Assembly (NCBI GenBank): GCA_021604665.1
Contig: BQJK01000001.1
Coordinates: forward strand, 682,001-746,000
Reading direction: 5' to 3'
Length of the DNA stretch: 64,000 nucleotides
Origin: Rhodomicrobium sp.
GTDB lineage: Bacteria > Pseudomonadota > Alphaproteobacteria > Rhizobiales > HXMU1428-3
Shown here: positions 1 to 64,000 of the stretch, in pieces
Layout: the number at the start of each line of letters is the position of its first letter
How positions within the stretch are numbered: position 1 is the first letter of the stretch
The notes under the pieces: generated by a model
What the model saw: only the letters and a program-made list of their open reading frames with translations
Told to the model about the DNA's origin: nothing
Database searches by the model: none
Translations under genes and position numbers: made by a program

Positions 1-105
1 TTACTGATCCATTGGCAAGCCATAAAACTGTTATTTAAAAGTATCCCGTACCAGATGAAACCAAAACAGCTTTCACCTCGTATCTCAAGGAGCGAGCGTG
101 AATAA
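1..105 (+). CDS. DUF1365 family protein, C-terminal fragment (gene starts before the window)
   Basis: An open frame enters from the left edge and ends at TAA 103-105. Its 34 residues contain the pattern I-H-W-x-A-x-K-L-x-x-K followed by a basic, proline-containing tail, which resembles the C-terminal end of DUF1365 proteins. Genes of that family commonly sit directly upstream of a Cfa-family methyltransferase, usually with an FAD-dependent amine-oxidase-like gene before them, and the next gene here is exactly such a methyltransferase. The biochemical role of DUF1365 is not established; a role in modified membrane fatty acids is inferred from context. Only the last 10-15 percent of the protein is visible, so the call rests on a short motif plus synteny. 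Confidence 0.6.
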   Translation, partial: LLIHWQAIKLLFKSIPYQMKPKQLSPRISRSERE

Positions 106-272
106 ACAAAATGGACCTGGCGCCTCTAGTATATATTTACGCCGTTAGCCGGGAGCAAAGTCTGTGATTTAGAGCAATTTATAACAGACCCTTGATACGC
201 ACTCCGATAGTTTAGCAACCCAATTGAAGACCAGTCAGCCATAGATCTAAGGATCCTTAACCGAAGTACCAT

Positions 273-1439
273 ATGATCAAAAATTATTTCAAAAACCGCC
301 TATTCAGCCAGTTGGAGAAACTGCATTGGGGAACACTCACCCTCACCACACCTGATGGCATCACACGTCAATTTAAAGGTATAGACCCAAGCGGCGCAGC
401 CGTTTCAATGACCGTAAAAGACTGGAGCGTCATCCCCAATCTCTTGCTAAAAGGTGATATCGGTTTCGCAGAAGATTACCGCGATAACAAATGGGAAACA
501 GACAATCTCACTGCGCTCTTAACTCTTGCCCTAAAAAACCGCGCGCCTTTTGATAAATTTGTTCTTGGTAAAACCTTATTCCGCGCCTTTGAAAATCTGA
601 AATATTTACTTACCCGCAACAGTCTTAAAGGGAGCCGCAAAAATATTGAGGCCCATTACGATCTCGGCAATGAATTCTATGCCCAGTGGCTCGACCCCTC
701 AATGACTTATTCCTCAGCTGTCTTTGCAAATGAGGGACAAACTCTGGAAGCCGCACAAGCAAATAAATATGACCTCATCCTAAATCAACTGGACCGTAAA
801 GATGGCAGCCTCCTTGAAATAGGCTGCGGCTGGGGCGGCTTTATAAAACACGCCCAGGCAGTTGGTAATTTTGATGTTAAAGGGCTGACCCTTTCCCCAA
901 GTCAATTAAGCTATGCCGCTAAGCAAACCAAGGGCCAGGCCAGGATAGAGCTAAAAGACTACCGCCAAGAAAAAACACGATATGACAGCATCGTCTCAAT
1001 AGAAATGTTTGAAGCCGTCGGTGAAGAATATTGGCCAATTTATTTCAAACAAATCTCAAACTTATTGAACCAGGGCGGCCGCGCCGTCTTACAAACGATC
1101 ACAATCAATGAAATGGATTTTGAACGCTACCGCAAAGGGAGCGATTTCATTCGCACCTACATTTTCCCCGGCGGCATGCTGGCAAGCACCCGCCGCTTCA
1201 TAGATGAAGCAGAAAAGGCAGGGCTCATCGTCTCAACCCCCACCCATCATGGGGCCCATTACGCTAAAACTCTAAACTTGTGGCTGAAAAGTTTTGACGC
1301 GGCTGAAGCCCCCTTAAAAAAAATGGGGTTCGACGAGCCATTCATGAAGTTATGGCGCTTCTATCTGGCAGCCTGCAGCGCGGGCTTTGCAACAGGCCGC
1401 ACAGATGTAATTCAGGCAAATTTCAGCAAGCAAAGCTGA
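273..1439 (+). CDS. Cfa-family SAM-dependent fatty-acyl methyltransferase
   Basis: The 388-residue protein has the cyclopropane-fatty-acid synthase layout: a helical N-terminal domain, the AHYDLGNEFY block (residues 127-136), the SAM-binding glycine loop EIGCGWGGF (182-190) and MFEAVG (245-250). The family transfers a methyl or methylene carbon from SAM to the double bond of a phospholipid acyl chain at the inner membrane. By alignment from memory with E. coli Cfa, the bicarbonate-binding Cys139 is Ser148 here and His266 is Gln274, while the Glu (247) is kept, so the product may be a methylated rather than cyclopropanated chain. DUF1365 lies upstream and two SDR genes downstream, a grouping that in some alphaproteobacteria belongs to singlet-oxygen/membrane-stress regulons. 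No strong ribosome-binding site precedes the ATG. Confidence 0.85.
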   Translation: MIKNYFKNRLFSQLEKLHWGTLTLTTPDGITRQFKGIDPSGAAVSMTVKDWSVIPNLLLKGDIGFAEDYRDNKWETDNLTALLTLALKNRAPFDKFVLGKTLFRAFENLKYLLTRNSLKGSRKNIEAHYDLGNEFYAQWLDPSMTYSSAVFANEGQTLEAAQANKYDLILNQLDRKDGSLLEIGCGWGGFIKHAQAVGNFDVKGLTLSPSQLSYAAKQTKGQARIELKDYRQEKTRYDSIVSIEMFEAVGEEYWPIYFKQISNLLNQGGRAVLQTITINEMDFERYRKGSDFIRTYIFPGGMLASTRRFIDEAEKAGLIVSTPTHHGAHYAKTLNLWLKSFDAAEAPLKKMGFDEPFMKLWRFYLAACSAGFATGRTDVIQANFSKQS

Positions 1440-1552
1440 CCAGGCAGAATTAAACCATAAGATGATGGCAATATAGACCGGCCAGAATATCGGAACACAC
1501 CCCCTCGGAAAGACATTAACAACGGTAAGAGAAGGCCAGACGGCAAGAATTA

Positions 1553-2332
1553 ATGGATAATTACGACAATAAATATATCTGGATCATCGGTGCCAGCTCA
1601 GGCATCGGCAAAGCCCTGGCTAAAAACCTGGCCAAACAAGGCGCAAATCTAGCCCTCTCCGCCAGAAGTAAATCAGATCTTGAGAACTTAAAAAAAGAAC
1701 TGGATGAAGACACCCCAACAAGAGAGCATCTCATCCATCCGCTGGATGTTAGTGACCTAGCCAGCCTGAACCAGGCCGCAAAAACAATAAAATCCACTTG
1801 GCCAAGGGTGGATAGCCTCATCCATCTTGCCGCCATTTATAACCCATCAAGTTTTGAAGAGATGGATATTGAGGCAGCCCACAAACTTATCAACATTAAT
1901 TTCGGCGGCACTTTAAACGTCATTCACATCGCCCTCCCTCTTTTAAAAGATGGCGCCATGTTAAGGGAAGAAAAAAGCCAATTGGTAATATGCGGCAGCG
2001 TTGCAGGCTATTGCGGCCTACCAAATGGACAGCCCTATAGCGCTTCCAAAGCTGCTATAATAAATCTGGTTGAATCACTGCGGGCCGAAGAATCAGATTT
2101 GGACATAAGGCTCATTAGCCCCGGCTTTGTCCGCACACCGCTAACAGATAAAAACCCCTTCCCCATGCCATTTATAATTGAACCAGAAGAAGCAGCAGAG
2201 CGCATAGCAACAGGCCTATTATCAAGCAGATATGAAATCCAATTTCCCCGCCGTCTCACCTGGCTCATGAAAATTTTAAAACGACTGCCAGCCCCATTGT
2301 TTTTTGCAATCACCAAACGAATGGTAAACTAA
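1553..2332 (+). CDS. SDR family NAD(P)-dependent oxidoreductase
   Basis: This 259-residue protein is a classical short-chain dehydrogenase/reductase. The nucleotide-binding motif GASSGIG is at residues 13-19, and an active-site Ser (CGSVAG) plus YSASK supply the catalytic Ser-Tyr-Lys set. A hydrophobic C-terminal stretch with basic flanks suggests membrane association, as in SDRs acting on lipid substrates. It lies 113 bases after the Cfa-like gene, and its stop codon is only two bases from the next start, so it is probably co-transcribed with both. A role in processing an oxidised or methylated fatty-acyl chain is inferred from the neighbourhood; the substrate cannot be read from the sequence. 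Confidence 0.85.
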   Translation: MDNYDNKYIWIIGASSGIGKALAKNLAKQGANLALSARSKSDLENLKKELDEDTPTREHLIHPLDVSDLASLNQAAKTIKSTWPRVDSLIHLAAIYNPSSFEEMDIEAAHKLININFGGTLNVIHIALPLLKDGAMLREEKSQLVICGSVAGYCGLPNGQPYSASKAAIINLVESLRAEESDLDIRLISPGFVRTPLTDKNPFPMPFIIEPEEAAERIATGLLSSRYEIQFPRRLTWLMKILKRLPAPLFFAITKRMVN

Positions 2333-2334
2333 CC

Positions 2335-3078
2335 ATGCTGTCATCTTATAAAGGCCCCATAAACGCCGCAATAATTGGAGCAACCGGCGGCATCGGCCGT
2401 GCCTTAATCAATGAGCTGACAGCCCTCTCAAACATAAACCACCTCTATACCCTCAGCCGCAAAACTTATGAACATGACACCAAAATGGAAGAAGCCATAC
2501 TCCATAAGTTAGAATTCGATTTGTTAGATCAAGAAAGCATCCAGCAAGCGGCAAATGGCATAACTCACCCTCTAAATCTGATCATCATAGCAACAGGCCA
2601 TCTGCATGATGCCTCACAAATGCCAGAGAAAAACTGGGATGCCCTTGATGCAGAAGCCATGCGCAAATCTTTCGCCCTAAACACGATAGGCCCTGCCCTG
2701 TTACTGAGATACCTTCTCCCAAAACTCGGCACAAATGGTAAAAATATCTGCGCTGTGCTCTCAGCCAGAATAGGCTCAATATCAGATAACAGAGCTGGCG
2801 GTTGGTACAGCTACCGCGCCTCAAAAGCTGCCCTGAACATGATCGTAAAAACCGCAGGTATAGAGCTTAAGCGAAAAAATAAAGCAGCCACTCTCATGGG
2901 TCTCCACCCCGGAACGGTTGATACCAACCTCTCATCACCCTTTCAAAATATGGTCCCAAAATCACAGCTCTTCACCGCCGAGCAATCAGCCCAAAAGTTG
3001 CTAAAGGTCATCAATGAAAAATCAAGGGAAGACACAGGCAAATGCTTCGCCCATGACGGCACAGAAATAACGCCCTAA
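2335..3078 (+). CDS. SDR family oxidoreductase (C-factor-like)
   Basis: The 247-residue protein begins with a Rossmann motif IGATGGIG (about residues 14-21) and carries YSYRASKAALN with the catalytic Tyr and Lys. The overall pattern resembles the C-factor/CsgA-like branch of short-chain dehydrogenases, which are cytoplasmic NAD(P)-dependent enzymes of varied substrate. The ATG is two bases after the TAA of the previous SDR, so translation is probably coupled. It shares little with its SDR neighbour apart from the fold, so the pair is not a recent duplication. Last gene of the DUF1365-Cfa-SDR-SDR group; a weak hairpin (GACTT/AAGTC, 3083-3096) follows it. Confidence 0.85.
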   Translation: MLSSYKGPINAAIIGATGGIGRALINELTALSNINHLYTLSRKTYEHDTKMEEAILHKLEFDLLDQESIQQAANGITHPLNLIIIATGHLHDASQMPEKNWDALDAEAMRKSFALNTIGPALLLRYLLPKLGTNGKNICAVLSARIGSISDNRAGGWYSYRASKAALNMIVKTAGIELKRKNKAATLMGLHPGTVDTNLSSPFQNMVPKSQLFTAEQSAQKLLKVINEKSREDTGKCFAHDGTEITP

Positions 3079-3392
3079 AGGTGACTTTTACAAGTCGTTG
3101 TTTCTTATAAAATCACACGGCAGGAAGACATATAATTCAAGTTTACAATGCCCTGTTGCCTAAATTTAAAGCACCCAATCCTGACCAGGCCAGTTCTGAG
3201 CCATCAAGAGCTTATATTTTCTACCCAATCAAAAATATAGGCGCCATTATCATAAATAAGTCATGACACTGATGACATATAACACAGGCATTTAACTGTA
3301 ATATTTGTAAACAGCAGTGCATTATGTTATCAATTCGCACTTGCCCTTATCTAAGTTCGCCGTGTTTCAGCGATGATTAAACGCAAGGATTG
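3079..3392. other. Intergenic region upstream of the symporter/carbamoyltransferase operon
   Basis: About 310 bases separate the SDR gene from the next operon. Apart from the weak 5-bp hairpin just after the SDR stop codon (3083-3096), followed by a modest T-rich stretch, I see no conserved operator, RNA or convincing -35/-10 pair. The region is AT-rich and most likely holds the promoter of the operon starting at 3393. Confidence 0.4.
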
Positions 3393-3875
3393 ATGACCAC
3401 AAATCCCCGAAATACTCTGGCCAGCCTTTTAATAGCATTCGCTCTGTCTCTGGTCCTCCTTGCGTCAGCAAACACGGCATACGCAGCTGAAGACCTGCGC
3501 ATATCCAGCAATGGCAGCACCGCCGGTTATCTCACACTTGATTGGTCTGAAAACAGCGCCCCAGCCCCCTATACCCTCCAGATGAATAAAGGCAACGGCT
3601 GGCGAACAATCTATCAAGGCAAAGATACGGCCACCACTCTAACCGGCCTGCAAAATGGCGACTATCAGTTCCGCATTAACAGCAGTGACCCGGCAACAAT
3701 AGAAGATGACCATTGGTCAGATCCAATTAGCGTAACCATCAATCACCATAGCCTGGTAAAAGCTCTTAGCTTTTTTGCGGGCGGATTGATTATATTTATC
3801 ATCTTACTCTGGCTGCTATTCTTTGCAGGCCTCTCCCTCAATAAGAGGCCACCTCTAAAAGGGAGCGGTCACTAA
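3393..3875 (+). CDS. Secreted/membrane-anchored protein with a fibronectin type III-like domain
   Basis: The 160-residue product has an N-terminal signal peptide ending in a typical AxA site (TAYAAED), a short beta-rich domain (about residues 35-115) with the W-x-E and Y-x-F/R-I spacing of fibronectin type III folds, and one transmembrane helix (about 122-145) followed by a short basic tail. The ATG at 3393 follows AAGGA at 3385-3389 at a tight spacing; a TTG directly before it is a possible alternative. Its TAA overlaps the symporter ATG by one base (TAATG), so the two are coupled. This topology, with an extracytoplasmic FN3-like domain tied to one helix, suggests an accessory or substrate-delivery partner of the symporter. 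That partnership is inferred. Confidence 0.7.
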   Translation: MTTNPRNTLASLLIAFALSLVLLASANTAYAAEDLRISSNGSTAGYLTLDWSENSAPAPYTLQMNKGNGWRTIYQGKDTATTLTGLQNGDYQFRINSSDPATIEDDHWSDPISVTINHHSLVKALSFFAGGLIIFIILLWLLFFAGLSLNKRPPLKGSGH

Positions 3876-5314
3876 TGATTGAAGCTGCAATACTCCCACC
3901 AACATTAGCATGGGGCATTATCCTTGCCTTTTCAGCCCTGTGGGTTGCGTTAGGCTGGTGGCTGGGCCGCAAAAATAACAGCATGGATGATTACATGCTC
4001 GCCGGCCGTAATGTTGGCCTTGGCCTGGCGGTAGCAACAGCCATGGCCACCTGGGTAACCAGCAACACCACGATGACCGCGCCCCAGCTCACCTATCAAC
4101 TCGGCATTTGGGGAATGGTTGGTTATTCCCTTGGCGCAATCGGTCTCTTACTCTTCGCACCGCTCGCTGCTGAAATCAGAACTCTCATGCCAACGGGCCA
4201 CACCAGCGGTGACTTCATCCGCTTGCGGTGGGGTAAACTCTCCTGGCGTATATTTTTGCTTATTTCATTTTTTTATGGTCTTGGCTGGCTCATCAGCCTC
4301 GGCATGGCTGGTGGCATTCTAATTGAAGCGCTCTCAGGCATACCTTACGCCTACGGCATGACAGTCATTGTCGTTATATGTACGGCCTATACAGTCTTTG
4401 GTGGGCTGCGCGCTGTTATTGGTACAGACTTTATCCAAACCGTACTAATCCTACTTGGTGTATTGCTTCTGGCTATTCTCGTTGTCAATAACATCGGCTT
4501 TGATGAGATACATCAAACCCTAAGCCAAGAGCGTCCAGAGCTTCTTAACCTGTTGCTCCCGGCCTCAATTATGTTTTTGTTTAACAATCTCTTTTTCGGT
4601 GTGGGTGAAATTTTTCACTCGAATGTATGGTGGTCGCGGGCCTTTGCCTTTGCACCAGGTGTCGGCAAACGGGCTTATATCCTGGCCGGTATATTTTGGT
4701 TACCAATTCCCATTGTGGCAGGTTTCATAGCCCTTGCCGCCCCGGCCCTCAACATCAACGTACCCTCCGCAGATATGGTCGCCCCGTTGGTTGCTAGCCA
4801 GATGTTTGGACTTTTTGGCGCTATTCTTGTTTTCATCATCGTCTTTGCCGCCCTCGCCAGCAGCCTCGATAGCCTGTTGGCCGCCATGAGCGATCTTATC
4901 GTCAAAGATATCTACAAGGGTCATATCCATAAGGCCGCAACCTCCAGCCAAATGCGCAGCGCAGCAGTTTGGGTCATCTTGGGTCTTGGTGTCATCACAT
5001 GGTGCCTCAGCTTGCCGCGCCTCTCAACCTTGGGCGAGCTTCTCTATCTAACAGGGGCATTTGTCGCCAGCACAATCTGGCCGATTGCAATCGGCATAAA
5101 ACTCAAAAAAGGCACTGGGCCACAGGCAGCACTTGCGATGGCAACAGGGACCGCCATTGGATTATACTCATACTTTGCCATCGGCTTTTATGTGGCAGCA
5201 CTGGTATCAGCAGGCGTTTCACTGATCGTCATGCTGCCAGCCTTCTTTATGAAAGATAGTTTTGACCCATCTGAACTTAATGAAAACACCCCTGAAAAAG
5301 GAGAGCTAAGATGA
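3875..5314 (+). CDS. Sodium:solute symporter family (SSS) transporter
   Basis: The 479-residue protein has about 13 hydrophobic segments and SSS hallmarks: an N-terminal helix followed by DDYMLAGRNVG, a run ATAMATWVTSNTTM in the first core helix, and YTVFGGLRAVIGTDFIQ, the usual GG-x-x-A-V-x-x-TD-x-x-Q signature. Family members couple Na+ entry to uptake of sugars, amino acids, urea or carboxylates across the inner membrane; the sequence does not tell which. It is embedded in a coupled operon: its ATG overlaps the previous stop (TAATG) and its TGA overlaps the ATG of a 39-residue membrane peptide (ATGA). The carbamoyltransferase and asparagine-synthetase-like genes downstream suggest a nitrogen-rich amino acid or amide as substrate (inference). 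Confidence 0.85.
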   Translation: MIEAAILPPTLAWGIILAFSALWVALGWWLGRKNNSMDDYMLAGRNVGLGLAVATAMATWVTSNTTMTAPQLTYQLGIWGMVGYSLGAIGLLLFAPLAAEIRTLMPTGHTSGDFIRLRWGKLSWRIFLLISFFYGLGWLISLGMAGGILIEALSGIPYAYGMTVIVVICTAYTVFGGLRAVIGTDFIQTVLILLGVLLLAILVVNNIGFDEIHQTLSQERPELLNLLLPASIMFLFNNLFFGVGEIFHSNVWWSRAFAFAPGVGKRAYILAGIFWLPIPIVAGFIALAAPALNINVPSADMVAPLVASQMFGLFGAILVFIIVFAALASSLDSLLAAMSDLIVKDIYKGHIHKAATSSQMRSAAVWVILGLGVITWCLSLPRLSTLGELLYLTGAFVASTIWPIAIGIKLKKGTGPQAALAMATGTAIGLYSYFAIGFYVAALVSAGVSLIVMLPAFFMKDSFDPSELNENTPEKGELR

Positions 5315-5430
5315 TCTCCGCCGCCGGGCTCACGGCCCTAGTTATTCCTGCGATGGTGCTTACAGCCATCGCATTTGCAGCATTGATATATCTGATAATA
5401 AAAGATCAGCAGAACGGCAATTTATGGTAG
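5311..5430 (+). CDS. 39-residue single-pass membrane microprotein
   Basis: A short frame starts at ATG 5311, overlapping the symporter stop as ATGA, and ends at TAG 5428-5430, seven bases inside the carbamoyltransferase gene whose ATG is at 5424. The 39 residues consist of a short N-terminus, a hydrophobic stretch of about 22 residues (from LTALVIP to LIYLII) and the polar tail KDQQNGNLW. Overlap at both ends implies coupled translation and argues that the frame is real. Small single-helix subunits of this kind accompany several transporters as stabilising or regulatory subunits, which is the likeliest role here. I recognise no named family. Confidence 0.6.
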   Translation: MISAAGLTALVIPAMVLTAIAFAALIYLIIKDQQNGNLW

Positions 5431-6521
5431 ACCCAGAAACAATCCAAAAAGCCCAAAGAGCACATGAAGAGGGTTCAGTTGAATTTGAACCTGAAAAACC
5501 AGATATCTATGGAGATGCTCATCCTAAAGAATTGCTACGTCTAATTCCTGAGCATCATGATGTTCTAAAAAGCCTTGCGAACAAACATATTGTCTCTGCA
5601 TTCCAGTTTGACAAAGAAATGTTAGAGCAGCTGTTTCGGCTGGCCGCTAAATATGAATCCAACCCGAACAGATATTCAAATCCCTTGAAGGGTAAAATTC
5701 TGATCAGCGCCTTTTACGAGCCAAGCACCAGAACAAGGCTGAGCTTTGAAAGCGCCTGGCACCGGCTCGGCGGTGATATCATGTCAATCACCGACCGCGC
5801 CTCTACAGGCATTGCCAAAGGTGAAAGCCTGCGTGACATTGGTGAGATGTTCAATAACTATGGCGATTGCGTCGTCCTGAGAGACAATAGCGAAGACGCA
5901 GTAATTGAGATGATGCAAACCCTACGCATCCCCATCATCAATGCTGGTAATGGCACAGATGAACACCCGACACAGGCACTGGCCGATCTATACACCATTC
6001 TAAAATGGCGCCCAGCTATGATGGAGGAAAATTCAGAGCCGATTAAAATCGGTATCATAGGTAACCCGGCTCGAATGCGCACAGTTCGTAGCCTGTTGAC
6101 ACTGCTTTCCAATTACAGCGATGCAATCTCTGAAATCATAATTATCCATGATGATAAAGATGAACAGCTATTCTATGAAAATCAGGAACAAGAAATAAAA
6201 AATCTCGGCCTGAAAATCAGAACAGAGACCAACCTCGACAAGGTACTGCCAGAGTTGGATGTGGTCTATATAAACGCCATTGCCTGGGTAAAAGATGACT
6301 ATGAGGTAATGGGTGAGAATTTAAAACTCTCAATCAACAGCCCATTGAAACCCTCCTCTATCATTCTACACCCGTTGGCCCGGGGGGATGAACTTTGCTC
6401 AAGCCTCGATAACACGCCCCATAACTGGTATTTCTCGCAGGCGCGCGGCGCCGTATTTCTTCGTATGGCGCTTCTCACCTGCCTGACTCAAAGAACCGAG
6501 CGCGTCATAGATGTGCTCTAA
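5424..6521 (+). CDS. Aspartate-carbamoyltransferase-like enzyme with an atypical acceptor site
   Basis: The 365-residue protein aligns with ATCase from about residue 55, after a 55-residue extension. The carbamoyl-phosphate site is intact: S101-T-R-T-R105, K132 in the mobile loop, R153, H181-P-T-Q184 and R219 match the catalytic positions of E. coli PyrB. The aspartate-binding part is not: the R-x-Q motif (Arg229/Gln231 of E. coli) is replaced around residues 282-287 by YINAIA, and the HPLPR loop reads HPLAR (316-320). The enzyme therefore probably carbamoylates an amine other than aspartate. It overlaps the microprotein stop and lies 69 bases before an asparagine-synthetase-like gene. No pyrC or pyrI is adjacent, so it is unlikely to be the housekeeping pyrimidine enzyme. 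Substrate unknown. Confidence 0.75.
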   Translation: MVDPETIQKAQRAHEEGSVEFEPEKPDIYGDAHPKELLRLIPEHHDVLKSLANKHIVSAFQFDKEMLEQLFRLAAKYESNPNRYSNPLKGKILISAFYEPSTRTRLSFESAWHRLGGDIMSITDRASTGIAKGESLRDIGEMFNNYGDCVVLRDNSEDAVIEMMQTLRIPIINAGNGTDEHPTQALADLYTILKWRPAMMEENSEPIKIGIIGNPARMRTVRSLLTLLSNYSDAISEIIIIHDDKDEQLFYENQEQEIKNLGLKIRTETNLDKVLPELDVVYINAIAWVKDDYEVMGENLKLSINSPLKPSSIILHPLARGDELCSSLDNTPHNWYFSQARGAVFLRMALLTCLTQRTERVIDVL

Positions 6522-6590
6522 AAGGATGTGCTGTAAAAAGCGCTGATTAAAACTACCTGTTTAAACCCGTTTAAGGATTTTATTTCACAT

Positions 6591-8606
6591 ATGTGCGGTA
6601 TCGCCGGAATTTTCCACGCAGATCAAACTCGCCCCACCAACAAACAATTGCTGGCCAATATGGCAGCAATTCAATATCACCGCGGGCCAGATGGCTTCGG
6701 TGTTGAAACAATGGACGATAAAGGCGTTGGCTTTTCTCATGCCCGTCTTTCAATCATTGATCTTGTTGGCGACAGAGCGCGGCAACCCTTCATCAGCCAG
6801 GATAACCGCCTCCTCCTCGCCCATAACGGCGAGTTCTATGATTATCAGCGCCTGCGTACAGAAATGACCCTGCAAGGTGACCGCTTTGTTACCAAAAGCG
6901 ATAGCGAAACCATTCTCCATATGATGCCGCGTCTCGGGCTGGATGCAACACTCACTCATCTGAGAGGCGAGTTTGCCTTCGCCCTTTACGATAAAGCCAC
7001 CGACAGCCTCCACCTGGTCCGCGATCGTTTTGGTGTGAAGCCGTTATATTATTATCAAGATGGCGACAAAGTCGTTTTCGGCTCGGAGATAAAAGTGCTG
7101 ATGGCCCACCCGGAAGTGCCGCGTGAATTTGATGATCAAGGCCTTCTCCATCAATTGATGCAGGTCATGGTACCGGGCTCAACAGCCTTTAAAGGCATTG
7201 TGCAGGTTAAACCCGGTCATGTTGTTACCTTTAAGCGCAACGGCGGCACCTTCGAAACAACCGACCGCACCTATTGGGATTTTACCTTCCCGGATGCAGA
7301 TGCTCATAAAGCCCCTGTGACAGAAGAACAAAGCATTGAAACAGTTCGCCAAAAACTAACAGAAGCCGTTCACTTCCGCTTACAGGCCGATGTGCCGGTG
7401 GGCTGCTATCTCTCTGGCGGTGTGGATAGCTGTTCTATTCTTGGTCTTTCTTCCGCCATGCGGCAAGACCCTGTAAAAGCCTTCACCATCGGCTTCACAG
7501 ATAAAGCCTATGACGAAACCCCCATCGCCCAGGAAATGGCTGCAACCACCGGCGCTGATCAAGACATCTTGCGTCTGGATGGCAGTCATCTATATGGCCA
7601 TTTTGAAAAAACCCTCTGGCACACAGAACGCACAATTTATAACACCCTGGGCGTTGCAAAATATCTCATGAGCAAGCATGTGCATGAGGTTGGCTATAAA
7701 GTTGTGGTCACCGGTGAAGGGTCTGATGAACTATTCGCCGGCTACCCTTCCTTCCGTAAAGATCTCTTCACCCATGGGCTTGATGAGATGGATGAAGAAG
7801 AACGGAACCATTGGAAATCAAGCCTTGGAGAAAACAACCAACTGTTCACAGGCGCCATGCTCGCCGAAACAGATGTTGAAAGCGACGCCATCACAGCCCG
7901 TGTTGGCTTCACGCCCAGCTGCCTACAGCCTTGGTTGGCCTGTGAAGCAACAGCCCGCCTTGTAATGGAAAAAGATAGAACCAACCACCTCGAAGGCTAC
8001 AGCCCCGGCGCCGCCATAGCAGACACGCTCGACGCAGAAATGCTCAAAGGTCGCCACCCCCTGGATAAAGCCCAATATGTCTGGTCCAAAACCATGCTGG
8101 AAGGCCAAATCCTAACCTGGGGCGGAGACCGCGTGGACATGGCCAATAGCATGGAAGCTCGCCCAGCCTTCCTCGACCATCACCTGGCAGAAGCGGCAAC
8201 AAATATACCGCCTCATCACCGCATCAAAAATCAGAGCGAAAAATATGTTTTGAAAGAAGCGATGAAAGGCTTATTGCCAAAGACCCTCTATGAGCGCGAA
8301 AAATTTGCCTTCATGGCCCCACCAGCCACCATCAACAAAGACAAGTGGGACAGTATGATGCTGCTTGCCGATGATAAATTAAGCGAAGACAGCATAAAAG
8401 ATGCTGGCCTGCTCGATTATCAAAATGTGCAAAATCTATTAGCTGAAGTACAATCAGATGATACAAGCCGCGCCCGCAATGTGCAGCTAGACGCCATCAT
8501 TAATCATATGCTCGGCGTCCAGATCATCCATGAAAAATTCATCAAGTCAGATCTGCCATCGGTCGCCGCCAAGCAGGCACAAAGCCTCGGCTGGGTCATT
8601 CACTAA
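6591..8606 (+). CDS. asnB: Asparagine synthase (glutamine-hydrolysing) family protein
   Basis: The 671-residue protein starts with Met-Cys2-Gly-Ile-Ala-Gly, whose Cys2 is the glutaminase nucleophile after Met removal. The class II amidotransferase domain (about 1-200) keeps RGPDG, R52-L-S, HNGE (78-81) and the SD-SE acid. The synthetase domain carries the pyrophosphate loop SGGVDS (275-280) and GEGSDELFAGYP (375-385). It therefore has all residues needed to move ammonia from glutamine to an acyl-adenylate. At 671 residues it is longer than E. coli AsnB (554), like many AsnB homologues in biosynthetic clusters. Its position behind a symporter and an unusual carbamoyltransferase suggests that it amidates a specialised substrate, although ordinary asparagine synthesis is possible. 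Confidence 0.85.
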   Translation: MCGIAGIFHADQTRPTNKQLLANMAAIQYHRGPDGFGVETMDDKGVGFSHARLSIIDLVGDRARQPFISQDNRLLLAHNGEFYDYQRLRTEMTLQGDRFVTKSDSETILHMMPRLGLDATLTHLRGEFAFALYDKATDSLHLVRDRFGVKPLYYYQDGDKVVFGSEIKVLMAHPEVPREFDDQGLLHQLMQVMVPGSTAFKGIVQVKPGHVVTFKRNGGTFETTDRTYWDFTFPDADAHKAPVTEEQSIETVRQKLTEAVHFRLQADVPVGCYLSGGVDSCSILGLSSAMRQDPVKAFTIGFTDKAYDETPIAQEMAATTGADQDILRLDGSHLYGHFEKTLWHTERTIYNTLGVAKYLMSKHVHEVGYKVVVTGEGSDELFAGYPSFRKDLFTHGLDEMDEEERNHWKSSLGENNQLFTGAMLAETDVESDAITARVGFTPSCLQPWLACEATARLVMEKDRTNHLEGYSPGAAIADTLDAEMLKGRHPLDKAQYVWSKTMLEGQILTWGGDRVDMANSMEARPAFLDHHLAEAATNIPPHHRIKNQSEKYVLKEAMKGLLPKTLYEREKFAFMAPPATINKDKWDSMMLLADDKLSEDSIKDAGLLDYQNVQNLLAEVQSDDTSRARNVQLDAIINHMLGVQIIHEKFIKSDLPSVAAKQAQSLGWVIH

Positions 8607-8789
8607 ACAGCCCTTTGCTCATGGGATGTGATAAGCACCCCAACGATGGTTATTACCAGCAGATCATGGTTGATATAAAAGTGAGATCAATCAAAGGCTT
8701 TTAAAAACCTCTGCCACGCGCTATCAACTAACAGCGAATAAAAGGCTTATAATAACTGACGCCTGATAAAATATGAGGGAAGTGACATT

Positions 8790-9437
8790 ATGAAACTGAA
8801 AAAGGTTCTCAAAACCCTTGCTCTAATCGGCCTGATGAGTTCAGCCGGCATGACAGCACCAGCACAAGCCGCCGATGATGCCTGCCTTGCAGAACTAAAA
8901 ACCCTCATGAAAACATTTGATAGCCAAATCCCGAATTCCCGTGTCAGAACCACATTGGAAAGAGATGGAAAAATTCTTCAGGAGCAAAGCGGCGCTTATT
9001 TAGACGCTAAAAACTTCATCAATGAAAGCTTGCGCCATAACTACTGGACCATGGTTCGAGGTAATGATGAATACCGCTCTCGGGATGGCAAAGTCTGGCA
9101 AAAATTTAAGACAAGAACTGAGGGCTGGTCAGAGAAAGCCAGCGCTTACGGCGCAAAGATAATTACCGAGATTAGCAACGGCAAATGCGGTATGACAGAA
9201 GAGCTGGATGGCAAAAGCTATAAAGTTTATACCTACACCCATATCGCAACAGACCCTGCCCCAATCCATACAGAAAACAAAATCTATATTGAACCAAAAT
9301 CAGGCTGGCGCTACCGGTGGATTTCAACACTAACAGATAGCAAACCCCACACGATACTAACCAACGTCTTCACTAAAGATAACAACATTACCCTACCGGA
9401 CCCTGAGAAAAGGCCTGAACAAAAACCGGCAAACTAA
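8790..9437 (+). CDS. Secreted protein of unknown function
   Basis: The 215-residue product begins with a clear Sec signal peptide (basic MKLKK, hydrophobic core, cleavage near AQAAD). The mature part holds two cysteines (about residues 31 and 131) that could form a disulfide and repeated short strands rich in Tyr, Trp and Thr; the pattern recalls LolA/LppX-like half-barrels, but I cannot assign a family. A good ribosome-binding site (GAGGGAAG, about 8 bases upstream) supports the ATG at 8790. The C-terminus is proline-rich and charged. It stands alone between the Asn-synthetase-like gene and the cytochrome genes on the same strand, separated by 183 and 405 bases. Confidence 0.6.
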   Translation: MKLKKVLKTLALIGLMSSAGMTAPAQAADDACLAELKTLMKTFDSQIPNSRVRTTLERDGKILQEQSGAYLDAKNFINESLRHNYWTMVRGNDEYRSRDGKVWQKFKTRTEGWSEKASAYGAKIITEISNGKCGMTEELDGKSYKVYTYTHIATDPAPIHTENKIYIEPKSGWRYRWISTLTDSKPHTILTNVFTKDNNITLPDPEKRPEQKPAN

Positions 9438-9660
9438 CAAAGCCTAATACAAAATTTATTAGGACCGGCAACAGGCCTTTACATCACCGCCAGAGAACGC
9501 GAGTGAGCACAAGCTAACAAGTAACAAACGGCGTTTTATCAGTTTTAACATCAGATCATCTCCTTCTATTTATAAGTGATACGACCGGATGGATGAAATG
9601 CCGTCGCCGCCCGCTCCCTCAAATTTGCCCTTCCCACATACTGGGCATCACGCCCTATTA

Positions 9661-9709
9661 TTGATCTCGATCAAACCACCTATCAACAAATCAACACATA
9701 CTCTTTCTA
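9661..9709 (+). promoter_or_regulatory. FNR/FixK/Anr-type binding site with class II promoter spacing
   Basis: TTGATCTCGATCAA at 9661-9674 matches the FNR/FixK consensus TTGAT-N4-ATCAA at every defined position. A -10-like CATACT lies at 9697-9702, which predicts a start near 9709; that puts the centre of the box (9667.5) at -41.5, the classical distance for activation by FNR/CRP-family proteins. The two cytochrome c genes downstream are therefore probably induced under low oxygen. The box and spacing are seen in the sequence; the regulator is inferred. Confidence 0.75.
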
Positions 9710-9722
9710 CTCTTAAAGGGGA

Positions 9723-9806
9723 GGCACCTTTGAGTTGAGGTTTACTCTTGTCTGTTTGAGATGTCCGATTATGACGACTTCATCACATCAAGACCTCAAG
9801 GGTGCC
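9723..9806 (+). promoter_or_regulatory. Structured 5' leader with two mutually exclusive stems
   Basis: Bases 9723-9734 (GGCACCTTTGAG) can pair with 9795-9806 (CTCAAGGGTGCC) over 12 bp including one G-U. Immediately downstream, 9735-9741 (TTGAGGT) can pair perfectly with 9793-9799 (ACCTCAA). The two pairings use the same bases 9795-9799 and cannot coexist. The element ends 36 bases before the cytochrome ATG and would lie inside the transcript started near 9709. It may control translation or stability; no known riboswitch was recognised. Confidence 0.4.
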
Positions 9807-9842
9807 GCTATTTAGGGGAAATAGATAAGGGGTTCATTCTAC

Positions 9843-10280
9843 ATGATAAAACAGATTTCAGCAGCTCTCACACTGCTGCTCACCGGTGCTATTTGTTCAT
9901 CACCATCTATCGCAAATGAAGTAGAGAAAAGCCAACAGGGGCAAACCCTCTTTGTTTCATCATGCGCAACCTGCCATGGGGTGAAGGGCAAGGGTGATGG
10001 GCCAGTTGCCAATAATCTAATTATCAAACCCACAGATCTCACAACCTTAACAAACAAAAATTCCGGCGAATTCCCGCGCCAAAGAGTGAGCAAATATATA
10101 GATGGCCGTTCAGTAATCTCAGCCCATGGCAGCCGAGAAATGCCCGTTTGGGGAAATATATTCAAACTACAGGCAATCGAGAATGGCATATTACAAAATG
10201 ATAAAGACGGCCTTGAAAATAGTATCAAACAGCAAATAGACCAACTGGTCACCTATATAGAACAGCTGCAAACTCCTTAA
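9843..10280 (+). CDS. Periplasmic monohaem cytochrome c
   Basis: The 145-residue protein has a Sec signal peptide (cleavage near SIANE) and a single haem-attachment motif CATCH, followed by G-K-G-D-G-P as is usual for class I cytochromes c of the cbb3/soluble type. A Met in REMPVW is the likely sixth haem ligand. It would act as a periplasmic electron carrier or as a subunit of a larger redox enzyme. A second small cytochrome follows after 28 bases and both sit behind an FNR-type box, so an oxygen-limited respiratory role is likely. No oxidase or reductase gene is nearby, so the electron partners are not visible in the window. Confidence 0.85.
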   Translation: MIKQISAALTLLLTGAICSSPSIANEVEKSQQGQTLFVSSCATCHGVKGKGDGPVANNLIIKPTDLTTLTNKNSGEFPRQRVSKYIDGRSVISAHGSREMPVWGNIFKLQAIENGILQNDKDGLENSIKQQIDQLVTYIEQLQTP

Positions 10281-10308
10281 GGTTCACACTCAAACTAAGG
10301 CATATTTT

Positions 10309-10659
10309 ATGAAGTATCTTCAGACCTTTATATCAGCTCTATTAATCATCGCGCCGACAATGGCTAATGCGGAAACAGCTGAGCTAACAGAGCAACAGGC
10401 CAACGGCAAACAGCTAGCCCAAACCCATTGCGCAAGGTGCCATAACATATCATTGAGCGGTGAAAGCCCATTGCCCGCCGCCCCTGTATTTAGAAGTTTT
10501 AATGAAAAATGGCCTCTGAATTATCTGGAAGAGGCACTGGCCGAGGGTATAGTCACCGGCCATACAGACATGCCAGAATTTCAGTTTGAACCAGAGCAGC
10601 TCAGTCAGTTTTTAGCTTATATTGAAGCCTTAAAAACATCCCAAACACCAAAAAACTAA
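10309..10659 (+). CDS. Small periplasmic cytochrome c
   Basis: The 116-residue product carries a signal peptide (cleavage near ANAET), the haem motif CARCH preceded by His, and a Met in TDMPEF that fits the axial-ligand loop of class I cytochromes c, with a C-terminal helix (QLSQFLAYIEAL). It begins 28 bases after the preceding cytochrome gene and is most likely in the same FNR-controlled operon. The pair may hand electrons to each other or form a dihaem complex. It is convergent with the HD-GYP gene, whose stop lies only 30 bases downstream. Confidence 0.85.
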   Translation: MKYLQTFISALLIIAPTMANAETAELTEQQANGKQLAQTHCARCHNISLSGESPLPAAPVFRSFNEKWPLNYLEEALAEGIVTGHTDMPEFQFEPEQLSQFLAYIEALKTSQTPKN

Positions 10660-10689
10660 GCTTGTCACTGAAATGCAGTGGGTAAAGTT

Positions 10690-12060
10690 CTAAGCAGCAA
10701 TCTTCTCGCCAATGCGATCAAGAGCCACTTTAAGCGCTTCAAAACAAACCGGGTCAATCGCTTCATCAACCATGTCCCACATGATAGAGAGCGCCTTGGA
10801 AATAGGCATAGCCTTTCGGTAAGGGCGATCTGCTGTCAACGCATCAAAGATGTCAGCAACGGTGACAATCCTGGTATCCATATCAATCTCAGCCCCCTTT
10901 AACCCATAGGGATACCCCTTGCCGTCAAGCCGCTCATGATGGCCGCCAGCAATGCCCGCTATATCTGAAAATGCCGTGATATTTTTAAGGATGTTGAGCG
11001 AATAGACAGGGTGCATCTTAATCTGAGCAAACTCCTCATCATCAAGCTTACCAGGCTTATCAAGCACAGAATTACTAACACCAAGCTTGCCAATATCATG
11101 CAACAAAGCCGCTCGTTTCAACCAGCGGCGCTTCGTTACGCTATAACCAAGTTGCTCAGCTATAAGATCAGTAAAAACCGTCACTCGTTCACTATGGCCG
11201 CTGGTGAACGGGCTTTTGCTATCAACCACTTTTGCAAAAGCTTCTGCAATTTCATCTAAATAATCTTCATCCACCCGCCGCGCAATTTGCGCCGGCTCAA
11301 TCAGATAGATTTTATCATGAAGGTCAGGGGAAGCCAGCATTTGCCAAAAATCAGATGAGGCAGAAACCGCCTCAAAAGCTTCAACCATTGTGGGGTCAAA
11401 CCAACTGCCAGCCCGCTTTTTAGCTTCACTAAGCGCCGCTTCAGGCCCGCTTGCCGTATGGAAAACATCAATCACCTGCGATAGTAATGCAATCCGCGAA
11501 TAATTTGGGATATCTTCACCTGCAAGCCGGTCCGGCAAACCCTTACCATCCCACTGTTCGTCAAGGCTGCGAATACCAAGCGCAACATCTTCAGAGAAAC
11601 GCAGTTTCCTCGCAATGTCTGCACCGCGGTAACAGCGTGTTTCAATCAGCTCTTTTGCAATCTCCCCGCCCTCAACCATAACGGTCACAAGCGCGCGAAA
11701 ACGCTCCGCAAGTCCAGACTGCAACCCAGTATGTGACAACACAAAACGTAAGGCCGCCGGCAGGCTGCCATCCCAGGTTTTGAAATCATGCTTAAAAGTT
11801 AGATCATCGGTGAGGTAAAGCTCACAAATCCGCGCCGCGTTACTGCTACAACCGAGATCTTTCAGCAGCAACATATAATAAAGGTCTGAAAGCGCCTGAT
11901 CAGTTAAGCCCAGCTCCCGCCCAATATGATGCCCAATCCAGCAACAACGGATACAATGACCAATCGGTTGCCCTTCAGTCAGGTCCAGCGCACAGCTCAT
12001 CGCACTCAACAGCTCAGCCAAACGCAACTCGCCTGTAACCTTCAGCGGTTCATCATACAT
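10690..12060 (-). CDS. HD-GYP domain protein with a degenerate N-terminal copy
   Basis: The C-terminal half of this roughly 456-residue protein (from about residue 265 in the longest reading) is a complete HD-GYP domain: HDIGKLG, then HHERLDGKGYP, the residues that bind the metal pair and hydrolyse cyclic di-GMP. The N-terminal half looks like an older copy in which HD has become KD (KDLG) and GYP has become GLP (WDGKGLP); it is probably regulatory rather than catalytic. No membrane segment is visible, so the protein is cytoplasmic. ATG 12060 is preferred over an upstream TTG at 12072; neither has a strong ribosome-binding site. It lies downstream of the cell-wall hydrolase pair and could share their transcript. 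Regulation of c-di-GMP is inferred from the motif. Confidence 0.85.
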   Translation of the reverse strand: MYDEPLKVTGELRLAELLSAMSCALDLTEGQPIGHCIRCCWIGHHIGRELGLTDQALSDLYYMLLLKDLGCSSNAARICELYLTDDLTFKHDFKTWDGSLPAALRFVLSHTGLQSGLAERFRALVTVMVEGGEIAKELIETRCYRGADIARKLRFSEDVALGIRSLDEQWDGKGLPDRLAGEDIPNYSRIALLSQVIDVFHTASGPEAALSEAKKRAGSWFDPTMVEAFEAVSASSDFWQMLASPDLHDKIYLIEPAQIARRVDEDYLDEIAEAFAKVVDSKSPFTSGHSERVTVFTDLIAEQLGYSVTKRRWLKRAALLHDIGKLGVSNSVLDKPGKLDDEEFAQIKMHPVYSLNILKNITAFSDIAGIAGGHHERLDGKGYPYGLKGAEIDMDTRIVTVADIFDALTADRPYRKAMPISKALSIMWDMVDEAIDPVCFEALKVALDRIGEKIAA

Positions 12061-12206
12061 CTTAGTACCCAACTCACATAAATCTTGTTAGATATCAGAG
12101 AGTAGAGTAAATCACTTAAAGAAGAGTATGTGAAACCAGTCAGTTTCTAAGCAACTGAATTTACTTTAGTATATGGACCAGAGCATGAGGTCTTAACTTC
12201 AGATGT

Positions 12207-13313
12207 CTACCAGGCAACTTTAGCTTTAGCTGCGACAATCCGGTTATAGGCAGCATTAATAGTCGCCGGGGAAATTTGCCCCGTTTTCACAGCGTCCATA
12301 ATAATAGCAATCGTCTTGCCAGGCAGGTTAGGGTCAGGCCGCCGAGAATTAGAGATCATCAGCATATCCACACCCGCATTAATCGCCAGAATAAGTGTCT
12401 TCTTATATCCAAAATTCTTGGCAATAGCACCCATTTGCAGATCATCGGAAACAACAAGGCCTTGATAATTCAGCCGCCCACGTAGAACACCTGTTATCGC
12501 GGCCTTTGAGATAGAGACCGGCACCCCATCACTAGCAAGACCTTTATGAATAAGATGCCCAGGCATAACAGCCGGTGCATCACCGCTTTCAATCAACATC
12601 TTAAAGGGCAGTAATTCTTGTTTCTGCCAACTACCAGAAATATCCACAAAACCATCATGGCTATCACTGCGGCTCGAGCCATGGCCAGGAAAATGCTTAA
12701 GAACCGGCAAAACCTTGGTTTCCATGTGAGCCTGCACGAAGGCGCGGGCATATTTTGTTACTTTTTCAGGATCACGGCCATAACTCCGGCGCCACTTGCC
12801 AATTACCGGGTTTTTCGGATTAATAAGCAAGTCAACAACTGGGGCCAAATTCATATTAAAGCCGGCGCTTCGGCTAATTTTAGCAAGCTGTAAGAACCCA
12901 GCTTTTGCAGCATCAGGGCTCATTCGTTTAGCCACAGACCCGGCAGATGAAACAGACTTGTAACCAAGCTTTCGCCCAAGCCGCTGAACAGAACCACCTT
13001 CCATATCAACAGCAAGAAGAATACCTCGCCCACCAGCAGAGCGTTTGAATAGTGAGGTCATCCCTTTAACAGAGGCTTGGCTCTTAAAGTTATAACCAAG
13101 CATAACCACCCCACCAACTTGCCCCCGCTTTATTTGTGAAGCCAGCCGTTTTGCGCCAGCAGACCGAGAGGATGTCCCTTGAAAACCCATCATCAGCATT
13201 TGGCCAATTTTAGTTTCCAATTTTTCTTCAGCAAAACCTGGCTGAGAAGAAACAGTGGCAAAAGCCAAAACAAGCGCAGCAGTCATCATCGGCCGCAATT
13301 TAGAGCTAATCAT
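12207..13313 (-). CDS. Secreted glycoside hydrolase family 3 (NagZ-like beta-N-acetylhexosaminidase)
   Basis: The 368-residue protein is a single GH3 barrel. The KHFPGHG motif (206-212), SHDG (218-221, loop with the His/Asp acid-base pair of NagZ) and VVSDDLQMGA with the nucleophile near Asp290 are all present. Unlike cytoplasmic NagZ of enterobacteria it has a signal peptide (residues 1-28, cleavage near GFAEE), so it should remove N-acetylglucosamine from muropeptides in the periplasm. It starts 17 bases after the MltB-type transglycosylase on the same strand, which makes peptidoglycan turnover its obvious pathway. The ATG at 13313 is preceded by AAGGGA at a slightly long spacing. Confidence 0.85.
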   Translation of the reverse strand: MISSKLRPMMTAALVLAFATVSSQPGFAEEKLETKIGQMLMMGFQGTSSRSAGAKRLASQIKRGQVGGVVMLGYNFKSQASVKGMTSLFKRSAGGRGILLAVDMEGGSVQRLGRKLGYKSVSSAGSVAKRMSPDAAKAGFLQLAKISRSAGFNMNLAPVVDLLINPKNPVIGKWRRSYGRDPEKVTKYARAFVQAHMETKVLPVLKHFPGHGSSRSDSHDGFVDISGSWQKQELLPFKMLIESGDAPAVMPGHLIHKGLASDGVPVSISKAAITGVLRGRLNYQGLVVSDDLQMGAIAKNFGYKKTLILAINAGVDMLMISNSRRPDPNLPGKTIAIIMDAVKTGQISPATINAAYNRIVAAKAKVAW

Positions 13314-13329
13314 GTTACAGGAAATCCCT

Positions 13330-14148
13330 TTATTTATATTTGGATAGCTGGAGCGCTAATTTTGAGATGGTTTTTTGATAAACCGTAGCTCTGTTCCATT
13401 TTTTAATAACTTCATAATTCTGGCTTCCCTCTTGCCAGCCTTGCCCGGCTACCCAGCCATTGCCTTTAAACCAAGCCGCCGTTGAAGCCAGCGCATCAGG
13501 CACAGAGCGATAAAGGTCACGTTTATTATCGCCATCAAATGAAACCGCATAGTCAACAAACCGTGTTGCTAAAAACTGTGTCTGGCCAATTTCACCAGCC
13601 CAGGCGCCGCGCATTTGTTGCGGAGTAAGGTCACCATTTTCAACTATTTTAAGGGCAGCCACCAGCTCCGCTGTGAAAAATTCAGTGCGGCGGCAATCAT
13701 ATGCCAAAGTTGCGAGCGAACGAAAGATTGAGCGTTTACCCATAAAATGACCAAAGCTCGTCTCTAGCCCCCAAATGGTTGTCAACATTGCCCGCGGAAC
13801 ACCATATTTCTTCTCAATACGATTGAATAGACTACGATGTTTTTTCATTTTACGGCGCCCAATGGCCACCATACCTTTAGTGCGACGGGCATAGAATCTC
13901 TCAAAACTCTGCTTGAAAGACTTTTGCCCCCGATCAAGGCGAATAACTCTCGTGTCATAGCGAACACCATTTAAAGAGGCATCCAGCGTACGCTTAGAGA
14001 TCCCCTGATCCCGCATCTCACTTTTAAAAGCCTTTTTCCAGGCCCCAAAACCGCCCGCTGTATCGCCGCAACTAGCAGCCTGGGCCACACCCGTGAGCAT
14101 GAAAAACACAGTCACAAAAGCTGTAATATATTTCATCAAAGCCGGCAT
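13330..14148 (-). CDS. Lytic murein transglycosylase (MltB/SLT_2 family)
   Basis: The 272-residue protein has a signal peptide (cleavage near AQAAS, no lipobox) and the MltB-type catalytic domain: the Glu of WGLETSFG (Glu129), the GEIGQTQFL motif (185-193) and W-F-K-G-N-G-W (226-232). It cleaves the MurNAc-GlcNAc bond with 1,6-anhydro ring formation. The downstream GH3 hexosaminidase would process the released fragments, so the two form a small peptidoglycan-recycling operon. A second ATG at 14136 (MKYITAF) has TAAGGA about 11 bases upstream and gives a tidier signal peptide; it may be the true start. Confidence 0.88.
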   Translation of the reverse strand: MPALMKYITAFVTVFFMLTGVAQAASCGDTAGGFGAWKKAFKSEMRDQGISKRTLDASLNGVRYDTRVIRLDRGQKSFKQSFERFYARRTKGMVAIGRRKMKKHRSLFNRIEKKYGVPRAMLTTIWGLETSFGHFMGKRSIFRSLATLAYDCRRTEFFTAELVAALKIVENGDLTPQQMRGAWAGEIGQTQFLATRFVDYAVSFDGDNKRDLYRSVPDALASTAAWFKGNGWVAGQGWQEGSQNYEVIKKWNRATVYQKTISKLALQLSKYK

Positions 14149-14569
14149 CCTTATTCAGTCTCCAATGGGTTTGAGGGCGCAACCAAATTTTATCTTATTT
14201 GGGCCTGTTCTTAGCGGTCGATCCTATTGTATTAACCAGTTTGCTGCAACAGATCACAACGCTTAACAGCGCTAAAACAACAAGCAACTCATCGAAATAG
14301 AAAACCGACTAATCAAATCTTATTTTGCCATAACCTCTATGAAAAACATGACGAAAAAACGCTCACTTAAAATTGAATCACAAAACCCACAAAATTAACT
14401 AGAATAAGAATATATTGTTAGATATACGCCCAAAACAAACTTAAAATCAGAAATTGTTTGTTAGATATCAAAGCCTAGAAAAGTCACGTAATGTGGACCA
14501 ATTAATTTGACGGCCGCATTATTCAAATTACACAGCTATGAACTGATAAAGACAGATACTGAAAAACAC
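14149..14569. other. Divergent intergenic region with repeated TTGTTAGATAT motifs
   Basis: This AT-rich region between the divergent transglycosylase and copper genes carries TTGTTAGATAT at 14415-14425 and again at 14458-14468, 43 bases (about four helical turns) apart. A third copy, TTGTTAGATATC, occurs at 12085-12096, directly upstream of the HD-GYP gene. They could be operator half-sites. No CueR- or CopY-type palindrome was recognised. Confidence 0.35.
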
Positions 14570-15073
14570 ATGCTGAAATGCCGCCTGAAAACATCTCTGG
14601 TTACCCTATTGAGCCTGGTGCTAATGATACCATCGATGTTTTGCGTCTTCATTCCGGGCGGTTCAGCTCATGCAATGGCAATAAGTGCCACCTCCGGAAT
14701 AGAGACCACAACTAAAAATCAAATAGCGAACCATCAAATGATGAGCAATCATCATAATCATCAGGCAATGATGAAAAAGATGGCCAAATCAGCATCAGTA
14801 TCCAACAAGCTATCAACACCCCAGATGCTGGAATGTCTTTTCGATTGTTTAGATAAGTATGAGCAACCATCTTACCTGGCTGATAGCAACTCAGTGTTCA
14901 AGGCTCTCACCCCGCCTCAGAGTGATGAACTGCAAATCACCCTCCCAATTCATTTGCTTATATCTCTTTCGCCAAATGACCCCACAATATTGACAACTGG
15001 CCCACCGCCAGATCAATTTTCTCATTTTGAAAAAACAACTCCCCTCACAAAAACACACCGCCTGAGACTCTGA
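14570..15073 (+). CDS. His/Met-rich secreted protein of the copper-efflux locus
   Basis: From the ATG at 14570 the product is about 167 residues: a signal peptide or single N-terminal helix (CRLKTSLVTLLSLVLMIP), then a His/Met cluster (NHQMMSNHHNHQAMMKKM) and a C-x-x-x-C segment (CLFDC). Such clusters bind Cu+ or Ag+ in the periplasm. It lies directly upstream of cusB and cusA in the same direction and most likely acts as a metal chaperone or sensor-like accessory. A longer reading from TTG 14507 adds 21 residues without a hydrophobic start and is less likely. I do not recognise a named family. Confidence 0.6.
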   Translation: MLKCRLKTSLVTLLSLVLMIPSMFCVFIPGGSAHAMAISATSGIETTTKNQIANHQMMSNHHNHQAMMKKMAKSASVSNKLSTPQMLECLFDCLDKYEQPSYLADSNSVFKALTPPQSDELQITLPIHLLISLSPNDPTILTTGPPPDQFSHFEKTTPLTKTHRLRL

Positions 15074-15223
15074 GCAAGGCTGCGTTCATTTGTTTGCTGA
15101 TGCATGACCAATCAGCCAGATGCGAGCCCTCATTTATCACTCAGGCGTAGTTGTTGATCTATTCTAAAAACAGATAGCAATGTCGTCTTAAACACCAGCT
15201 TAAATATCTTCGCTGGTTGCTTA

Positions 15224-17020
15224 ATGAAAGTCGTTGCCATGCTAGTTTCAATTCAAAATATTTTAGAAGGCAATCAATTTAGAGCCATCAAGCTCGCCAT
15301 AATCCTCACGATATTAGCGCTATATATCACCGCCCAACCAGTTCAAGCTGAGCAATCAAAGTCTGATATATGGACCTGCCCAATGCACCCGCATTATATT
15401 GCAGATGAGATGGGTACCTGCCCAATCTGCGGTATGGATCTTGTCAAACGCGCCTCTGTAACCAAAACAGATAAGACCCCTGATACCCCTGCAGACCAAG
15501 CCCCCCTGATCACCATTGAGCCACAGATAATTCAAAATATGGGCGTGCGTACCGAGAAAGCAAAGCACAGTCATTTTGGCCGCCAAATAAAAAGCTTCGG
15601 CATCATCAAAGAAAATGAGCGCCTGTCTTCAGAACTATCCGCGCGGGTAGAAGGCTGGATAGAAAAACTCAATATCACAGCTGTCGGAGATGAGGTGAAA
15701 CCTGATGATATTCTGTATGAACTGTTCAGCCCTGAACTGCTGGTCTCTCAAAGAGATTATTTAACAGCGCGCCGCCAGGGCATGAAAGCAAGAGACAACA
15801 TAACCCGCCGCCTCACCAGTTTTGGGGTGCAACAAAAGGCTCTGAGCTTATTAGACAAAACAAATGAAGTTCAGCAAAACTTACCTTTTTTTTCTGAACG
15901 CACCGGCACAATTTCAGAGCTAAATGTTACAAAGGGCAGCTATGTGAAGCGCGGCATGACTATAGCTAAAATCCAGGATTATTCGAGCTTATGGATCATC
16001 GCCAAGGTGCCTGAAATAGATCTACCCTTCATCACCCTGCAATCAAAGGCAGAGGTCAGCTTCCCTAATCATTCAGCTCAAAAACTCAGCGCAACAGTTG
16101 ATTATATCTATCCAGATATAGATCCAAAAACACGCACTGGTCAGGTTCGGGTTTTGGTCGAAAATAAATCAGGCTCCCTCCGCCCCGGCATGTATGTTGA
16201 CATCCTCTTCGAGACAAATAAAAAACACCGGCTCAGCATCCCCTCAGAAGCCATCTTGAGGGATAAAGACGGAGACCGCGTCATCATCTCCCTTGGCAAG
16301 GGCGGTTTCAGATCAAGAAAAATAACAACAGGTCTGGTCTCAGCATCAAAAACAGAGGTTATCTCTGGCATGTCCGCCGGTGAAGATGTGGTGGTCTCCG
16401 CGCAGTTTCTTATTGATAGCGAAAGCTCTTTCAAAGAAGCATTCAGAAAATTAGAGCCTATCCAAAAGCCTCTCAGCCTTTTAAAGCCCAGCAAAACCCA
16501 GCTTGCCATGCTCGATCATCTCGTTGACGCAGCTCTCTATATCCATGAAACCCTAACCACAGACAAGACCATAACCGGTGAATATCTCACCCCCGCTCTT
16601 TCAGCTATTCCGCAGCTGCAAAGCAATTATGAAAACACGAAGCTTGCCCCCATCCTCATTTCAGCAGAAAAAGCTCTGAAATCCGCTCAGGCAGCTAACA
16701 CCAAACTTAAACTACAAGCCGCCTTAAAAGCGCTCACCAGCTCCCTGCTCCCCTGGATAACAAATGGTGCGCCAGAGCATTACACCAAAAACAATATCAA
16801 AATTTTTACGGATAAACCTTCAGCTGCAAACTGGTTGCAGCTTATCTCATCACCAATGCAGCGCCCCAAAAACCCATATGGTTCCGCCGCCGCACTCCCT
16901 TTTAGCTTTTCAATCAAATCCATGATTGAAAGCCCAGCCCCACATGCTGATGAAAAAAGGCTGATCAAAAAAGACCAAACCAAACATCTAGAACAAATAC
17001 CCAGCCACCAGCATCACTAA
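15224..17020 (+). CDS. cusB: CusB-type RND efflux periplasmic adaptor with metal-binding domain
   Basis: The 598-residue membrane-fusion protein has an N-terminal hydrophobic segment, then a heavy-metal-binding domain (about residues 50-75) with CPMHP and CPICGMD, and then the barrel-sandwich and beta-barrel core of CusB-like adaptors (about 95-420). The C-terminal 160 residues look like a worn DUF3347 domain ending in NPYG. The protein bridges the CusA pump and an outer-membrane channel and hands over Cu+ or Ag+. It starts 150 bases after the His-rich gene; cusA begins 33 bases after its stop. No cusC-type channel gene is present here, so an outer-membrane partner must be encoded elsewhere. 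Confidence 0.88.
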   Translation: MKVVAMLVSIQNILEGNQFRAIKLAIILTILALYITAQPVQAEQSKSDIWTCPMHPHYIADEMGTCPICGMDLVKRASVTKTDKTPDTPADQAPLITIEPQIIQNMGVRTEKAKHSHFGRQIKSFGIIKENERLSSELSARVEGWIEKLNITAVGDEVKPDDILYELFSPELLVSQRDYLTARRQGMKARDNITRRLTSFGVQQKALSLLDKTNEVQQNLPFFSERTGTISELNVTKGSYVKRGMTIAKIQDYSSLWIIAKVPEIDLPFITLQSKAEVSFPNHSAQKLSATVDYIYPDIDPKTRTGQVRVLVENKSGSLRPGMYVDILFETNKKHRLSIPSEAILRDKDGDRVIISLGKGGFRSRKITTGLVSASKTEVISGMSAGEDVVVSAQFLIDSESSFKEAFRKLEPIQKPLSLLKPSKTQLAMLDHLVDAALYIHETLTTDKTITGEYLTPALSAIPQLQSNYENTKLAPILISAEKALKSAQAANTKLKLQAALKALTSSLLPWITNGAPEHYTKNNIKIFTDKPSAANWLQLISSPMQRPKNPYGSAAALPFSFSIKSMIESPAPHADEKRLIKKDQTKHLEQIPSHQHH

Positions 17021-17053
17021 ATAACCAGCGCTTGAAAAGAAAAGCTAACCATC

Positions 17054-20000
17054 ATGATCGACGATACAGACAAAACATCTTCACCCATAGAAACCATCAT
17101 TAATTGGTCTGTTAAAAATCAACTGCTTGTCATCATCGGGTGTCTGGCCTTGCTGGTAGCAGGTGTCATAGCCATCAAATCCACCCCCCTGGATGCCATC
17201 CCTGATTTAACGGATACGCAAGTCATTATCCGCACAGATTTTAATGGCCAGTCACCAAAACTCATAGAAGACCTCATCACCTACCCGCTCTCAACCACCC
17301 TGCTTGGCCTGCCAAGAACCAAAGCAGTGCGCGGATTTTCCATGTTCGGAACCAGTTTTGTTTATGTCATCTTTGAAGATGATGTTGATCAATATTGGGC
17401 GAGAGCCCGCGTCATCGAAGCCCTGGCAACACTGGGTTCTGACCTACCAGAAAACGTAAAACCAAAAATCGGACCAGATGCCACCGGCGTTGGCTGGGTC
17501 TATCAATACAGCCTGATAGACAAAACCGGCAAACATGATCTGGCTGAGCTGCGCACCCTACAAGATTGGTTCCTGAAATTTGAGCTCGGCGCCGTTGACG
17601 GCGTCTCAGAAGTTGCCTCAGTTGGCGGTTTCGTCAAACAATATCAAGTGCTGATCGATCCCAATCGTTTAAGAGCCTATGATGTCCCGATCAACCGAAT
17701 TGCAGAAGCTGTAAAAGCCTCTTCAAAAGAAGTCGGCGGCCGTGTAATTGAGCAGGGCGAAACCGAATTTATAGTCCGCTCAACCGGCTACATCAAAAAC
17801 ATTGAGCAACTGAAAGAGACTGTTGTTTTTTCAACAAATGGTGCCCCGGTTCTCCTTTCGAATATTGCCCGCGTCATCGAAGGCCCGGAACTTCGCCGCG
17901 GCGTTGTGGAGCTAAATGGAGAAGGAGAAACAGTTAGCGGCATTATAGTTATGCGCACCGGTGAAAACGCTCTTAACGTCATTAACCGCATCAAAGATAA
18001 AATAGAGAGCCTAAAACCCAGCCTACCAGATGGGGTAGAAATAATACCAGTTTATGACAGAGCCCCCCTGATCGAAGGGGCCGTCAACTACCTCACAATA
18101 AAACTCATAGAAGAAGCCATAGTGGTCGCCATTATATGTTGGATCTTCCTCCTACATATACGCTCAGCCCTTGTCGCCATAATCACCTTGCCACTCGGCA
18201 TACTGGCAGCTTTTATTCTAATGTCCTGGCAAGGCATCACCGCAAATATCATGTCATTAGGCGGCATCGCCATTGCCATTGGCGCCATGGTAGATGCCTC
18301 CATCGTCATGGTAGAAAATGCTCACCGCAAATTAAGCAACCTTGAAGATGATGCAAGCCACACCGCAAAACAAACAGCAATTCTGAACGCTGCCAAAGAG
18401 GTTGGCCCTGGGCTGTTTTTCTCTCTTTTAATTATAACTGTTTCATTCATTCCGGTATTCGCCCTCACCGGCCAAAGCTATCGTCTCTTTGCGCCGCTAG
18501 CCTTCACCAAAACATATGCTATGGCTTTCGCTTCACTGCTCTCAATCACCCTGGTGCCTGTGTTAATGCTATGGCTCATACGCGGCCGCATAAAACCAGA
18601 ACATGCAAACCCCCTCAATAGATATTTCATCTCTCTATACACGCCGCTTTTAAATGGAGCGATGAAATATAAGAGACTAACTCTACTAACCCTCGCGCTG
18701 CTGCTGGTCTCGATAATCATCCCAATTAAAAACACCGGCTCAGAATTCATGCCCCCACTCTATGAAGGTGAGCTCCTCTATATGCCGACAACATTGCCCG
18801 GCATCTCCATCACCAAAGCCAAAGAAATCCTCGCCCAAACCAACCGCCTGATCAAAACCGTTCCAGAGGTAGAAAGAGCCTTTGGCAAAGTCGGCCGCGC
18901 TGATACAGCCACAGACCCAGCCCCCATCTCAATGATAGAAACATGGGTAAAACTAAAACCAAAATCTGAATGGCGAGACGGTATGGATCTAAAAAAAATT
19001 ACCGAAGATCTGGACAAGCGCACGAAACTGCCAGGGCTAATCAATAGCTGGGGGTACCCGATCAAAATCCGAATGGATATGATCTCAACCGGCATTCGCA
19101 CCCCCGTCGGTCTTAAAATCTCCGGGACTGACCTGAAAGAGATAGAGCGAGTTGCACTAAAAATAGAAGCTCTTGTCAAAACCATCCCTGGCACCCGTTC
19201 CGCCTTCGCAGACCGTGTCATCGGCGGCAAATATCTCGAAATTGAACCACAGCGCCGTGAACTTGCCAGGCAAAATATAGACCTGGCAACATTTCAAAAT
19301 GTCATTCAAACGGCCCTTGGCGGTATTAAGCTGGCAGAGAGCATACAAGGGCGTGAGCGCTATAATATTCTCCTGCGTTATGACCGCCCCTTCAGGGACA
19401 CACCCGAAGAAATCAAAACAATATTGATCCCAACACCACAAGGACAGCACATACCCTTGTCACAACTTGCCACCACAAAACTAACCGATGGCCCCTCGAT
19501 GCTGCGTTCAGAGAATGCCCGCCTAAACGGCTGGGTTTTTGTCGATATAAAAGACAGAGACATCGGCACATATGTTGAAGAAGCGCAAAAACTCATAAAT
19601 GAGAAAATCCAACTTCCCGCCGGTTATAGCCTCACATGGTCAGGGCAATATGAGCAGCTGCAAAAAGCGCGGCAACAGCTAAGCCTCGCTATTCCAGCTG
19701 TCATCGTAATCATTTTCGCATTATTGATGCTGCACTTCCAAGCCATAGACAAAACCATGATCATCATGCTGTCTCTACCATTCGGGCTCATAGGCGGTTT
19801 TTGGGCGGTATATCTGGCCGGATACAATCTCTCAATCGCCGTTGCAGTTGGTTTCATCGCCCTCGGCGGTATAGCCATTGAAACAGCCATTGTCATGTTG
19901 CTCTACATCGACCAACAGATAAAAACACACAACCCAAAAAATAGAGCCCAATTAAGCTCAGCAATCCTGAGCGGGGCTATACAGCGGGTTAGACCAAAAT

Positions 20001-20188
20001 TAATGACCGTCCTCACAATCATCATAGGGCTGCTACCAATATTCATAACAGATGGCCCCGGCGCAGATGTAATGCGCCGCATAGCCCTCCCCATGGTCGG
20101 CGGTATGGTCACAACAACCATACTTACTCTCATCGTAATCCCGGTGATTTATTATCTATGGTTGGGGCGCAGCTATAAACACGCATAA
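17054..20188 (+). CDS. cusA: CusA-type heavy-metal efflux RND pump
   Basis: The 1044-residue protein has the 12-helix RND layout with two large periplasmic loops. The proton-relay motif GAMVDASIVMVEN is present, and the three methionines that bind Cu+/Ag+ in E. coli CusA are conserved in LLYMP, SMIETW and DMISTG, which argues for copper or silver rather than cobalt/zinc/cadmium. It forms a tripartite system with the CusB adaptor encoded just upstream. Length matches the family (about 1040). The gene is complete and followed by a TPR gene after 155 bases. Confidence 0.92.
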   Translation: MIDDTDKTSSPIETIINWSVKNQLLVIIGCLALLVAGVIAIKSTPLDAIPDLTDTQVIIRTDFNGQSPKLIEDLITYPLSTTLLGLPRTKAVRGFSMFGTSFVYVIFEDDVDQYWARARVIEALATLGSDLPENVKPKIGPDATGVGWVYQYSLIDKTGKHDLAELRTLQDWFLKFELGAVDGVSEVASVGGFVKQYQVLIDPNRLRAYDVPINRIAEAVKASSKEVGGRVIEQGETEFIVRSTGYIKNIEQLKETVVFSTNGAPVLLSNIARVIEGPELRRGVVELNGEGETVSGIIVMRTGENALNVINRIKDKIESLKPSLPDGVEIIPVYDRAPLIEGAVNYLTIKLIEEAIVVAIICWIFLLHIRSALVAIITLPLGILAAFILMSWQGITANIMSLGGIAIAIGAMVDASIVMVENAHRKLSNLEDDASHTAKQTAILNAAKEVGPGLFFSLLIITVSFIPVFALTGQSYRLFAPLAFTKTYAMAFASLLSITLVPVLMLWLIRGRIKPEHANPLNRYFISLYTPLLNGAMKYKRLTLLTLALLLVSIIIPIKNTGSEFMPPLYEGELLYMPTTLPGISITKAKEILAQTNRLIKTVPEVERAFGKVGRADTATDPAPISMIETWVKLKPKSEWRDGMDLKKITEDLDKRTKLPGLINSWGYPIKIRMDMISTGIRTPVGLKISGTDLKEIERVALKIEALVKTIPGTRSAFADRVIGGKYLEIEPQRRELARQNIDLATFQNVIQTALGGIKLAESIQGRERYNILLRYDRPFRDTPEEIKTILIPTPQGQHIPLSQLATTKLTDGPSMLRSENARLNGWVFVDIKDRDIGTYVEEAQKLINEKIQLPAGYSLTWSGQYEQLQKARQQLSLAIPAVIVIIFALLMLHFQAIDKTMIIMLSLPFGLIGGFWAVYLAGYNLSIAVAVGFIALGGIAIETAIVMLLYIDQQIKTHNPKNRAQLSSAILSGAIQRVRPKLMTVLTIIIGLLPIFITDGPGADVMRRIALPMVGGMVTTTILTLIVIPVIYYLWLGRSYKHA

Positions 20189-20343
20189 CAAAACAAGTGC
20201 CGGAGTATAAGTGGGCATAGCCAGGGCATCACAATTTCTTGAAATGAGCTGATCTATTTGATGTAAGCCTCTTTCCATCATAAGCTTTACCTATGCAGGC
20301 AGAGAATGATTGCTGCAAGAGCAGTAAAAGGAGGCCCAAAAAG

Positions 20344-21021
20344 ATGACTTTCATATCAAAGAGCCAAACTCATCAAGCCCATAAAACAAAACCAACTCTA
20401 TTGAAAAAATTGAGACACCTAAAGCTATGCAGTCTCTCGATCTGTCTCGCCCTCCCCCTGATAGGGCCGCCAGTCTCTATAGTGAAAGCTGAGCAAGCAT
20501 CAGAGCAACAGCAGAGCCAAAAGAGTAAGAAAACTTCTCATCATCTGCAGCAGGCCAAAAAGCGCAAGCAGCTATTTATGAAACTCAAACATGCCGCATC
20601 AGAAGCCGAAGCACGGCAAATTGAATATGACATCTGGCAGCATTGGCTAAGAGATACAGACATCACAAGCCGCACCCTGGTTATGGACGCTATGGAGATA
20701 CGCTCAACGCCGCATTTCGACCACGCCATGGAGCTCCTAAACACTGCCATAAAACGCACTCCAGATTATGCCGAAGCCTGGAACCAACGGGCCTTCATGC
20801 ATTTCCTGAACAATGATTATGCTGCGTCATTAAAGGATATTGAAAAAGCACTGGCACTAGAGCCCAAACATTTTGGCGCACTTGCCGGCAAGGCCCGTAT
20901 TCTAATGAAGCAAGGCCGCTATAGTGATATGCAAGCTGTTTTAAAAATGGCCCTTGAAATACACCCCTGGCTGAAAGAGCGTAAGTTGCTAAATCCCGAA
21001 AATCTCGGACAACCTCTCTAG
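20344..21021 (+). CDS. TPR-repeat protein with N-terminal signal/anchor segment
   Basis: A near-perfect Shine-Dalgarno sequence AGGAGG (20329-20334), nine bases before ATG 20344, sets the start and gives 225 residues; an in-frame ATG 17 codons earlier has no such site. The protein has a basic N-terminus and hydrophobic segment (LCSLSICLALPLIG), a Gln/Lys-rich linker, and about three tetratricopeptide repeats (residues 125-210) with the W/Y-A-A-P spacing (AEAWNQRAFMHFLNN, ALAGKARILMKQGRY). It is probably periplasmic and mediates protein-protein contacts. Its position after cusA may be incidental. Confidence 0.75.
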   Translation: MTFISKSQTHQAHKTKPTLLKKLRHLKLCSLSICLALPLIGPPVSIVKAEQASEQQQSQKSKKTSHHLQQAKKRKQLFMKLKHAASEAEARQIEYDIWQHWLRDTDITSRTLVMDAMEIRSTPHFDHAMELLNTAIKRTPDYAEAWNQRAFMHFLNNDYAASLKDIEKALALEPKHFGALAGKARILMKQGRYSDMQAVLKMALEIHPWLKERKLLNPENLGQPL

Positions 21022-21110
21022 GTCAGATATTTTGAATTGGGTGAAACCAGGTGCATCTGGCGCTAATGACTTATGTTGCCAATAGGGTCTAGTATCAGCA
21101 ACGTCTAATA

Positions 21111-21992
21111 TCAGAGACTTCTCAAATAAGACGGGCGAACAGAATTTTCTCCCAAACGGGTCGCAGCAATCTCAGCTATCAACCGGTTTTTATCCCGCGG
21201 CAAATTCCCCGCCAACGCCAAACAATTCGAAGCATGGTTAGAGCGAAAAATAACCGGCGATTGCGGCGCCAGAAGTGTGAGTAACATCTCCTGCTCTGCT
21301 AAAATACCATCATCATCTTGCAAGCAAAAATCATCGGGCTGTTGTGCCATAAATTCCTGATAAGACCCTTCATCAAGCATCAATTGCAATGTCGAGAGAT
21401 AGTTAGGTGCAGCTTTGTTAATCAACTCAGCAGTTCCCTGAATATGCGCCTGCCAGTCAGCTTGCCCCCCAAGGCCAAGAATGACCGTCGCCGAAATCTT
21501 AATATTAGCATCACGCGCCCGCTTAATCGCAGAAATATGAGTTTTCTGGCTAGCACCTTTAATGATCCGTTTTAGAATTAGATTTGAGCCAGATTCAATA
21601 CCAAGGTAAACCAGTTTCAAACCCTTGGAGCGCAGCAATGCCAGCTCCTCAGGCGTTTTATCATTGAGATTTTTCGGCATTGCATAACAGGAAACCCGAG
21701 TGAGATTGCTAAAATTCTCATGCAGCACATCGAGTAGCTGAACAAGATGATCCGTTGGTAAAACAAGCGCATCCCCATCAGCTAAAAAAACACGATCAGC
21801 CTCCGGGTAAACCCGAGCCATCGCCTCAATTTCGGCAGACACAATCTCTATCGGCCGCGCTATATAAGACTTGGTCTTATACATTGAACAGAAGGTACAA
21901 CGATTAAATGAACATCCAAGCGTTGCCTGCACAATCAAATTCCGCCCCTCACTTGGCGGGCGGTAAAGCGGTTCATTATATGAAATCAACAA
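21111..21992 (-). CDS. Radical SAM protein
   Basis: The 293-residue protein carries the radical SAM cluster motif C-x3-C-x2-C as CSFNRCTFC (about residues 27-35), the GG-like strand VFLADGDALV and GIESGS, which bind the 4Fe-4S cluster and SAM. There is no B12 domain or SPASM-type extra cluster visible. The arrangement resembles the Elp3/HemN-like radical SAM proteins annotated only as putative; the reaction is unknown. A TAG in frame 18 bases upstream limits the choice of start: TTG 21992, with ACAGGA nine bases before it, is the best start and there is no upstream ATG. Not obviously in an operon. Confidence 0.85.
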   Translation of the reverse strand: MLISYNEPLYRPPSEGRNLIVQATLGCSFNRCTFCSMYKTKSYIARPIEIVSAEIEAMARVYPEADRVFLADGDALVLPTDHLVQLLDVLHENFSNLTRVSCYAMPKNLNDKTPEELALLRSKGLKLVYLGIESGSNLILKRIIKGASQKTHISAIKRARDANIKISATVILGLGGQADWQAHIQGTAELINKAAPNYLSTLQLMLDEGSYQEFMAQQPDDFCLQDDDGILAEQEMLLTLLAPQSPVIFRSNHASNCLALAGNLPRDKNRLIAEIAATRLGENSVRPSYLRSL

Positions 21993-22292
21993 ATGAAAAA
22001 TTCCTGTCTAACCAACATCACAATGTTTAAGCCCCCACACAGATAAGCATATATTATATGCCGCCCATGCCACTCCTATAGGAATAGAGTGCTCTGTTCA
22101 CAGAATTAAGAGATTACAACATCTGGCCATTTTAATGAAGTTAGGAAACCACCCCCCCAACAGAACAAGCATCTGGCCAAACACATTAGAATTCACCAAC
22201 CAACCAGATATAAACTATGGTTATGCATGGCAAATCAAGAGAGGTGAAACAATCATCTCTCATCGAAATATGTATAATGAGGGGAAGTAAAG
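21993..22292. other. Intergenic region between the radical SAM gene and tRNA-Lys
   Basis: Three hundred bases without a credible coding frame. A short imperfect hairpin with CACTC/GAGTG arms lies near 22070-22090, with no clear T-run. The 3' side of the tRNA (just below 22293) is followed on the minus strand by a T-rich stretch without a stem. I see no integrase attachment repeat or mobile-element remnant. Confidence 0.4.
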
Positions 22293-22368
22293 TGGTGAGC
22301 CCTGAAGGATTCGAACCTTCGACCTACTGATTAAAAGTCAGTTGCTCTACCAACTGAGCTAAGGGCCC
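22293..22368 (-). tRNA. tRNA-Lys (anticodon UUU)
   Basis: On the minus strand the 76 bases fold as a full cloverleaf: acceptor GGGCCCT with AGGGCTC, D-arm TTAGCTCAGTTGGTAGAGC, anticodon loop ACTTTTAAT with anticodon TTT flanked by CTG/CAG stem bases, T-arm GGTTCGAATCC, and encoded 3' CCA. The invariant bases are present. The identity is lysine. A promoter-like pair and a terminator-like hairpin lie directly upstream (see separate entries). Confidence 0.97.
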
Positions 22369-22370
22369 CC

Positions 22371-22400
22371 AAAAAACATCCAGACCAAATGATCTGGATG
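22371..22400 (-). terminator. Terminator-like hairpin directly upstream of tRNA-Lys
   Basis: Read on the minus strand, CATCCAGA pairs perfectly with TCTGGATG over 8 bp around an 8-base loop (22393-22400 with 22377-22384) and is followed by six Ts (22371-22376). This has all the marks of an intrinsic terminator, yet its T-run ends two bases before the first base of the tRNA and lies downstream of the only promoter-like pair seen. It may be a leaky attenuator or a processing signal. Confidence 0.65.
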
Positions 22401-22431
22401 GGTGGGTACGCATCTTGTGTGCGAAGCGGTG

Positions 22432-22460
22432 AAAATAGGTAGTTAAATTCAAACCGTCAA
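22432..22460 (-). promoter_or_regulatory. Probable promoter of tRNA-Lys
   Basis: On the minus strand TTGACG (22455-22460) and TATTTT (22432-22437) are separated by 17 bases, the ideal spacing for a housekeeping sigma factor, with TTGAC being the usual strong -35 of alphaproteobacterial stable-RNA promoters. Transcription would start near 22425, about 57 bases before the tRNA, and run through the hairpin at 22371-22400. Confidence 0.6.
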
Positions 22461-22709
22461 GTGATGGTTTGCTATTTTTGCCCGAAAAAGTCAAACAAAA
22501 TGATAAATGTTTTCCCAGCCCGACCTAATTAACCCAAACGATCAAAAAATCTCCTGACACTCAGGTCGAATAAGCTATAACTATCAGCTAAATAAGGCGC
22601 AAATCTTAACAATCATTAACAGTTAGCTCTTTTGACCTAAGGGCATCACCGCGCCGGCGCATTCAGCACTCTGAAGAATCTATACCGCAGAAATGAAACC
22701 AGAAACATC
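22461..22709. other. Intergenic region upstream of the DMT transporter
   Basis: Together with the tRNA leader this makes a 341-base gap. The part beyond the tRNA promoter contains no coding frame, repeat or convincing operator that I can see. It presumably contains the promoter of the transporter gene at 22710. Confidence 0.35.
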
Positions 22710-23627
22710 ATGACAAACCGCTCTGCCATCGGCCTGATGTGCCTTGCCGTACTCTGTTTTTCAGTTCTCGACAGCACCGCCAAATATCTGGGTGAATTTA
22801 CCTCAATCCCCTTCGAACAAGTTCTATGGCTGCGTTTCTTAACTCATAGCGCCCTGCTCATGCTGCTCTATTCACCGCCAAAATTCTTTCAGGCCCTGAA
22901 AACAAAAGCGCCCAGGGCTCAGCTCGTCCGCACATTAACAATGCTGGGGGCAACGGCCTTTAACTTCTGGGCGTTAAAATATCTACAGCTAGATCAAACC
23001 ATAACCATATTCTTCCTAAGCCCCTTACTAATAGCGGCACTTGCCGGGCCGCTTTTAGGGGAGCGATTGGAAAAAACACAGTTTCTTGCGGTAATCTTCG
23101 GGTTTTTAGGTGTTTTAATCGTCACCAGGCCAGGCTTTGGTGGCATCCATTGGGCTGTCGGCCTTTCACTAATGGCCACATTATCCCTCGCTTTTTATAA
23201 TGTCTTCACCCGCTATACCTCAAGATATGACAACAACAATACCAATCAGATATATGCGCCCTTAGGTGGAGCTTTTCTTTTCGCCCCCTTTGCTATCACC
23301 TCATGGCAAACACCAGATAGTTTATTTATCTGGGCGCTGCTATTTTCACTCGGCATCTCAGGCGGAATGGGCCACTGGTTATTGATCACAGCACATCGCC
23401 ATGCCCCAGCCCCATTGCTGGCACCGTTCATTTATCTTGGCATCATTTCAATGCCAATCATCGGTTATTATATCTTTGATGATGTGCCCTCAACATGGAC
23501 ACTCGCCGGCGCCGTTTGCGTTATTGCCTCCGGTCTATATCTCTGGTCACGAGAAAAAGAGAGCCGCAAAAACAAACGGGGCTATGGGCCAGAAAATTCA
23601 GCAGCAGAGCCACCAATTCAACCCTGA
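22710..23627 (+). CDS. DMT (EamA) family transporter
   Basis: The 305-residue protein has ten hydrophobic segments arranged as two five-helix EamA repeats, with the usual start [22 protein letters not shown] and the inter-helix sequences VLWLRF, ALKYL and LLGERL. Drug/metabolite transporters export amino acids, nucleosides or other metabolites across the inner membrane; the substrate cannot be told. It is monocistronic and its last 10 bases overlap the 3' end of the convergent tgt gene. Confidence 0.88.
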
Positions 23628-24736
23628 TACCGGGCCCTGAACTCAACGGCGAACGCCTCAAACCGCTCTTCTTCAATGGCCGCCCGCATCTCAGCCATCA
23701 AGCGCTGATAGAAATCAATATTTGCCCAGCTTAACAACATTGCCCCCAACAACTCCCCAGAGCGAATAAGATGATGAAGATACGCCCGGCTATAATCCCG
23801 AGCAGCTGGGCACTCACTCGTTGCATCAAGCGGTGATGGATCATCTTTAAAGCGGGCATTTTTGATATTTATTTTGCCATCAAATGTAAACAGCTGACCA
23901 TGGCGACCAGAGCGCGTCGGCATCACACAATCAAACATATCAACCCCCCGCTCAACAGCGCCTAATAAATCAAGCGGCGTACCGACCCCCATGAGATAGC
24001 GCGGTTTCTCAGCGGGTAAATGGGGCAGGGTAAAATCAAGCACACGAAACATTTCACACTGCCCCTCACCAACAGCAAGCCCGCCAACCGCATAACCTGG
24101 AAACTCAATTTCCTGCAATGCTTCAGCTGAGCGGCGGCGCAAATCTTCATAAACACCGCCTTGCACAATTCCAAATATCGCCTGCCCCGGCGCACTATAT
24201 TTTTCAAATGCTGTTTTTGAGCGCGTCGCCCACCGCATCGAAAGATCCATAGATTTTTTAGCCTCACTATGGGTCGCAGGAAATGGTGTGCATTCATCAA
24301 ATGCCATTTGAATATCAGACCCAAGCAACGCCTGGATCTCTAATGAGCGCTCAGGGCTCAACGTATGGCGGCTACCATCAATGTGAGATTGAAAGGTCAC
24401 CCCCTCTTCCGTAATCTTGCGCAATTTAGAAAGCGACATAACCTGAAACCCACCAGAATCTGTGAGTATCGGATGCGGCCATTTCATAAACTTATGTAAT
24501 CCACCTAACTCAGCAATTAGCTCAGCGCCCGGGCGCAACATCAGGTGATATGTATTACCCAGCACAATATCAGCGCCCGTCCCGCGCACCCATTCAGGCA
24601 ACATGCCTTTAACGGTGGCTGCAGTGCCAACAGGCATAAAAGCCGGGGTTTCAATCGTGCCATGGGGGGTGGTCACCCGCCCCCGCCGCGCGGCGCCATC
24701 GCAATTCATCAGCTCATATGAAAACATCTCAACCAT
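23618..24736 (-). CDS. tgt: tRNA-guanine transglycosylase lacking most zinc ligands
   Basis: The 372-residue enzyme exchanges guanine-34 for preQ1 in tRNAs with GUN anticodons. The substrate and catalytic segments are intact: [12 protein letters not shown] (general base Asp93), GGLAVGEG and [10 protein letters not shown] (nucleophile Asp270). The structural zinc site is largely gone: of the four E. coli ligands (Cys302, Cys304, Cys307, His333) only one Cys remains (Cys310), the other positions being Ser308, Ala313 and Ala339. The surrounding helix ([11 protein letters not shown]) is kept, so the domain probably folds without zinc. Its ATG overlaps the queA stop (TGATG); a TTG one codon earlier is less likely. 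Part of the queA-tgt queuosine operon. Confidence 0.93.
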
Positions 24737-25830
24737 CAACCCTCTCCCCGCTCCAAAAGCGATGCATCACCATATGAGTAAAACCGATATTTCTGATCAA
24801 TAGCGTGAGCATATGCCTGCTTCATCACAGATGAGCCTGAAAAAGCAGACACCAGCATAAACAATGTAGATTTGGGCAAATGAAAATTAGTCATCAACCT
24901 GTCTACAACCTGAAACTGAAACCCCGGTGTTATAAATATATCCGTCTCGCCGCGCCATGATTTTAACGTGCCAGAGTTCGCCTTCGCCGCCGCTTCTAAC
25001 AATCTCAAAGAGGTCGTCCCAACAGCACACACACGTTTGCCTGCGGCCTTAGCCTGCTTAATAACCTGCACAGTATCGTCTGTTACCTCGCCCCATTCAG
25101 CATGCATCTGATGGTCAGCTATGTTTTGAGTTTTCACCGGCAAAAATGTCCCTGCCCCCACATGCAGCGTAACCCGCAAGACCTTAACGCCGCGCGCTTC
25201 TATTTCATTTAGTAAGGAAGGGGTAAAATGTAGCCCGGCCGTAGGGGCAGCGACTGAGCCATCATATTGGCTATATACCGTTTGATAGCTTTGAAAATCT
25301 GACTGATCCGGCGCACGCTTAGCCGCTATATATGGCGGCAGTGGCATAGCCCCAACCATCTTTAACCGCTCATCAAGCACCGCCCCTGTAAGGCTGAATG
25401 ATATAAGAACCTCACCGCCCCCTTCTACGGTTTCAACCCGGCCATCAAGCCGGCCCATATCACAAGAGTTATTATCATCGCCAAACTGAAGAAGATCACC
25501 GGCCTTAAGCCGTTTAGCAGGTTTGGCAAAAGCCAACCATTCATTCTCAGAAACTCGTTTATGGAGGTTAAGGTGAATTGAGGCAGAATACTCACCCCGT
25601 ATCCGCACACCATCAAGAGCAGCTGGCAGAACCCGGCTGTCATTAACAACTAAAACATCACCAGCTTCAAAATAGGAAGGCAGGTCTTTCACCATGTTGT
25701 CTGAAAAGTCACCCCCCTCAGACACATGCAGCAACCGCCCCCCATCACGCTCATCCGGCGGATAAAGTGCAATTAACTCTTCAGGTAGTGTGAAATCAAA
25801 ATCATCAAGTTGCAAAACAAGTTGCTCCAA
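24736..25830 (-). CDS. queA: S-adenosylmethionine:tRNA ribosyltransferase-isomerase
   Basis: The 364-residue protein shows QueA signatures: [15 protein letters not shown] near the N-terminus, [40 protein letters not shown] and the C-terminal [19 protein letters not shown]. It transfers and isomerises the ribosyl part of SAM onto preQ1-tRNA, giving epoxyqueuosine, directly after the step of Tgt encoded by the overlapping gene. Its ATG is at 25830. The terminator after the cyclophilin gene lies between it and the upstream genes, so queA-tgt probably has its own promoter in 25831-25940. Confidence 0.95.
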
Positions 25831-25944
25831 TGATCAAGCGTTAGAGAGAGTATCATTTAGCATAAAAGAACTATCACGCTAGAAAGCCCCACAAAACGAC
25901 CACTCTCTAAGACGAGAATTGTGAATTACACCCTCAAACAAATA

Positions 25945-25966
25945 GGGCCTCTTGAAGAAGAGGCCC
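25945..25966 (-). terminator. Intrinsic terminator after the cytoplasmic cyclophilin gene
   Basis: A 9-bp GC-rich stem (GGGCCTCTT with AAGAGGCCC, 25945-25953 and 25958-25966) closes a 4-base loop. On the minus strand it is followed by a moderately T-rich stretch (TATTTGTTTG). It lies about 46 bases beyond the stop of the gene at 26013. Confidence 0.7.
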
Positions 25967-26012
25967 CTTGAAATCGTCTCAATAATCCCTGCTTAAAACA
26001 GCATCACTGTTA

Positions 26013-26486
26013 TTAAGCAGCGTCAGCAGCAACCCGCATGCTAACAATCTGATCAGGGTCACGCACAGGTTCCCCGCGCTTAATTTGATCAACATAATCC
26101 ATACCGGAGATAACACGACCCCAAGCCGTATATTGCCCATCAAGGAAAGAGGCATCATCAAAGCAGATGAAGAATTGACTATCAGCAGAATTAGGCGCCT
26201 GCGCCCGTGCCATAGAACATACACCGCGAAGATGAGGTGTATTATTAAATTCAGCTGCTAAATTCTGGCCAGAGCCACCCGTGCCCGTGCCGGTTGGGTC
26301 ACCGGTTTGAGCCATAAAACCATCAATCACCCGGTGAAAAACAATGCCATCATAAAATTTTTCACGAGCCAGCTCTTTAATCCGAGCCACATGGTTCGGC
26401 GCAACATCTGGTAACAGCTCAATGATAACTTCACCATGAGTGATGTTCAAAATTAGTGTATTTTCCGGATCTTTAATTTCAGTCAT
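26013..26486 (-). CDS. ppiB: Peptidyl-prolyl cis-trans isomerase, cytoplasmic cyclophilin type
   Basis: The 157-residue protein is a compact bacterial cyclophilin: FHRVIDGFMAQTGDPTGTGTGG carries the catalytic Arg and Phe/Met positions, followed by GVCSMARA, NSADSQFFICF and FLDGQYTAWGRV. It catalyses proline isomerisation and lacks any export signal. ATG 26486 is preferred because AAGGAA lies five bases upstream; an earlier frame start adds 12 very basic residues. It follows a homologous exported cyclophilin on the same strand after 48 bases, the usual ppiA-ppiB tandem of this group. Confidence 0.92.
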   Translation of the reverse strand: MTEIKDPENTLILNITHGEVIIELLPDVAPNHVARIKELAREKFYDGIVFHRVIDGFMAQTGDPTGTGTGGSGQNLAAEFNNTPHLRGVCSMARAQAPNSADSQFFICFDDASFLDGQYTAWGRVISGMDYVDQIKRGEPVRDPDQIVSMRVAADAA

Positions 26487-26534
26487 TTTATTCCTTAAGT
26501 CTTTTCTTCGTCGTCTATTCAACTGCGCCGTGAT

Positions 26535-27185
26535 TTATTCGATGCGCGGCAACACTTTTGTACGTGGCGCGTTTTCAAACCCAGGTACAAATTGCTTCAG
26601 CGCAACAGGCGGAGGGTCTTTCACATCAGCTGCAACCTTCATTGCAACAATAACATCAGGCTCGTCCACCATTCCAGAAGGCCCGCGCCCGCGCTTAAGC
26701 TGGTCAATATATTCCATTCCATGCACAACCTTACCGAAAGCCGTATATTGCCTGTTTAAATGATGCGCGGCCTGAAAGCAGATAAAAAACTGGCTGTTCG
26801 CAGAATTAGGATTTTGCGTTCTAGCCGCCCCAATAACCCCCCGGTTAAAAGGCATATCATTAAATTCTGCATTAATATCAGGCAATTCAGAACCACCCGT
26901 ACCCGTACCGGTCGGATCACCCGTCTGAGCCATAAACCCATGAATTACGCGGTGAAATTTCAAACCATCATAAAAACCCTGGCGCACAAGCTTGCGTATC
27001 TGCGCCACATGTTTTGGCGCTTTTTTAGGATAAAGAACAATAACCGCACGGCCATAAGTTGTATCGAGATATAGGAAATTCTCGAGATTGATGTCCTTAT
27101 CAAAAGATTGCGCTTGAACTCCTTGAATTGAAGCAACAAAAACTACAACAGCAACAATCATCGAATTAAAGAAACGTCGCTTCAT
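26535..27185 (-). CDS. ppiA: Peptidyl-prolyl cis-trans isomerase, periplasmic cyclophilin type
   Basis: The 216-residue protein is a paralogue of the downstream gene but has an N-terminal signal peptide (cleavage near GVQAQS) and a roughly 20-residue C-terminal extension. The cyclophilin core is complete (FHRVIHGFMAQTGDPTGTG, GVIGAARTQ, NSANSQFFICF, NRQYTAFGKV). It should assist folding of exported proteins in the periplasm. It lies 46 bases after the coaD stop, in the same direction, and probably belongs to the gyrA-coaD-ppiA-ppiB transcript. Confidence 0.92.
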   Translation of the reverse strand: MKRRFFNSMIVAVVVFVASIQGVQAQSFDKDINLENFLYLDTTYGRAVIVLYPKKAPKHVAQIRKLVRQGFYDGLKFHRVIHGFMAQTGDPTGTGTGGSELPDINAEFNDMPFNRGVIGAARTQNPNSANSQFFICFQAAHHLNRQYTAFGKVVHGMEYIDQLKRGRGPSGMVDEPDVIVAMKVAADVKDPPPVALKQFVPGFENAPRTKVLPRIE

Positions 27186-27231
27186 TTACAAAACTCCATC
27201 ACGTAATTTCCAATAGAAAATCTTAAACCGC

Positions 27232-27726
27232 TTAAGACTTCTTTTCTGCCAAATAATTCGCAACATGCGGGGGAACAAATTTATGAAAATCGCCACCCAG
27301 CTGTTCAATCTGGCGCACCAGCTTGGCCGCTATGTGCCTCACCTCACCGTTACTTGGCAATAACAAAGTTTCAATCCCATTAGCCATTGCCCGGTTCATG
27401 CCAGCCATTTGCATCTCATAAGCAAAGTCAGCAGAATCGCGCAGCCCCCGCACCAAAACTTTGGCGCCGTAAGCCACAGCCGCATCAACCGCCAAACCCG
27501 AAAATTGAATAACCTTTACATCCTTGGCCTGCTTTTGCCGTAGCTCATCAGCATACGTTTCTAAAAGCTGCACACGCTCCTCACCAGAAAGGTAAGGTGA
27601 TTTAACATGATGAACACCAACACCAATAATAAGTTCATCAACAATGTTCAGTGCCCGGCCGATTATATCAACATGCCCATTGGTTAGGGGGTCAAAACTA
27701 CCAGGGTAAAAACCTGTTACACTCAT
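27232..27726 (-). CDS. coaD: Phosphopantetheine adenylyltransferase
   Basis: The 164-residue enzyme is of standard length and carries GFYPGSFDPLTNGHVDII, with the nucleotide-binding T/H-x-G-H motif as TNGH, then VRGLRDSADFAYEMQMAGMN and the late LPSNGEVRHIAAKLVRQI, in place of the usual SS-x-x-R segment. It transfers AMP from ATP to 4'-phosphopantetheine, the penultimate step of coenzyme A synthesis. Its ATG is three bases after the gyrA stop, so translation is probably coupled. Confidence 0.96.
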   Translation of the reverse strand: MSVTGFYPGSFDPLTNGHVDIIGRALNIVDELIIGVGVHHVKSPYLSGEERVQLLETYADELRQKQAKDVKVIQFSGLAVDAAVAYGAKVLVRGLRDSADFAYEMQMAGMNRAMANGIETLLLPSNGEVRHIAAKLVRQIEQLGGDFHKFVPPHVANYLAEKKS

Positions 27727-27729
27727 TAC

Positions 27730-30558
27730 TCAGCTTTCCCCGCCATCATCCGGCAGTTCATTAGTATCCGGGCTATCATCACTCGATTTTGGATCGGCAG
27801 CCGGTTCATCACCGACCATATCTTCCGCCTCATCTGCACCATCATCCACTTCACGGATATGTTCAACAGAAACAACACTTTCACCCTCTGCCGTTTTAAA
27901 GACAGTAACACCCTGTGTACTACGCCCGGCAATACGAACACCGTGGACAGGACAGCGGATCAATTGGCCGCCATCAGTAACCAGCATGATCTGGTCACCT
28001 TCCTCAACAGGGAATGAGCCTGCAAGTTCACCATTGCGATCATTCACAACCATGCCAATAATGCCTTTACCGCCCCGGCCAGAGACCCGATATTCATAGG
28101 CAGATGACCGCTTGCCATAACCATTAATACTGAGCGTTAAAACAAATTGTTCCCCAGCACTCAGCTCGGCAAAGCGCTCAAGAGAAAGGTCAACATCTAC
28201 AGTTTCACCATCCTCTTCAAGATCAACCTCGACCATCTCAGCCTCACCGCTCTCACCCGTGGTTGCCCGCCTGATGGCAGCAGCCCGTTTCAGGTAAGCC
28301 CGTTTTTCTTCAGGGCTGGCTTCGATATGATGGAGAATAGCCATAGAGATCAACTGATCCCCTTCAGCAAGGCGAATACCGCGAACGCCCGTTGAGCTAC
28401 GACCAGCGAACACACGCACATCCGTCACAGGGAAGCGAATGGCCTGCCCTCTGGCACTGGTGAGCAGCACATCATGTTGCTCTGTGCAAATATCAACACC
28501 GATAATTTGATCGCCTTCATCAAGCTTCATGGCAATCTTGCCATTTTGGCGAATATCCACAAAGTCAGAAAGGTCATTCCGCCGTACATTGCCGGTTTGC
28601 GTCGCAAACATAACATGCAACTGCTCCCAGGAGCTTTCATCCTCCGGCAATGGCATAATCGTTGTTATGCGCTCATCCTGCTCAAGTGGAAGAAGATTGA
28701 TCAGTGCTTTACCGCGAGCTTGCGGTGCCCCAACTGGCAGGCGCCACACTTTCATCTTGTAAACCATGCCCCGTGAGGAGAAGAACAAGATCGGCGTATG
28801 AGTGTTGGCCACAAAGATCTTGGAGACAAAATCCTCATCCCGCGTCGCCATACCAGAGCGGCCTTTGCCCCCCCGGCGCTGCGCCCGATAAGTAGAGAGC
28901 GGCACCCGTTTTATATACCCTTTGTGAGAAACGGTCACCACCATATCCTCACGCGCAATCAGATCCTCATCATCAACCTCACCCTCAATATCAAGGATCT
29001 CGGTTCGGCGCGGCGTACCAAATTCATCACGAATATCGGTCAACTCGCCTTTAACAATATCAATGATCCGCTCTCTCGAACCCAAAATATCCAGATAGTC
29101 TCTGATGACCTCGCCAAGCTTATGCAACTCATCAGAAATCTCATCACGCCCAAGTGCTGTTAAGCGCTGCAAGCGTAGGTCAAGGATCGCCCGCGCCTGC
29201 TGCTCTGAGAGTTTATAAATCCCTTTATCAGTGACCGTATGGCGCGGATCCGCAATAAGCTCAACCAGCGGCGCAATATCTTTCGCCGGCCAGTCACGCT
29301 CCATAAGCTGCTCTCTGGCAGTTTGCGGGTTCGGCGCATGCCGAATGAGATGAATAACCTCATCAATATTCGCAACAGCGATCGCAAGACCCACCAACAC
29401 ATGCGCCCGGTCACGAGCTTTGTTGAGCAGGTATTTTGTCCGGCGAGAGACAACATCCTGGCGGAATTCTGTAAACGCCTTGATGAAGTCCATCAATTGC
29501 AGCAGCTCCGGCTTGCCGCCATTAAGCGCAACCAGATTACAGCCAAAACTTGTTTGCAAAGGAGAGAAACGATAAAGCTGGTTTAGCACCACATCCGGCA
29601 CTGCATCCCGCTTCAATTCAACCACAACCCGCATGCCCTGCCGGTCAGATTCGTCCCGAATATCAGAGATACCCTCAACCCGCTTTTCACGCACAAGCTC
29701 CGCAATCTTCTCAATCATCGAAGCTTTGTTAACCTGATAAGGGATCTCAGTAATCACCAGCGCAAAGCGGTCCTTGCGGATCTCTTCTGTCGCCACCTTA
29801 CCGCGCATCACCACAGAGCCCTTGCCCTTATGATAAGCCGAGCGAATGCCCATGCGGCCAAGTATCATCCCGCCCGTTGGAAAGTCAGGCCCAGGAATAA
29901 TTTCCATAACCTGCTCAACACTGATCTCAGGGTCATCCAGATAGGCCATACAGCCATCAATAACTTCAACCAGATTATGCGGCGGAATATTGGTTGCCAT
30001 ACCAACAGCAATACCGCCCGCACCATTCACCAGAAGGTTAGGAAATTTGGCAGGCAACACCGATGGTTCAGATTCAGAGGCGTCATAATTTTCCTGAAAA
30101 TCGACGGTCTCTTTATCAAGATCATCCAACAGGCTATGAGCCACTTTCTTAAGGCGGCATTCTGTATAACGCATGGCAGCCGGGCGGTCACCATCGACAG
30201 AACCAAAGTTGCCCTGCCCGTCAATGAGCGGCAAACGCAGAGAGAAATCCTGCGCCATCCGAACCAGCGCGTCATAAATCGCACTATCACCATGCGGGTG
30301 ATATTTACCCATAACATCACCAACCACGCGGGCCGATTTGCGATAGGCTTTATTCCAGTCATAGCCATTCTCATGCATCGAATAGAGAATGCGCCGATGC
30401 ACAGGTTTCAAACCATCTCTAACATCTGGTAGCGCACGAGAAACGATTACGCTCATCGCGTATTCGAGATATGACCGGCGCATTTCATCTGTGATTAAGA
30501 TCGGGCGAATATCTTGCGAGGAACCATCATCCCCGTCGTTATGCTCTTTATCGCTCAA
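27730..30558 (-). CDS. gyrA: DNA gyrase subunit A
   Basis: The 942-residue subunit contains the breakage-reunion domain with catalytic Tyr131 ([10 protein letters not shown]) and the C-terminal DNA-wrapping propeller with the GyrA box (QRRGGKGR). In the quinolone-resistance region the positions of E. coli Ser83 and Asp87 are Ser92 and Asp96, so no classical resistance change is visible. An acidic insertion around residues 760-800 ([16 protein letters not shown]) sits between propeller blades, as in other alphaproteobacteria, and the tail is rich in Asp/Glu. The start is TTG with AGGA about 10 bases upstream; no ATG is available until residue 26. First gene of the gyrA-coaD-ppi operon. Confidence 0.97.
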
Positions 30559-30913
30559 TTGAGGATCCTGTGGTCTGTTTTAGCACCGACAGCTTAGGGC
30601 AAAATCATCCCCACCCCGCCGATACAAAAAATATCTACATCATTCAGCTGTTCGGTAAAGCTGTGTATTATCCTTTTATGGCGGACAGTACAACTTATGG
30701 CGGACAGTACAACTCAACGCTTTAAAGGGGCGAATGCCCCCTCTGAATGCCACATAGATATAGCCCATCACCCGGCCTCATACCAGTGTTTTAAAGCTTA
30801 AAACCCGCTTAATTGGGGATATTGCCAAAGCGTATTTTTGCCAGTGGTTAAACGGTTTACATCCCCCGCCCATCCACTAATATGGCGCAGAAATCATTAA
30901 GGAGAGAGTGACT
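30559..30913. other. Divergent intergenic region between gyrA and the CDF transporter
   Basis: This 350-base region holds the promoters of both divergent genes, but no clear -35/-10 pair stands out. It contains a tandem 19-bp duplication (30676-30713). AAGGAGAG at 30898-30905 is the ribosome-binding site of the transporter gene. No coding frame was found. Confidence 0.4.
30676..30713. repeat. Tandem 19-bp direct repeat
   Basis: TTATGGCGGACAGTACAAC occurs twice without a gap (30676-30694 and 30695-30713). The copies are identical. The repeat lies about 120 bases upstream of gyrA. It may be a recent slippage duplication or a tandem binding site. Confidence 0.8.
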
Positions 30914-31858
30914 ATGGCAGGCCATGGCTCAAAAAAAGTGATCTATGCCGCTTTGGCCGGTAACGGGTTGATAGCAATAACAAAATTCGTGGCCGCTTCC
31001 ATCACCGGCTCCTCCGCCATGCTCTCAGAAGCCATTCACTCCGTTGTCGATACAGGCAATCAGGGCCTATTGCTCTATGGCATCAAAAAATCCAACAAAC
31101 CCAAAGATGAGCGCCACCCCTTCGGCTATGGCATGGAAATCTATTTCTGGGCCTTTGTTGTCGCTATTCTTATTTTCGCCGTCGGTGCCGGTATTTCAAT
31201 CTATGAAGGCATCCACAAGCTCCAGAATCCAGCTCCCATCAAAAGCCCGTACATCAACTATATCGTCCTCACCGCCGCGATGATATTTGAAGGCGTCGCC
31301 TGGTATATTGCCTATAAGGAGTTTAACAGGATCAGAGGCGAAGCCAGCCTTTTCACAGCTGTACGCCACTCAAAGGATCCAACCGTTTTTACAGTCTTAT
31401 TTGAAGATTCAGCTGCCATGCTCGGCCTGATAGCCGCCTTTATAGGCATTCTCGCCAGTGACCTTTATGGCCTCACCAACGCAGATGGCATTGCCTCCAT
31501 AATCATCGGCATTATTCTGGCGGCAACGGCCATTCTACTCGCCTTTGAAACCAAGGGGCTACTGCTTGGGGAAGCCGCAAGTCCCATTCTTGTGAAGTCA
31601 GTTGAAGACATCGTCAAAAACCGCAAATCCATTTTACATGTTAATGAACTAAGAACCATGCATATGGGCCCATATGATATCCTCCTCGCCCTCTCGCTTG
31701 ATTTTAAAGATGAGCTGAGCGCCGGCGATGTTGAGCGCAAGATCTCTGAAATGGAAGTTGAGATCAAATCACGCCACCCGGAGATCAAACATCTTTTCAT
31801 TGAAATGCAGAGCCGCTCCGCCCACATCGCTGACAAACAAAACAACAACGATGGCTAA
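30914..31858 (+). CDS. Cation diffusion facilitator family transporter
   Basis: The 314-residue protein has six predicted helices and CDF metal-site residues: SEAIHSVVDTGNQ (H-x3-D in helix 2), ERHPFGYGMEIYFW before helix 3 and an E-D-S-A-A-M-L-G block in helix 5 that normally holds the second H-x3-D but reads D-x3-M here. The C-terminal cytoplasmic domain follows. It resembles the YdbO/ZnT9-like branch rather than classical ZitB/FieF. It would export Zn2+ or another divalent ion in exchange for protons. ATG 30914 is favoured over GTG 30908 for its distance from AAGGAGAG. Confidence 0.85.
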   Translation: MAGHGSKKVIYAALAGNGLIAITKFVAASITGSSAMLSEAIHSVVDTGNQGLLLYGIKKSNKPKDERHPFGYGMEIYFWAFVVAILIFAVGAGISIYEGIHKLQNPAPIKSPYINYIVLTAAMIFEGVAWYIAYKEFNRIRGEASLFTAVRHSKDPTVFTVLFEDSAAMLGLIAAFIGILASDLYGLTNADGIASIIIGIILAATAILLAFETKGLLLGEAASPILVKSVEDIVKNRKSILHVNELRTMHMGPYDILLALSLDFKDELSAGDVERKISEMEVEIKSRHPEIKHLFIEMQSRSAHIADKQNNNDG

Positions 31859-31936
31859 TCTCGCCGCTTCATAAAACCATACCAGTCCGAACAATCAATA
31901 AATCAACCTGCTTGAAAAGATTTAACGAGACCCCCT

Positions 31937-32986
31937 ATGAAATACACCACCCTCGGCCAGACAGACATAAATATTAGCCGCATTTGCCTTGGCACCATGA
32001 CATGGGGCAACCAAAACACCGAGAGCGAAGGCCATTCACAAATGGACATGGCGCTGGATATGGGGGTTAATTTCTGGGACACAGCTGAAATGTATGCTGT
32101 GCCGCCGACAAAGGAAACCTATGGCTCAACCGAGAGCATCATCGGCAGCTGGTTCAAAAAGACCGGGCGCCGGGATGAGGTGATCCTCGCCTCAAAACTC
32201 TCACCTGAGATGCCCTATATTCGCACTCAAAACAGAATTGACCGCCCTAGTATCATTGACGCCGTCGAGAGCAGCCTGAAACGCCTTCAAACAGAGTATA
32301 TCGACCTCTACCAGCTGCATTGGCCAACCAACCGCAGCCTCTTTCATTTCAATAATGTCTGGAGTTACAAAGCCCGCACCACCAACTGGCAAGAGGTGAT
32401 GGACAATCAATTAGAAGTTGTCATTACCCTGAATGAGCTAATCAAAGCCGGCAAAATTCGCCAGTGGGGCCTCTCTAACGATAGTGCCTGGGGCATCACA
32501 CAATATGCCAACATCGCCCGCAGCAACAATCTTCTCGGTCCCGTTTCAGTCCAAAATGAATATAGCCTTCTGCGCCGCCGCGATGAGCTGAACATAGCGG
32601 AAGCCTGCCTTATAGAAGGCATCAGCTATCTGCCATGGTCTCCCCTTGCAATGGGCGTTCTCTCTGGCAAATATCTGGGTGGCCAAACACCCAATGCCCG
32701 CATCACACTCGATGAGCCATCACAAAACCGCTATGGTTACCGCCTGACTGAAAATGTTGAGGCCGCCACCAGGGCCTATGTCGAGATCGCCAAATCAAAC
32801 AATATTGACCCCTGCCAGATGGCCATTGCCTATTGCCTGACACACCCCTTCATCACTAGCCCGATCATCGGCGCCTCCACTCTTGAACAATTGGAGACCA
32901 ATATAAAAGCCATTGATGTTGAGTTGAGTGATGATGTTAACAACGCCATTGAAGCTGTCCATAAACAATATCCAATGCCGTTTTAA
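31937..32986 (+). CDS. Aldo/keto reductase, Tas-like
   Basis: The 349-residue protein is an NADP(H)-dependent aldo/keto reductase. The catalytic set appears in FWDTAEMYAVPP (Asp and Tyr), ILASKL (Lys) and YQLHWP (His), and the cofactor-binding end in PIIGASTLEQLETN. The insert after the Tyr (TKETYGSTESIIG) and the long loop near residue 140 are typical of the Tas subgroup. Substrate unknown. It starts 78 bases after the CDF gene and may be co-transcribed. Confidence 0.9.
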   Translation: MKYTTLGQTDINISRICLGTMTWGNQNTESEGHSQMDMALDMGVNFWDTAEMYAVPPTKETYGSTESIIGSWFKKTGRRDEVILASKLSPEMPYIRTQNRIDRPSIIDAVESSLKRLQTEYIDLYQLHWPTNRSLFHFNNVWSYKARTTNWQEVMDNQLEVVITLNELIKAGKIRQWGLSNDSAWGITQYANIARSNNLLGPVSVQNEYSLLRRRDELNIAEACLIEGISYLPWSPLAMGVLSGKYLGGQTPNARITLDEPSQNRYGYRLTENVEAATRAYVEIAKSNNIDPCQMAIAYCLTHPFITSPIIGASTLEQLETNIKAIDVELSDDVNNAIEAVHKQYPMPF

Positions 32987-33422
32987 AACGTCATCATCTG
33001 GCTAGCGTTTGGGTAGACTTTAAATAACTCGCTAAGGGAAGGTCTATTGAAAAGCTCACAACCAATAAAACCCTTCCCGAAAAAACACTCCTTCAAGTGC
33101 CTCCAACCAAATACACACCAGTCAACAATCACAGCGGTAACATACTGCAACATAAACATAATGTGATTTAAAACTGGTCGTAAATCAGTTGCCTTAATTA
33201 ACTTTCATTTTTAAAGTCTCTGAACGCTAGCAAATTCAATAACAGAATTTGACTGGCATAAAAGGCGGTGAGGCAAAATATATTTGCCTGCCAGAGGCGC
33301 ATCTTTTTATTCGCAGCACCATTAAAATGAAGCGTGAGCAACAAATGCCACAACCTCTAGTCCAAGCAATAGTTTGCCCAGCCGCCTTCTGTTCAATTCA
33401 ATAAATATTGGAGATTATAGAA
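32987..33422. other. Intergenic region with a nested palindrome
   Basis: Over 400 bases without a credible gene. AGGCAAA (33271-33277) pairs with TTTGCCT (33283-33289), and CTGGCA (33253-33258) with TGCCAG (33289-33294), giving a nested structure. A T-rich stretch follows at 33303-33309. GGAG at 33410-33413 is the ribosome-binding site of the following gene. Confidence 0.4.
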
Positions 33423-33839
33423 ATGACTGACGCCCTCTTTTGGTTGGTACTAACAGCCCTGCTCACAACCCTGCAAACCCTACCCTATGTGATAGAGCGG
33501 ATATTTCGGGTCGGATTTTTTATCGCACTTAAACACAATCCAGACAGCGGCCACGCCAATAGCGACCAACCCTTGGAGAAAATTCCCCATTGGGCCAAAC
33601 GCGCTTATCGCGGTCATAAAAACAGCGTTGATAATCTCATTATCTTTGCAATTCTCATCATCACAGCCCATCTAATCGGCAAAACAGATAGCATCATAGC
33701 AACAAGTGCGATGGTCTATTTCTACGCCCGCCTTGTGCATTATATCGTTTATATTTTTGCAGTACCTGTTGTGAGAACTTTAGTCTTCTTTGTCGGTCTT
33801 GGCGCTATATTCACCATCGCCTACCAACTATTCATGTAA
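33423..33839 (+). CDS. MAPEG family membrane protein
   Basis: From ATG 33423, nine bases after GGAG, the product is 138 residues with four hydrophobic segments. The pattern matches bacterial MAPEG proteins: an N-terminal helix with TLQTLPYVIER, a polar loop with RAYRGHKNSVDNLIIFA (Asn and Glu/His positions of the glutathione site in eukaryotic members) and YFYARLVHYIVYIF with the Arg before helix 3. The family includes glutathione transferases and leukotriene synthases; the bacterial members' role is mostly unknown. It stands alone, convergent with the ABC-F gene. Confidence 0.85.
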   Translation: MTDALFWLVLTALLTTLQTLPYVIERIFRVGFFIALKHNPDSGHANSDQPLEKIPHWAKRAYRGHKNSVDNLIIFAILIITAHLIGKTDSIIATSAMVYFYARLVHYIVYIFAVPVVRTLVFFVGLGAIFTIAYQLFM

Positions 33840-33904
33840 GCAGAACTATCAAAAACAAAATGTTACGGGAGGAGCGGAGTAATAGTAAACATTACCGCTT
33901 CTCA

Positions 33905-35752
33905 TCAGCCCTCCAGCTCTTCTCGTTTCATTTCAAGCTCCAGCCACTGCTCCTCAAGGGTATCTTTTTGACCAAGTAACTCACCAAGCCCCTGTGAAAT
34001 CTCATTGAATTTATCAGGATTTTTCTGGAACAGTTCTGGGTCTGCAAGTTCAGCTTCAAAATCGCTGATGCGGCCCTCAATCTCTTCTATCTGTTTTGGC
34101 AAATTATCGAGCGCATATTTATCTTTATAAGTCAGACGCCCTTGCGCTGCTAAGCTGCGTTTTTCGCTATTCGCTTCACCATCACGGTTATCTACCCCAA
34201 CACCATTAATGTCACGATTGTTGGCTGTCTCTTTAGCTTGTGATTTAGCGGCGTCTTTCAGAAGTTTAGCTTTCTGCGCCACCATCCCACTGTAACCACC
34301 CGCATACTCAACCCAACAGCCAGGCCCTTCATAAACCAAAACAGAACCAACCACCCGGTCAATAAAATCACGATCATGGCTGACAAGTAAAACAGTGCCC
34401 TCATAAGAAGAGATCATCTCTTCCAACAGATCCAGAGTTTCAAGGTCAAGATCATTTGTCGGCTCATCAAGCACCATCAAATTAGAAGGGAGTGAAAGCG
34501 CCCGCGCGAGCATTACCCGCGCCCGCTCACCACCCGAGAGCACATCCAAAGGCGTTCTGGCCTGCCCCGGGTCAAAAAGAAAGTCTTTCATATAACCGAT
34601 CACATGCTTGCGCCGGTCCCCTAGCTCAACATAATCACCGCCCCCATTGGTCAACGCATCAGAAAGTGTCCAATGAGGTTTCAAACTATCTCTAGCCTGA
34701 TCCAGGGTCACCATCTCAATATTTGAACCAAGGGTAATCTCACCAGCATCCGGCTGTAACGCCCCGGTCAGCATTTTAATTAAAGTGGATTTCCCTGCCC
34801 CATTCGGCCCAATAATACCTAGCCGGTCACCGCGCATAATCCGAAGGTCCAGCCCCGAAACAATTTTGGTGTCACCAAAACTTTTGGCAATCCCCTCAGC
34901 TTCAATCACCCGCCGCCCAGAAAGTCTGCCATCATTCTGTTCAAGTTTTACGGAGCCGCGCGGCCCTTTATATGTCTTGCGTTGATCCCTGAGAGAATGA
35001 AGATCAGAGAGCCGCTTCTGGTTACGCTTGCGCCGGGCTGTCACCCCATAACGCAGCCAATCCTCTTCCATAGCAATTTTACGAACCAGCTTATGGGCAT
35101 CAAGCGCTTCTTGTTCATAAACCTCATCACGCCATTCCTCAAATTGTGCAAACCCCTGCCGCATCTGGCGTGCGATGCCCCGGTCTATCCAAATAACCGA
35201 TCGTGAAATATTAGAAAGAAAGCGCCTGTCATGGCTAATCACCACAATCGCAGAGCGAAGAGATTTAAGCGTATCTTCAAGCCATTCAATCGCTGGTAGA
35301 TCAAGATGGTTGGTCGGCTCATCTAATAACAAAATATCAGGCTCAGGGGCCAACGCCCGCACCAGGGCAGCACGCCGCCCCTCACCACCAGAAAGATTAG
35401 AGGTACCCATCATCGGGTCCAACCCAAGCTCAGTTAGAAAGTAATCAGCTTTATGCGCATCTTCTACACCTGCAAGACCAGCGCGGGCATAATCCCCCAC
35501 AGTGTCATAACCAGACAAGTCAGGCTCTTGCTCCAAATAGCAAAGCGTTACACCAGGCTGCAAAAACCGCTCACCCGCATCAGCCTCCAGCAATCCAGCA
35601 GCAATTTTAAGGAAACTGGATTTACCGCACCCATTCCGCCCGACAAGGCAAATTCGATCACCTTCAAAAACAGAGGCCTCCACCCCGTTTAAAAGCGGAT
35701 CACCACCAAAACTAAGTTCAATATTCTGTAGGGTTAACCAGGGCGGCGCCAT
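33905..35752 (-). CDS. uup: ABC-F family ATPase (Uup-like)
   Basis: The 615-residue soluble protein has two ABC domains: Walker A GRNGCGKSS and GPNGAGKST, signatures LSGGEGRR and LSGGERAR, and Walker B LLLDEPTNHLDL and MVLDEPTNDLDL. The linker between the domains and a C-terminal coiled coil (about residues 545-615) match Uup, which acts on branched DNA intermediates and/or ribosomes rather than in transport. AGAGGA lies close before the ATG. It is monocistronic and convergent with the MAPEG gene. Confidence 0.88.
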   Translation of the reverse strand: MAPPWLTLQNIELSFGGDPLLNGVEASVFEGDRICLVGRNGCGKSSFLKIAAGLLEADAGERFLQPGVTLCYLEQEPDLSGYDTVGDYARAGLAGVEDAHKADYFLTELGLDPMMGTSNLSGGEGRRAALVRALAPEPDILLLDEPTNHLDLPAIEWLEDTLKSLRSAIVVISHDRRFLSNISRSVIWIDRGIARQMRQGFAQFEEWRDEVYEQEALDAHKLVRKIAMEEDWLRYGVTARRKRNQKRLSDLHSLRDQRKTYKGPRGSVKLEQNDGRLSGRRVIEAEGIAKSFGDTKIVSGLDLRIMRGDRLGIIGPNGAGKSTLIKMLTGALQPDAGEITLGSNIEMVTLDQARDSLKPHWTLSDALTNGGGDYVELGDRRKHVIGYMKDFLFDPGQARTPLDVLSGGERARVMLARALSLPSNLMVLDEPTNDLDLETLDLLEEMISSYEGTVLLVSHDRDFIDRVVGSVLVYEGPGCWVEYAGGYSGMVAQKAKLLKDAAKSQAKETANNRDINGVGVDNRDGEANSEKRSLAAQGRLTYKDKYALDNLPKQIEEIEGRISDFEAELADPELFQKNPDKFNEISQGLGELLGQKDTLEEQWLELEMKREELEG

Positions 35753-35926
35753 ATAATTCCTCTTAAGTACATTTGCGCCTCAACTCTTATCAAATCAAAG
35801 AGGAGAAAGAAACAAATGAACCAAAGCGATGTTATGGCGAATTTTCCAACAGCTAAAATCAAAGTCGCAATCTCATATCATCGCGACTTAAATGCAGTGA
35901 CAAGTTATCAAATCGAAGGCAAGGCC

Positions 35927-36424
35927 TCACCATGGCGACGCATCAGGCCGGTAAACCATCAACCCGAAAATCACCAGCATCGCTCCAAAGGCTGGCCATC
36001 CTAAAAGAAACCAGCGCCGATAGAGCAGATGAAACCGCGGCGGAAACGCCTGCCCGGCCGCGACAGCCGCTTGCGATATCCGGCTCATCTCATTTTGCAT
36101 TTTAACAACCGGCAGCCAACAAAGCCCAATGAACACATAAAGCCCAAGGCTAAGGGCAACCCATAAATCACTAAACTCATACCCCATCATCATAACAAGG
36201 GCCGCCCCGGTAATGGGTTGCACAATAGCCGCGACTGCCGTGAAAACAATATCAGCAATCACCACAAGGCGGCAAAGTACAGAGAGTGCAGCGCGCTCAT
36301 CAGCCGTCTCCCCCTGATGACAAAGCCGCATGCCAGCAAATAAAAAGAAAGCAATGCCCATCCCCGTGCCGAATAAAACCGCAGCCCCGATAATGTGAAT
36401 ATATTTTATGAAAAGATAACTCAT
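35927..36424 (-). CDS. DUF2269-like four-helix membrane protein
   Basis: The 165-residue protein has four hydrophobic helices, beginning with MSYLFIKYIHIIGAAVLFGTG, where the His and the G-T-G are typical of DUF2269 integral membrane proteins. The function is unknown. It starts 26 bases after the stop of the DoxX-tailed reductase on the same strand, and such pairs recur in proteobacteria, so they probably act together at the membrane. Confidence 0.8.
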   Translation of the reverse strand: MSYLFIKYIHIIGAAVLFGTGMGIAFFLFAGMRLCHQGETADERAALSVLCRLVVIADIVFTAVAAIVQPITGAALVMMMGYEFSDLWVALSLGLYVFIGLCWLPVVKMQNEMSRISQAAVAAGQAFPPRFHLLYRRWFLLGWPAFGAMLVIFGLMVYRPDASPW

Positions 36425-36450
36425 AGAATGTTGTCCATATCAACGAGCGC

Positions 36451-37812
36451 TTAACGGCTCTCGCTAAAACTCATGAGAACAGCAATCAGCAACACCGGCA
36501 CAACGATACTTAAAGCCAGCCCCACCCCCTGCGTAACGCTGGTAATTAAAGCAACATGCAACAGCCCAACCCCAACAATAAGCGCTATTTTTATCATCCC
36601 GCCAATCCGCCGCCATCGACGAGAGAGAAAAAACACCCCAGAGAGAATTGATAACAGCGCCGCCACACCCTCCCATGTTAAGGACCCGGCAAGAGCAAGC
36701 GTGCCAAACCCCCGCTCATGAGAAATTTGCACCAGCTGCTCATACCCCTCAAACATCCAGGTTAGCGCGACCCCCAATATTAATAGAGGCACCCAGAAAT
36801 ATGTCCGGGCATGCACCCGGTCCGATAGGCTTGCAGGCTGCTCGTTAAGATAGTCACTCATAGATGTGAGCGGGCGGCCCAAAGCCGCTTCAAAAGGCGC
36901 AGCATCATGAAGTTCAAAACTCTCCATCTGCTCTAGCGAAGCAGAACGCAGCGCGCCCCTATTCCCAAGAAGAGAGCTGACATCTCCAGCCATCGCCATA
37001 AGTTTCAGTAAAAATAGTGGCACCCGCAACTCATAGCCGCCAGCAAAACCAAGCCAGCGCCGATAAGACAGGATCATCTCTCTTAATGTTCTAACTTCAG
37101 GCCCAACCGCATAAATCATCTCAGGCTCCCCCGCCAGCAGAGGGGCTTGCCTATCTGCATGTGGTAATCTATCTGCGGCCACCATCTTAACAACCAGCTC
37201 AGCAAGATCATCAATCATAACCGGTTGAAAGCGCTGCCCACCCGCCCCCGGCAATGGCACAACAAACGGCAACCCGGAAAGCCCGCGTAACAATAACGCC
37301 CCACCAGAAGAGTGATGCCCAATCACGAAATCAGGACGAATAATAAGAGAGGAAAGTTTCACGCGGCGCAGCGCCCGCTCCCCAGCTAGCTTGCTAGCGG
37401 CATATTCAGAAAGCGGGTTTTTCACCGCCAAATCGGCATCAGTATCATCTTCAGGCAACTCACCAATGGTAGTCGCTGATATATGAATAAGCCGGTGCAC
37501 TCCAGCCGCCTCAGCACCCTGAAACAAAGCGGCAGCCCCCTGCCCGTGAACATAAGACGCCTTATCTCTAAGATCAGATTGCAAGATACCAACAGCATTA
37601 ATAACCGCATCAACCCCAGCAAGATCCTCAACCCAGTCAGAGGCGGAAAGTCGCTCATTATAATCAACCCTGAGCCACGCAATCTCAGGCAATAAGCGCT
37701 GCCCAAGCGCAACATCACGCCCAGCACCAACAACCTCATGCCCAGCCTTAAGCAGCGCCCGCACAATTGCTTGCCCAATAAACCCATAAGCACCAGCCAC
37801 AAGGCATTTCAT
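36451..37812 (-). CDS. NAD(P)H-binding epimerase-like protein fused to a DoxX-like membrane domain
   Basis: The 453-residue protein starts with a Rossmann fold, AGAYGFIGQAIVRAL (residues 7-21), and continues as an atypical extended SDR/NmrA-like domain (to about 300) resembling complex I NDUFA9-like proteins. The C-terminal 130 residues form about four helices of the DoxX-like type. It would be a membrane-tethered nucleotide-binding reductase; the substrate is unknown. The S/YxxxK set is present as EYAASKLAGER. It lies upstream of the DUF2269 gene and directly downstream of the ssb terminator. Confidence 0.85.
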   Translation of the reverse strand: MKCLVAGAYGFIGQAIVRALLKAGHEVVGAGRDVALGQRLLPEIAWLRVDYNERLSASDWVEDLAGVDAVINAVGILQSDLRDKASYVHGQGAAALFQGAEAAGVHRLIHISATTIGELPEDDTDADLAVKNPLSEYAASKLAGERALRRVKLSSLIIRPDFVIGHHSSGGALLLRGLSGLPFVVPLPGAGGQRFQPVMIDDLAELVVKMVAADRLPHADRQAPLLAGEPEMIYAVGPEVRTLREMILSYRRWLGFAGGYELRVPLFLLKLMAMAGDVSSLLGNRGALRSASLEQMESFELHDAAPFEAALGRPLTSMSDYLNEQPASLSDRVHARTYFWVPLLILGVALTWMFEGYEQLVQISHERGFGTLALAGSLTWEGVAALLSILSGVFFLSRRWRRIGGMIKIALIVGVGLLHVALITSVTQGVGLALSIVVPVLLIAVLMSFSESR

Positions 37813-37871
37813 GCTACAAACCCCAAAAAATTTTGCCGCTAAAAATACGAAGGCACTAAAAAATTTAGCCT

Positions 37872-37904
37872 AAAAAAAAACGCCTGAATGAAACCATTCA
37901 GGCG
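37872..37904 (-). terminator. Strong intrinsic terminator of ssb
   Basis: CGCCTGAATG (37881-37890) pairs perfectly over 10 bp with CATTCAGGCG (37895-37904) around a 4-base loop. On the minus strand, the direction of ssb, nine Ts follow (37872-37880). A short T-run on the other side would allow bidirectional use. Confidence 0.93.
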
Positions 37905-37923
37905 TTTTGTAATTTAAACTAGC

Positions 37924-38424
37924 TTAGAAGGGGATCTCATCATCAAGCTCTTTTTCAAAAGAACCTCGCCCACCAGAGCTTTTATTATCCGAGCCCCGGT
38001 CAGGCACCTGGCCCCATTCAGGCTCAGAGAACCCACCGCTATCATTATTCGGTGCACCAGCCTGGCCGCCGCTTCTGCCATCGAGCATAGTCAAATTGCC
38101 ATTAAAACCCTGCAGCACAACCTCGGTTGTGTATTTATCCTGGCCGTTATTATCCTGCCATTTGCGGGTCTGGAGGCTGCCTTCAATATAAACCTTGGAG
38201 CCTTTTTTAAGATATTGCTCAGCCACCCGGCAAAGCCCTTCATTAAAAATGACAACACGGTGCCACTCTGTTTTTTCCCGGCGTTCACCGCTATTCTTAT
38301 CTTTCCAACTTTCAGATGTGGCGATGCTAAGATTAACAACCGGCCGGTTATCCTGCATCCGCCGCACTTCAGGGTCGGCGCCAAGATTGCCAACCAAAAT
38401 GACTTTATTAATTGAACCTGCCAT
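37924..38424 (-). CDS. ssb: Single-stranded DNA-binding protein
   Basis: The 166-residue protein opens with the SSB start [20 protein letters not shown], contains the OB-fold strands with TEWHRVVIF and [16 protein letters not shown], a Gly/Ser/Asn-rich linker and the acidic tip DDEIPF that recruits partner proteins. It coats single-stranded DNA during replication and repair. AAGGAG is well placed before the ATG. In related genomes ssb and uvrA are divergent neighbours; here four kilobases separate them. Confidence 0.97.
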
Positions 38425-39274
38425 AGGTCTTCTCCTTAAATTATACGCCCTACCGCAATAGATGCGCCGCCTATCCCCAACGAGCTAATGAGCTATTAGC
38501 CATTCATACTAGATCAAATTGATGCGCCTAAAAAATGGAGGCAGCACAGTGAAATCAAGCAGCGGTGATAAACATAAATATAAACTTTGTGGCACAACCC
38601 TACCCTAATTTAACAAATGGCGCTCATGCACTGGCCCATCTGTCCACAACCTATACTCAAACCACCTAAATGGCCTCAGCCTGCGACAAAATCGACAAAT
38701 CCACAGCTGTCACGAAAAAAACATATAGCCACCGAAAAAAACCCTGAATCGGAAAGCAGTTTCACATCAACAGAGCAACGTTCGTCAGACGTTCTCAATG
38801 CAACAAATGCTGCACTGCAGAAATTTCTGGAATTAATTGAAAACCATGGTACAATTAATGCAGATTTGACTGAATCCATTCCCATCAGGGGATACAATTT
38901 AAGAATTTATTAGCTAAGCTATTAAATTCATTTCATTTTTGGTGGTTAACCAATAAATGCTTCACCCTTCATTGCTAACAATGATCAGGTGAACTCATCA
39001 ATATGATGTGACACAGTTTTGATAAAACAAGCAGAAATACGCCGTATTTAGAGGCGAAATGTGCGGTCTGCGACAATTCGCACATACCAGCATTGCATAA
39101 GCGCCTATATATGGCGCGAGACTAAGCGGGCCCATCAGTATTTTAGTGAGCCTTAGTAAACTTAATTATTGTTAATTTGATTTAGCAGTCATTTTGTCAC
39201 AATGTTTAGTAAATATAACAGTTGAGTGACAAATAAATATACAGAACGAAAACATAACAAGAAGTGTTAAAGTA
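38425..39274. other. Long, mostly non-coding region upstream of ssb
   Basis: This 850-base AT-rich gap is the largest in the window. It contains one weak open frame (38617-38913), a dyad ATGTGCG/CGCACAT (39059-39065 with 39079-39085) and a wider dyad TTTGTCA/TGACAAA (39193-39199 with 39227-39233) before the MAPEG-like gene. No LexA-type box, tRNA or known small RNA was recognised. A small RNA or decayed gene is possible. Confidence 0.4.
38617..38913 (+). CDS. Doubtful hypothetical protein
   Basis: A 98-codon frame without a recognisable ribosome-binding site. The N-terminal half is rich in Pro and Lys and looks non-coding; the C-terminal half (NATNAALQKFLELIEN onwards) reads like a short amphipathic helix. 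I recognise no family. It may be a remnant of a gene whose start has decayed. Confidence 0.2.
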   Translation: MALMHWPICPQPILKPPKWPQPATKSTNPQLSRKKHIATEKNPESESSFTSTEQRSSDVLNATNAALQKFLELIENHGTINADLTESIPIRGYNLRIY

Positions 39275-39880
39275 ATGAAATCTGATCTATCAATAAACCG
39301 CTCAATGGAAGAACGTTTATCTCGCTTTTCTCGCCAAGGGCGGCCTTTACACAAAGATCAAAAACGTTTTTTACAGATCGCCGCGCTTACAGGCAGCTTT
39401 TGCGCCGCCTGGTTCATCATAGGCAAGCATACGCTCCATTTTGAACCCCTCCACTGGGAAACATACCCAGAGCGCTTCGCCTTTCTCATGCGCGTCATGG
39501 TATTTGTCTCCTTGCCGCTGCTACTAGGCATCATCAGCATCGCCTTCCAGCGCCTTGACCCACGCAATGTCATCGGCCAAAAGCTGCGCACTGACACCCC
39601 GGCAGATATTAATAAACGCTTTGTGGCCAACACAATTGAACAAATCATTCTGTTCTTCATTGTCCACTCTGCCATGATCTATTACGCCCCGGCAGATGAT
39701 GCGATCAGTACAGTATTGCTGGCCTCTCTCTTCATGGTTGGCCGGATGATATTCTGGGTTGGCTATCATAAAGATAAATTCACAAGAGCACTGGGCTTCG
39801 GCATTACCTTCTACCCGATTGTTGGTGCCTATCTCTGGATCATCGTTCGCATCCTGTTTGACTATCACATCCCGATCTAA
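39275..39880 (+). CDS. MAPEG-like membrane protein
   Basis: The 201-residue product has a 45-residue basic N-terminus, then four hydrophobic segments. The block VANTIEQIILFF followed by VGRMIFWVGYHKDKFTRALGFG has the Asn/Glu and Arg-x-x-x-W/Y-Gly-Tyr pattern of the MAPEG family; the protein is longer than typical (about 130-150) because of the N-terminal part. It is unrelated in close detail to the MAPEG gene at 33423. Function unknown; a glutathione-linked membrane enzyme is possible. A terminator follows at 39961. Confidence 0.75.
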   Translation: MKSDLSINRSMEERLSRFSRQGRPLHKDQKRFLQIAALTGSFCAAWFIIGKHTLHFEPLHWETYPERFAFLMRVMVFVSLPLLLGIISIAFQRLDPRNVIGQKLRTDTPADINKRFVANTIEQIILFFIVHSAMIYYAPADDAISTVLLASLFMVGRMIFWVGYHKDKFTRALGFGITFYPIVGAYLWIIVRILFDYHIPI

Positions 39881-39960
39881 GGCCCGACCTTTGAAACGTA
39901 AGTCAGACCAAAATAGGCGAACGACACCAAACATTATAAACCGGGCCCCCACCCGAAAAA

Positions 39961-39989
39961 AACCAGCCCTCAGAAATGATCGGCTGGTT
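39961..39989. terminator. Bidirectional intrinsic terminator
   Basis: AACCAGCC (39961-39968) pairs with GGCTGGTT (39982-39989), flanked by an A-run on the left and a T-run on the right, so it can stop transcripts from both the MAPEG-like gene (+) and the pentapeptide-repeat gene (-), which converge here. Confidence 0.88.
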
Positions 39990-40087
39990 TTTTTATAAAT
40001 TCAGGGTCAATCAGTTTTATTAATGCAAACAGCTATATATGACATTGCATTCTAGAAACAACACGTCACCTTAAAAGCGGGATCACT

Positions 40088-42253
40088 CTAAAAACCATCC
40101 CTACGGCGGCGATGCACTTCAGAGAGCAGTTGATCTCGCAAAGATTGAGAAATGAGGCTAAACACAGCACATTCAGGTTTCTGCATCTCAACAAGGAACC
40201 GCTCAATATTTCCAGGGAAATTCGGCTTAGCCACCCGAACAATGACCCCCTCCGTCGTCTCCATATTCACCCTCACATTGCTGCAAGCAACATTGACCAC
40301 AAAATCAGTGTAGGCATTACGGAAACTATCCGGTGCAGCCTGGTCAAACTGCGTTTTAAACGAAACCCAGCGCTGATAATCCTCAGACTGCCGCCATTGC
40401 TCTAAGGCGGCCGGGTCTAACAAAGCCTCAAGCCGCAGCCTTGTTTCATCCCGCAAGGGGGTCGCCAGCGCTTTTTTCAGCTCTTTTTGCGCCGCTTCAT
40501 TGGGTGGCACTACGACAAGATTGGCAAAATAAACTGGCTTGTCATCACCCGTAGTCGGGGCCGGCGGTGCCCAGATCTCAGAAGAAGAAAAATCCGCCCC
40601 GCCAATATCAGCATCGGTGAAAACAGCACCCCATAGATCAGCGAGTGTAAGGTCAGCAACATTCAACTGCGCGGTTTCAAAACTCACGGCTTGTAAATGG
40701 GCAAAGGCAAAAATAGTCCCCTGCAAGTTGGCATTACCAAAATTACTGCCATACGCCACCGCCCCAGAAAAATCCGCCCCTTGCATCTGCGCCCCAAAAA
40801 ATGTGCTTTCTGCCAGAACAGAGTTCACAAAGCTTGTTTGCGCGCCCTTGGCAGATTCAAACGCCGAGCGAGAAAGAATGGCCCAGTCAAACCGCGCCCC
40901 ATTGACCACCGCATTGTTAAATTTGGCCCCCCGAGAATAGGTAGAGCGAAAATCAGCATTGGTCAGGTCCGCACCAGAAAAATCAGCCCGCTCCAGCATG
41001 GCGCAGCCGCGCTCCTGATATTCTTCCAGTTTCGCGTCAACAATCGTTTCTTCCTGCAATTCTCGGCAGCCAAATTTAGCCTTTTGCAAAATAGCGCCTT
41101 CAAGCTTGGCATTTTCCATCAAGGCATTAGTAAAGTCTGCCTTACGAAGGTCCGAACGAGAGAGATTGGCATGGCGTAAGTTCCTCCCCCGCAGAGAAAC
41201 AGTGACATCATCAGTGCTGGTCTGCTCATCCGTTACCAGGTCTTCATCCACCACAATCAGGTTGCGGTGAAACAACCCTTGAAAGCCAGAAGCAGTGAAC
41301 CCTGTTTCAGCAAAGAAATATGCCGTTGGCGAGAAAACACGCGATTGGTATATTTCTTTCTTTTCCGTTCCTAAAGGTTTGTGGATGATCTTCGAAAGTG
41401 TTGGAATTTTGCGCAGCTGCCGGTCAATCCATTCATCCGGGAAAGTCACAACACAGATAGAGAAAAACAGCGTGAAGAAAACCAAGCCCAACGCCATCAA
41501 AAAGCTCGGGGAATGCTCTTGGATCGTCCGCCATATAGCCTGCCAGAAATTAGCGTTCGGCTTACGAAGAAAAATACCAACACCCACCAGAATAATAATT
41601 TCAGCTATTAAATAGACCCGATGCGCCCAGGTAATACCTTCAGCATGGTAAGGAAGAAAGGTGATCTGGAAATATAAGATTAGCAAAACCGGCAAGATCA
41701 CAAGAGACAACCAGACCATACCATGCAGAAATGTCGCGAACACCGCGCTGCGGTTCGCTCCAGCCAGCGCCTGCGTATAGAAATAACTATGGAGCTCCAG
41801 TCTTAAAGGGTGCGTACGCCGCCCGCGCCATGCCTCATCCTCAGAAAGAATGGTATCAAGCTCAATTATTTTAAGGGAAAGCAGCACATGCTGCACCAGC
41901 AGGCCAAAATGCACAAACAACAACACCAACGGCCCAAAAAGGAAGAAACTATCCAGCCGTAGTGCAATCCCTAAAAAGGGCAGCACAACCGGCGCATTGA
42001 GTAAAAGGTCTTTATGCGAAACACTCGCCGCCGCAATAAACAGATAGGCAAGCAATGCCAAAAAGAACAGCCAACCATTTCTGGCTGCCACACTCGCCTC
42101 ATTTACAGATGATAGCAGAGAACGCGCGGTTCCCCTTAGCGTCTCATCCCCAACAGCCCTACTTGTTCCGGTATCCACAGCGTAAAACTCCACACAACGC
42201 TTAAACTTAGCCGACACTCTATCTGAACAACCGGCAAAAGAGAATAACCCCAT
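40088..42253 (-). CDS. Multi-pass membrane protein with cytoplasmic pentapeptide repeats
   Basis: The 721-residue protein has a basic N-terminus, five to six hydrophobic segments between residues 60 and 280, and then about 200 residues (350-560) of pentapeptide repeats with the A-(D/N)-L/F-x-x rhythm, for example ANLSRSDLRKADF, ADFSGADLTNADF and ADLTLADLWGAVF. These form a right-handed beta-helix. The repeats are interrupted once by a loop with two Cys. The C-terminal 160 residues are charged and helical. Function unknown; membrane-tethered repeat proteins of this type occur in cyanobacteria and proteobacteria. It is divergent from uvrA. Confidence 0.8.
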   Translation of the reverse strand: MGLFSFAGCSDRVSAKFKRCVEFYAVDTGTSRAVGDETLRGTARSLLSSVNEASVAARNGWLFFLALLAYLFIAAASVSHKDLLLNAPVVLPFLGIALRLDSFFLFGPLVLLFVHFGLLVQHVLLSLKIIELDTILSEDEAWRGRRTHPLRLELHSYFYTQALAGANRSAVFATFLHGMVWLSLVILPVLLILYFQITFLPYHAEGITWAHRVYLIAEIIILVGVGIFLRKPNANFWQAIWRTIQEHSPSFLMALGLVFFTLFFSICVVTFPDEWIDRQLRKIPTLSKIIHKPLGTEKKEIYQSRVFSPTAYFFAETGFTASGFQGLFHRNLIVVDEDLVTDEQTSTDDVTVSLRGRNLRHANLSRSDLRKADFTNALMENAKLEGAILQKAKFGCRELQEETIVDAKLEEYQERGCAMLERADFSGADLTNADFRSTYSRGAKFNNAVVNGARFDWAILSRSAFESAKGAQTSFVNSVLAESTFFGAQMQGADFSGAVAYGSNFGNANLQGTIFAFAHLQAVSFETAQLNVADLTLADLWGAVFTDADIGGADFSSSEIWAPPAPTTGDDKPVYFANLVVVPPNEAAQKELKKALATPLRDETRLRLEALLDPAALEQWRQSEDYQRWVSFKTQFDQAAPDSFRNAYTDFVVNVACSNVRVNMETTEGVIVRVAKPNFPGNIERFLVEMQKPECAVFSLISQSLRDQLLSEVHRRRRDGF

Positions 42254-42403
42254 TCATTTCTATTCAGGACTGTGTATTTTAGGGAACGGAATATATTTCA
42301 GTGCCTATCTTGCTAGAATATGCCGTAAATCCCCTTTAAACCTCCCCCTGCATTCTTTATGTAAAGAGAAACCCTTTGATAGCAATAAAGGACCTGTATT
42401 TTA

Positions 42404-45379
42404 GTGGCCAAGACGATATCAGTGCGCGGCGCGCGCGAGCACAACCTTAAAAACGTCTCCGTCGAATTACCGAGAGATAAGCTGATTGTCTTTACAGGCC
42501 CATCAGGCTCCGGCAAATCCTCCCTGGCCTTTGACACAATCTATGCCGAAGGCCAACGCCGCTATGTTGAAAGCCTCAGCGCCTATGCCCGTCAATTTCT
42601 GGAGATGATGCAAAAACCGGATGTAGACGCCATAGATGGCCTCTCCCCTGCCATCTCCATTGAACAAAAAACCACATCAAAAAACCCGCGCTCCACTGTC
42701 GGCACTGTCACTGAAATATATGATTATCTGCGCTTGTTGTTTGCCCGCGTTGGCATCCCTTATTCCCCCACCACCGGCCTGCCCATTGCCAGCCAAACGG
42801 TCAGCCAAATGGTTGATCAGGTCATGGAACTTAAAGAAGGCACCAGAGCCTACCTCCTCGCCCCCATCGTGCGCGGGCGAAAAGGGGAATACCGCAAAGA
42901 ATTCGCAGAGCTTTTGAAAAAAGGCTTCCAGCGCGTTAAAGTCGATGGCACCTTCCATGACCTCGATGATGTCCCAACGTTAGATAAAAAATATAAGCAC
43001 GATATTGATGTCGTCGTTGATCGCATCATCATAAGAGATGACATCCAAAGCCGTCTTGCCGATAGTTTGGAAACCGCATTAGAGCTGGCAGATGGCCTAA
43101 CCATTCTTGAAATGGCAGACCTGGAAGACGGCGAAACAGAGCCAAAACGGCTGATCTTCTCAGCAAATTTTGCCTGCCCCGTCTCCGGCTTTACCATCGA
43201 AGAAATTGAGCCCCGGCTCTTCTCCTTCAACAACCCTTTCGGTGCGTGCCCCAAATGTGATGGCCTTGGCACAGAGCTAAAATTTGAAGCTGAGCTCGTC
43301 ATTCCAAACCCAAAATTCAGCCTTGAAGATGGCGCCATACAACCCTGGGCCAAAACCGGCAACACCTCTCCTTATTATGCTCAAACTCTGCAGGCTATTG
43401 CCAAACATTACAAAGTCAAAATGAGCACCGCTTGGGAAAAACTGCCGGAAGCTGTGCGCAGCACCATTCTCTATGGCTCAGGCACAACAGAAATCACCTT
43501 CGTTTATGAAGAGGGCAGCCGTAGCTTTAAAACCAAAAAGCCCTTTGAAGGCGTCATCAATAATATTGACCGTCGCTGGCGCGAAACAGAATCTAATTGG
43601 GTCCGTGAAGAACTATCAAAATATCAATCAGCCCAACCCTGCACCCATTGTGGCGGCGCAAGACTAAAAGAGCAGGCTCTCGCCGTTAAGATCAATGAGC
43701 TACATATTGGTGACATCGCCCATATGTCGATCAAAGAGGCGCTTGTCTGGGCAGAACAGCTCCCGGCCCATCTCAGTGCCAAACAATTAGAAATCGCCGA
43801 ACGCATTTTAAAAGAAATCCGCGAGCGCCTGATGTTCCTGAATGATGTCGGGCTTGATTATCTTTGCATGTCACGCAACTCAGGCACCCTCTCTGGCGGT
43901 GAAAGCCAGCGCATTCGCCTCGCCTCACAAATCGGCTCTGGCCTTACCGGCGTGCTTTATGTGCTCGATGAACCCTCAATTGGCCTTCATCAACGCGATA
44001 ACGCCATGTTATTGGAAACATTGAAAAACCTGCGCGACCTTGGCAACACAGTCATTGTTGTTGAGCATGATGAAGATGCAATTTTAACTGCAGATCATGT
44101 AGTGGATATTGGGCCTAAAGCCGGCGTCCATGGCGGCGAGATTGTCGCCAGCGGCACGCCTAAAAAGATCATGTCCAACAAAAACAGCATAACTGGCCAA
44201 TATCTCACCGGCAAAAAATTCATAGCCGCACCCAAAAACCGCCGCCAGCCCGACAATAAGCGCCAGGTCACCGTGGTTGGCGCCAAAGAGAATAACCTGC
44301 AGAACATCACAGCCAGCTTACCGCTTGGCCTCTTCACCTGTGTTACAGGCGTATCCGGCGGCGGCAAATCTACATTTCTTATAGAAACACTCTACAAAGC
44401 CGTTTCCAGAAAACTTAATAACTCTCGCCATATTCCCGGCGAACATGAGAAAATTGAGGGTCTCGAACAGCTCGATAAAATCATCGATATCGACCAAAGT
44501 CCCATCGGCCGCACACCTCGCTCGAACCCGGCGACATATACCGGGGCGTTCACTCACATTCGGGATTGGTTCACCGGCCTCCCTGAATCGAAAGCCAGAG
44601 GCTATAAGCCAGGCCGCTTTTCATTCAACGTTAAAGGGGGGCGCTGCGAAGCCTGCCAAGGCGATGGTGTTATTAAAATTGAAATGCATTTTTTGCCTGA
44701 TGTTTATGTCACCTGCGACCAGTGCCATGGCCAGCGCTATAACCGCGAAACTCTGGAGGTTAAATTCAAAGGCAAATCCATCGCTGATGTTTTGGACATG
44801 ACAGTTGAAGAAGGGGTGGAGTTCTTCAAAGCCGTCCCGGCTGTACGCGACAAGTTAGAAACCCTGCGCCGGGTTGGCCTCAGCTACATAAAAATCGGCC
44901 AGCAGGCCACGACCCTTTCAGGCGGTGAGGCACAAAGGGTAAAGCTTGCCAAAGAACTCTCAAAACGCGCAACCGGCCGCACACTCTATATATTAGATGA
45001 ACCAACCACCGGCCTGCATTTTGATGATGTCGCCAAACTCCTTGAAGTGCTGCATGAACTGGTCGAACAGGGCAATACGGTCGCGGTGATCGAACATAAC
45101 CTTGAAGTTATAAAAACCGCAGACTGGATAATAGACCTTGGGCCCGAAGGCGGTGACGGCGGCGGCGAAATTGTAGCCATTGGCACACCAGAAGATGTAA
45201 CAAAGGTCAAAGCAAGCTATACCGGCCAGTTTTTAAAAGAATTATTAGCCCGCCGGCCAGAGGCAGACCAAAAATCACCAAAACCTGCAACGGCAAAAGC
45301 AATACCAAAATCGACGGTAAAAAAGAGAGCCACTAAAAAACCGGCAGCACGGAAAAGCGGGCATAAAACAACAGCTTGA
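42404..45379 (+). CDS. uvrA: Excinuclease ABC subunit A
   Basis: The 991-residue ATPase has the UvrA plan: Walker [10 protein letters not shown] and GVSGGGKST, signatures LSGGESQR and LSGGEAQR, and two CxxC-type zinc modules (CPKCDGLG region; CEACQGDG to [10 protein letters not shown]). It finds DNA lesions and loads UvrB in nucleotide excision repair. The start is GTG 42404; an in-frame TAA lies 18 bases upstream, so there is no earlier ATG. The tail is an Ala/Lys-rich extension of about 35 residues. No alphaproteobacterial LexA box (GTTC-N7-GTTC type) was seen upstream. Confidence 0.97.
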
Positions 45380-45408
45380 GTTATCAGCATGAAATATGAC
45401 AACTCAAG
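45375..45408 (+). terminator. Hairpin after uvrA
   Basis: CTTGAGTT (45375-45382) pairs with AACTCAAG (45401-45408), extended inward by TCA/TGA after one mismatch. It begins at the uvrA stop codon and is followed by a weak T-rich stretch (TCTCTTAAAT). A plausible but not strong terminator. Confidence 0.5.
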
Positions 45409-45510
45409 TCTCTTAAATAAACAACCTCTATCTGCTTATTACATTTTAAGCCCTTGCAGTGACCATTATTGGCTCATATTCTGCCAGGAAGAACAGGAAG
45501 GGAGAAATTT

Positions 45511-46062
45511 ATGAACCTGTTGACTAAGGTATTTAGTTTGTTGATCGCCAGCCTACTGATTGTTGGCACGACTAACCTCACACCATCAAATGCTCACGGC
45601 CCAACACGCCAAAAGGTAACAAAATCAGTTGAAATTAATGCATCCCCAGCAAAAGTATGGGCTGTCATAGGTAATTTCCAGGATATGGGCTGGCACCCAG
45701 CCATTGAAAAAACCGAAGGCGAGAATGGCAATAAAGAAGAAGCCACCCGCATACTCACCCTAGGCGGCGGCGCCACGATTGAAGAAGAACTCCTCAGCCA
45801 TTCAGATGAGGATATGTCCTATAAATATCGTATCACCAAGGTGGATGTTAAAACCCTGCCAGTGAATAATTACTCCTCTACGATCTCTGTTAAAGCGGCT
45901 GATGGAGACAAATCAGTTGTGACATGGAAGGGCGCGTTTTATCGCGGCTACATGAATAATGATCCACCTGAAGATCTAAATGATGAAGCCGCCAAAAAAG
46001 CAGTTAGCGGTGTTTATCAAGGTGGTCTTGATGCGCTAAAGAAAAAACTTGAAGCAAAATAA
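45511..46062 (+). CDS. MxaD-like SRPBCC family protein, exported
   Basis: From ATG 45511 (AAGGGAG upstream) the product is 183 residues: a signal peptide (cleavage near SNAHG) and an SRPBCC/START-like domain opening with KSVEINASPAKVWAVIGNF and W-H-P-A-I. The combination of export signal, HGPTRQKV and this domain matches the MxaD/MxaD-like proteins that accompany periplasmic PQQ-dependent alcohol dehydrogenases (MxaF/XoxF). The role of MxaD is to help electron transfer to its cytochrome. No dehydrogenase is present in the window, so this link is by family. A hairpin terminator follows the stop. Confidence 0.75.
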   Translation: MNLLTKVFSLLIASLLIVGTTNLTPSNAHGPTRQKVTKSVEINASPAKVWAVIGNFQDMGWHPAIEKTEGENGNKEEATRILTLGGGATIEEELLSHSDEDMSYKYRITKVDVKTLPVNNYSSTISVKAADGDKSVVTWKGAFYRGYMNNDPPEDLNDEAAKKAVSGVYQGGLDALKKKLEAK

Positions 46063-46080
46063 TGATCAAACCATTTCTAA

Positions 46081-46106
46081 AACCGGGGCCATTTAGCGCC
46101 CCGGTT
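46081..46106 (+). terminator. Terminator-like hairpin between the SRPBCC and propeller genes
   Basis: AACCGGGGC (46081-46089) pairs perfectly with GCCCCGGTT (46098-46106) around an 8-base loop and is followed by TATTTTTAT. The stem begins 18 bases after the SRPBCC stop and ends 9 bases before the likely ATG of the next gene (46116). It may act as an attenuator between the two. Confidence 0.75.
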
Positions 46107-46115
46107 TATTTTTAT

Positions 46116-47147
46116 ATGCGCCGGATCCTAGCCCTAACCCTTGGCCTTGCCCTGGCCCTGTCCCTTTTATCACTGCCGCAACCATCAGCGTTTGCAGCTG
46201 AAACAAAAGATGCGGCCGCGAGTGAACACAAAACTCATAAAAACTCGGCAGCAGGTGATGTTGCATATGTGACAAACCAGTCAGATGACAGTGTCACGGT
46301 GATTGATCTACAAACCCTCAAGCCCCTGACCACACTCAAAATAAGTGGCAAACCAGCTGGCATTGCGGTTAGCAAAACAACTGAGCGCGCATTCGTTACA
46401 AGCCCTGAGGGGAAAACTGTTTCGGTTATAGATAGATCAACCAACAAGTTGATTAATACCATATCACTTGGCAGCGGCCCCCTCGGCATCGCCGTTCACC
46501 CCAAAGGCAGCCCGCTCTATGTCGCGGATTGGTATGAGCATAAAATTTTCATCGTCAATCCAGAGAGCGGCAAAATAATAGGTGAGATAAAAACCGGCCT
46601 CTCCCCTTCAGGGTTAGACCTATCTCCAAACGGCCGCTGGCTCCTTTCAGCAGATAGAGACAGCAACCAGATCTCGGTGATAGATACGACAACAAACAAA
46701 ATTGTCAGCACAATAAAAACTGGCAAACGCCCATTTGGCCTAACCATCGGCCCGAAAGGCCAGCGCGCTTACGCGGCAAATGTGAAAAGTAATAATATCT
46801 CGGTCATTGATTTAGCCACTCAAAAACTCATTAAAAACATCTCCGTTGGCGAGCGCCCCTATGCCATCGCCATCGCAAAAAGCAAAATCTTCGTCACAGA
46901 TCAATATAGTGAAACGGTTACGGTAATTGATGAGACAACCTTAGAGAAACTCAAAACCATCAAAGTCGGCGAATATCCAGAAGGCATCGATGTTGGGTCT
47001 GAGGGCAAATTTGTCTATGTCGCCTGCTGGTTTTCAAACCTTTTATATAAAATAGATGGTGACACACTGGCTGTTATCGGCACATCTGAAACGGGGGATG
47101 GGCCCCGCGCGTTTGGCCGATTTATCGGCCAAAAACGCGCAAAGTAA
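46116..47147 (+). CDS. YncE-like beta-propeller protein, exported
   Basis: From ATG 46116 the product is 343 residues with an excellent signal peptide (MRRILALTLGLALALSLLSL, cleavage near AFAAET). The mature part is a seven-bladed YVTN/NHL-type propeller: blades repeat the theme VTVIDLxTxKxxxTIxxGxxPxGIAV about every 42 residues. An in-frame ATG at 46062 overlapping the previous stop would add 18 residues through a hairpin and spoil the signal peptide, so it is less likely. Propellers of this kind accompany PQQ-dependent alcohol catabolism genes, as the MxaD-like neighbour also suggests. The stop codon lies inside the first unit of a palindromic tandem repeat. Confidence 0.8.
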   Translation: MRRILALTLGLALALSLLSLPQPSAFAAETKDAAASEHKTHKNSAAGDVAYVTNQSDDSVTVIDLQTLKPLTTLKISGKPAGIAVSKTTERAFVTSPEGKTVSVIDRSTNKLINTISLGSGPLGIAVHPKGSPLYVADWYEHKIFIVNPESGKIIGEIKTGLSPSGLDLSPNGRWLLSADRDSNQISVIDTTTNKIVSTIKTGKRPFGLTIGPKGQRAYAANVKSNNISVIDLATQKLIKNISVGERPYAIAIAKSKIFVTDQYSETVTVIDETTLEKLKTIKVGEYPEGIDVGSEGKFVYVACWFSNLLYKIDGDTLAVIGTSETGDGPRAFGRFIGQKRAK

Positions 47148-47288
47148 AAATGAGCGTTTGGACGATTCATCGGTCAAAGACGCGCAAAGTAAAAATGTGC
47201 GTTTGGCCGGTTTATCGGCCAAGAACGTGCAAAGTAAAAATGGGCATTTGGCCGTTAGATCAGCCCAAAACTCACAAAATAAATCGTG
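47109..47288 (+). repeat. Four tandem 45-bp palindromic repeats
   Basis: Units 47109-47153, 47154-47198, 47199-47243 and 47244-47288 each open with GCGTTTGG-like sequence. Each has a stem of the type TTTGGCCGAT/ATCGGCCAAA and ends in GCAAAGTAAAAATG. Unit 1 contains the last 13 codons of the propeller gene including its stop. Unit 3 keeps pairing through a G-U change, unit 2 has one mismatch, and unit 4 is decayed. The strand stated is that of the gene. Confidence 0.9.
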
Positions 47289-47473
47289 GATTTCCTAAAA
47301 CATAAAAGCTTTTATCTTGCAGGGTAAAATCCTGTAGCCAAGGGCTGGACCATCACAAAATATAGGGCAAGGAAAAAACCAGAGATCTGAAAAATAAATC
47401 TCTACACTGTGAATAAGGGGGATAGTGCGAATCAACATCTATGGTCAAATCCAGAATCAAGTAGTTTGACCAA
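47148..47473. other. Intergenic region between the propeller gene and dnaB
   Basis: The first 140 bases are units 1-4 of the palindromic tandem repeat. The remaining 185 bases hold the dnaB promoter region, with no recognisable operator. No further gene was found. Confidence 0.5.
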
Positions 47474-49003
47474 ATGCAGAACACAAGCCCACAAAAAGAA
47501 ACTTCAGACAATCGCGAAAAAGCCGTTGATCTGAAAAGCGAACTTAACGAACTCCCGTTTCGTCTGGCCCCACATAATATTCAGGCCGAACAGGAGCTTA
47601 TTGGCGCCATTCTCATAAACAATGAAGCGGCTGATCGTGTTTCGAGCTTTTTGACCGAAGAACATTTCTTCGATCCACTCCACGCCCGCATCTTTGAAAC
47701 AGCACTGCGCCTCATACAATCCGGTAAGCAGGCCACACCTGTAACACTGAAAACCTATTTCGATAGCGAAGACCCTGTTGGCGACATCACCGTGCCGCAA
47801 TATCTGGGTCGTTTGGCAGCGAACGCCACCTCAATCATTAATGTCACAGATTACGGCCAGACAATTTATGACCTGCATGTCCGCCGCAGCCTGATTTCCA
47901 TTGGCGAAGAAATGGTCAACACCGCCTATGATAGTGAAGTTGACAACCCGCCAGAAGACCAGATTAGCGAAGCAGAGCAACGACTTTACGGCCTGGCAGA
48001 ACAAGGCAAATACGGGTCAGGCTTCTGCTCTTTCAAAGATGCTATCACTGATGCCATTGAAATGGCCAATAACGCTTATTTGAGAGATGGCGGCCTGTCT
48101 GGGATTTCCACTGGCTTGAAAGACCTTGATAATAAAATGGGCGGGTTGCAAGGCTCTGACCTTATCGTCCTCGCCGGTCGCCCATCAATGGGTAAAACAG
48201 CGCTTGCAACTAACATCGCTTTTAATATCGCCAATATGCACCAGACAGAGCCACAGCCAGATGGTTCAATTAAAACAACAGAAGGCGCTGTTGTGGCCTT
48301 CTTCTCACTGGAAATGTCAGCCGAGCAGCTGGCCACAAGGATTATTTCTGAGCAGGCCGAAATCCCGTCGGAGAAAATCCGCCGCGGCCTTATTGACGAA
48401 AGCGACTTCCGCAATCTGGTTGAATGTTCGCAGCGCCTTGCTGAGCTACCTTTATATATTGACCAAACAGGCGGCATCTCCATTGCCCAGCTTGCTGCAA
48501 GGGCACGGAAGTTGAAACGCCAGAAAAATCTCGGCGTTATTATAGTTGACTATTTGCAGCTGCTTTCAGGCTCAAAGCGCACCGGTGAAGGCCGGGTGCA
48601 AGAGGTGACTGAAATCACCACCGGCCTTAAGGCTCTAGCGAAAGAACTAAGCGTCCCGGTAATCGCCCTTTCTCAGCTCTCTCGTCAGGTTGAACAGAGA
48701 GAAGACAAACGCCCCCAACTAGCTGACCTTCGTGAATCCGGGTCGATTGAGCAGGATGCGGACGTGGTGATGTTTGTGTTCCGCGAAGAATATTATGTCT
48801 CTCGCCGCCAGCCATCTGATGCGGATGTCGAAGCAACAGTAAAATGGCAAGATGAAATGGCCCAGGTTGAAGGCAAAGCTGAAGTTATCATCGGCAAACA
48901 GCGCCACGGCCCAACCGGCACTGTCGGCCTCGCCTTTAATGGCAACTTCACCCGTTTCTCCGACCTCGCCGAAGACGACCACATGCCCTACCGCCACGAG
49001 TAA
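47474..49003 (+). CDS. dnaB: Replicative DNA helicase
   Basis: The 509-residue protein has the DnaB N-terminal helical domain (PHNIQAEQELIGAIL) and a RecA-like helicase domain with Walker A GRPSMGKTA, Walker B-like VIIVDYLQLLSG, the arginine finger region and the C-terminal KQRHGPTGT. It unwinds DNA ahead of the replisome as a hexameric ring. No intein is present, which is worth stating because dnaB is a frequent intein host. The next gene in many Rhizobiales, alr, is absent here; a repeat cluster follows instead. Confidence 0.97.
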   Translation: MQNTSPQKETSDNREKAVDLKSELNELPFRLAPHNIQAEQELIGAILINNEAADRVSSFLTEEHFFDPLHARIFETALRLIQSGKQATPVTLKTYFDSEDPVGDITVPQYLGRLAANATSIINVTDYGQTIYDLHVRRSLISIGEEMVNTAYDSEVDNPPEDQISEAEQRLYGLAEQGKYGSGFCSFKDAITDAIEMANNAYLRDGGLSGISTGLKDLDNKMGGLQGSDLIVLAGRPSMGKTALATNIAFNIANMHQTEPQPDGSIKTTEGAVVAFFSLEMSAEQLATRIISEQAEIPSEKIRRGLIDESDFRNLVECSQRLAELPLYIDQTGGISIAQLAARARKLKRQKNLGVIIVDYLQLLSGSKRTGEGRVQEVTEITTGLKALAKELSVPVIALSQLSRQVEQREDKRPQLADLRESGSIEQDADVVMFVFREEYYVSRRQPSDADVEATVKWQDEMAQVEGKAEVIIGKQRHGPTGTVGLAFNGNFTRFSDLAEDDHMPYRHE

Positions 49004-49109
49004 AAGTTAGCGGACTTAATAAGTAGCGTAAAATATACGCCCGCCATAACCGCAGTTGCGAACAGGAAAGTTTTAACGAAACAGTACAAATACTATAAAC
49101 CAACCGCCC
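49004..49109. other. Spacer between dnaB and the hairpin repeats
   Basis: The dnaB-radA gap is 508 bases long in total. This first part contains no gene or strong hairpin that I can see. The remainder is made of three repeat copies and a 65-base spacer (49316-49380), also without a recognisable gene. Confidence 0.5.
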
Positions 49110-49237
49110 GAAGAAGGAGTTTTCTATGACCGCTTAGGTAGTCATAGAAAAGGACATGGCTAACGCCAGTGAGCCCGGTGCCTGGCACCGCCCCTCGGAG
49201 AGCCCGCCGCCCTGCGGCGGAATAGCTCGTGAGAGAG
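49110..49237 (+). repeat. Multi-hairpin intergenic repeat, copy 1 (full length)
   Basis: This 128-base element contains, in order: AAGGAG (49114-49119); a stem TTTTCTATGAC/GTCATAGAAAA that encloses ATG ACC GCT TAG (49126-49137); TGGC-TAAC-GCCA; CGGTGC/GCACCG around CTG; and CCGCCGC/GCGGCGG around CCT. It differs from copy 3 at only three of 128 positions. The layout recalls mosaic palindromic elements of rhizobia and Brucella, but I do not recognise this family. A 36-codon frame crosses from it into copy 2. Confidence 0.9.
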
Positions 49238-49239
49238 AT

Positions 49240-49315
49240 AAGGAGTTTTCTATGACCGCATAGGCGGTAATAGAAAAGGACATGGCGAACGCCAGTAAGC
49301 CCGGTGCCTAGCACC
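49240..49315 (+). repeat. Multi-hairpin intergenic repeat, copy 2 (3'-truncated)
   Basis: Starting two bases after copy 1, this copy keeps AAGGAG, the first stem, the small TGGCG/CGCCA stem and GGTGC/GCACC, but lacks the GC-rich final hairpin. In its first stem ACCGC pairs with GCGGT, where copies 1 and 3 have different loop-proximal bases, so pairing is retained through paired changes. The three-codon frame is ATG ACC GCA TAG (49252-49263). Confidence 0.85.
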
Positions 49316-49380
49316 TCCACCTTCCCAGTTTCAATCAGGCCACCTAAAGCACAAATGAGATAACTAGAAATAAACAGCAC

Positions 49381-49508
49381 GAAGAAGGAGTTTTCTATGA
49401 CCTCTTAGGTGGTCATAGAAAAGGACATGGCGAACGCCAGTGAGCCCGGTGCCTGGCACCGCCCCTCGGAGAGCCCGCCGCCCTGCGGCGGAATAGCTCG
49501 TGAGAGAA
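49381..49508 (+). repeat. Multi-hairpin intergenic repeat, copy 3 (full length, abuts radA)
   Basis: A full 128-base copy, 97-98 percent identical to copy 1 (three differences). It restores perfect pairing in the first stem (TTTTCTATGACC with GGTCATAGAAAA). Its last bases (GTGAGAGA) end three bases before the radA ATG at 49512 and therefore supply the sequence where radA's ribosome-binding site must lie. The three-codon frame is ATG ACC TCT TAG (49397-49408). Confidence 0.9.
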
Positions 49509-49511
49509 ATA

Positions 49512-50873
49512 ATGCCCCCCAAACGTACTTATATCTGTGATGATTGCGGCAATGTCACAAGCCAGTGGGCGGGCAAATGCACCGCCTGCGGCACCTGGAA
49601 CAGCATCGTTGAAGAACATGCAGAACCAATTGCCGTTACCGGTCAAAAAAGTAAAGCAAGTCGGCGCGGGGCTATTCAATTAGAATCTTTTGATGGCAAA
49701 GAACAAATCATCAAGCGCTATGAGACGGGTTTTGATGAACTAAACCTCGTAACAGGGGGCGGCCTTGTGCCAGGGTCAGCGGTGCTTGTTGGCGGTGATC
49801 CCGGGATCGGCAAATCAACCCTCCTCACCCAGCTCGCGGCTAACCTGACAAAATCTGGCGAGCGCGTACTATATTTTTCAGGTGAAGAAGCAACGGCGCA
49901 AGTCCGCCTAAGGGCAGCGCGCTTAGGTATAAAAAAAGCCCCCGTAGAGTTGGCAGCAGAAACCAACCTGGAGGCCATTTTAGCCACCATGAAAGAGGGC
50001 AAAACACCAGCCCTCTGCATCATAGATTCAATCCAAACATTATGGACAGAAACTGTAGAGGCCGCCCCCGGTACGGTGACACAATTACGGGCAACAACTC
50101 ACGCCCTTATTCGCCAGGCTAAAAAGACCAATTGCTGCATTATTATTGTTGGCCATGTCACGAAAGATGGGGCAATTGCTGGCCCCAAAGTGATTGAACA
50201 TATGGTTGATACGGTGCTGTATTTTGAGGGCGAACGGGGCGCCCAGTTCCGTATTTTGCGCGCTCAGAAAAACCGCTTTGGCCCAACGGATGAAATCGGC
50301 GTATTTGAAATGAGAGATACGGGCTTAAGCGAAGTTAGCAACCCGTCGGAATTATTCTTAAGTGACCGAGATGAACAGGGCCCAGGCATGGCAGTTTTTG
50401 CCGGTATAGAAGGCACCCGCCCGCTATTGGTTGAGATACAGGCTCTTGTCGCCCCGTCCCCCTTCGGCACACCGCGCCGCGCTGTGATAGGTTGGGATAA
50501 TAGCCGGTTGAACATGCTGCTAGCCGTTATGGAGGCGCGTTGCGGCATAGTTCTTGGTAAGCATGATGTTTATTTGAATATTGCTGGCGGCATTAAAATC
50601 AATGAGCCAGCAATGGATCTGGCAGCAGTGGCCGCACTCATCTCAGCTTTTACCGGCGCTACCTTGCCAAAAGAAAGCATGTTTTTTGGCGAAGCAAGCC
50701 TCTCAGGCGGCATAAGACGAGTGAGTTACATGGCACAGCGCCTGAGAGAAGGTGAAAAACTGGGGTTTAAAAAAGCCTACCTGCCCGCAAATATGAATGA
50801 GAAGCCAAAAGTTTCTATAGCCTGCCAACCTGTAAGCCATATTTCTGAAATCGCTAAAATGATTTCAAGTTAG
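49512..50873 (+). CDS. radA: DNA repair protein RadA
   Basis: The 453-residue protein has the N-terminal C4 zinc finger (CDDCGNVTSQWAGKCTACG), a RecA-like ATPase with Walker A GGDPGIGKST, the RadA signature KNRFG (about residue 255) and the Lon-protease-like C-terminal domain. It drives branch migration of recombination intermediates. ATG 49512 gives the canonical start MPPKRTYICDDCG; a GTG 12 bases upstream is less likely. The only Shine-Dalgarno-like sequence (GAGAGA) belongs to the end of repeat copy 3, so expression of radA may depend on that element. Confidence 0.96.
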   Translation: MPPKRTYICDDCGNVTSQWAGKCTACGTWNSIVEEHAEPIAVTGQKSKASRRGAIQLESFDGKEQIIKRYETGFDELNLVTGGGLVPGSAVLVGGDPGIGKSTLLTQLAANLTKSGERVLYFSGEEATAQVRLRAARLGIKKAPVELAAETNLEAILATMKEGKTPALCIIDSIQTLWTETVEAAPGTVTQLRATTHALIRQAKKTNCCIIIVGHVTKDGAIAGPKVIEHMVDTVLYFEGERGAQFRILRAQKNRFGPTDEIGVFEMRDTGLSEVSNPSELFLSDRDEQGPGMAVFAGIEGTRPLLVEIQALVAPSPFGTPRRAVIGWDNSRLNMLLAVMEARCGIVLGKHDVYLNIAGGIKINEPAMDLAAVAALISAFTGATLPKESMFFGEASLSGGIRRVSYMAQRLREGEKLGFKKAYLPANMNEKPKVSIACQPVSHISEIAKMISS

Positions 50874-51190
50874 GCGTATCGCTAGCTGTCAATAGACATC
50901 GCCGGACAGTAAAGTGACACGGATGGCTGTAAGTTCCCAAAACCCCTGTAAACTTGCTTTTCGTCGGTGAATTCAGCGTCATGAACCGAATTAATCACAA
51001 TAATATGAACCAATAAGCCGCAATAACTGGAAGTCTTGATAAAAATCGGTTATTTCTATCGGTGAAAAGTCAGGGATTTTCCGAGGCTTGCCAGCTAAAC
51101 ACGGGCAAAACTCAGGTCAGACTTTATAATTTCTTATTACATTTCACTGCTGCTGAAAATAAAGAGCAGTGAATTAAAGGGTCAAGCCAT
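50874..51190. other. Intergenic region upstream of cvpA with an inverted repeat
   Basis: A 317-base gap without a gene. TTCACTGCT (51143-51151) and AGCAGTGAA (51165-51173) form a perfect 9-bp dyad with a 13-base spacer, ending just before the ribosome-binding site of cvpA (AAAGG, 51177-51181). It may be an operator or an mRNA hairpin. Confidence 0.5.
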
Positions 51191-51769
51191 ATGATAGGGC
51201 CTGTGACATATCTCGATGCCATTTTAATAGGTATTGCGCTCATTTCCGGCATGTTGGCGATGTATCGCGGACTGACAAGAGAAGTTCTCTCCATCCTCTC
51301 CTGGGCCCTTGCTGCAATCGCTGCCGGTCTCTTCGCCCTCTATTATCGGCATCTCGCAAATGACCTTGCCGCAAGCCTCTCCCTCGACCCCACAATCGCT
51401 CTCGGCATCTGCGCCATTACAATCTTCCTGGTGGTGCTGTTGGTGGTTCATTTCATCACCATGCGATTTTCAGACACCGTATTAGACAGCCGCGTTGGCG
51501 CTCTCGATCGCACATTAGGCTTTGTATTTGGCCTGTTTCGCGGCTTTATCCTGGTAGTTATTCTCTATTTTTTCGGCAGTTTCCTCGAGCAGGATGAGAA
51601 AAAACACCCCTACTGGGTCACTGAGTCACAATCACTCCCTTACATTAAAGATACAGGCAACTATATTGTTTCTGTAATGAAGAAGGTTATGCCGGATAAA
51701 ATCAGCCTTCCGGATAAAGACCCAGCCCCGGAAAAAGAAGAACCAATTGATCCGGAAGCTCAAAACTAA
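51191..51769 (+). CDS. cvpA: CvpA family membrane protein
   Basis: The 192-residue protein has four hydrophobic helices and the CvpA/colicin V production pattern: TYLDAILIGIALISGMLAMYRGL, then S-W-x-L-A near the second helix and D-R-x-L-G-F-x-F-G-L-F-R-G before the fourth. A charged Pro-rich tail follows. CvpA proteins affect envelope stress resistance; the biochemical role is unclear. It is followed by purF, the usual gene order, after 174 bases. AAAGG is the ribosome-binding site. Confidence 0.92.
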   Translation: MIGPVTYLDAILIGIALISGMLAMYRGLTREVLSILSWALAAIAAGLFALYYRHLANDLAASLSLDPTIALGICAITIFLVVLLVVHFITMRFSDTVLDSRVGALDRTLGFVFGLFRGFILVVILYFFGSFLEQDEKKHPYWVTESQSLPYIKDTGNYIVSVMKKVMPDKISLPDKDPAPEKEEPIDPEAQN

Positions 51770-51943
51770 TGATCAGCAGAGGCCGAACAAGTCTGAAACT
51801 CGCTGTAATATAATTCCACCGGAATGGTGTCGATTAGTATAAGCATTCGTCATTGGCCTCATTTATGTGTATCCGGGATCACCCCTTGCTGCTAAAAGTT
51901 ACATCCTCAAACGAGACTGTAACAACTGAGAAGATAAAGCCCA

Positions 51944-53455
51944 ATGTGCTCACACAAAAATTTTAGTGCGCTGTTAAATCGTCCAAACAGCTATGCGCAG
52001 TCTCATACCTATGGTCTGAAATCACAAGATGACAGGCTGCAAGAAGAATGCGGCGTGTTTGGCATATTTGGCCATCAAGATGCATCAGCCATCACAGCGC
52101 TCGGCCTGCACGCCCTCCAGCATCGTGGGCAGGAAGCAGCAGGCATTGTTTCTTTTGATGGCGTACACTTCCAGGGTGAACGGCGCATGGGCCTCGTTGG
52201 AGACAACTTCAACAATCAGAATATTATCAATCGCCTCTCCGGTAACAGCGCTGTTGGCCATGTTCGCTATTCCACAACTGGTGACACTGTATTACGCAAC
52301 GTACAACCGCTGTTTGCAGAACATTCCCGTGGTGGCTTCGCTGTCTGCCATAATGGCAACCTCACAAACGCCCACACCCTGCGCAGTGAATTAGTGGCAG
52401 ATGGCGCAATTTTCCAATCCACCAGCGATACAGAAGTTTTACTGCATCTTTTTGCCCGCTCTAAAAAACGCGAGTTTATCGAGCGCTTCACAGAAGCCGT
52501 CCTCCAGATAGAAGGCGCCTTTGCCCTCACATGCCTCACCAACAAAAAACTTATCGGTGTAAGAGATCCACTGGGCATCCGCCCGCTGCTACTCGGCAAA
52601 CTGGGCGATGCTTATGTTTTAGCCTCAGAAACTTGCGCTTTTGACATTGTTGGCGCCACTTATATTCGTGAAATTGAGAATGGCGAAATTATTGTCATCA
52701 CTGATGAAGGCGTGGAAAGCTACCATCCCTTCAAAAAATCAGAACCACGCCCTTGTATCTTTGAATATATTTATTTTGCCCGCCCGGATTCAATCGTTGG
52801 CGGCAAAAGCGTTTATGAAGTGCGCAAAAGAATGGGCGAACAACTCGCCATTGAATCACCAGCAGATGCAGATGTTATCATCCCCATTCCAGATTCAGGC
52901 GTACCAGCAGCCATCGGTTATGCTCAGAAATCCGGCATCCCCTTTGAGCTCGGCATCATTAGAAATCACTATGTCGGCCGCACCTTCATTGAACCAGAAC
53001 AACGCATCCGCCAGTTAGGTGTTAAACTAAAACATTCCGCCAATCGCTCTATGGTTGAAGGCAAAAGCGTTGTGCTGATAGATGACAGCATCGTGCGCGG
53101 CACAACATCTGTTAAGCTCGTCTCCATGATGTTTGAAGCTGGCGCACGGCAGGTACATATGCGTATATCCAGCCCGCCTATCACCAATCCAGACTATTAC
53201 GGCATCGATACACCAGATAAAGAAAACCTGCTTGCCGCTAATTATGATATTGAAGGCATGCGTAAATACATGAACGCAGATAGCCTTGCCTTTATCTCGG
53301 TAAATGGCATCTACCGCGCCATGGGCCATGAAGGCCGCAACAATAACAGCCCCCAATACACAGACCATTGCTTCACAGGTGATTACCCCACCCTACTAAC
53401 AGATAAACACAGCGAAGAAGAACCCCATCTCTCCCTGCTGGCAGAAGTTCTGTAA
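51944..53455 (+). CDS. purF: Amidophosphoribosyltransferase
   Basis: The 503-residue enzyme catalyses the first committed step of purine synthesis, from PRPP and glutamine to phosphoribosylamine. The class II glutaminase Cys lies in LQEECGVFGIFGH after a 35-residue N-terminal stretch that is probably trimmed. GHVRYSTTG and CHNGNL belong to the glutaminase site; VLIDDSIVRGTTS is the PRPP loop. It follows cvpA and precedes, after one inserted gene, the SDR gene usually found next to it in Rhizobiales. Confidence 0.97.
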   Translation: MCSHKNFSALLNRPNSYAQSHTYGLKSQDDRLQEECGVFGIFGHQDASAITALGLHALQHRGQEAAGIVSFDGVHFQGERRMGLVGDNFNNQNIINRLSGNSAVGHVRYSTTGDTVLRNVQPLFAEHSRGGFAVCHNGNLTNAHTLRSELVADGAIFQSTSDTEVLLHLFARSKKREFIERFTEAVLQIEGAFALTCLTNKKLIGVRDPLGIRPLLLGKLGDAYVLASETCAFDIVGATYIREIENGEIIVITDEGVESYHPFKKSEPRPCIFEYIYFARPDSIVGGKSVYEVRKRMGEQLAIESPADADVIIPIPDSGVPAAIGYAQKSGIPFELGIIRNHYVGRTFIEPEQRIRQLGVKLKHSANRSMVEGKSVVLIDDSIVRGTTSVKLVSMMFEAGARQVHMRISSPPITNPDYYGIDTPDKENLLAANYDIEGMRKYMNADSLAFISVNGIYRAMGHEGRNNNSPQYTDHCFTGDYPTLLTDKHSEEEPHLSLLAEVL

Positions 53456-53626
53456 CCAGCCCGTCTGTGTACTCATCTAACAACAATTTAGTCTGCTTAA
53501 AATCAAATCAGATCCTGTTTTGCCTGAATTTTACCCGGATTCCGTGTATTATTCATATGGTGCCTTTATACCAAAGCCCCCACTATTATATAATATTTGA
53601 AACGGAACATATTCACGAAGGAGAGA

Positions 53627-55186
53627 ATGATGTTTTCCAGTAAAGCCGCGCTCGCAATAGCCGCAATCCCCTTGGCTCTGAGCGCAATGGCCAAAACTAC
53701 GCCGGCTCAGGCCGTGGACATCCACACCGGTGAGGAACAGGGCGCTTATTACAGCGAATTTTGCCCTGCCCTTAAAAAAGCCGCAGAAGAAAACAACATA
53801 GAGCTGGAGTGTAAACCTTCAGAAGGCTCACTTTCTAATCTAGAGAAAGTCACAAAACGGCCTACAGATTTTGGCCTAGCGCAATTTGATATATATGCCC
53901 ATGCCTATAATCGCGAAGCTTCAAATCTCGCGTTCAAAAGCATTCGCGACGACATTGCAAAAGAATGTGTCTTCCTCGTCTCAAAAAACAAACTAATGAC
54001 CAGTTACGGTGACGTAATCGCCAGCGCTGAATATTTAAATTTCATCCTGCCGCCCAAAAGCTCAGGTCATGCAGGTACATTTAATTACATCAAATCACTG
54101 GACCCGAACGGTCTCGGCAAGGCACAGAAAATCACTTATGCCGCCTCCACAGAAGATGCAATCACAGAAGCCTTGAGCACAGAAGATGGCATCGCGCTGT
54201 TTGTACAGTTCCCCAACCCAGCTAACAAACATTTCAAACTTGTCACTGAAAATGGCGGCCACTTTGTTCCTGTCATCTCTCGTGAAATGTTGGCCGATGA
54301 AGTTGATGGCCGCAAAGTTTACACAGCAGAAGAAACCGAAGTTGAAAATGCTGGATGGACAGAAAAAGAAACCAAACTGGTCACGGCCTGTACACCGCTG
54401 GTGCTGTTCACCGGCAATCCAAACCGCGTGACAGATGAAACACTGAAAACCATTCATCAATCAGCTATTGATACCTTCGAGAACGCACCAGCTAATAAAC
54501 TGCGCCCGCAAGAAGGTTTGTTCTCTAAAATCTGGACAAGCACCAAATCCCTCTCAGCCTCTGGTGTTGAAAGTCTTCTCGTTGCAAGCGACAAAGCCAG
54601 CAAAGCGGCCAGCCCCTATGTGACCAAGGCGAAAGAAACTGTAGAACCTTATGTTGAAAAAGCTAAAGAAGTTACAGAGCCTTATGTTGAGAAAACCAAA
54701 GAGGTCACAAAACCATATGTAGATGCAGCAAAAGAAAAAACTGAACAAGCTGTAGAAGCTGCAAAACCAACATATGAAAAAGCTAAAGAGGTTACCAAAG
54801 ACGCTTATGAAGCGACCAAGGAAAAAACCAAAGAAGCTGTAGAGGCCGCTAAGCCAACATATGAAAAGGCAAAAGAGAAAACCAAAGAGGCTTATGAAGC
54901 AACCAAGGAAAAAACCAAGGAAGCTGTAGAAGCCGCCAAGCCAACATATGAAAAGGCGAAAGAAAAAACCAAAGAGGCCTATGATGCCACTAAGGAAAAG
55001 ACCAAAGAAATGGTCGAAGCGGCAAAGCCTATGGTAGAAAAAACAGGTGAAGCCACCAAGAGCTTTTACCAAAGCGCCAAAGACTATGTCTCAGGTTGGT
55101 TCTCTGGTGATGAGGATGAAACCAGCATCGAAAAAAATACTGACGCTGACAAAATCCCAGAAGCTAAAGAAGACCCAGCATACTAA
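53627..55186 (+). CDS. TAXI-type solute-binding domain fused to LEA-like repeats
   Basis: The product is 519 residues from ATG 53627 (AAGGAGAG directly upstream; ATG 53630 is equally possible). A signal peptide (cleavage near AQAVD) is followed by a periplasmic-binding domain (about 25-310) with G-A-Y-Y, S-E-G-S-L-x-N-L and F-G-L-A-Q, resembling TAXI/NMT1-type TRAP binding proteins. The rest is a Lys/Glu/Thr/Ala-rich amphipathic tail: about four 11-residue repeats beginning PYV, then three and a half 29-residue repeats beginning AVEAAKPTYEKAK, as in group 3 LEA or apolipoprotein-like helices. The fusion is unusual. It interrupts the usual purF-SDR pair and ends at a clear terminator. Function unknown; a membrane- or stress-related role is inferred. 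Confidence 0.75.
   Translation: MMFSSKAALAIAAIPLALSAMAKTTPAQAVDIHTGEEQGAYYSEFCPALKKAAEENNIELECKPSEGSLSNLEKVTKRPTDFGLAQFDIYAHAYNREASNLAFKSIRDDIAKECVFLVSKNKLMTSYGDVIASAEYLNFILPPKSSGHAGTFNYIKSLDPNGLGKAQKITYAASTEDAITEALSTEDGIALFVQFPNPANKHFKLVTENGGHFVPVISREMLADEVDGRKVYTAEETEVENAGWTEKETKLVTACTPLVLFTGNPNRVTDETLKTIHQSAIDTFENAPANKLRPQEGLFSKIWTSTKSLSASGVESLLVASDKASKAASPYVTKAKETVEPYVEKAKEVTEPYVEKTKEVTKPYVDAAKEKTEQAVEAAKPTYEKAKEVTKDAYEATKEKTKEAVEAAKPTYEKAKEKTKEAYEATKEKTKEAVEAAKPTYEKAKEKTKEAYDATKEKTKEMVEAAKPMVEKTGEATKSFYQSAKDYVSGWFSGDEDETSIEKNTDADKIPEAKEDPAY
54749..55009 (+). repeat. Three 87-bp coding repeats in the LEA-like tail
   Basis: Units begin at 54749, 54836 and 54923 and encode 29 residues each, starting AVEAAKPTYEKAK and ending EKTKE. 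A fourth, diverged unit follows from 55010. Copies differ mainly at synonymous positions, so the repeat is not brand new and seems to be kept at protein level. Confidence 0.88.
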
Positions 55187-55243
55187 AGTGTTCAGTTTAA
55201 AAATAAAACAGAACCCTAAAAGGTCTGATACATAAAAACGAAT

Positions 55244-55270
55244 AACCGGGAGGCAATATGTCTCCCGGTT
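55244..55270 (+). terminator. Intrinsic terminator after the TAXI-LEA gene
   Basis: AACCGGGAG (55244-55252) pairs with CTCCCGGTT (55262-55270) over 9 bp, followed by TTTGCTTTG. It lies 57 bases after the stop codon and separates this gene from the following SDR. Confidence 0.88.
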
Positions 55271-55371
55271 TTGCTTTGCCCAACGCATCTCATTTGCTAA
55301 ATCTTGCTCTTCTTTTATAAAGAGACAGCCATTAGCAGCACATAGACAAAAAATTACAGGATATAGATCAC

Positions 55372-56073
55372 GTGCCAGAGACCACCCAGCCTGCCCGCCC
55401 CTTAAAAGGGAAACTAGCCATGGTAACAGGGGCAACAAGAGGCCTTGGTCTAGAGACGGCAATGGCGCTCGCAGAACAAGGTGCGCATATCATCGCCGTT
55501 GGCCGCACTGTCGGCGCGCTTGAAGAGTTGGATGATAACATCCGCGCTATAGGCGGTGAGGCAACATTGGTCCCTATCGACCTGATGGATGAAGAACGGG
55601 TAGATGTACTCGGCCCCTCTCTTTATCCCCGTTATGATCATCTAGATATTCTAATCGGTAACGCCGGCTATCTCGGCGGCCTGTCTCCGCTCACCCATGT
55701 CAAAACAACAGAGTGGACCAAAACCCTCTCAACCAATCTCACTGCAAACTTTCTGCTTTTACGCAGCCTTCACCCGCTGTTATTGCGGGCTGATAAAGCC
55801 TTGGCTCTGTTTATAGGTTGCACAGAAAGCCCGGGGGAAACCTCAGCCTATTGGGGGCCATATAACGCCTCTAAAGCTGCCTTGAAAGCGATGGTGGAAT
55901 GTTATCAGCAGGAAACAGCTGAAACCAATATAGAAGTCGCCTTCCACACCCCCCCCGCTATGGACACAGCCTTGCGCCGCAAAGCCTTCCCCGGTGGTGA
56001 TGTAAACGCCCTGACACCAGTTGAGGCCGCCGCTAACGAAATCAAAGATTTGGTCTTAAAATCAATTGGCTAA
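55372..56073 (+). CDS. SDR family NAD(P)-dependent oxidoreductase
   Basis: The 233-residue short-chain dehydrogenase has VTGATRGLGLETA (residues 19-31), IGNAGYLG and the catalytic GPYNASKAAL. It is slightly shorter than the classical type. The start is GTG 55372; no ATG lies upstream of the Rossmann motif. In Rhizobiales an SDR of this kind regularly follows purF. Here it follows the inserted TAXI-LEA gene. Substrate unknown. Confidence 0.88.
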   Translation: MPETTQPARPLKGKLAMVTGATRGLGLETAMALAEQGAHIIAVGRTVGALEELDDNIRAIGGEATLVPIDLMDEERVDVLGPSLYPRYDHLDILIGNAGYLGGLSPLTHVKTTEWTKTLSTNLTANFLLLRSLHPLLLRADKALALFIGCTESPGETSAYWGPYNASKAALKAMVECYQQETAETNIEVAFHTPPAMDTALRRKAFPGGDVNALTPVEAAANEIKDLVLKSIG

Positions 56074-56116
56074 TATGTGAAAAAGCCTGCCGTCACACAG
56101 CAGCCATAGCATCAAG

Positions 56117-56908
56117 TTAATCAAACTCAATCACCAAGCCATCATAGGCCGTTTCAATTGGATCAGGCAGCTTTTCATTCAGCTCGTTATGATCAAGATC
56201 AACATGTAAGTGCGTGAGGAATGCCCGCTTGGGTTCAACCATCTCAATCACCTCTACAGCTTGATCAACAGAGAAATGACAAGGGTGCGGCCGGGCTCTG
56301 AGCGCATCCAATATCAGCACATCAAGATCATAAAGCAACGGCAAGCTCTCCTCCGGAAAAGCATGCACATCCGTTGCGTAAACCAGATTACCAATTTTAA
56401 AGCCAAGCGATTGCGTGTTGCCATGAAACTGCCGAAAGGGCAGCAATTCAATAACCCCGCCAGCCCCTTCAATTGAGATCGGTGAAAGCGGCTCCATTAA
56501 CCGCCCCTCTAATATCGGAACATAATTGGAGTCTTCCGGTTGTTCAAAACAATAGCTGAATTTCAAATGCAAGTCAGCACCCGTTGCCTCATCATAATAA
56601 GTCGGTATCCGCTCGCGCTTATTGAAGTAAACAACCCGCAAATCATCAATACCATGGGTGTGATCAGCATGGCTATGGGTGTAAACAACCGCATCAACAA
56701 CCCCCACACCTGCATCCAATAACTGGTCACGCAAATCAGGGGAGGTATCAATCAAAACCCTCGTCACACCATGCTGTGAGACCTTCTCAACGAGTGAAGA
56801 GCTACGCCGCCGCCTGTTGCGAGGTTCATCAGGGTCGCAACCACCCCAATCACCGCCAATACGCGGTGTGCCACCAGAAGCTCCTGACCCAAGAATGGTA
56901 AATCGCAT
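56117..56908 (-). CDS. MBL-fold metallo-hydrolase (PhnP-like)
   Basis: The 263-residue protein begins with the beta-lactamase-fold strand RFTILGSGASGGTPRIGGDWGGC and carries the metal motif THSHADHTHGIDDLR. The later metal ligands appear in YATDVHAF and LTHLHVDLDHNEL. The sequence pattern fits the PhnP/RNase Z-like phosphodiesterase group. It is last in the metG-tatD-MBL run, starting 10 bases after tatD. A nucleic-acid or cyclic-phosphate substrate is possible but cannot be read. Confidence 0.9.
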   Translation of the reverse strand: MRFTILGSGASGGTPRIGGDWGGCDPDEPRNRRRRSSSLVEKVSQHGVTRVLIDTSPDLRDQLLDAGVGVVDAVVYTHSHADHTHGIDDLRVVYFNKRERIPTYYDEATGADLHLKFSYCFEQPEDSNYVPILEGRLMEPLSPISIEGAGGVIELLPFRQFHGNTQSLGFKIGNLVYATDVHAFPEESLPLLYDLDVLILDALRARPHPCHFSVDQAVEVIEMVEPKRAFLTHLHVDLDHNELNEKLPDPIETAYDGLVIEFD

Positions 56909-56917
56909 ATGCCCTAA

Positions 56918-57709
56918 TTAAACCTCGCGTGGGTCCGGCACTTTGCTAAACAGCCGGAAAAAATTATCACTGGTCGCACCGCTAATCTCATCAAGAGACA
57001 TGCCGCGCACATCCGCCAGAACCTCAGCTGTGTGAGCAACAAAAGCAGGCTCATTCGGCTTGCCTCGTTTCGGCACAGGTGCAAGATAAGGCGCATCAGT
57101 TTCAACCAGCAACCGCTCCAGCGGCAAAGCTGCTGCCGTCTCACGTATTTCTGGTGAATTTTTAAACGTTAATACCCCAGAGAAAGAGACATACCCCCCA
57201 AGCTCAACCGCCGTTTCGGCCAGCGCGCGCGAGGCGGTAAAACAATGGAGCAGAAATGGAAACGCCCCGCGTCTCGTTTCATCACGCAAAATTTTTGCGG
57301 TGTCATCATCCGCATCGCGGGTGTGAATAACCAGCGGCAATCCTGTTTGCCGCGCCGCCTCAATATGCCGGTGAAAGCCAGCGGCCTGGTCCACCGGGTC
57401 GCCATTATCATAATGATAATCAAGCCCGGCTTCGCCTATTGCCACCACCTTCGGCTCATCGGTATATTTGAGTATATCGTCAACTGTCAGGTCTTTTTCT
57501 TCACTGGCGTTATGCGGGTGCGTCCCAACAGAACAAAACACATTTTCATTGGCCTTAGCGATCGCTAAAATCTCATCCATCCGCCGAATACGGGTAGAGA
57601 TGGTAACCATCAAACCTACGCCAGCGTCTTGCGCCCGCGCCCGCACCGCCGCCACATCCTCAACCAAGCCCGGAAAATCCAGATGGCAATGGCTATCAAC
57701 AAGCATCAT
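56918..57709 (-). CDS. tatD: TatD family hydrolase
   Basis: The 263-residue TIM-barrel metal hydrolase has the family start [40 protein letters not shown] and ETDAPYLAP. TatD proteins act as Mg-dependent DNases or RNases. Its ATG overlaps the metG stop as ATGA, so translation is coupled to methionyl-tRNA synthetase, the usual arrangement in this group. Confidence 0.94.
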
Positions 57710-59262
57710 GCCTCTCCTTCTTCTTCAACAAACCGGGGAAATACAGGGCTCGGCTTTTCAAACACCAATCCAGCCTGAAGACGACCAGTTTCACCAAGGC
57801 TGGCAAAATCCCGCTTATTGTCATCCTGTTGCAGCATATCCAACAACACCCCCGCCCCTTCAGGTACAAAGGGCTGCGCCAAAATCGCCACTTGGCGGAT
57901 CACTTCTGCCGTAACATAAAGCACAGTGGCCATGCGGGCCGGGTCAGTTTTCTTTAAAGCCCATGGCTCAGCGGCTGCAAAATATTTATTGGCCTCTCCA
58001 ACCACCTGCCAGACAGCATCAGCCGCCTTATTCGGTTGTATATCTTCCATCGCGGTTCTGGCTTCCGCTAACGCCCCATCAGCAAGAGCTAATATCGCCT
58101 TATCTTCTGCTGTATATTCGCCCGGCTCCTGCAGCACACCATCAAGATTTTTAACAATCATTGATAGTGAGCGAGACGCCAAATTACCCAGGTCATTAGC
58201 AAGGTCAGCGTTAATACGATTAACAATCACCTCATGGCTATAATTACCATCATTGCCAAAGGGCACTTCCCTCAGGAAAAAGTAGCGCACCTGATCAACC
58301 CCATAGAGCGCCACCATATCATCAGGAGAGACAACATTACCAAGGCTCTTGGCCATCTTCTCGCCCTGGCTCAATAGAAAACCATGAGCAAAAATCCGCT
58401 TCGGCAACTCTATCCCGGCAGACAAAAGAAACGCCGGCCAATAGACACTATGAAAGCGCAGAATATCTTTGCCAATAATATGCGCATCACAAGGCCAGTA
58501 TTTTTTAAAGCTCTCGCTTTCCTCATCAGGAAAACCAACCCCGGTGAGGTAGTTCGTCAGCGCATCCACCCAGACATACATAATATGCCCTTCATCACCC
58601 GGCACCTCGATGCCCCAATCAAAGGTGGTGCGAGAAATAGACAAATCTCTCAAGCCGCCCTCAACAAAGCGCAGCACTTCATTGCGCTTTGTGGCAGGTG
58701 AAATAAAATCCTCTTGCTCATTATAAAGCTTCAGCAAACGATCCTGATAAGCAGATAGCTTAAAGAAATACGTCTCTTCTTCCGTCCATTCCACCGGCGT
58801 ACCTTGCGGGCCAATACGCTCACCGCTCTCGGTTTTTACCGTTTCGCTTTCATCATAAAACGCTTCATCACGGACAGAATACCAACCAGCATATTTATCG
58901 CTATATATATCGCCAGCCTCAGCCATCCGCCGCCAAATCTCCTGGCTGGCCGCTTTGTGCCTCGGCTCGGACGTGCGGATGAAATCATCATTCGAGCAAT
59001 TTAGCAGTTTGACCATGTCTTCAAAACGATCAGAGTTACGCTTGGCAAGCTCTGTCACTGGCACCCCTTCTTTCAGGGCGGTTTGCTGCATTTTTAAACC
59101 ATGCTCATCGGTGCCGGTGAGAAAAAACACATCACGCCCATCAAGCCGGTGAAACCGTGCCAAAGCGTCTGTTGCCACAGCCTCATAGGCATGACCAATA
59201 TGCGGTGCACCATTCGGATAGGAAATCGCTGTCGTAATATAAAAAGGGGTCTTATCACCCAT
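57706..59262 (-). CDS. metG: Methionyl-tRNA synthetase
   Basis: The 518-residue class I synthetase has the HIGH motif in [17 protein letters not shown] and KMSKS as KMAKS (in [10 protein letters not shown]). It lacks the C4 zinc knuckle and the C-terminal tRNA-binding extension, as in the shorter bacterial type. ATG 59262 gives the normal start [10 protein letters not shown]; a GTG four codons earlier is the alternative. The gene lies 97 bases after holB and overlaps tatD. Confidence 0.96.
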
Positions 59263-59358
59263 AATCTCGCCCACTCCCGTCAGCGGTAATAAATTAAAAT
59301 TATAGAGTTCTAAAAGTCTGGTCTTAACAGCAGAGCATCATTGAAATTTGCAATAAAG

Positions 59359-60480
59359 CTAGCCAGCCCGCACAATATCCCTCAAGCTAAAAAAGCAACT
59401 CATTAAATGTGTGCGTTTATCAAGGTTCAGCTCTTCAACATCTCTTGTTTGTTGCTGCAGGGTATCCCACAAGCCCAGCCATTGTTCAATAGCTTCCGTT
59501 TTAATGAGTTTATCGCCTAGTTTCTGCTCATTCACACTTAAAGAATATGCCGCCACCCGGCCTTTAATTAACCGGTTGATTAGATCAAATATCAGCTGCA
59601 TACCGCTTTCATAATCCTGGCCGCTTTTATCCCTCAAAACGCCAGTTACAAAAAAATCTACATTCCGTTCATCAAGTGAGGGCAAATGATCAAAGATCTT
59701 ATACAGCGCCTGATAAAATTTCAGCCCGCCGCCTGTAATCAATTCCACCCCAAGCCGCACACTACCATTCGCTAAATGCCCTAAATTCTGCCAGTTCACA
59801 TCCTCTGGCATGGCCCGGCCTTCCCCCTCAAATTGCTGGCGGACCGCCGCTTCAAAATCATCGCTATTTAAAGCATTAAATTTCAAAAGCCGGCACCTCG
59901 AGCGTATGGTGATCGGTATTTGCCCTGGCGAATGGGAGATGAGTATAAAATTTGTATGAGCAGGTGGTTCTTCAAGCACCTTCAAAAGCGCATTAGCGCT
60001 CGGCCCGTTCATATCTTCCGCCGCATCAACGATCACCACTCTTTGTGGCCCCATAGACGGCGTCGTGTGGAGGAAGTTTTTAAGCGCCCGCACCTCATCC
60101 ACCCGAATGAAACGGAAAAACTTCTTGCCCTTCTCATCATAAGCCCGGCGCAGCACCCGCATATCTGGGTGCGCAAACTGGCTAATTAACCGCCCGGCCT
60201 TCTCATTACGGATCATTTCAGAAAGCGCTAATAATCCTTCAGAGCTTTCAAGCCGCTGCTTATCGCTACCAATTAGCACCCTGGCTAAATGATACGCAAA
60301 GCTCGCCTTACCAATGCCGTGCGGCCCAGCAAATAACCAGGCATGATGAAATCTGCCGCCCTTTAGCGCGCCCTCAACCTTAGATATGGTGGAATGATGC
60401 CCAAAAAATAAATTAGTGGAAACAGGATGATCAAAGCCCTGAAGGCAATCACTTAGCTTATCTGTATCAAGCTCACTCAT
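59359..60480 (-). CDS. holB: DNA polymerase III subunit delta'
   Basis: The 373-residue clamp-loader subunit has a P-loop-like FAGPHGIGKASFAYHLAR, the segment NALLKVLEEPPAHTNFILIS and the sensor RSRCRLLKF. No zinc-binding Cys set is apparent, as in other alphaproteobacterial delta' proteins. With gamma/tau and delta it loads the beta clamp. It begins 30 bases after tmk, and the tmk-holB-metG-tatD order is standard. Confidence 0.92.
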   Translation of the reverse strand: MSELDTDKLSDCLQGFDHPVSTNLFFGHHSTISKVEGALKGGRFHHAWLFAGPHGIGKASFAYHLARVLIGSDKQRLESSEGLLALSEMIRNEKAGRLISQFAHPDMRVLRRAYDEKGKKFFRFIRVDEVRALKNFLHTTPSMGPQRVVIVDAAEDMNGPSANALLKVLEEPPAHTNFILISHSPGQIPITIRSRCRLLKFNALNSDDFEAAVRQQFEGEGRAMPEDVNWQNLGHLANGSVRLGVELITGGGLKFYQALYKIFDHLPSLDERNVDFFVTGVLRDKSGQDYESGMQLIFDLINRLIKGRVAAYSLSVNEQKLGDKLIKTEAIEQWLGLWDTLQQQTRDVEELNLDKRTHLMSCFFSLRDIVRAG

Positions 60481-60510
60481 TCACCGGGCCTTCACCTAAT
60501 ACAATAATCA

Positions 60511-61203
60511 CTACGTTAGCGCTTGCAGGCCAAATCGCTCAACAACAAGCTGCCAGATAAGTGCGGCCACTTTCTCACGAGATTGATTGCCATCAACAAT
60601 CACACAGCGATTGGCATTATTGGCGGCAATTTCAAGAAAACCGGCCCGTAGCCTCTCGTGGAATTGTCGATCTTCAGATTCAAATCTATCAACCTCACCA
60701 TTCTCATTCTTCTGCCGCTCTGCCACCCTGGCGGACGCAACCTCAACCGGTAGATCAACAATAATCGTCAGCTCCGGCTGGTTGTCACCCACCACAAGCC
60801 GGTCAAGCGCATCAAAAATCCCTTCTTCAACGCCGCTTGCCGCCCCCTGATAGGCACGGCTCGAATCAAGAAACCGGTCAGAGATCACCCAGACCCCTTT
60901 TTCCATATTCGGTAAAATAAGATTATTCAGATGATCAAGCCGCGCCGTATAAAACAACAGCGCTTCCGCAACCGGGCCATATTTCTTAACCCGCCCTTCA
61001 AGCAAAAACCGGCGGATTTTTTCTGCAAAAGCAGAACCACCAGGTTCTCTTGTGAGCAATGTCGGGTAACCAAGTGTGCCAAGATGTTCGGCAAGCAACC
61101 GCGCCTGGGTTGATTTGCCCGCGCCCTCACCACCCTCAAAGGAGATAAAACGCCCCCTTGCCCGTGTTGGCTTAACATCTGACTTCATAATGGATGGTCC
61201 CAT
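60511..61203 (-). CDS. tmk: Thymidylate kinase
   Basis: The 230-residue enzyme shows the P-loop FEGGEGAGKSTQ, the TREPGG motif with the dTMP-binding Arg, the DR(Y/F) motif as SDRFLDSSRAYQG and a lid with RxxRxxxR-like basic residues. It converts dTMP to dTDP. The first ATG at 61203 has no Shine-Dalgarno site; ATG 61188 (MKSDV) with a weak GGGAC upstream is possible. It lies downstream of dacA after 116 bases. Confidence 0.95.
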   Translation of the reverse strand: MGPSIMKSDVKPTRARGRFISFEGGEGAGKSTQARLLAEHLGTLGYPTLLTREPGGSAFAEKIRRFLLEGRVKKYGPVAEALLFYTARLDHLNNLILPNMEKGVWVISDRFLDSSRAYQGAASGVEEGIFDALDRLVVGDNQPELTIIVDLPVEVASARVAERQKNENGEVDRFESEDRQFHERLRAGFLEIAANNANRCVIVDGNQSREKVAALIWQLVVERFGLQALT

Positions 61204-61319
61204 GGCTTAACGTGTCATCAAGCAACGAGATGACCATATTCATTACCCACCCTGAAATACTGAATAAAGAGGCAGTGATGAACCTGGCCAAAATCGGCGC
61301 TTAACCTGCTAAGGTTTTA

Positions 61320-62672
61320 TCAAAGAATCCAGCCAAATGTGAGATAAAACAACGAATCCAGCGCACGATAAACAAAATTCGTGCGATCAATGGTTTCATC
61401 AGCGTAAAGATCATGCTCTTGCACGCTTTCCCCAATTTTCACCCGCAAAATAGCCGCACGTTGCCCTTGAATAACCGGCGCTTTTAAAGGCCCTTCATAG
61501 ATTATCTCAGAAATAATTTCAGGGGCAGCTTCATCTTTCGGTACATAAATTTTCAACGGACCAGCCGTTGAAAGCGGCACCCAGCTTTTCTCACCGCCCC
61601 AAACCCGGACTGCAAATTTTTGCGTGCTAGGGAGAATCTCCTTTTGAACAAACTGCTCATAAGCCCAGCTGGTCACCCGTTGCGCTTCTTCAGTCCGGTC
61701 CTTTTTGCTCTCCAACCCATTCAGCACAACAATCATCCGCCGCCAGTTGCGTCTGGCAGAAACCACAATGCCATACTTGCTGGCTTTGGTGTAACCGGTT
61801 TTCAAACCATCATACCCCTTATCCAGCCGGATCAACGGGTTGCGATTATAGAAATTAAACCTTCGGTACTTAAATCGTTTCTCGGAAAAATAATGATAAT
61901 ATTCAGGAAACTCCGTCATCAGGTGCAGAGCCAGCATGCCAAGGTCACGTGCAGACATAAGATGTTCAGGATGAGGTAAGCCAGTTGCATTCCGAAAGGT
62001 TGAATGCTTCAGGCCAATCTTCTTGCCATAAGCCTCCATCATCTCAGCAAATTTCTGTTCAGTGCCACCAATATGCTCAGCAATCGCCATCGCCGCATCA
62101 TTACCAGATTGTATGATAATGCCGCGGATCGCCTGTTCAACTGAGATTTCAGATTTCACCGGTGCAAACATCGCAGATGTGCCAGACGGCGCGCCGCCAT
62201 TGCGCCATGCATTCACAGATATACGAACAGCATCATCAAGCTTCAGCCGCCCCGTCTTCAGCTCATTAAAAATGACCGCAACAGTCATCAACTTACTCAT
62301 GCTGGCCGGCGCCATCGGCACATCAGCATTTTTATTGAGAAAGACAGACCCGGTTTTTACATCCAACACAAAACCAAAACGTGCCTTTGTACTGGTTGAA
62401 CTATCCTGCGCATGCGCTCTATCAATTGTAAAAGCAGCTTGTGGATTCAGGGAGCCAACTTTTAGAGAGCCATGTTTTATTGAGCTATTTTTTTGAAGAT
62501 CCGGAACAACGCCGCTAAAGAGCCCGCTTAATAAAATTATCCCACCTAAAATGGCTGTGGCCATAAACACGCTTAGCCGCCGGGCATAAAATCTGCGCGG
62601 GTTTACCATAAGCCGATCACCCACAATGCCCGCCTTTACCATCAGGGACTTGAACATAGCTAAATCTAACAT
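61320..62672 (-). CDS. dacA: D-alanyl-D-alanine carboxypeptidase (penicillin-binding protein, DacA family)
   Basis: The protein (about 450 residues) has a long basic N-terminus, a hydrophobic segment that is a signal or anchor, and the serine-peptidase set: SMSK (S-x-x-K), SGN in IIQSGNDAAM and KTG in DGLKTGYTKAS. A C-terminal beta-rich domain and a last hydrophobic stretch follow, as in membrane-bound low-molecular-weight PBPs. It trims the terminal D-Ala from peptidoglycan peptides. The start is uncertain: GTG 62699, ATG 62672 or an ATG at the basic MVNPRRFYARR (about residue 36). Divergent from btaA. Confidence 0.92.
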   Translation of the reverse strand: MLDLAMFKSLMVKAGIVGDRLMVNPRRFYARRLSVFMATAILGGIILLSGLFSGVVPDLQKNSSIKHGSLKVGSLNPQAAFTIDRAHAQDSSTSTKARFGFVLDVKTGSVFLNKNADVPMAPASMSKLMTVAVIFNELKTGRLKLDDAVRISVNAWRNGGAPSGTSAMFAPVKSEISVEQAIRGIIIQSGNDAAMAIAEHIGGTEQKFAEMMEAYGKKIGLKHSTFRNATGLPHPEHLMSARDLGMLALHLMTEFPEYYHYFSEKRFKYRRFNFYNRNPLIRLDKGYDGLKTGYTKASKYGIVVSARRNWRRMIVVLNGLESKKDRTEEAQRVTSWAYEQFVQKEILPSTQKFAVRVWGGEKSWVPLSTAGPLKIYVPKDEAAPEIISEIIYEGPLKAPVIQGQRAAILRVKIGESVQEHDLYADETIDRTNFVYRALDSLFYLTFGWIL

Positions 62673-62829
62673 ATTAATGACCCCATTGCCCCCAAACACC
62701 TCTTAGACTCAAACTTTCTGATAAAAGTTACCCCAAGAGGAAGCCCTTCACCTTAAGTATCTCAAGCTCTCAACATTTATCAAGCGCCTAAACACCAGAT
62801 GCCGCCCCATTCCATAGTCTAACTTTCAT

Positions 62830-62847
62830 CTGTCACGCATCTGTCAT
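62830..62847 (+). promoter_or_regulatory. Pho box upstream of btaA
   Basis: CTGTCAC-N4-CTGTCAT at 62830-62847 gives two 7-bp half-repeats at 11-bp spacing, matching the PhoB consensus CTGTCAT-N4-CTGTCAT at all but one defined position. A GATAAT at 62867-62872 could serve as the -10. It lies 62 bases before the btaA start. PhoB control under phosphate limitation is the expected reading. Confidence 0.8.
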
Positions 62848-62908
62848 CCATCAGTGGTAGCTGCTTGATAATTGATAAGCAAAATATGATGTAAGGACGC
62901 CGCTGATT

Positions 62909-64000
62909 ATGACCATGCCGGCCACTATAGAGACCCCCAAACCCGCACGCGCAAAACTTATCAGAAACGCCGTGCGTACCACCCCGCCATTAAACAGCAA
63001 AGGCCTGCTAGAGCAACTCTTCGCCCAGCTTTTCTCAGGCCTTGTTTATCCGCAAATTTGGGAAGACCCGCTCGTCGATCTTCAGGCCATGGCAATAGAG
63101 CCTCATCACCATATTATGACAATCGCCTCAGGCGGGTGCAACGTCATGAGCTATCTGACAGCAAATCCGGGTAAAATCACCGCTGTTGACCTGAACCGCG
63201 CTCATGTCGCCCTCACCAAAACAAAGATAGCCACAGCGAACACACTGCCAGATTGGGCACATTTCCATAAGTTTTGGGCCATACCCAACGCCACTGAAAA
63301 TGAAACCCTTTATGAGCGCTATGTTGAAACAAGCCTCGATGAAACCACCAAAAAACATTGGCGCGGCCGCGATGCAACAGGCCGCCGCCGGCTTAGATAT
63401 TTTAGTGAAAACCTTTATCACCATGGCATGCTGGGTCGCTTTATCGGTCTTTGCCATTTTATGGCCCGCCGCTATGGCATCCGATTTGAGGAGCTGTTAA
63501 CAGCCGCAACCCACGAAGAGCAAACAGCTTATTTTGAAACCAAACTGAAACCTCTTATGACAAAAAGGCTCATCCGCTGGCTCACATCACATCCGGCATC
63601 ACTTTATGGCCTTGGCATTCCGCCCGCCCAATATGAAGCACTGGCAGCCTCTGGCGGCGGCAACATGACAGACGTACTCACAGAGCGCCTCCGCAAACTT
63701 TGCTGTGATTTTGACATTGAAGATAATTACTTCGCCTGGCAAGCCTTTGGCCGGCGCTATGGCGGAAATGGCGCCAATGCACTCCCCCCATATTTGCAAC
63801 AACATAATTTTGAGACCATCAAATCCGGAGCTGCCAAGGTCTCTGTGTTCCAAAATTCAGTCACAGACCAATTGCGCAGCGAACCTCCAGCCTCCCTCGA
63901 CCGGCTCGTCCTTCTCGATGCGCAAGATTGGATGGATGATAAAACATTAAATGACCTATGGGACGCTATCACCATAGCAGCCGCCCCAAAAGCCAGAGTA
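62909..64000 (+). CDS. btaA: BtaA: S-adenosylmethionine:diacylglycerol 3-amino-3-carboxypropyltransferase (3' end outside the window)
   Basis: An open frame from ATG 62909 runs off the right edge (364 codons visible). It starts with NSKGLLEQLFAQLFSGLVYPQIWEDP, and the SAM site follows (IMTIASGGCNVMSYL, then AVDLNRAH). This is the DUF3419/BtaA family, which moves the aminocarboxypropyl group of SAM to diacylglycerol, the first step to the betaine lipid DGTS. A Pho box lies upstream, in agreement with betaine lipids replacing phospholipids under phosphate starvation. btaB would be expected just beyond the edge. ATG 62915 is an alternative start. Confidence 0.93.
   Translation, partial: MTMPATIETPKPARAKLIRNAVRTTPPLNSKGLLEQLFAQLFSGLVYPQIWEDPLVDLQAMAIEPHHHIMTIASGGCNVMSYLTANPGKITAVDLNRAHVALTKTKIATANTLPDWAHFHKFWAIPNATENETLYERYVETSLDETTKKHWRGRDATGRRRLRYFSENLYHHGMLGRFIGLCHFMARRYGIRFEELLTAATHEEQTAYFETKLKPLMTKRLIRWLTSHPASLYGLGIPPAQYEALAASGGGNMTDVLTERLRKLCCDFDIEDNYFAWQAFGRRYGGNGANALPPYLQQHNFETIKSGAAKVSVFQNSVTDQLRSEPPASLDRLVLLDAQDWMDDKTLNDLWDAITIAAAPKARV

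Follow-up and report, generated by a model that had tools for sequence, protein, structure and literature searches.

Candidate genes for the synthesis and uptake of carbamoyl-glutamine amide in a Rhodomicrobium sp. genome

Five co-directional genes in the genome of a Rhodomicrobium sp. raise the question as to what product could require a sodium:solute symporter, an altered transcarbamylase and an asparagine-synthetase-like amidotransferase in a single unit. The window analysed is a stretch of 64,000 nucleotides (contig BQJK01000001.1, positions 682,001 to 746,000), and the genes, all on its + strand, lie at 3393-8606, with coordinates confirmed by a reading-frame check (Table 1). An earlier note on this DNA had interpreted them as a set for the uptake or salvage of an amine, its carbamoylation and an amidation step. 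Comparisons at the sequence level lead us to consider it likely that the five genes make and take up carbamoyl-glutamine amide (CGA), a salt-protecting solute.

Table 1. Features of the five-gene unit (positions in the window).
Feature	Position	Strand	Description
FN3-like protein, 160 aa	3393..3875	+	N-terminal helix (signal or TM), FN3-like domain, C-terminal TM helix; no Pfam/NCBIfam match
SSS-family (PF00474) sodium:solute symporter, 479 aa	3875..5314	+	Pfam/NCBIfam
Single-TM microprotein, 39 aa, last residue Trp	5311..5430	+	TM peptide between symporter and CT; no family match
ATCase-like transcarbamylase (CT), 365 aa	5424..6521	+	OTCace_N + OTCace
CT codons 285-287, Ala-Ile-Ala	6276..6284	+	Aligned with Arg229-x-Gln231 of the ATCase RxQxER motif
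AsnB-type glutamine-dependent amidotransferase, 671 aa	6591..8606	+	GATase_7 + Asn_synthase (Pfam/NCBIfam)

A recurrent gene arrangement

The earlier note counted four overlapping starts and stops; the overlaps are present, but at three junctions (TAATG at 3873-3877, ATGA at 5311-5314 and ATGGTAG at 5424-5430), and the 69-base gap between CT and the AsnB-type gene is as it described. Rfam gave no match in positions 1-20000 of the window, and we make no claim from the promoter-like sites (5 observed, 7.7 expected) or terminator-like sites (8 observed, 6.5 expected).

That the genes are tied into one unit, and that the same set can be found in other genomes, is borne out by the relatives of CT. 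Among the named ones, which are the best 80 of 244 and whose neighbouring DNA was examined locus by locus (some stretches being short), the AsnB-type gene lies directly 3′ of CT in all 80 and a symporter gene upstream of CT in 78, with relatives of the FN3-like protein upstream of the symporter in 71 (68 recognized through an ORF cluster, and L023, L025 and L090 by tblastn). Named holders include Idiomarina, Kangiella, Alteromonas, Nitrosomonas halophila, Synechococcus and Prochlorococcus, all marine or saline organisms. CT was found in 22 of 368 Gammaproteobacteria in a draw of genomes, solely in the window's own genome among 40 drawn from the phylum, and in none of four genomes of the phototroph family of G633; in a draw from the class 13 of 289 genomes matched, of which 11 at 30-36% identity are read as ordinary ATCases. 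No relative in the plasmid records reaches 60% identity, and those listed, 15 in number, are at 33-35%. PfkB and MscS genes each occur near CT in two loci only, one of the two MscS matches being at 30% identity, and so neither is claimed as a component of the system.

The small gene between symporter and CT is equally persistent. Every one of the 82 loci with a symporter encodes a transmembrane peptide ending in tryptophan at this position, giving 75 distinct peptides of 38-50 residues with a single helix, in which the eighth residue from the end is aspartate (78) or glutamate (4). Differences between the peptide genes (191 pairs) are distributed 32/14/53% over codon positions 1/2/3, as in a protein-coding gene; this pattern, together with the recurrence of the arrangement in distant lineages, argues that the arrangement reflects more than chance.

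A transcarbamylase with an altered acceptor site

In ATCase, R229 and Q231 anchor the beta-carboxyl of aspartate and R167 and K84 help to position the alpha-carboxyl; the accessible text of PMC4581275 further gives RxQxER as present in all known ATCases and DxxxSMG as the loop motif of ornithine transcarbamylases. We counted residues in 78 CT sequences (7 of the 85 loci fall outside the ORF set) and aligned them with eight reference ATCases, comprising seven entered out of eight low-identity class-draw loci sought and the genome's own PyrB, the only one of the eight scored against TIGR00670. All eight references have the arginine and the glutamine, both of which are lost in 78 of 78 CT sequences, with A, S or T replacing R229 and A, S, V or T replacing Q231. 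HPLP is likewise changed to HPLA in every CT, and the carbamoyl-phosphate residues (the equivalents of SxRT, K84, R105, H134 and Q137) and R167 are invariant in all 78, so that the description of CT as an altered carbamoyltransferase holds. The best structural match is 1ml4 (TM 0.87 to the target), and in a tree 23 CT rows fall on one side of a 100/100 branch, with the eight references on the other, although long branches are flagged.

That CT is the PyrB of this genome is ruled out by the loss of R229 and Q231, by a TIGR00670 score of 201.9 bits, below the cut-off of 236.95, and by the presence elsewhere (G000:C4:8612-9502) of a second transcarbamylase that scores 318.2 bits and is over that cut-off; the refuting case set out in the earlier note, of CT as the genome's sole ATCase, is thus not borne out. 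A substitute for a missing ornithine carbamoyltransferase might also be considered, since the genome has argG (481 bits) and no argF over its cut-off. We regard this as the most improbable of the alternatives, because CT scores only 89.5 bits against the TIGR00658 cut-off of 280.85 and lacks the SMG of the loop motif, and because 15 of 20 holder genomes (the window's included) have argF over the cut-off, three more have a third, weaker match, and just two transcarbamylase matches are seen only in the window's genome and G989.

The acceptor is more likely to be an alpha-amino acid than the amine suggested previously, because the residue positioning the alpha-carboxylate has been kept; carbamoylation itself remains the expected reaction. 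We propose that CT is a glutamine N-alpha-carbamoyltransferase.

Proposed synthesis of CGA and its possible fate

The AsnB-type protein is over the cut-off of TIGR01536 (427.1 bits against 267.1), and among 81 such ORFs the MCGI motif with the N-terminal cysteine of the glutaminase is present in 81, SGGxDS in 80 and GEGSDE in 80. Carbamoylation plus amidation, as foreseen in the earlier note, is judged to be the likely chemistry. CT would carbamoylate L-glutamine, the acceptor that we infer, at its alpha-amino group, with carbamoyl phosphate as the donor; the AsnB-type enzyme is then proposed to amidate C1 of N-carbamoyl-glutamine, probably activating the alpha-carboxylate with ATP before amidation with ammonia from a second glutamine. 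With both charges masked, the resulting CGA would be a neutral, nitrogen-rich solute. Were the pathway to run in the catabolic direction, the symporter would import a ureido compound and CT, in reverse, would yield carbamoyl phosphate; the transporter within the operon would suit this, and catabolic transcarbamylases do exist, as described in the accessible text of PMC4581275. It is nonetheless very unlikely, as an amidotransferase that draws on glutamine and ATP and whose motifs are intact fits synthesis, and CT and the AsnB-type gene are kept in L096, L102, L135 and L136, in whose examined DNA there is no symporter.

CGA was reportedly described as an osmolyte by Galinski and Oren in 1991. 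The accessible parts of PMC1224877 and PMC3857566 name it from E. marismortui as an osmotic solute, the latter terming it a minor solute there and, in that part, reporting no Raman signal of CGA. One of the genomes that we examined, G925 (35 contigs, 2,624,954 bases), is presumed to be E. marismortui DSM 4180, a match in contig number and total bases only to the values in the accessible text of PMC8877833 (35 contigs, 2,624,954 bases, GC 68.2%); its GC content is 63.1% in the contig starts examined and 67.4% in L136 and L138, against 68.2% for the published whole, and it has reaction-centre and RuBisCO genes. This presumed CGA producer has both CT and the AsnB-type gene, adjoining two hydrolase genes in the order M20-ISO-CT-AsnB. 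Given the frequency of CT in the Gammaproteobacteria, a single producer could have it by chance, and more easily so among halophiles. The same order is found in G713 (1,995,095 bases; 55-57% GC in pieces), followed 9 bases on by an MscS channel gene; this genome resembles Ectothiorhodosinus mongolicus (1,990,961 bases, 55.6%), which the accessible text of PMC7824335 describes as without betaine or ectoine synthesis, with CGA suggested among its possible solutes. The symporter is absent from the examined DNA of both phototrophs. A search of the open-access literature found no paper assigning genes to CGA, and the genes seem hitherto to have been without assignment, although most subscription papers were outside the search and priority may exist.

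A different neutral alpha-amino acid, such as asparagine, could be carbamoylated by CT and amidated by its partner to give an N-carbamoyl-amino-acid amide other than that of Ectothiorhodospira. The loss of R229 and Q231 predicts merely a side chain without a carboxylate held in the ATCase manner, and the CT rows of the tree, 56-79% identical to the presumed E. marismortui CT (itself among the 23) and 49% for that of G244, leave room for drift. We nevertheless find this improbable, since all 78 CT sequences share N284, I286 and A319 and keep small residues at positions 285 and 287, and since the one such solute that the accessible parts of PMC1224877 and PMC3857566 name for a holder is a glutamine derivative.

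Breakdown of CGA may also be encoded nearby. An M20 gene of the N-carbamoyl-amino-acid hydrolase type is present in 43 of the 80 named loci (best 80 of 244), and no M20 gene was seen in the window or in the examined DNA of the other 37, some of it short and many of the loci from Idiomarinaceae; in the window's genome no M20 gene of this subfamily was found, its M20 matches being weak (52 bits). The L135 protein is over the cut-off of TIGR01879 (hydantoinase/carbamoylase; 367 bits against 204) and, among solved proteins, comes closest to an N-carbamoyl-L-amino-acid hydrolase; its second-best NCBIfam model, N-carbamyl-L-glutamate amidohydrolase, gives 385 bits, under the cut-off of 520, and the model with the highest score for the proteins of L135 and G244 carries the name allantoate amidohydrolase. 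An isochorismatase-type gene occurs in only 4 of 87 loci, and the models nearest to the L135 hydrolase beside CT are those of biuret amidohydrolase (61 bits) and ureidoacrylate amidohydrolase (45 bits), both weak matches that fall far short of the cut-off. In many relatives the M20 enzyme would be a candidate for dismantling CGA, joined in the four loci by the isochorismatase-type amidase.

Such hydrolases could free nitrogen when it is short, which raises the alternative that CGA, with 4 N per 6 C, is mainly a nitrogen store or exchange currency. The adjacency of hydrolase and synthesis genes in those 43 loci, the presence of Synechococcus and Prochlorococcus among the holders and the standing of CGA as a minor solute in E. 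marismortui are in keeping with this. Against it are the description of CGA as an osmotic solute in the papers cited above and the MscS channel gene 3′ of the AsnB-type gene in L135, and we think it unlikely to be the main function; we infer that CGA has an osmotic role in the window's organism.

Proposed recapture by the symporter, and comparison with known systems

The symporter scores 85.6 bits against PF00474, above the gathering score of 22.8, and reaches the cut-off of none of the NCBIfam transporter models. It is probably the importer of the product, with the microprotein as a probable small subunit and the FN3-like protein a probable accessory subunit; the three together would provide for sodium-coupled recapture of leaked or foreign CGA. 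Where the earlier note had salvage in view, the pathway looks like the synthesis of an osmolyte together with its recapture. An FN3 reading of the upstream protein is weakly supported by an AF2 model (pLDDT 84.3), for which the best solved match in Foldseek is an FN3 domain, a weak one (E 1.5e-4, TM 0.62 to the target).

These are candidate genes for the osmolyte CGA. One of them is predicted to have an activity new to transcarbamylases and bears a clear residue signature, by which producers can be sought from sequence, and the conserved microprotein is a candidate new symporter subunit. With Synechococcus, Prochlorococcus, Alteromonas and Idiomarina among the holders, a neutral, nitrogen-rich solute could be contributing, unnoticed, to the dissolved organic nitrogen of the sea. 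We lean slightly towards the broader view that CGA, an obscure solute of purple sulfur bacteria, is in fact widespread as an osmolyte in marine bacteria. In this view a dedicated pair of glutamine N-carbamoyltransferase and amidotransferase makes it in alphas and gammas as well as in a nitrifier and in picocyanobacteria, and cells exchange it via a new three-part SSS symporter with microprotein and FN3 subunits.

Small accessory subunits of SSS symporters are known, such as YhdT with PanF and YjcH with ActP. The microprotein is like these in being a small membrane protein whose gene adjoins that of an SSS symporter, and unlike them in its 38-50 residues, one helix and terminal tryptophan, the window's copy being without a family match. 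With PyrB, CT shares the fold (1ml4) and the whole carbamoyl-phosphate site; it differs in having no RxQxER, in HPLA for HPLP and in its score below the TIGR00670 cut-off. As described in the accessible text of PMC4581275, the ureidoglycine, diaminopropionate and diaminobutyrate transcarbamylases resemble CT in having altered second-substrate sites, and the ureidoglycine enzyme, too, stands near ATCase and carries that annotation; by the same description their motifs, such as H(T/S)LP in the ureidoglycine enzyme, and their pathways set them apart from CT.

N-acetylglutaminylglutamine amide (NAGGN) is an amide made by an AsnB-type enzyme (AsnO/Ngg, TIGR03104). Like the proposed CGA it is an osmolyte derived from glutamine and neutral, its two charged groups being masked (accessible text of PMC1224877), but its N-terminus is capped by acetylation with dipeptide formation, where here a transcarbamylase would do so, and the window's AsnB-type protein scores 312.1 bits against TIGR03104, far below the cut-off of 570.1. 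Relative to the CGA producer, the window's organism adds the symporter, the FN3-like protein and the microprotein, and the M20-subfamily hydrolase was not found in it. Synthesis of the CGA of E. marismortui from glutamine needs both enzyme types of the operon, and both are present in G925, the genome that matches this organism.

Conservation and distribution of the gene set

The five frames and their junctions lie where the earlier note placed them, but only three of the junctions overlap, not four. The genes, which that note proposed to seek as a group elsewhere, do occur together: a scan of the genome collection gave 389 pattern matches and 244 relatives, and among the best 80 of these 244 loci an AsnB-like gene follows the carbamoyltransferase (CT) in all 80, a symporter precedes it in 78 (none was found in the Shewanella locus L096 or the Prochlorococcus locus L102), and FN3-like relatives stand before the symporter in 71. 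All five parts are also present in the distant relative in genome G244. The small peptide is found between symporter and CT in all 82 symporter-bearing loci (the window, L019, L021, L022 and the 78), with 38-50 residues, a single TM segment, a C-terminal Trp and, in the window and its relatives, an acidic residue seven before that Trp; it is kept from Alphaproteobacteria to Synechococcus. There are 75 distinct peptides among the 82 loci (L021 shares its peptide with L024, and L022 with L023), and the differences gather at third codon positions.

Coordinates of the gene set, its surroundings and genes used for comparison
Feature	Location	Strand	Observation
Methyltransferase and SDR genes	window 273-3078		Cyclopropane-fatty-acid-synthase-like methyltransferase, then two SDR genes, just upstream of set
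Gene set	window 3393-8606	+
FN3-like protein		+	no match in family scans
SSS symporter		+	SSF
39-residue peptide	window 5311-5430	+	no match in family scans (Pfam, NCBIfam)
CT	window 5424-6521	+	both transcarbamylase domains
AsnB-like protein	window 6591-8606	+	GATase_7, Asn_synthase
Small c-type cytochromes	window 9843-10280, 10309-10659		two, consecutive, downstream of set
CusB/HlyD-like gene, then 1044-aa frame	window 15224-20188		heavy-metal-binding domain in the former; the latter probably its RND partner
pyrB, own genome (G000)	C4:8612-9502
argG, own genome (G000)	C1:399330-400514
MscS-type channel gene, locus L135	10197-11105		9 bases from AsnB; genome (G713) resembles Ectothiorhodosinus

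CT is an accessory gene. It occurs in 3 of 297 genomes drawn from the order, all of them from the window's own genus (8 genomes of which were searched), and only in the own genome among 40 drawn from the phylum. The class draw yielded matches at 1e-30 in 13 of 289 genomes, CT being confined to the own genome and G244 (8e-85, 46% identity); the other eleven, at 30-36% identity, appear to be ATCases. Among drawn Gammaproteobacteria, CT is present at 1e-60 in 22 of 368 genomes (about 6%). The CT of Nitrosomonas halophila (L081) lies very near that of Lacimicrobium alkaliphilum (L078), with end branches of 0.021 and 0.1, and looks as it might after a recent transfer.

The carbamoyltransferase and the pyrimidine and arginine enzymes

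The description of CT as altered is borne out by an alignment of 78 CT sequences (85 loci were tried, and seven dropped from the ORF set). The carbamoyl-phosphate residues and the Arg167 equivalent are invariant, the positions of Arg229 and Gln231 hold A/S/T and A/S/V/T respectively, and HPLA stands where ATCase has HPLP; Arg and Gln are retained at 229 and 231 in all eight ATCase-type references. Judged by these residues, the acceptor should still be an alpha-amino acid, without the side chain of aspartate. The AF2 model (pLDDT 83) predicts an ATCase fold, and in the tree 23 CT rows, that of Ectothiorhodospira marismortui included, are split from the eight references by a 100/100 branch, with long branches flagged.

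Nor is CT the only ATCase of its genome, a case the earlier note had considered. The assembly, 98.2% complete with 2.91 Mb in 6 contigs, has two PF02729 genes. Against TIGR00670, whose cut-off is 237 bits, the second of them, a separate pyrB, reaches 318 and CT 202, which rules CT out as the pyrimidine enzyme. The frame after pyrB reads by eye as dihydroorotase. CT might instead fill a missing ornithine carbamoyltransferase (argF) step, as the genome has argG and, at that completeness, no argF over the cut-off, but this is unlikely because 15 of the 20 holder genomes searched (the own genome among them) do have argF over the cut-off and CT lacks the OTCase motif. In three more of the 20 there is a third match, though a weaker one, which leaves the own genome and G989 as the two with no more than two matches.

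Hydrolase genes beside the carbamoyltransferase

The neighbours of CT point to an N-carbamoyl product. Of the best 80 of 244 loci, 43 have an M20 hydrolase gene within the fetched DNA, in either orientation, Synechococcus and Prochlorococcus loci among them, and so do G244, G713, G925 and G827; none was found in the fetched DNA of the other 37 (many Idiomarinaceae, some short) or in the window, and the own genome has weak matches only (52 bits). The M20 of L135, in G713, passes TIGR01879 (hydantoinase/carbamoylase) and NF006771, a subfamily model that bears the name allantoate amidohydrolase. Next in rank comes the model for ErtE, an N-carbamyl-L-glutamate hydrolase, with 385 bits, below the cut-off of 520; the G244 copy repeats this ranking. 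The nearest solved protein to the L135 copy is an N-carbamoyl-L-amino-acid hydrolase. An isochorismatase-type hydrolase also occurs in L023, L135, L136 and L139, the L135 copy having weak similarity to biuret and ureidoacrylate amidohydrolases. In the Prochlorococcus genome of L102, about 1.4 Mb in size, CT and AsnB are retained along with an M20 relative at 33%.

Carbamoyl-glutamine amide and its known producer

Carbamoyl-glutamine amide (CGA) is described as an osmolyte of E. marismortui (PMC1224877), now under E. mobilis in NCBI. A genome survey of phototroph osmolytes lists it with other candidate solutes for purple sulfur bacteria, giving no genes at the three points that mention it (PMC7824335), and our literature searches on the gene set and CGA found no paper tying the two together. 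Photosynthetic reaction-centre genes are present in six of the 368 drawn Gammaproteobacteria, two of which, G713 and G925, have CT, both with RuBisCO genes. E. marismortui DSM 4180 is published as 35 contigs, 2,624,954 bases and 68.2% GC (PMC8877833); contigs C1-C35 of G925 sum to exactly that length, with GC of 67.4% in two long pieces and 63.1% in readable contig starts. By contig count and total length G925 is identified as E. marismortui DSM 4180, so in the CGA organism the gene order is M20 hydrolase, isochorismatase-type hydrolase, CT, AsnB. Its CT has the NAIA and HPLA signature of the window's CT, at 62% identity. The compound described in 1991 presumably came from strain DSM 4180 itself.

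The presence of CT in a CGA producer is strong evidence but falls short of proof, because about 6% of drawn Gammaproteobacteria, and probably a larger share of halophiles, hold CT. We infer glutamine as the acceptor, the order of the synthesis steps, uptake of the product by the symporter and its osmotic role. G713 (1,995,095 bases) resembles, though not exactly, Ectothiorhodosinus mongolicus (1,990,961 bases, 55.6% GC; PMC8877833), for which the survey of phototroph osmolytes did not find genes of betaine or ectoine synthesis and suggests CGA among other solutes (PMC7824335).
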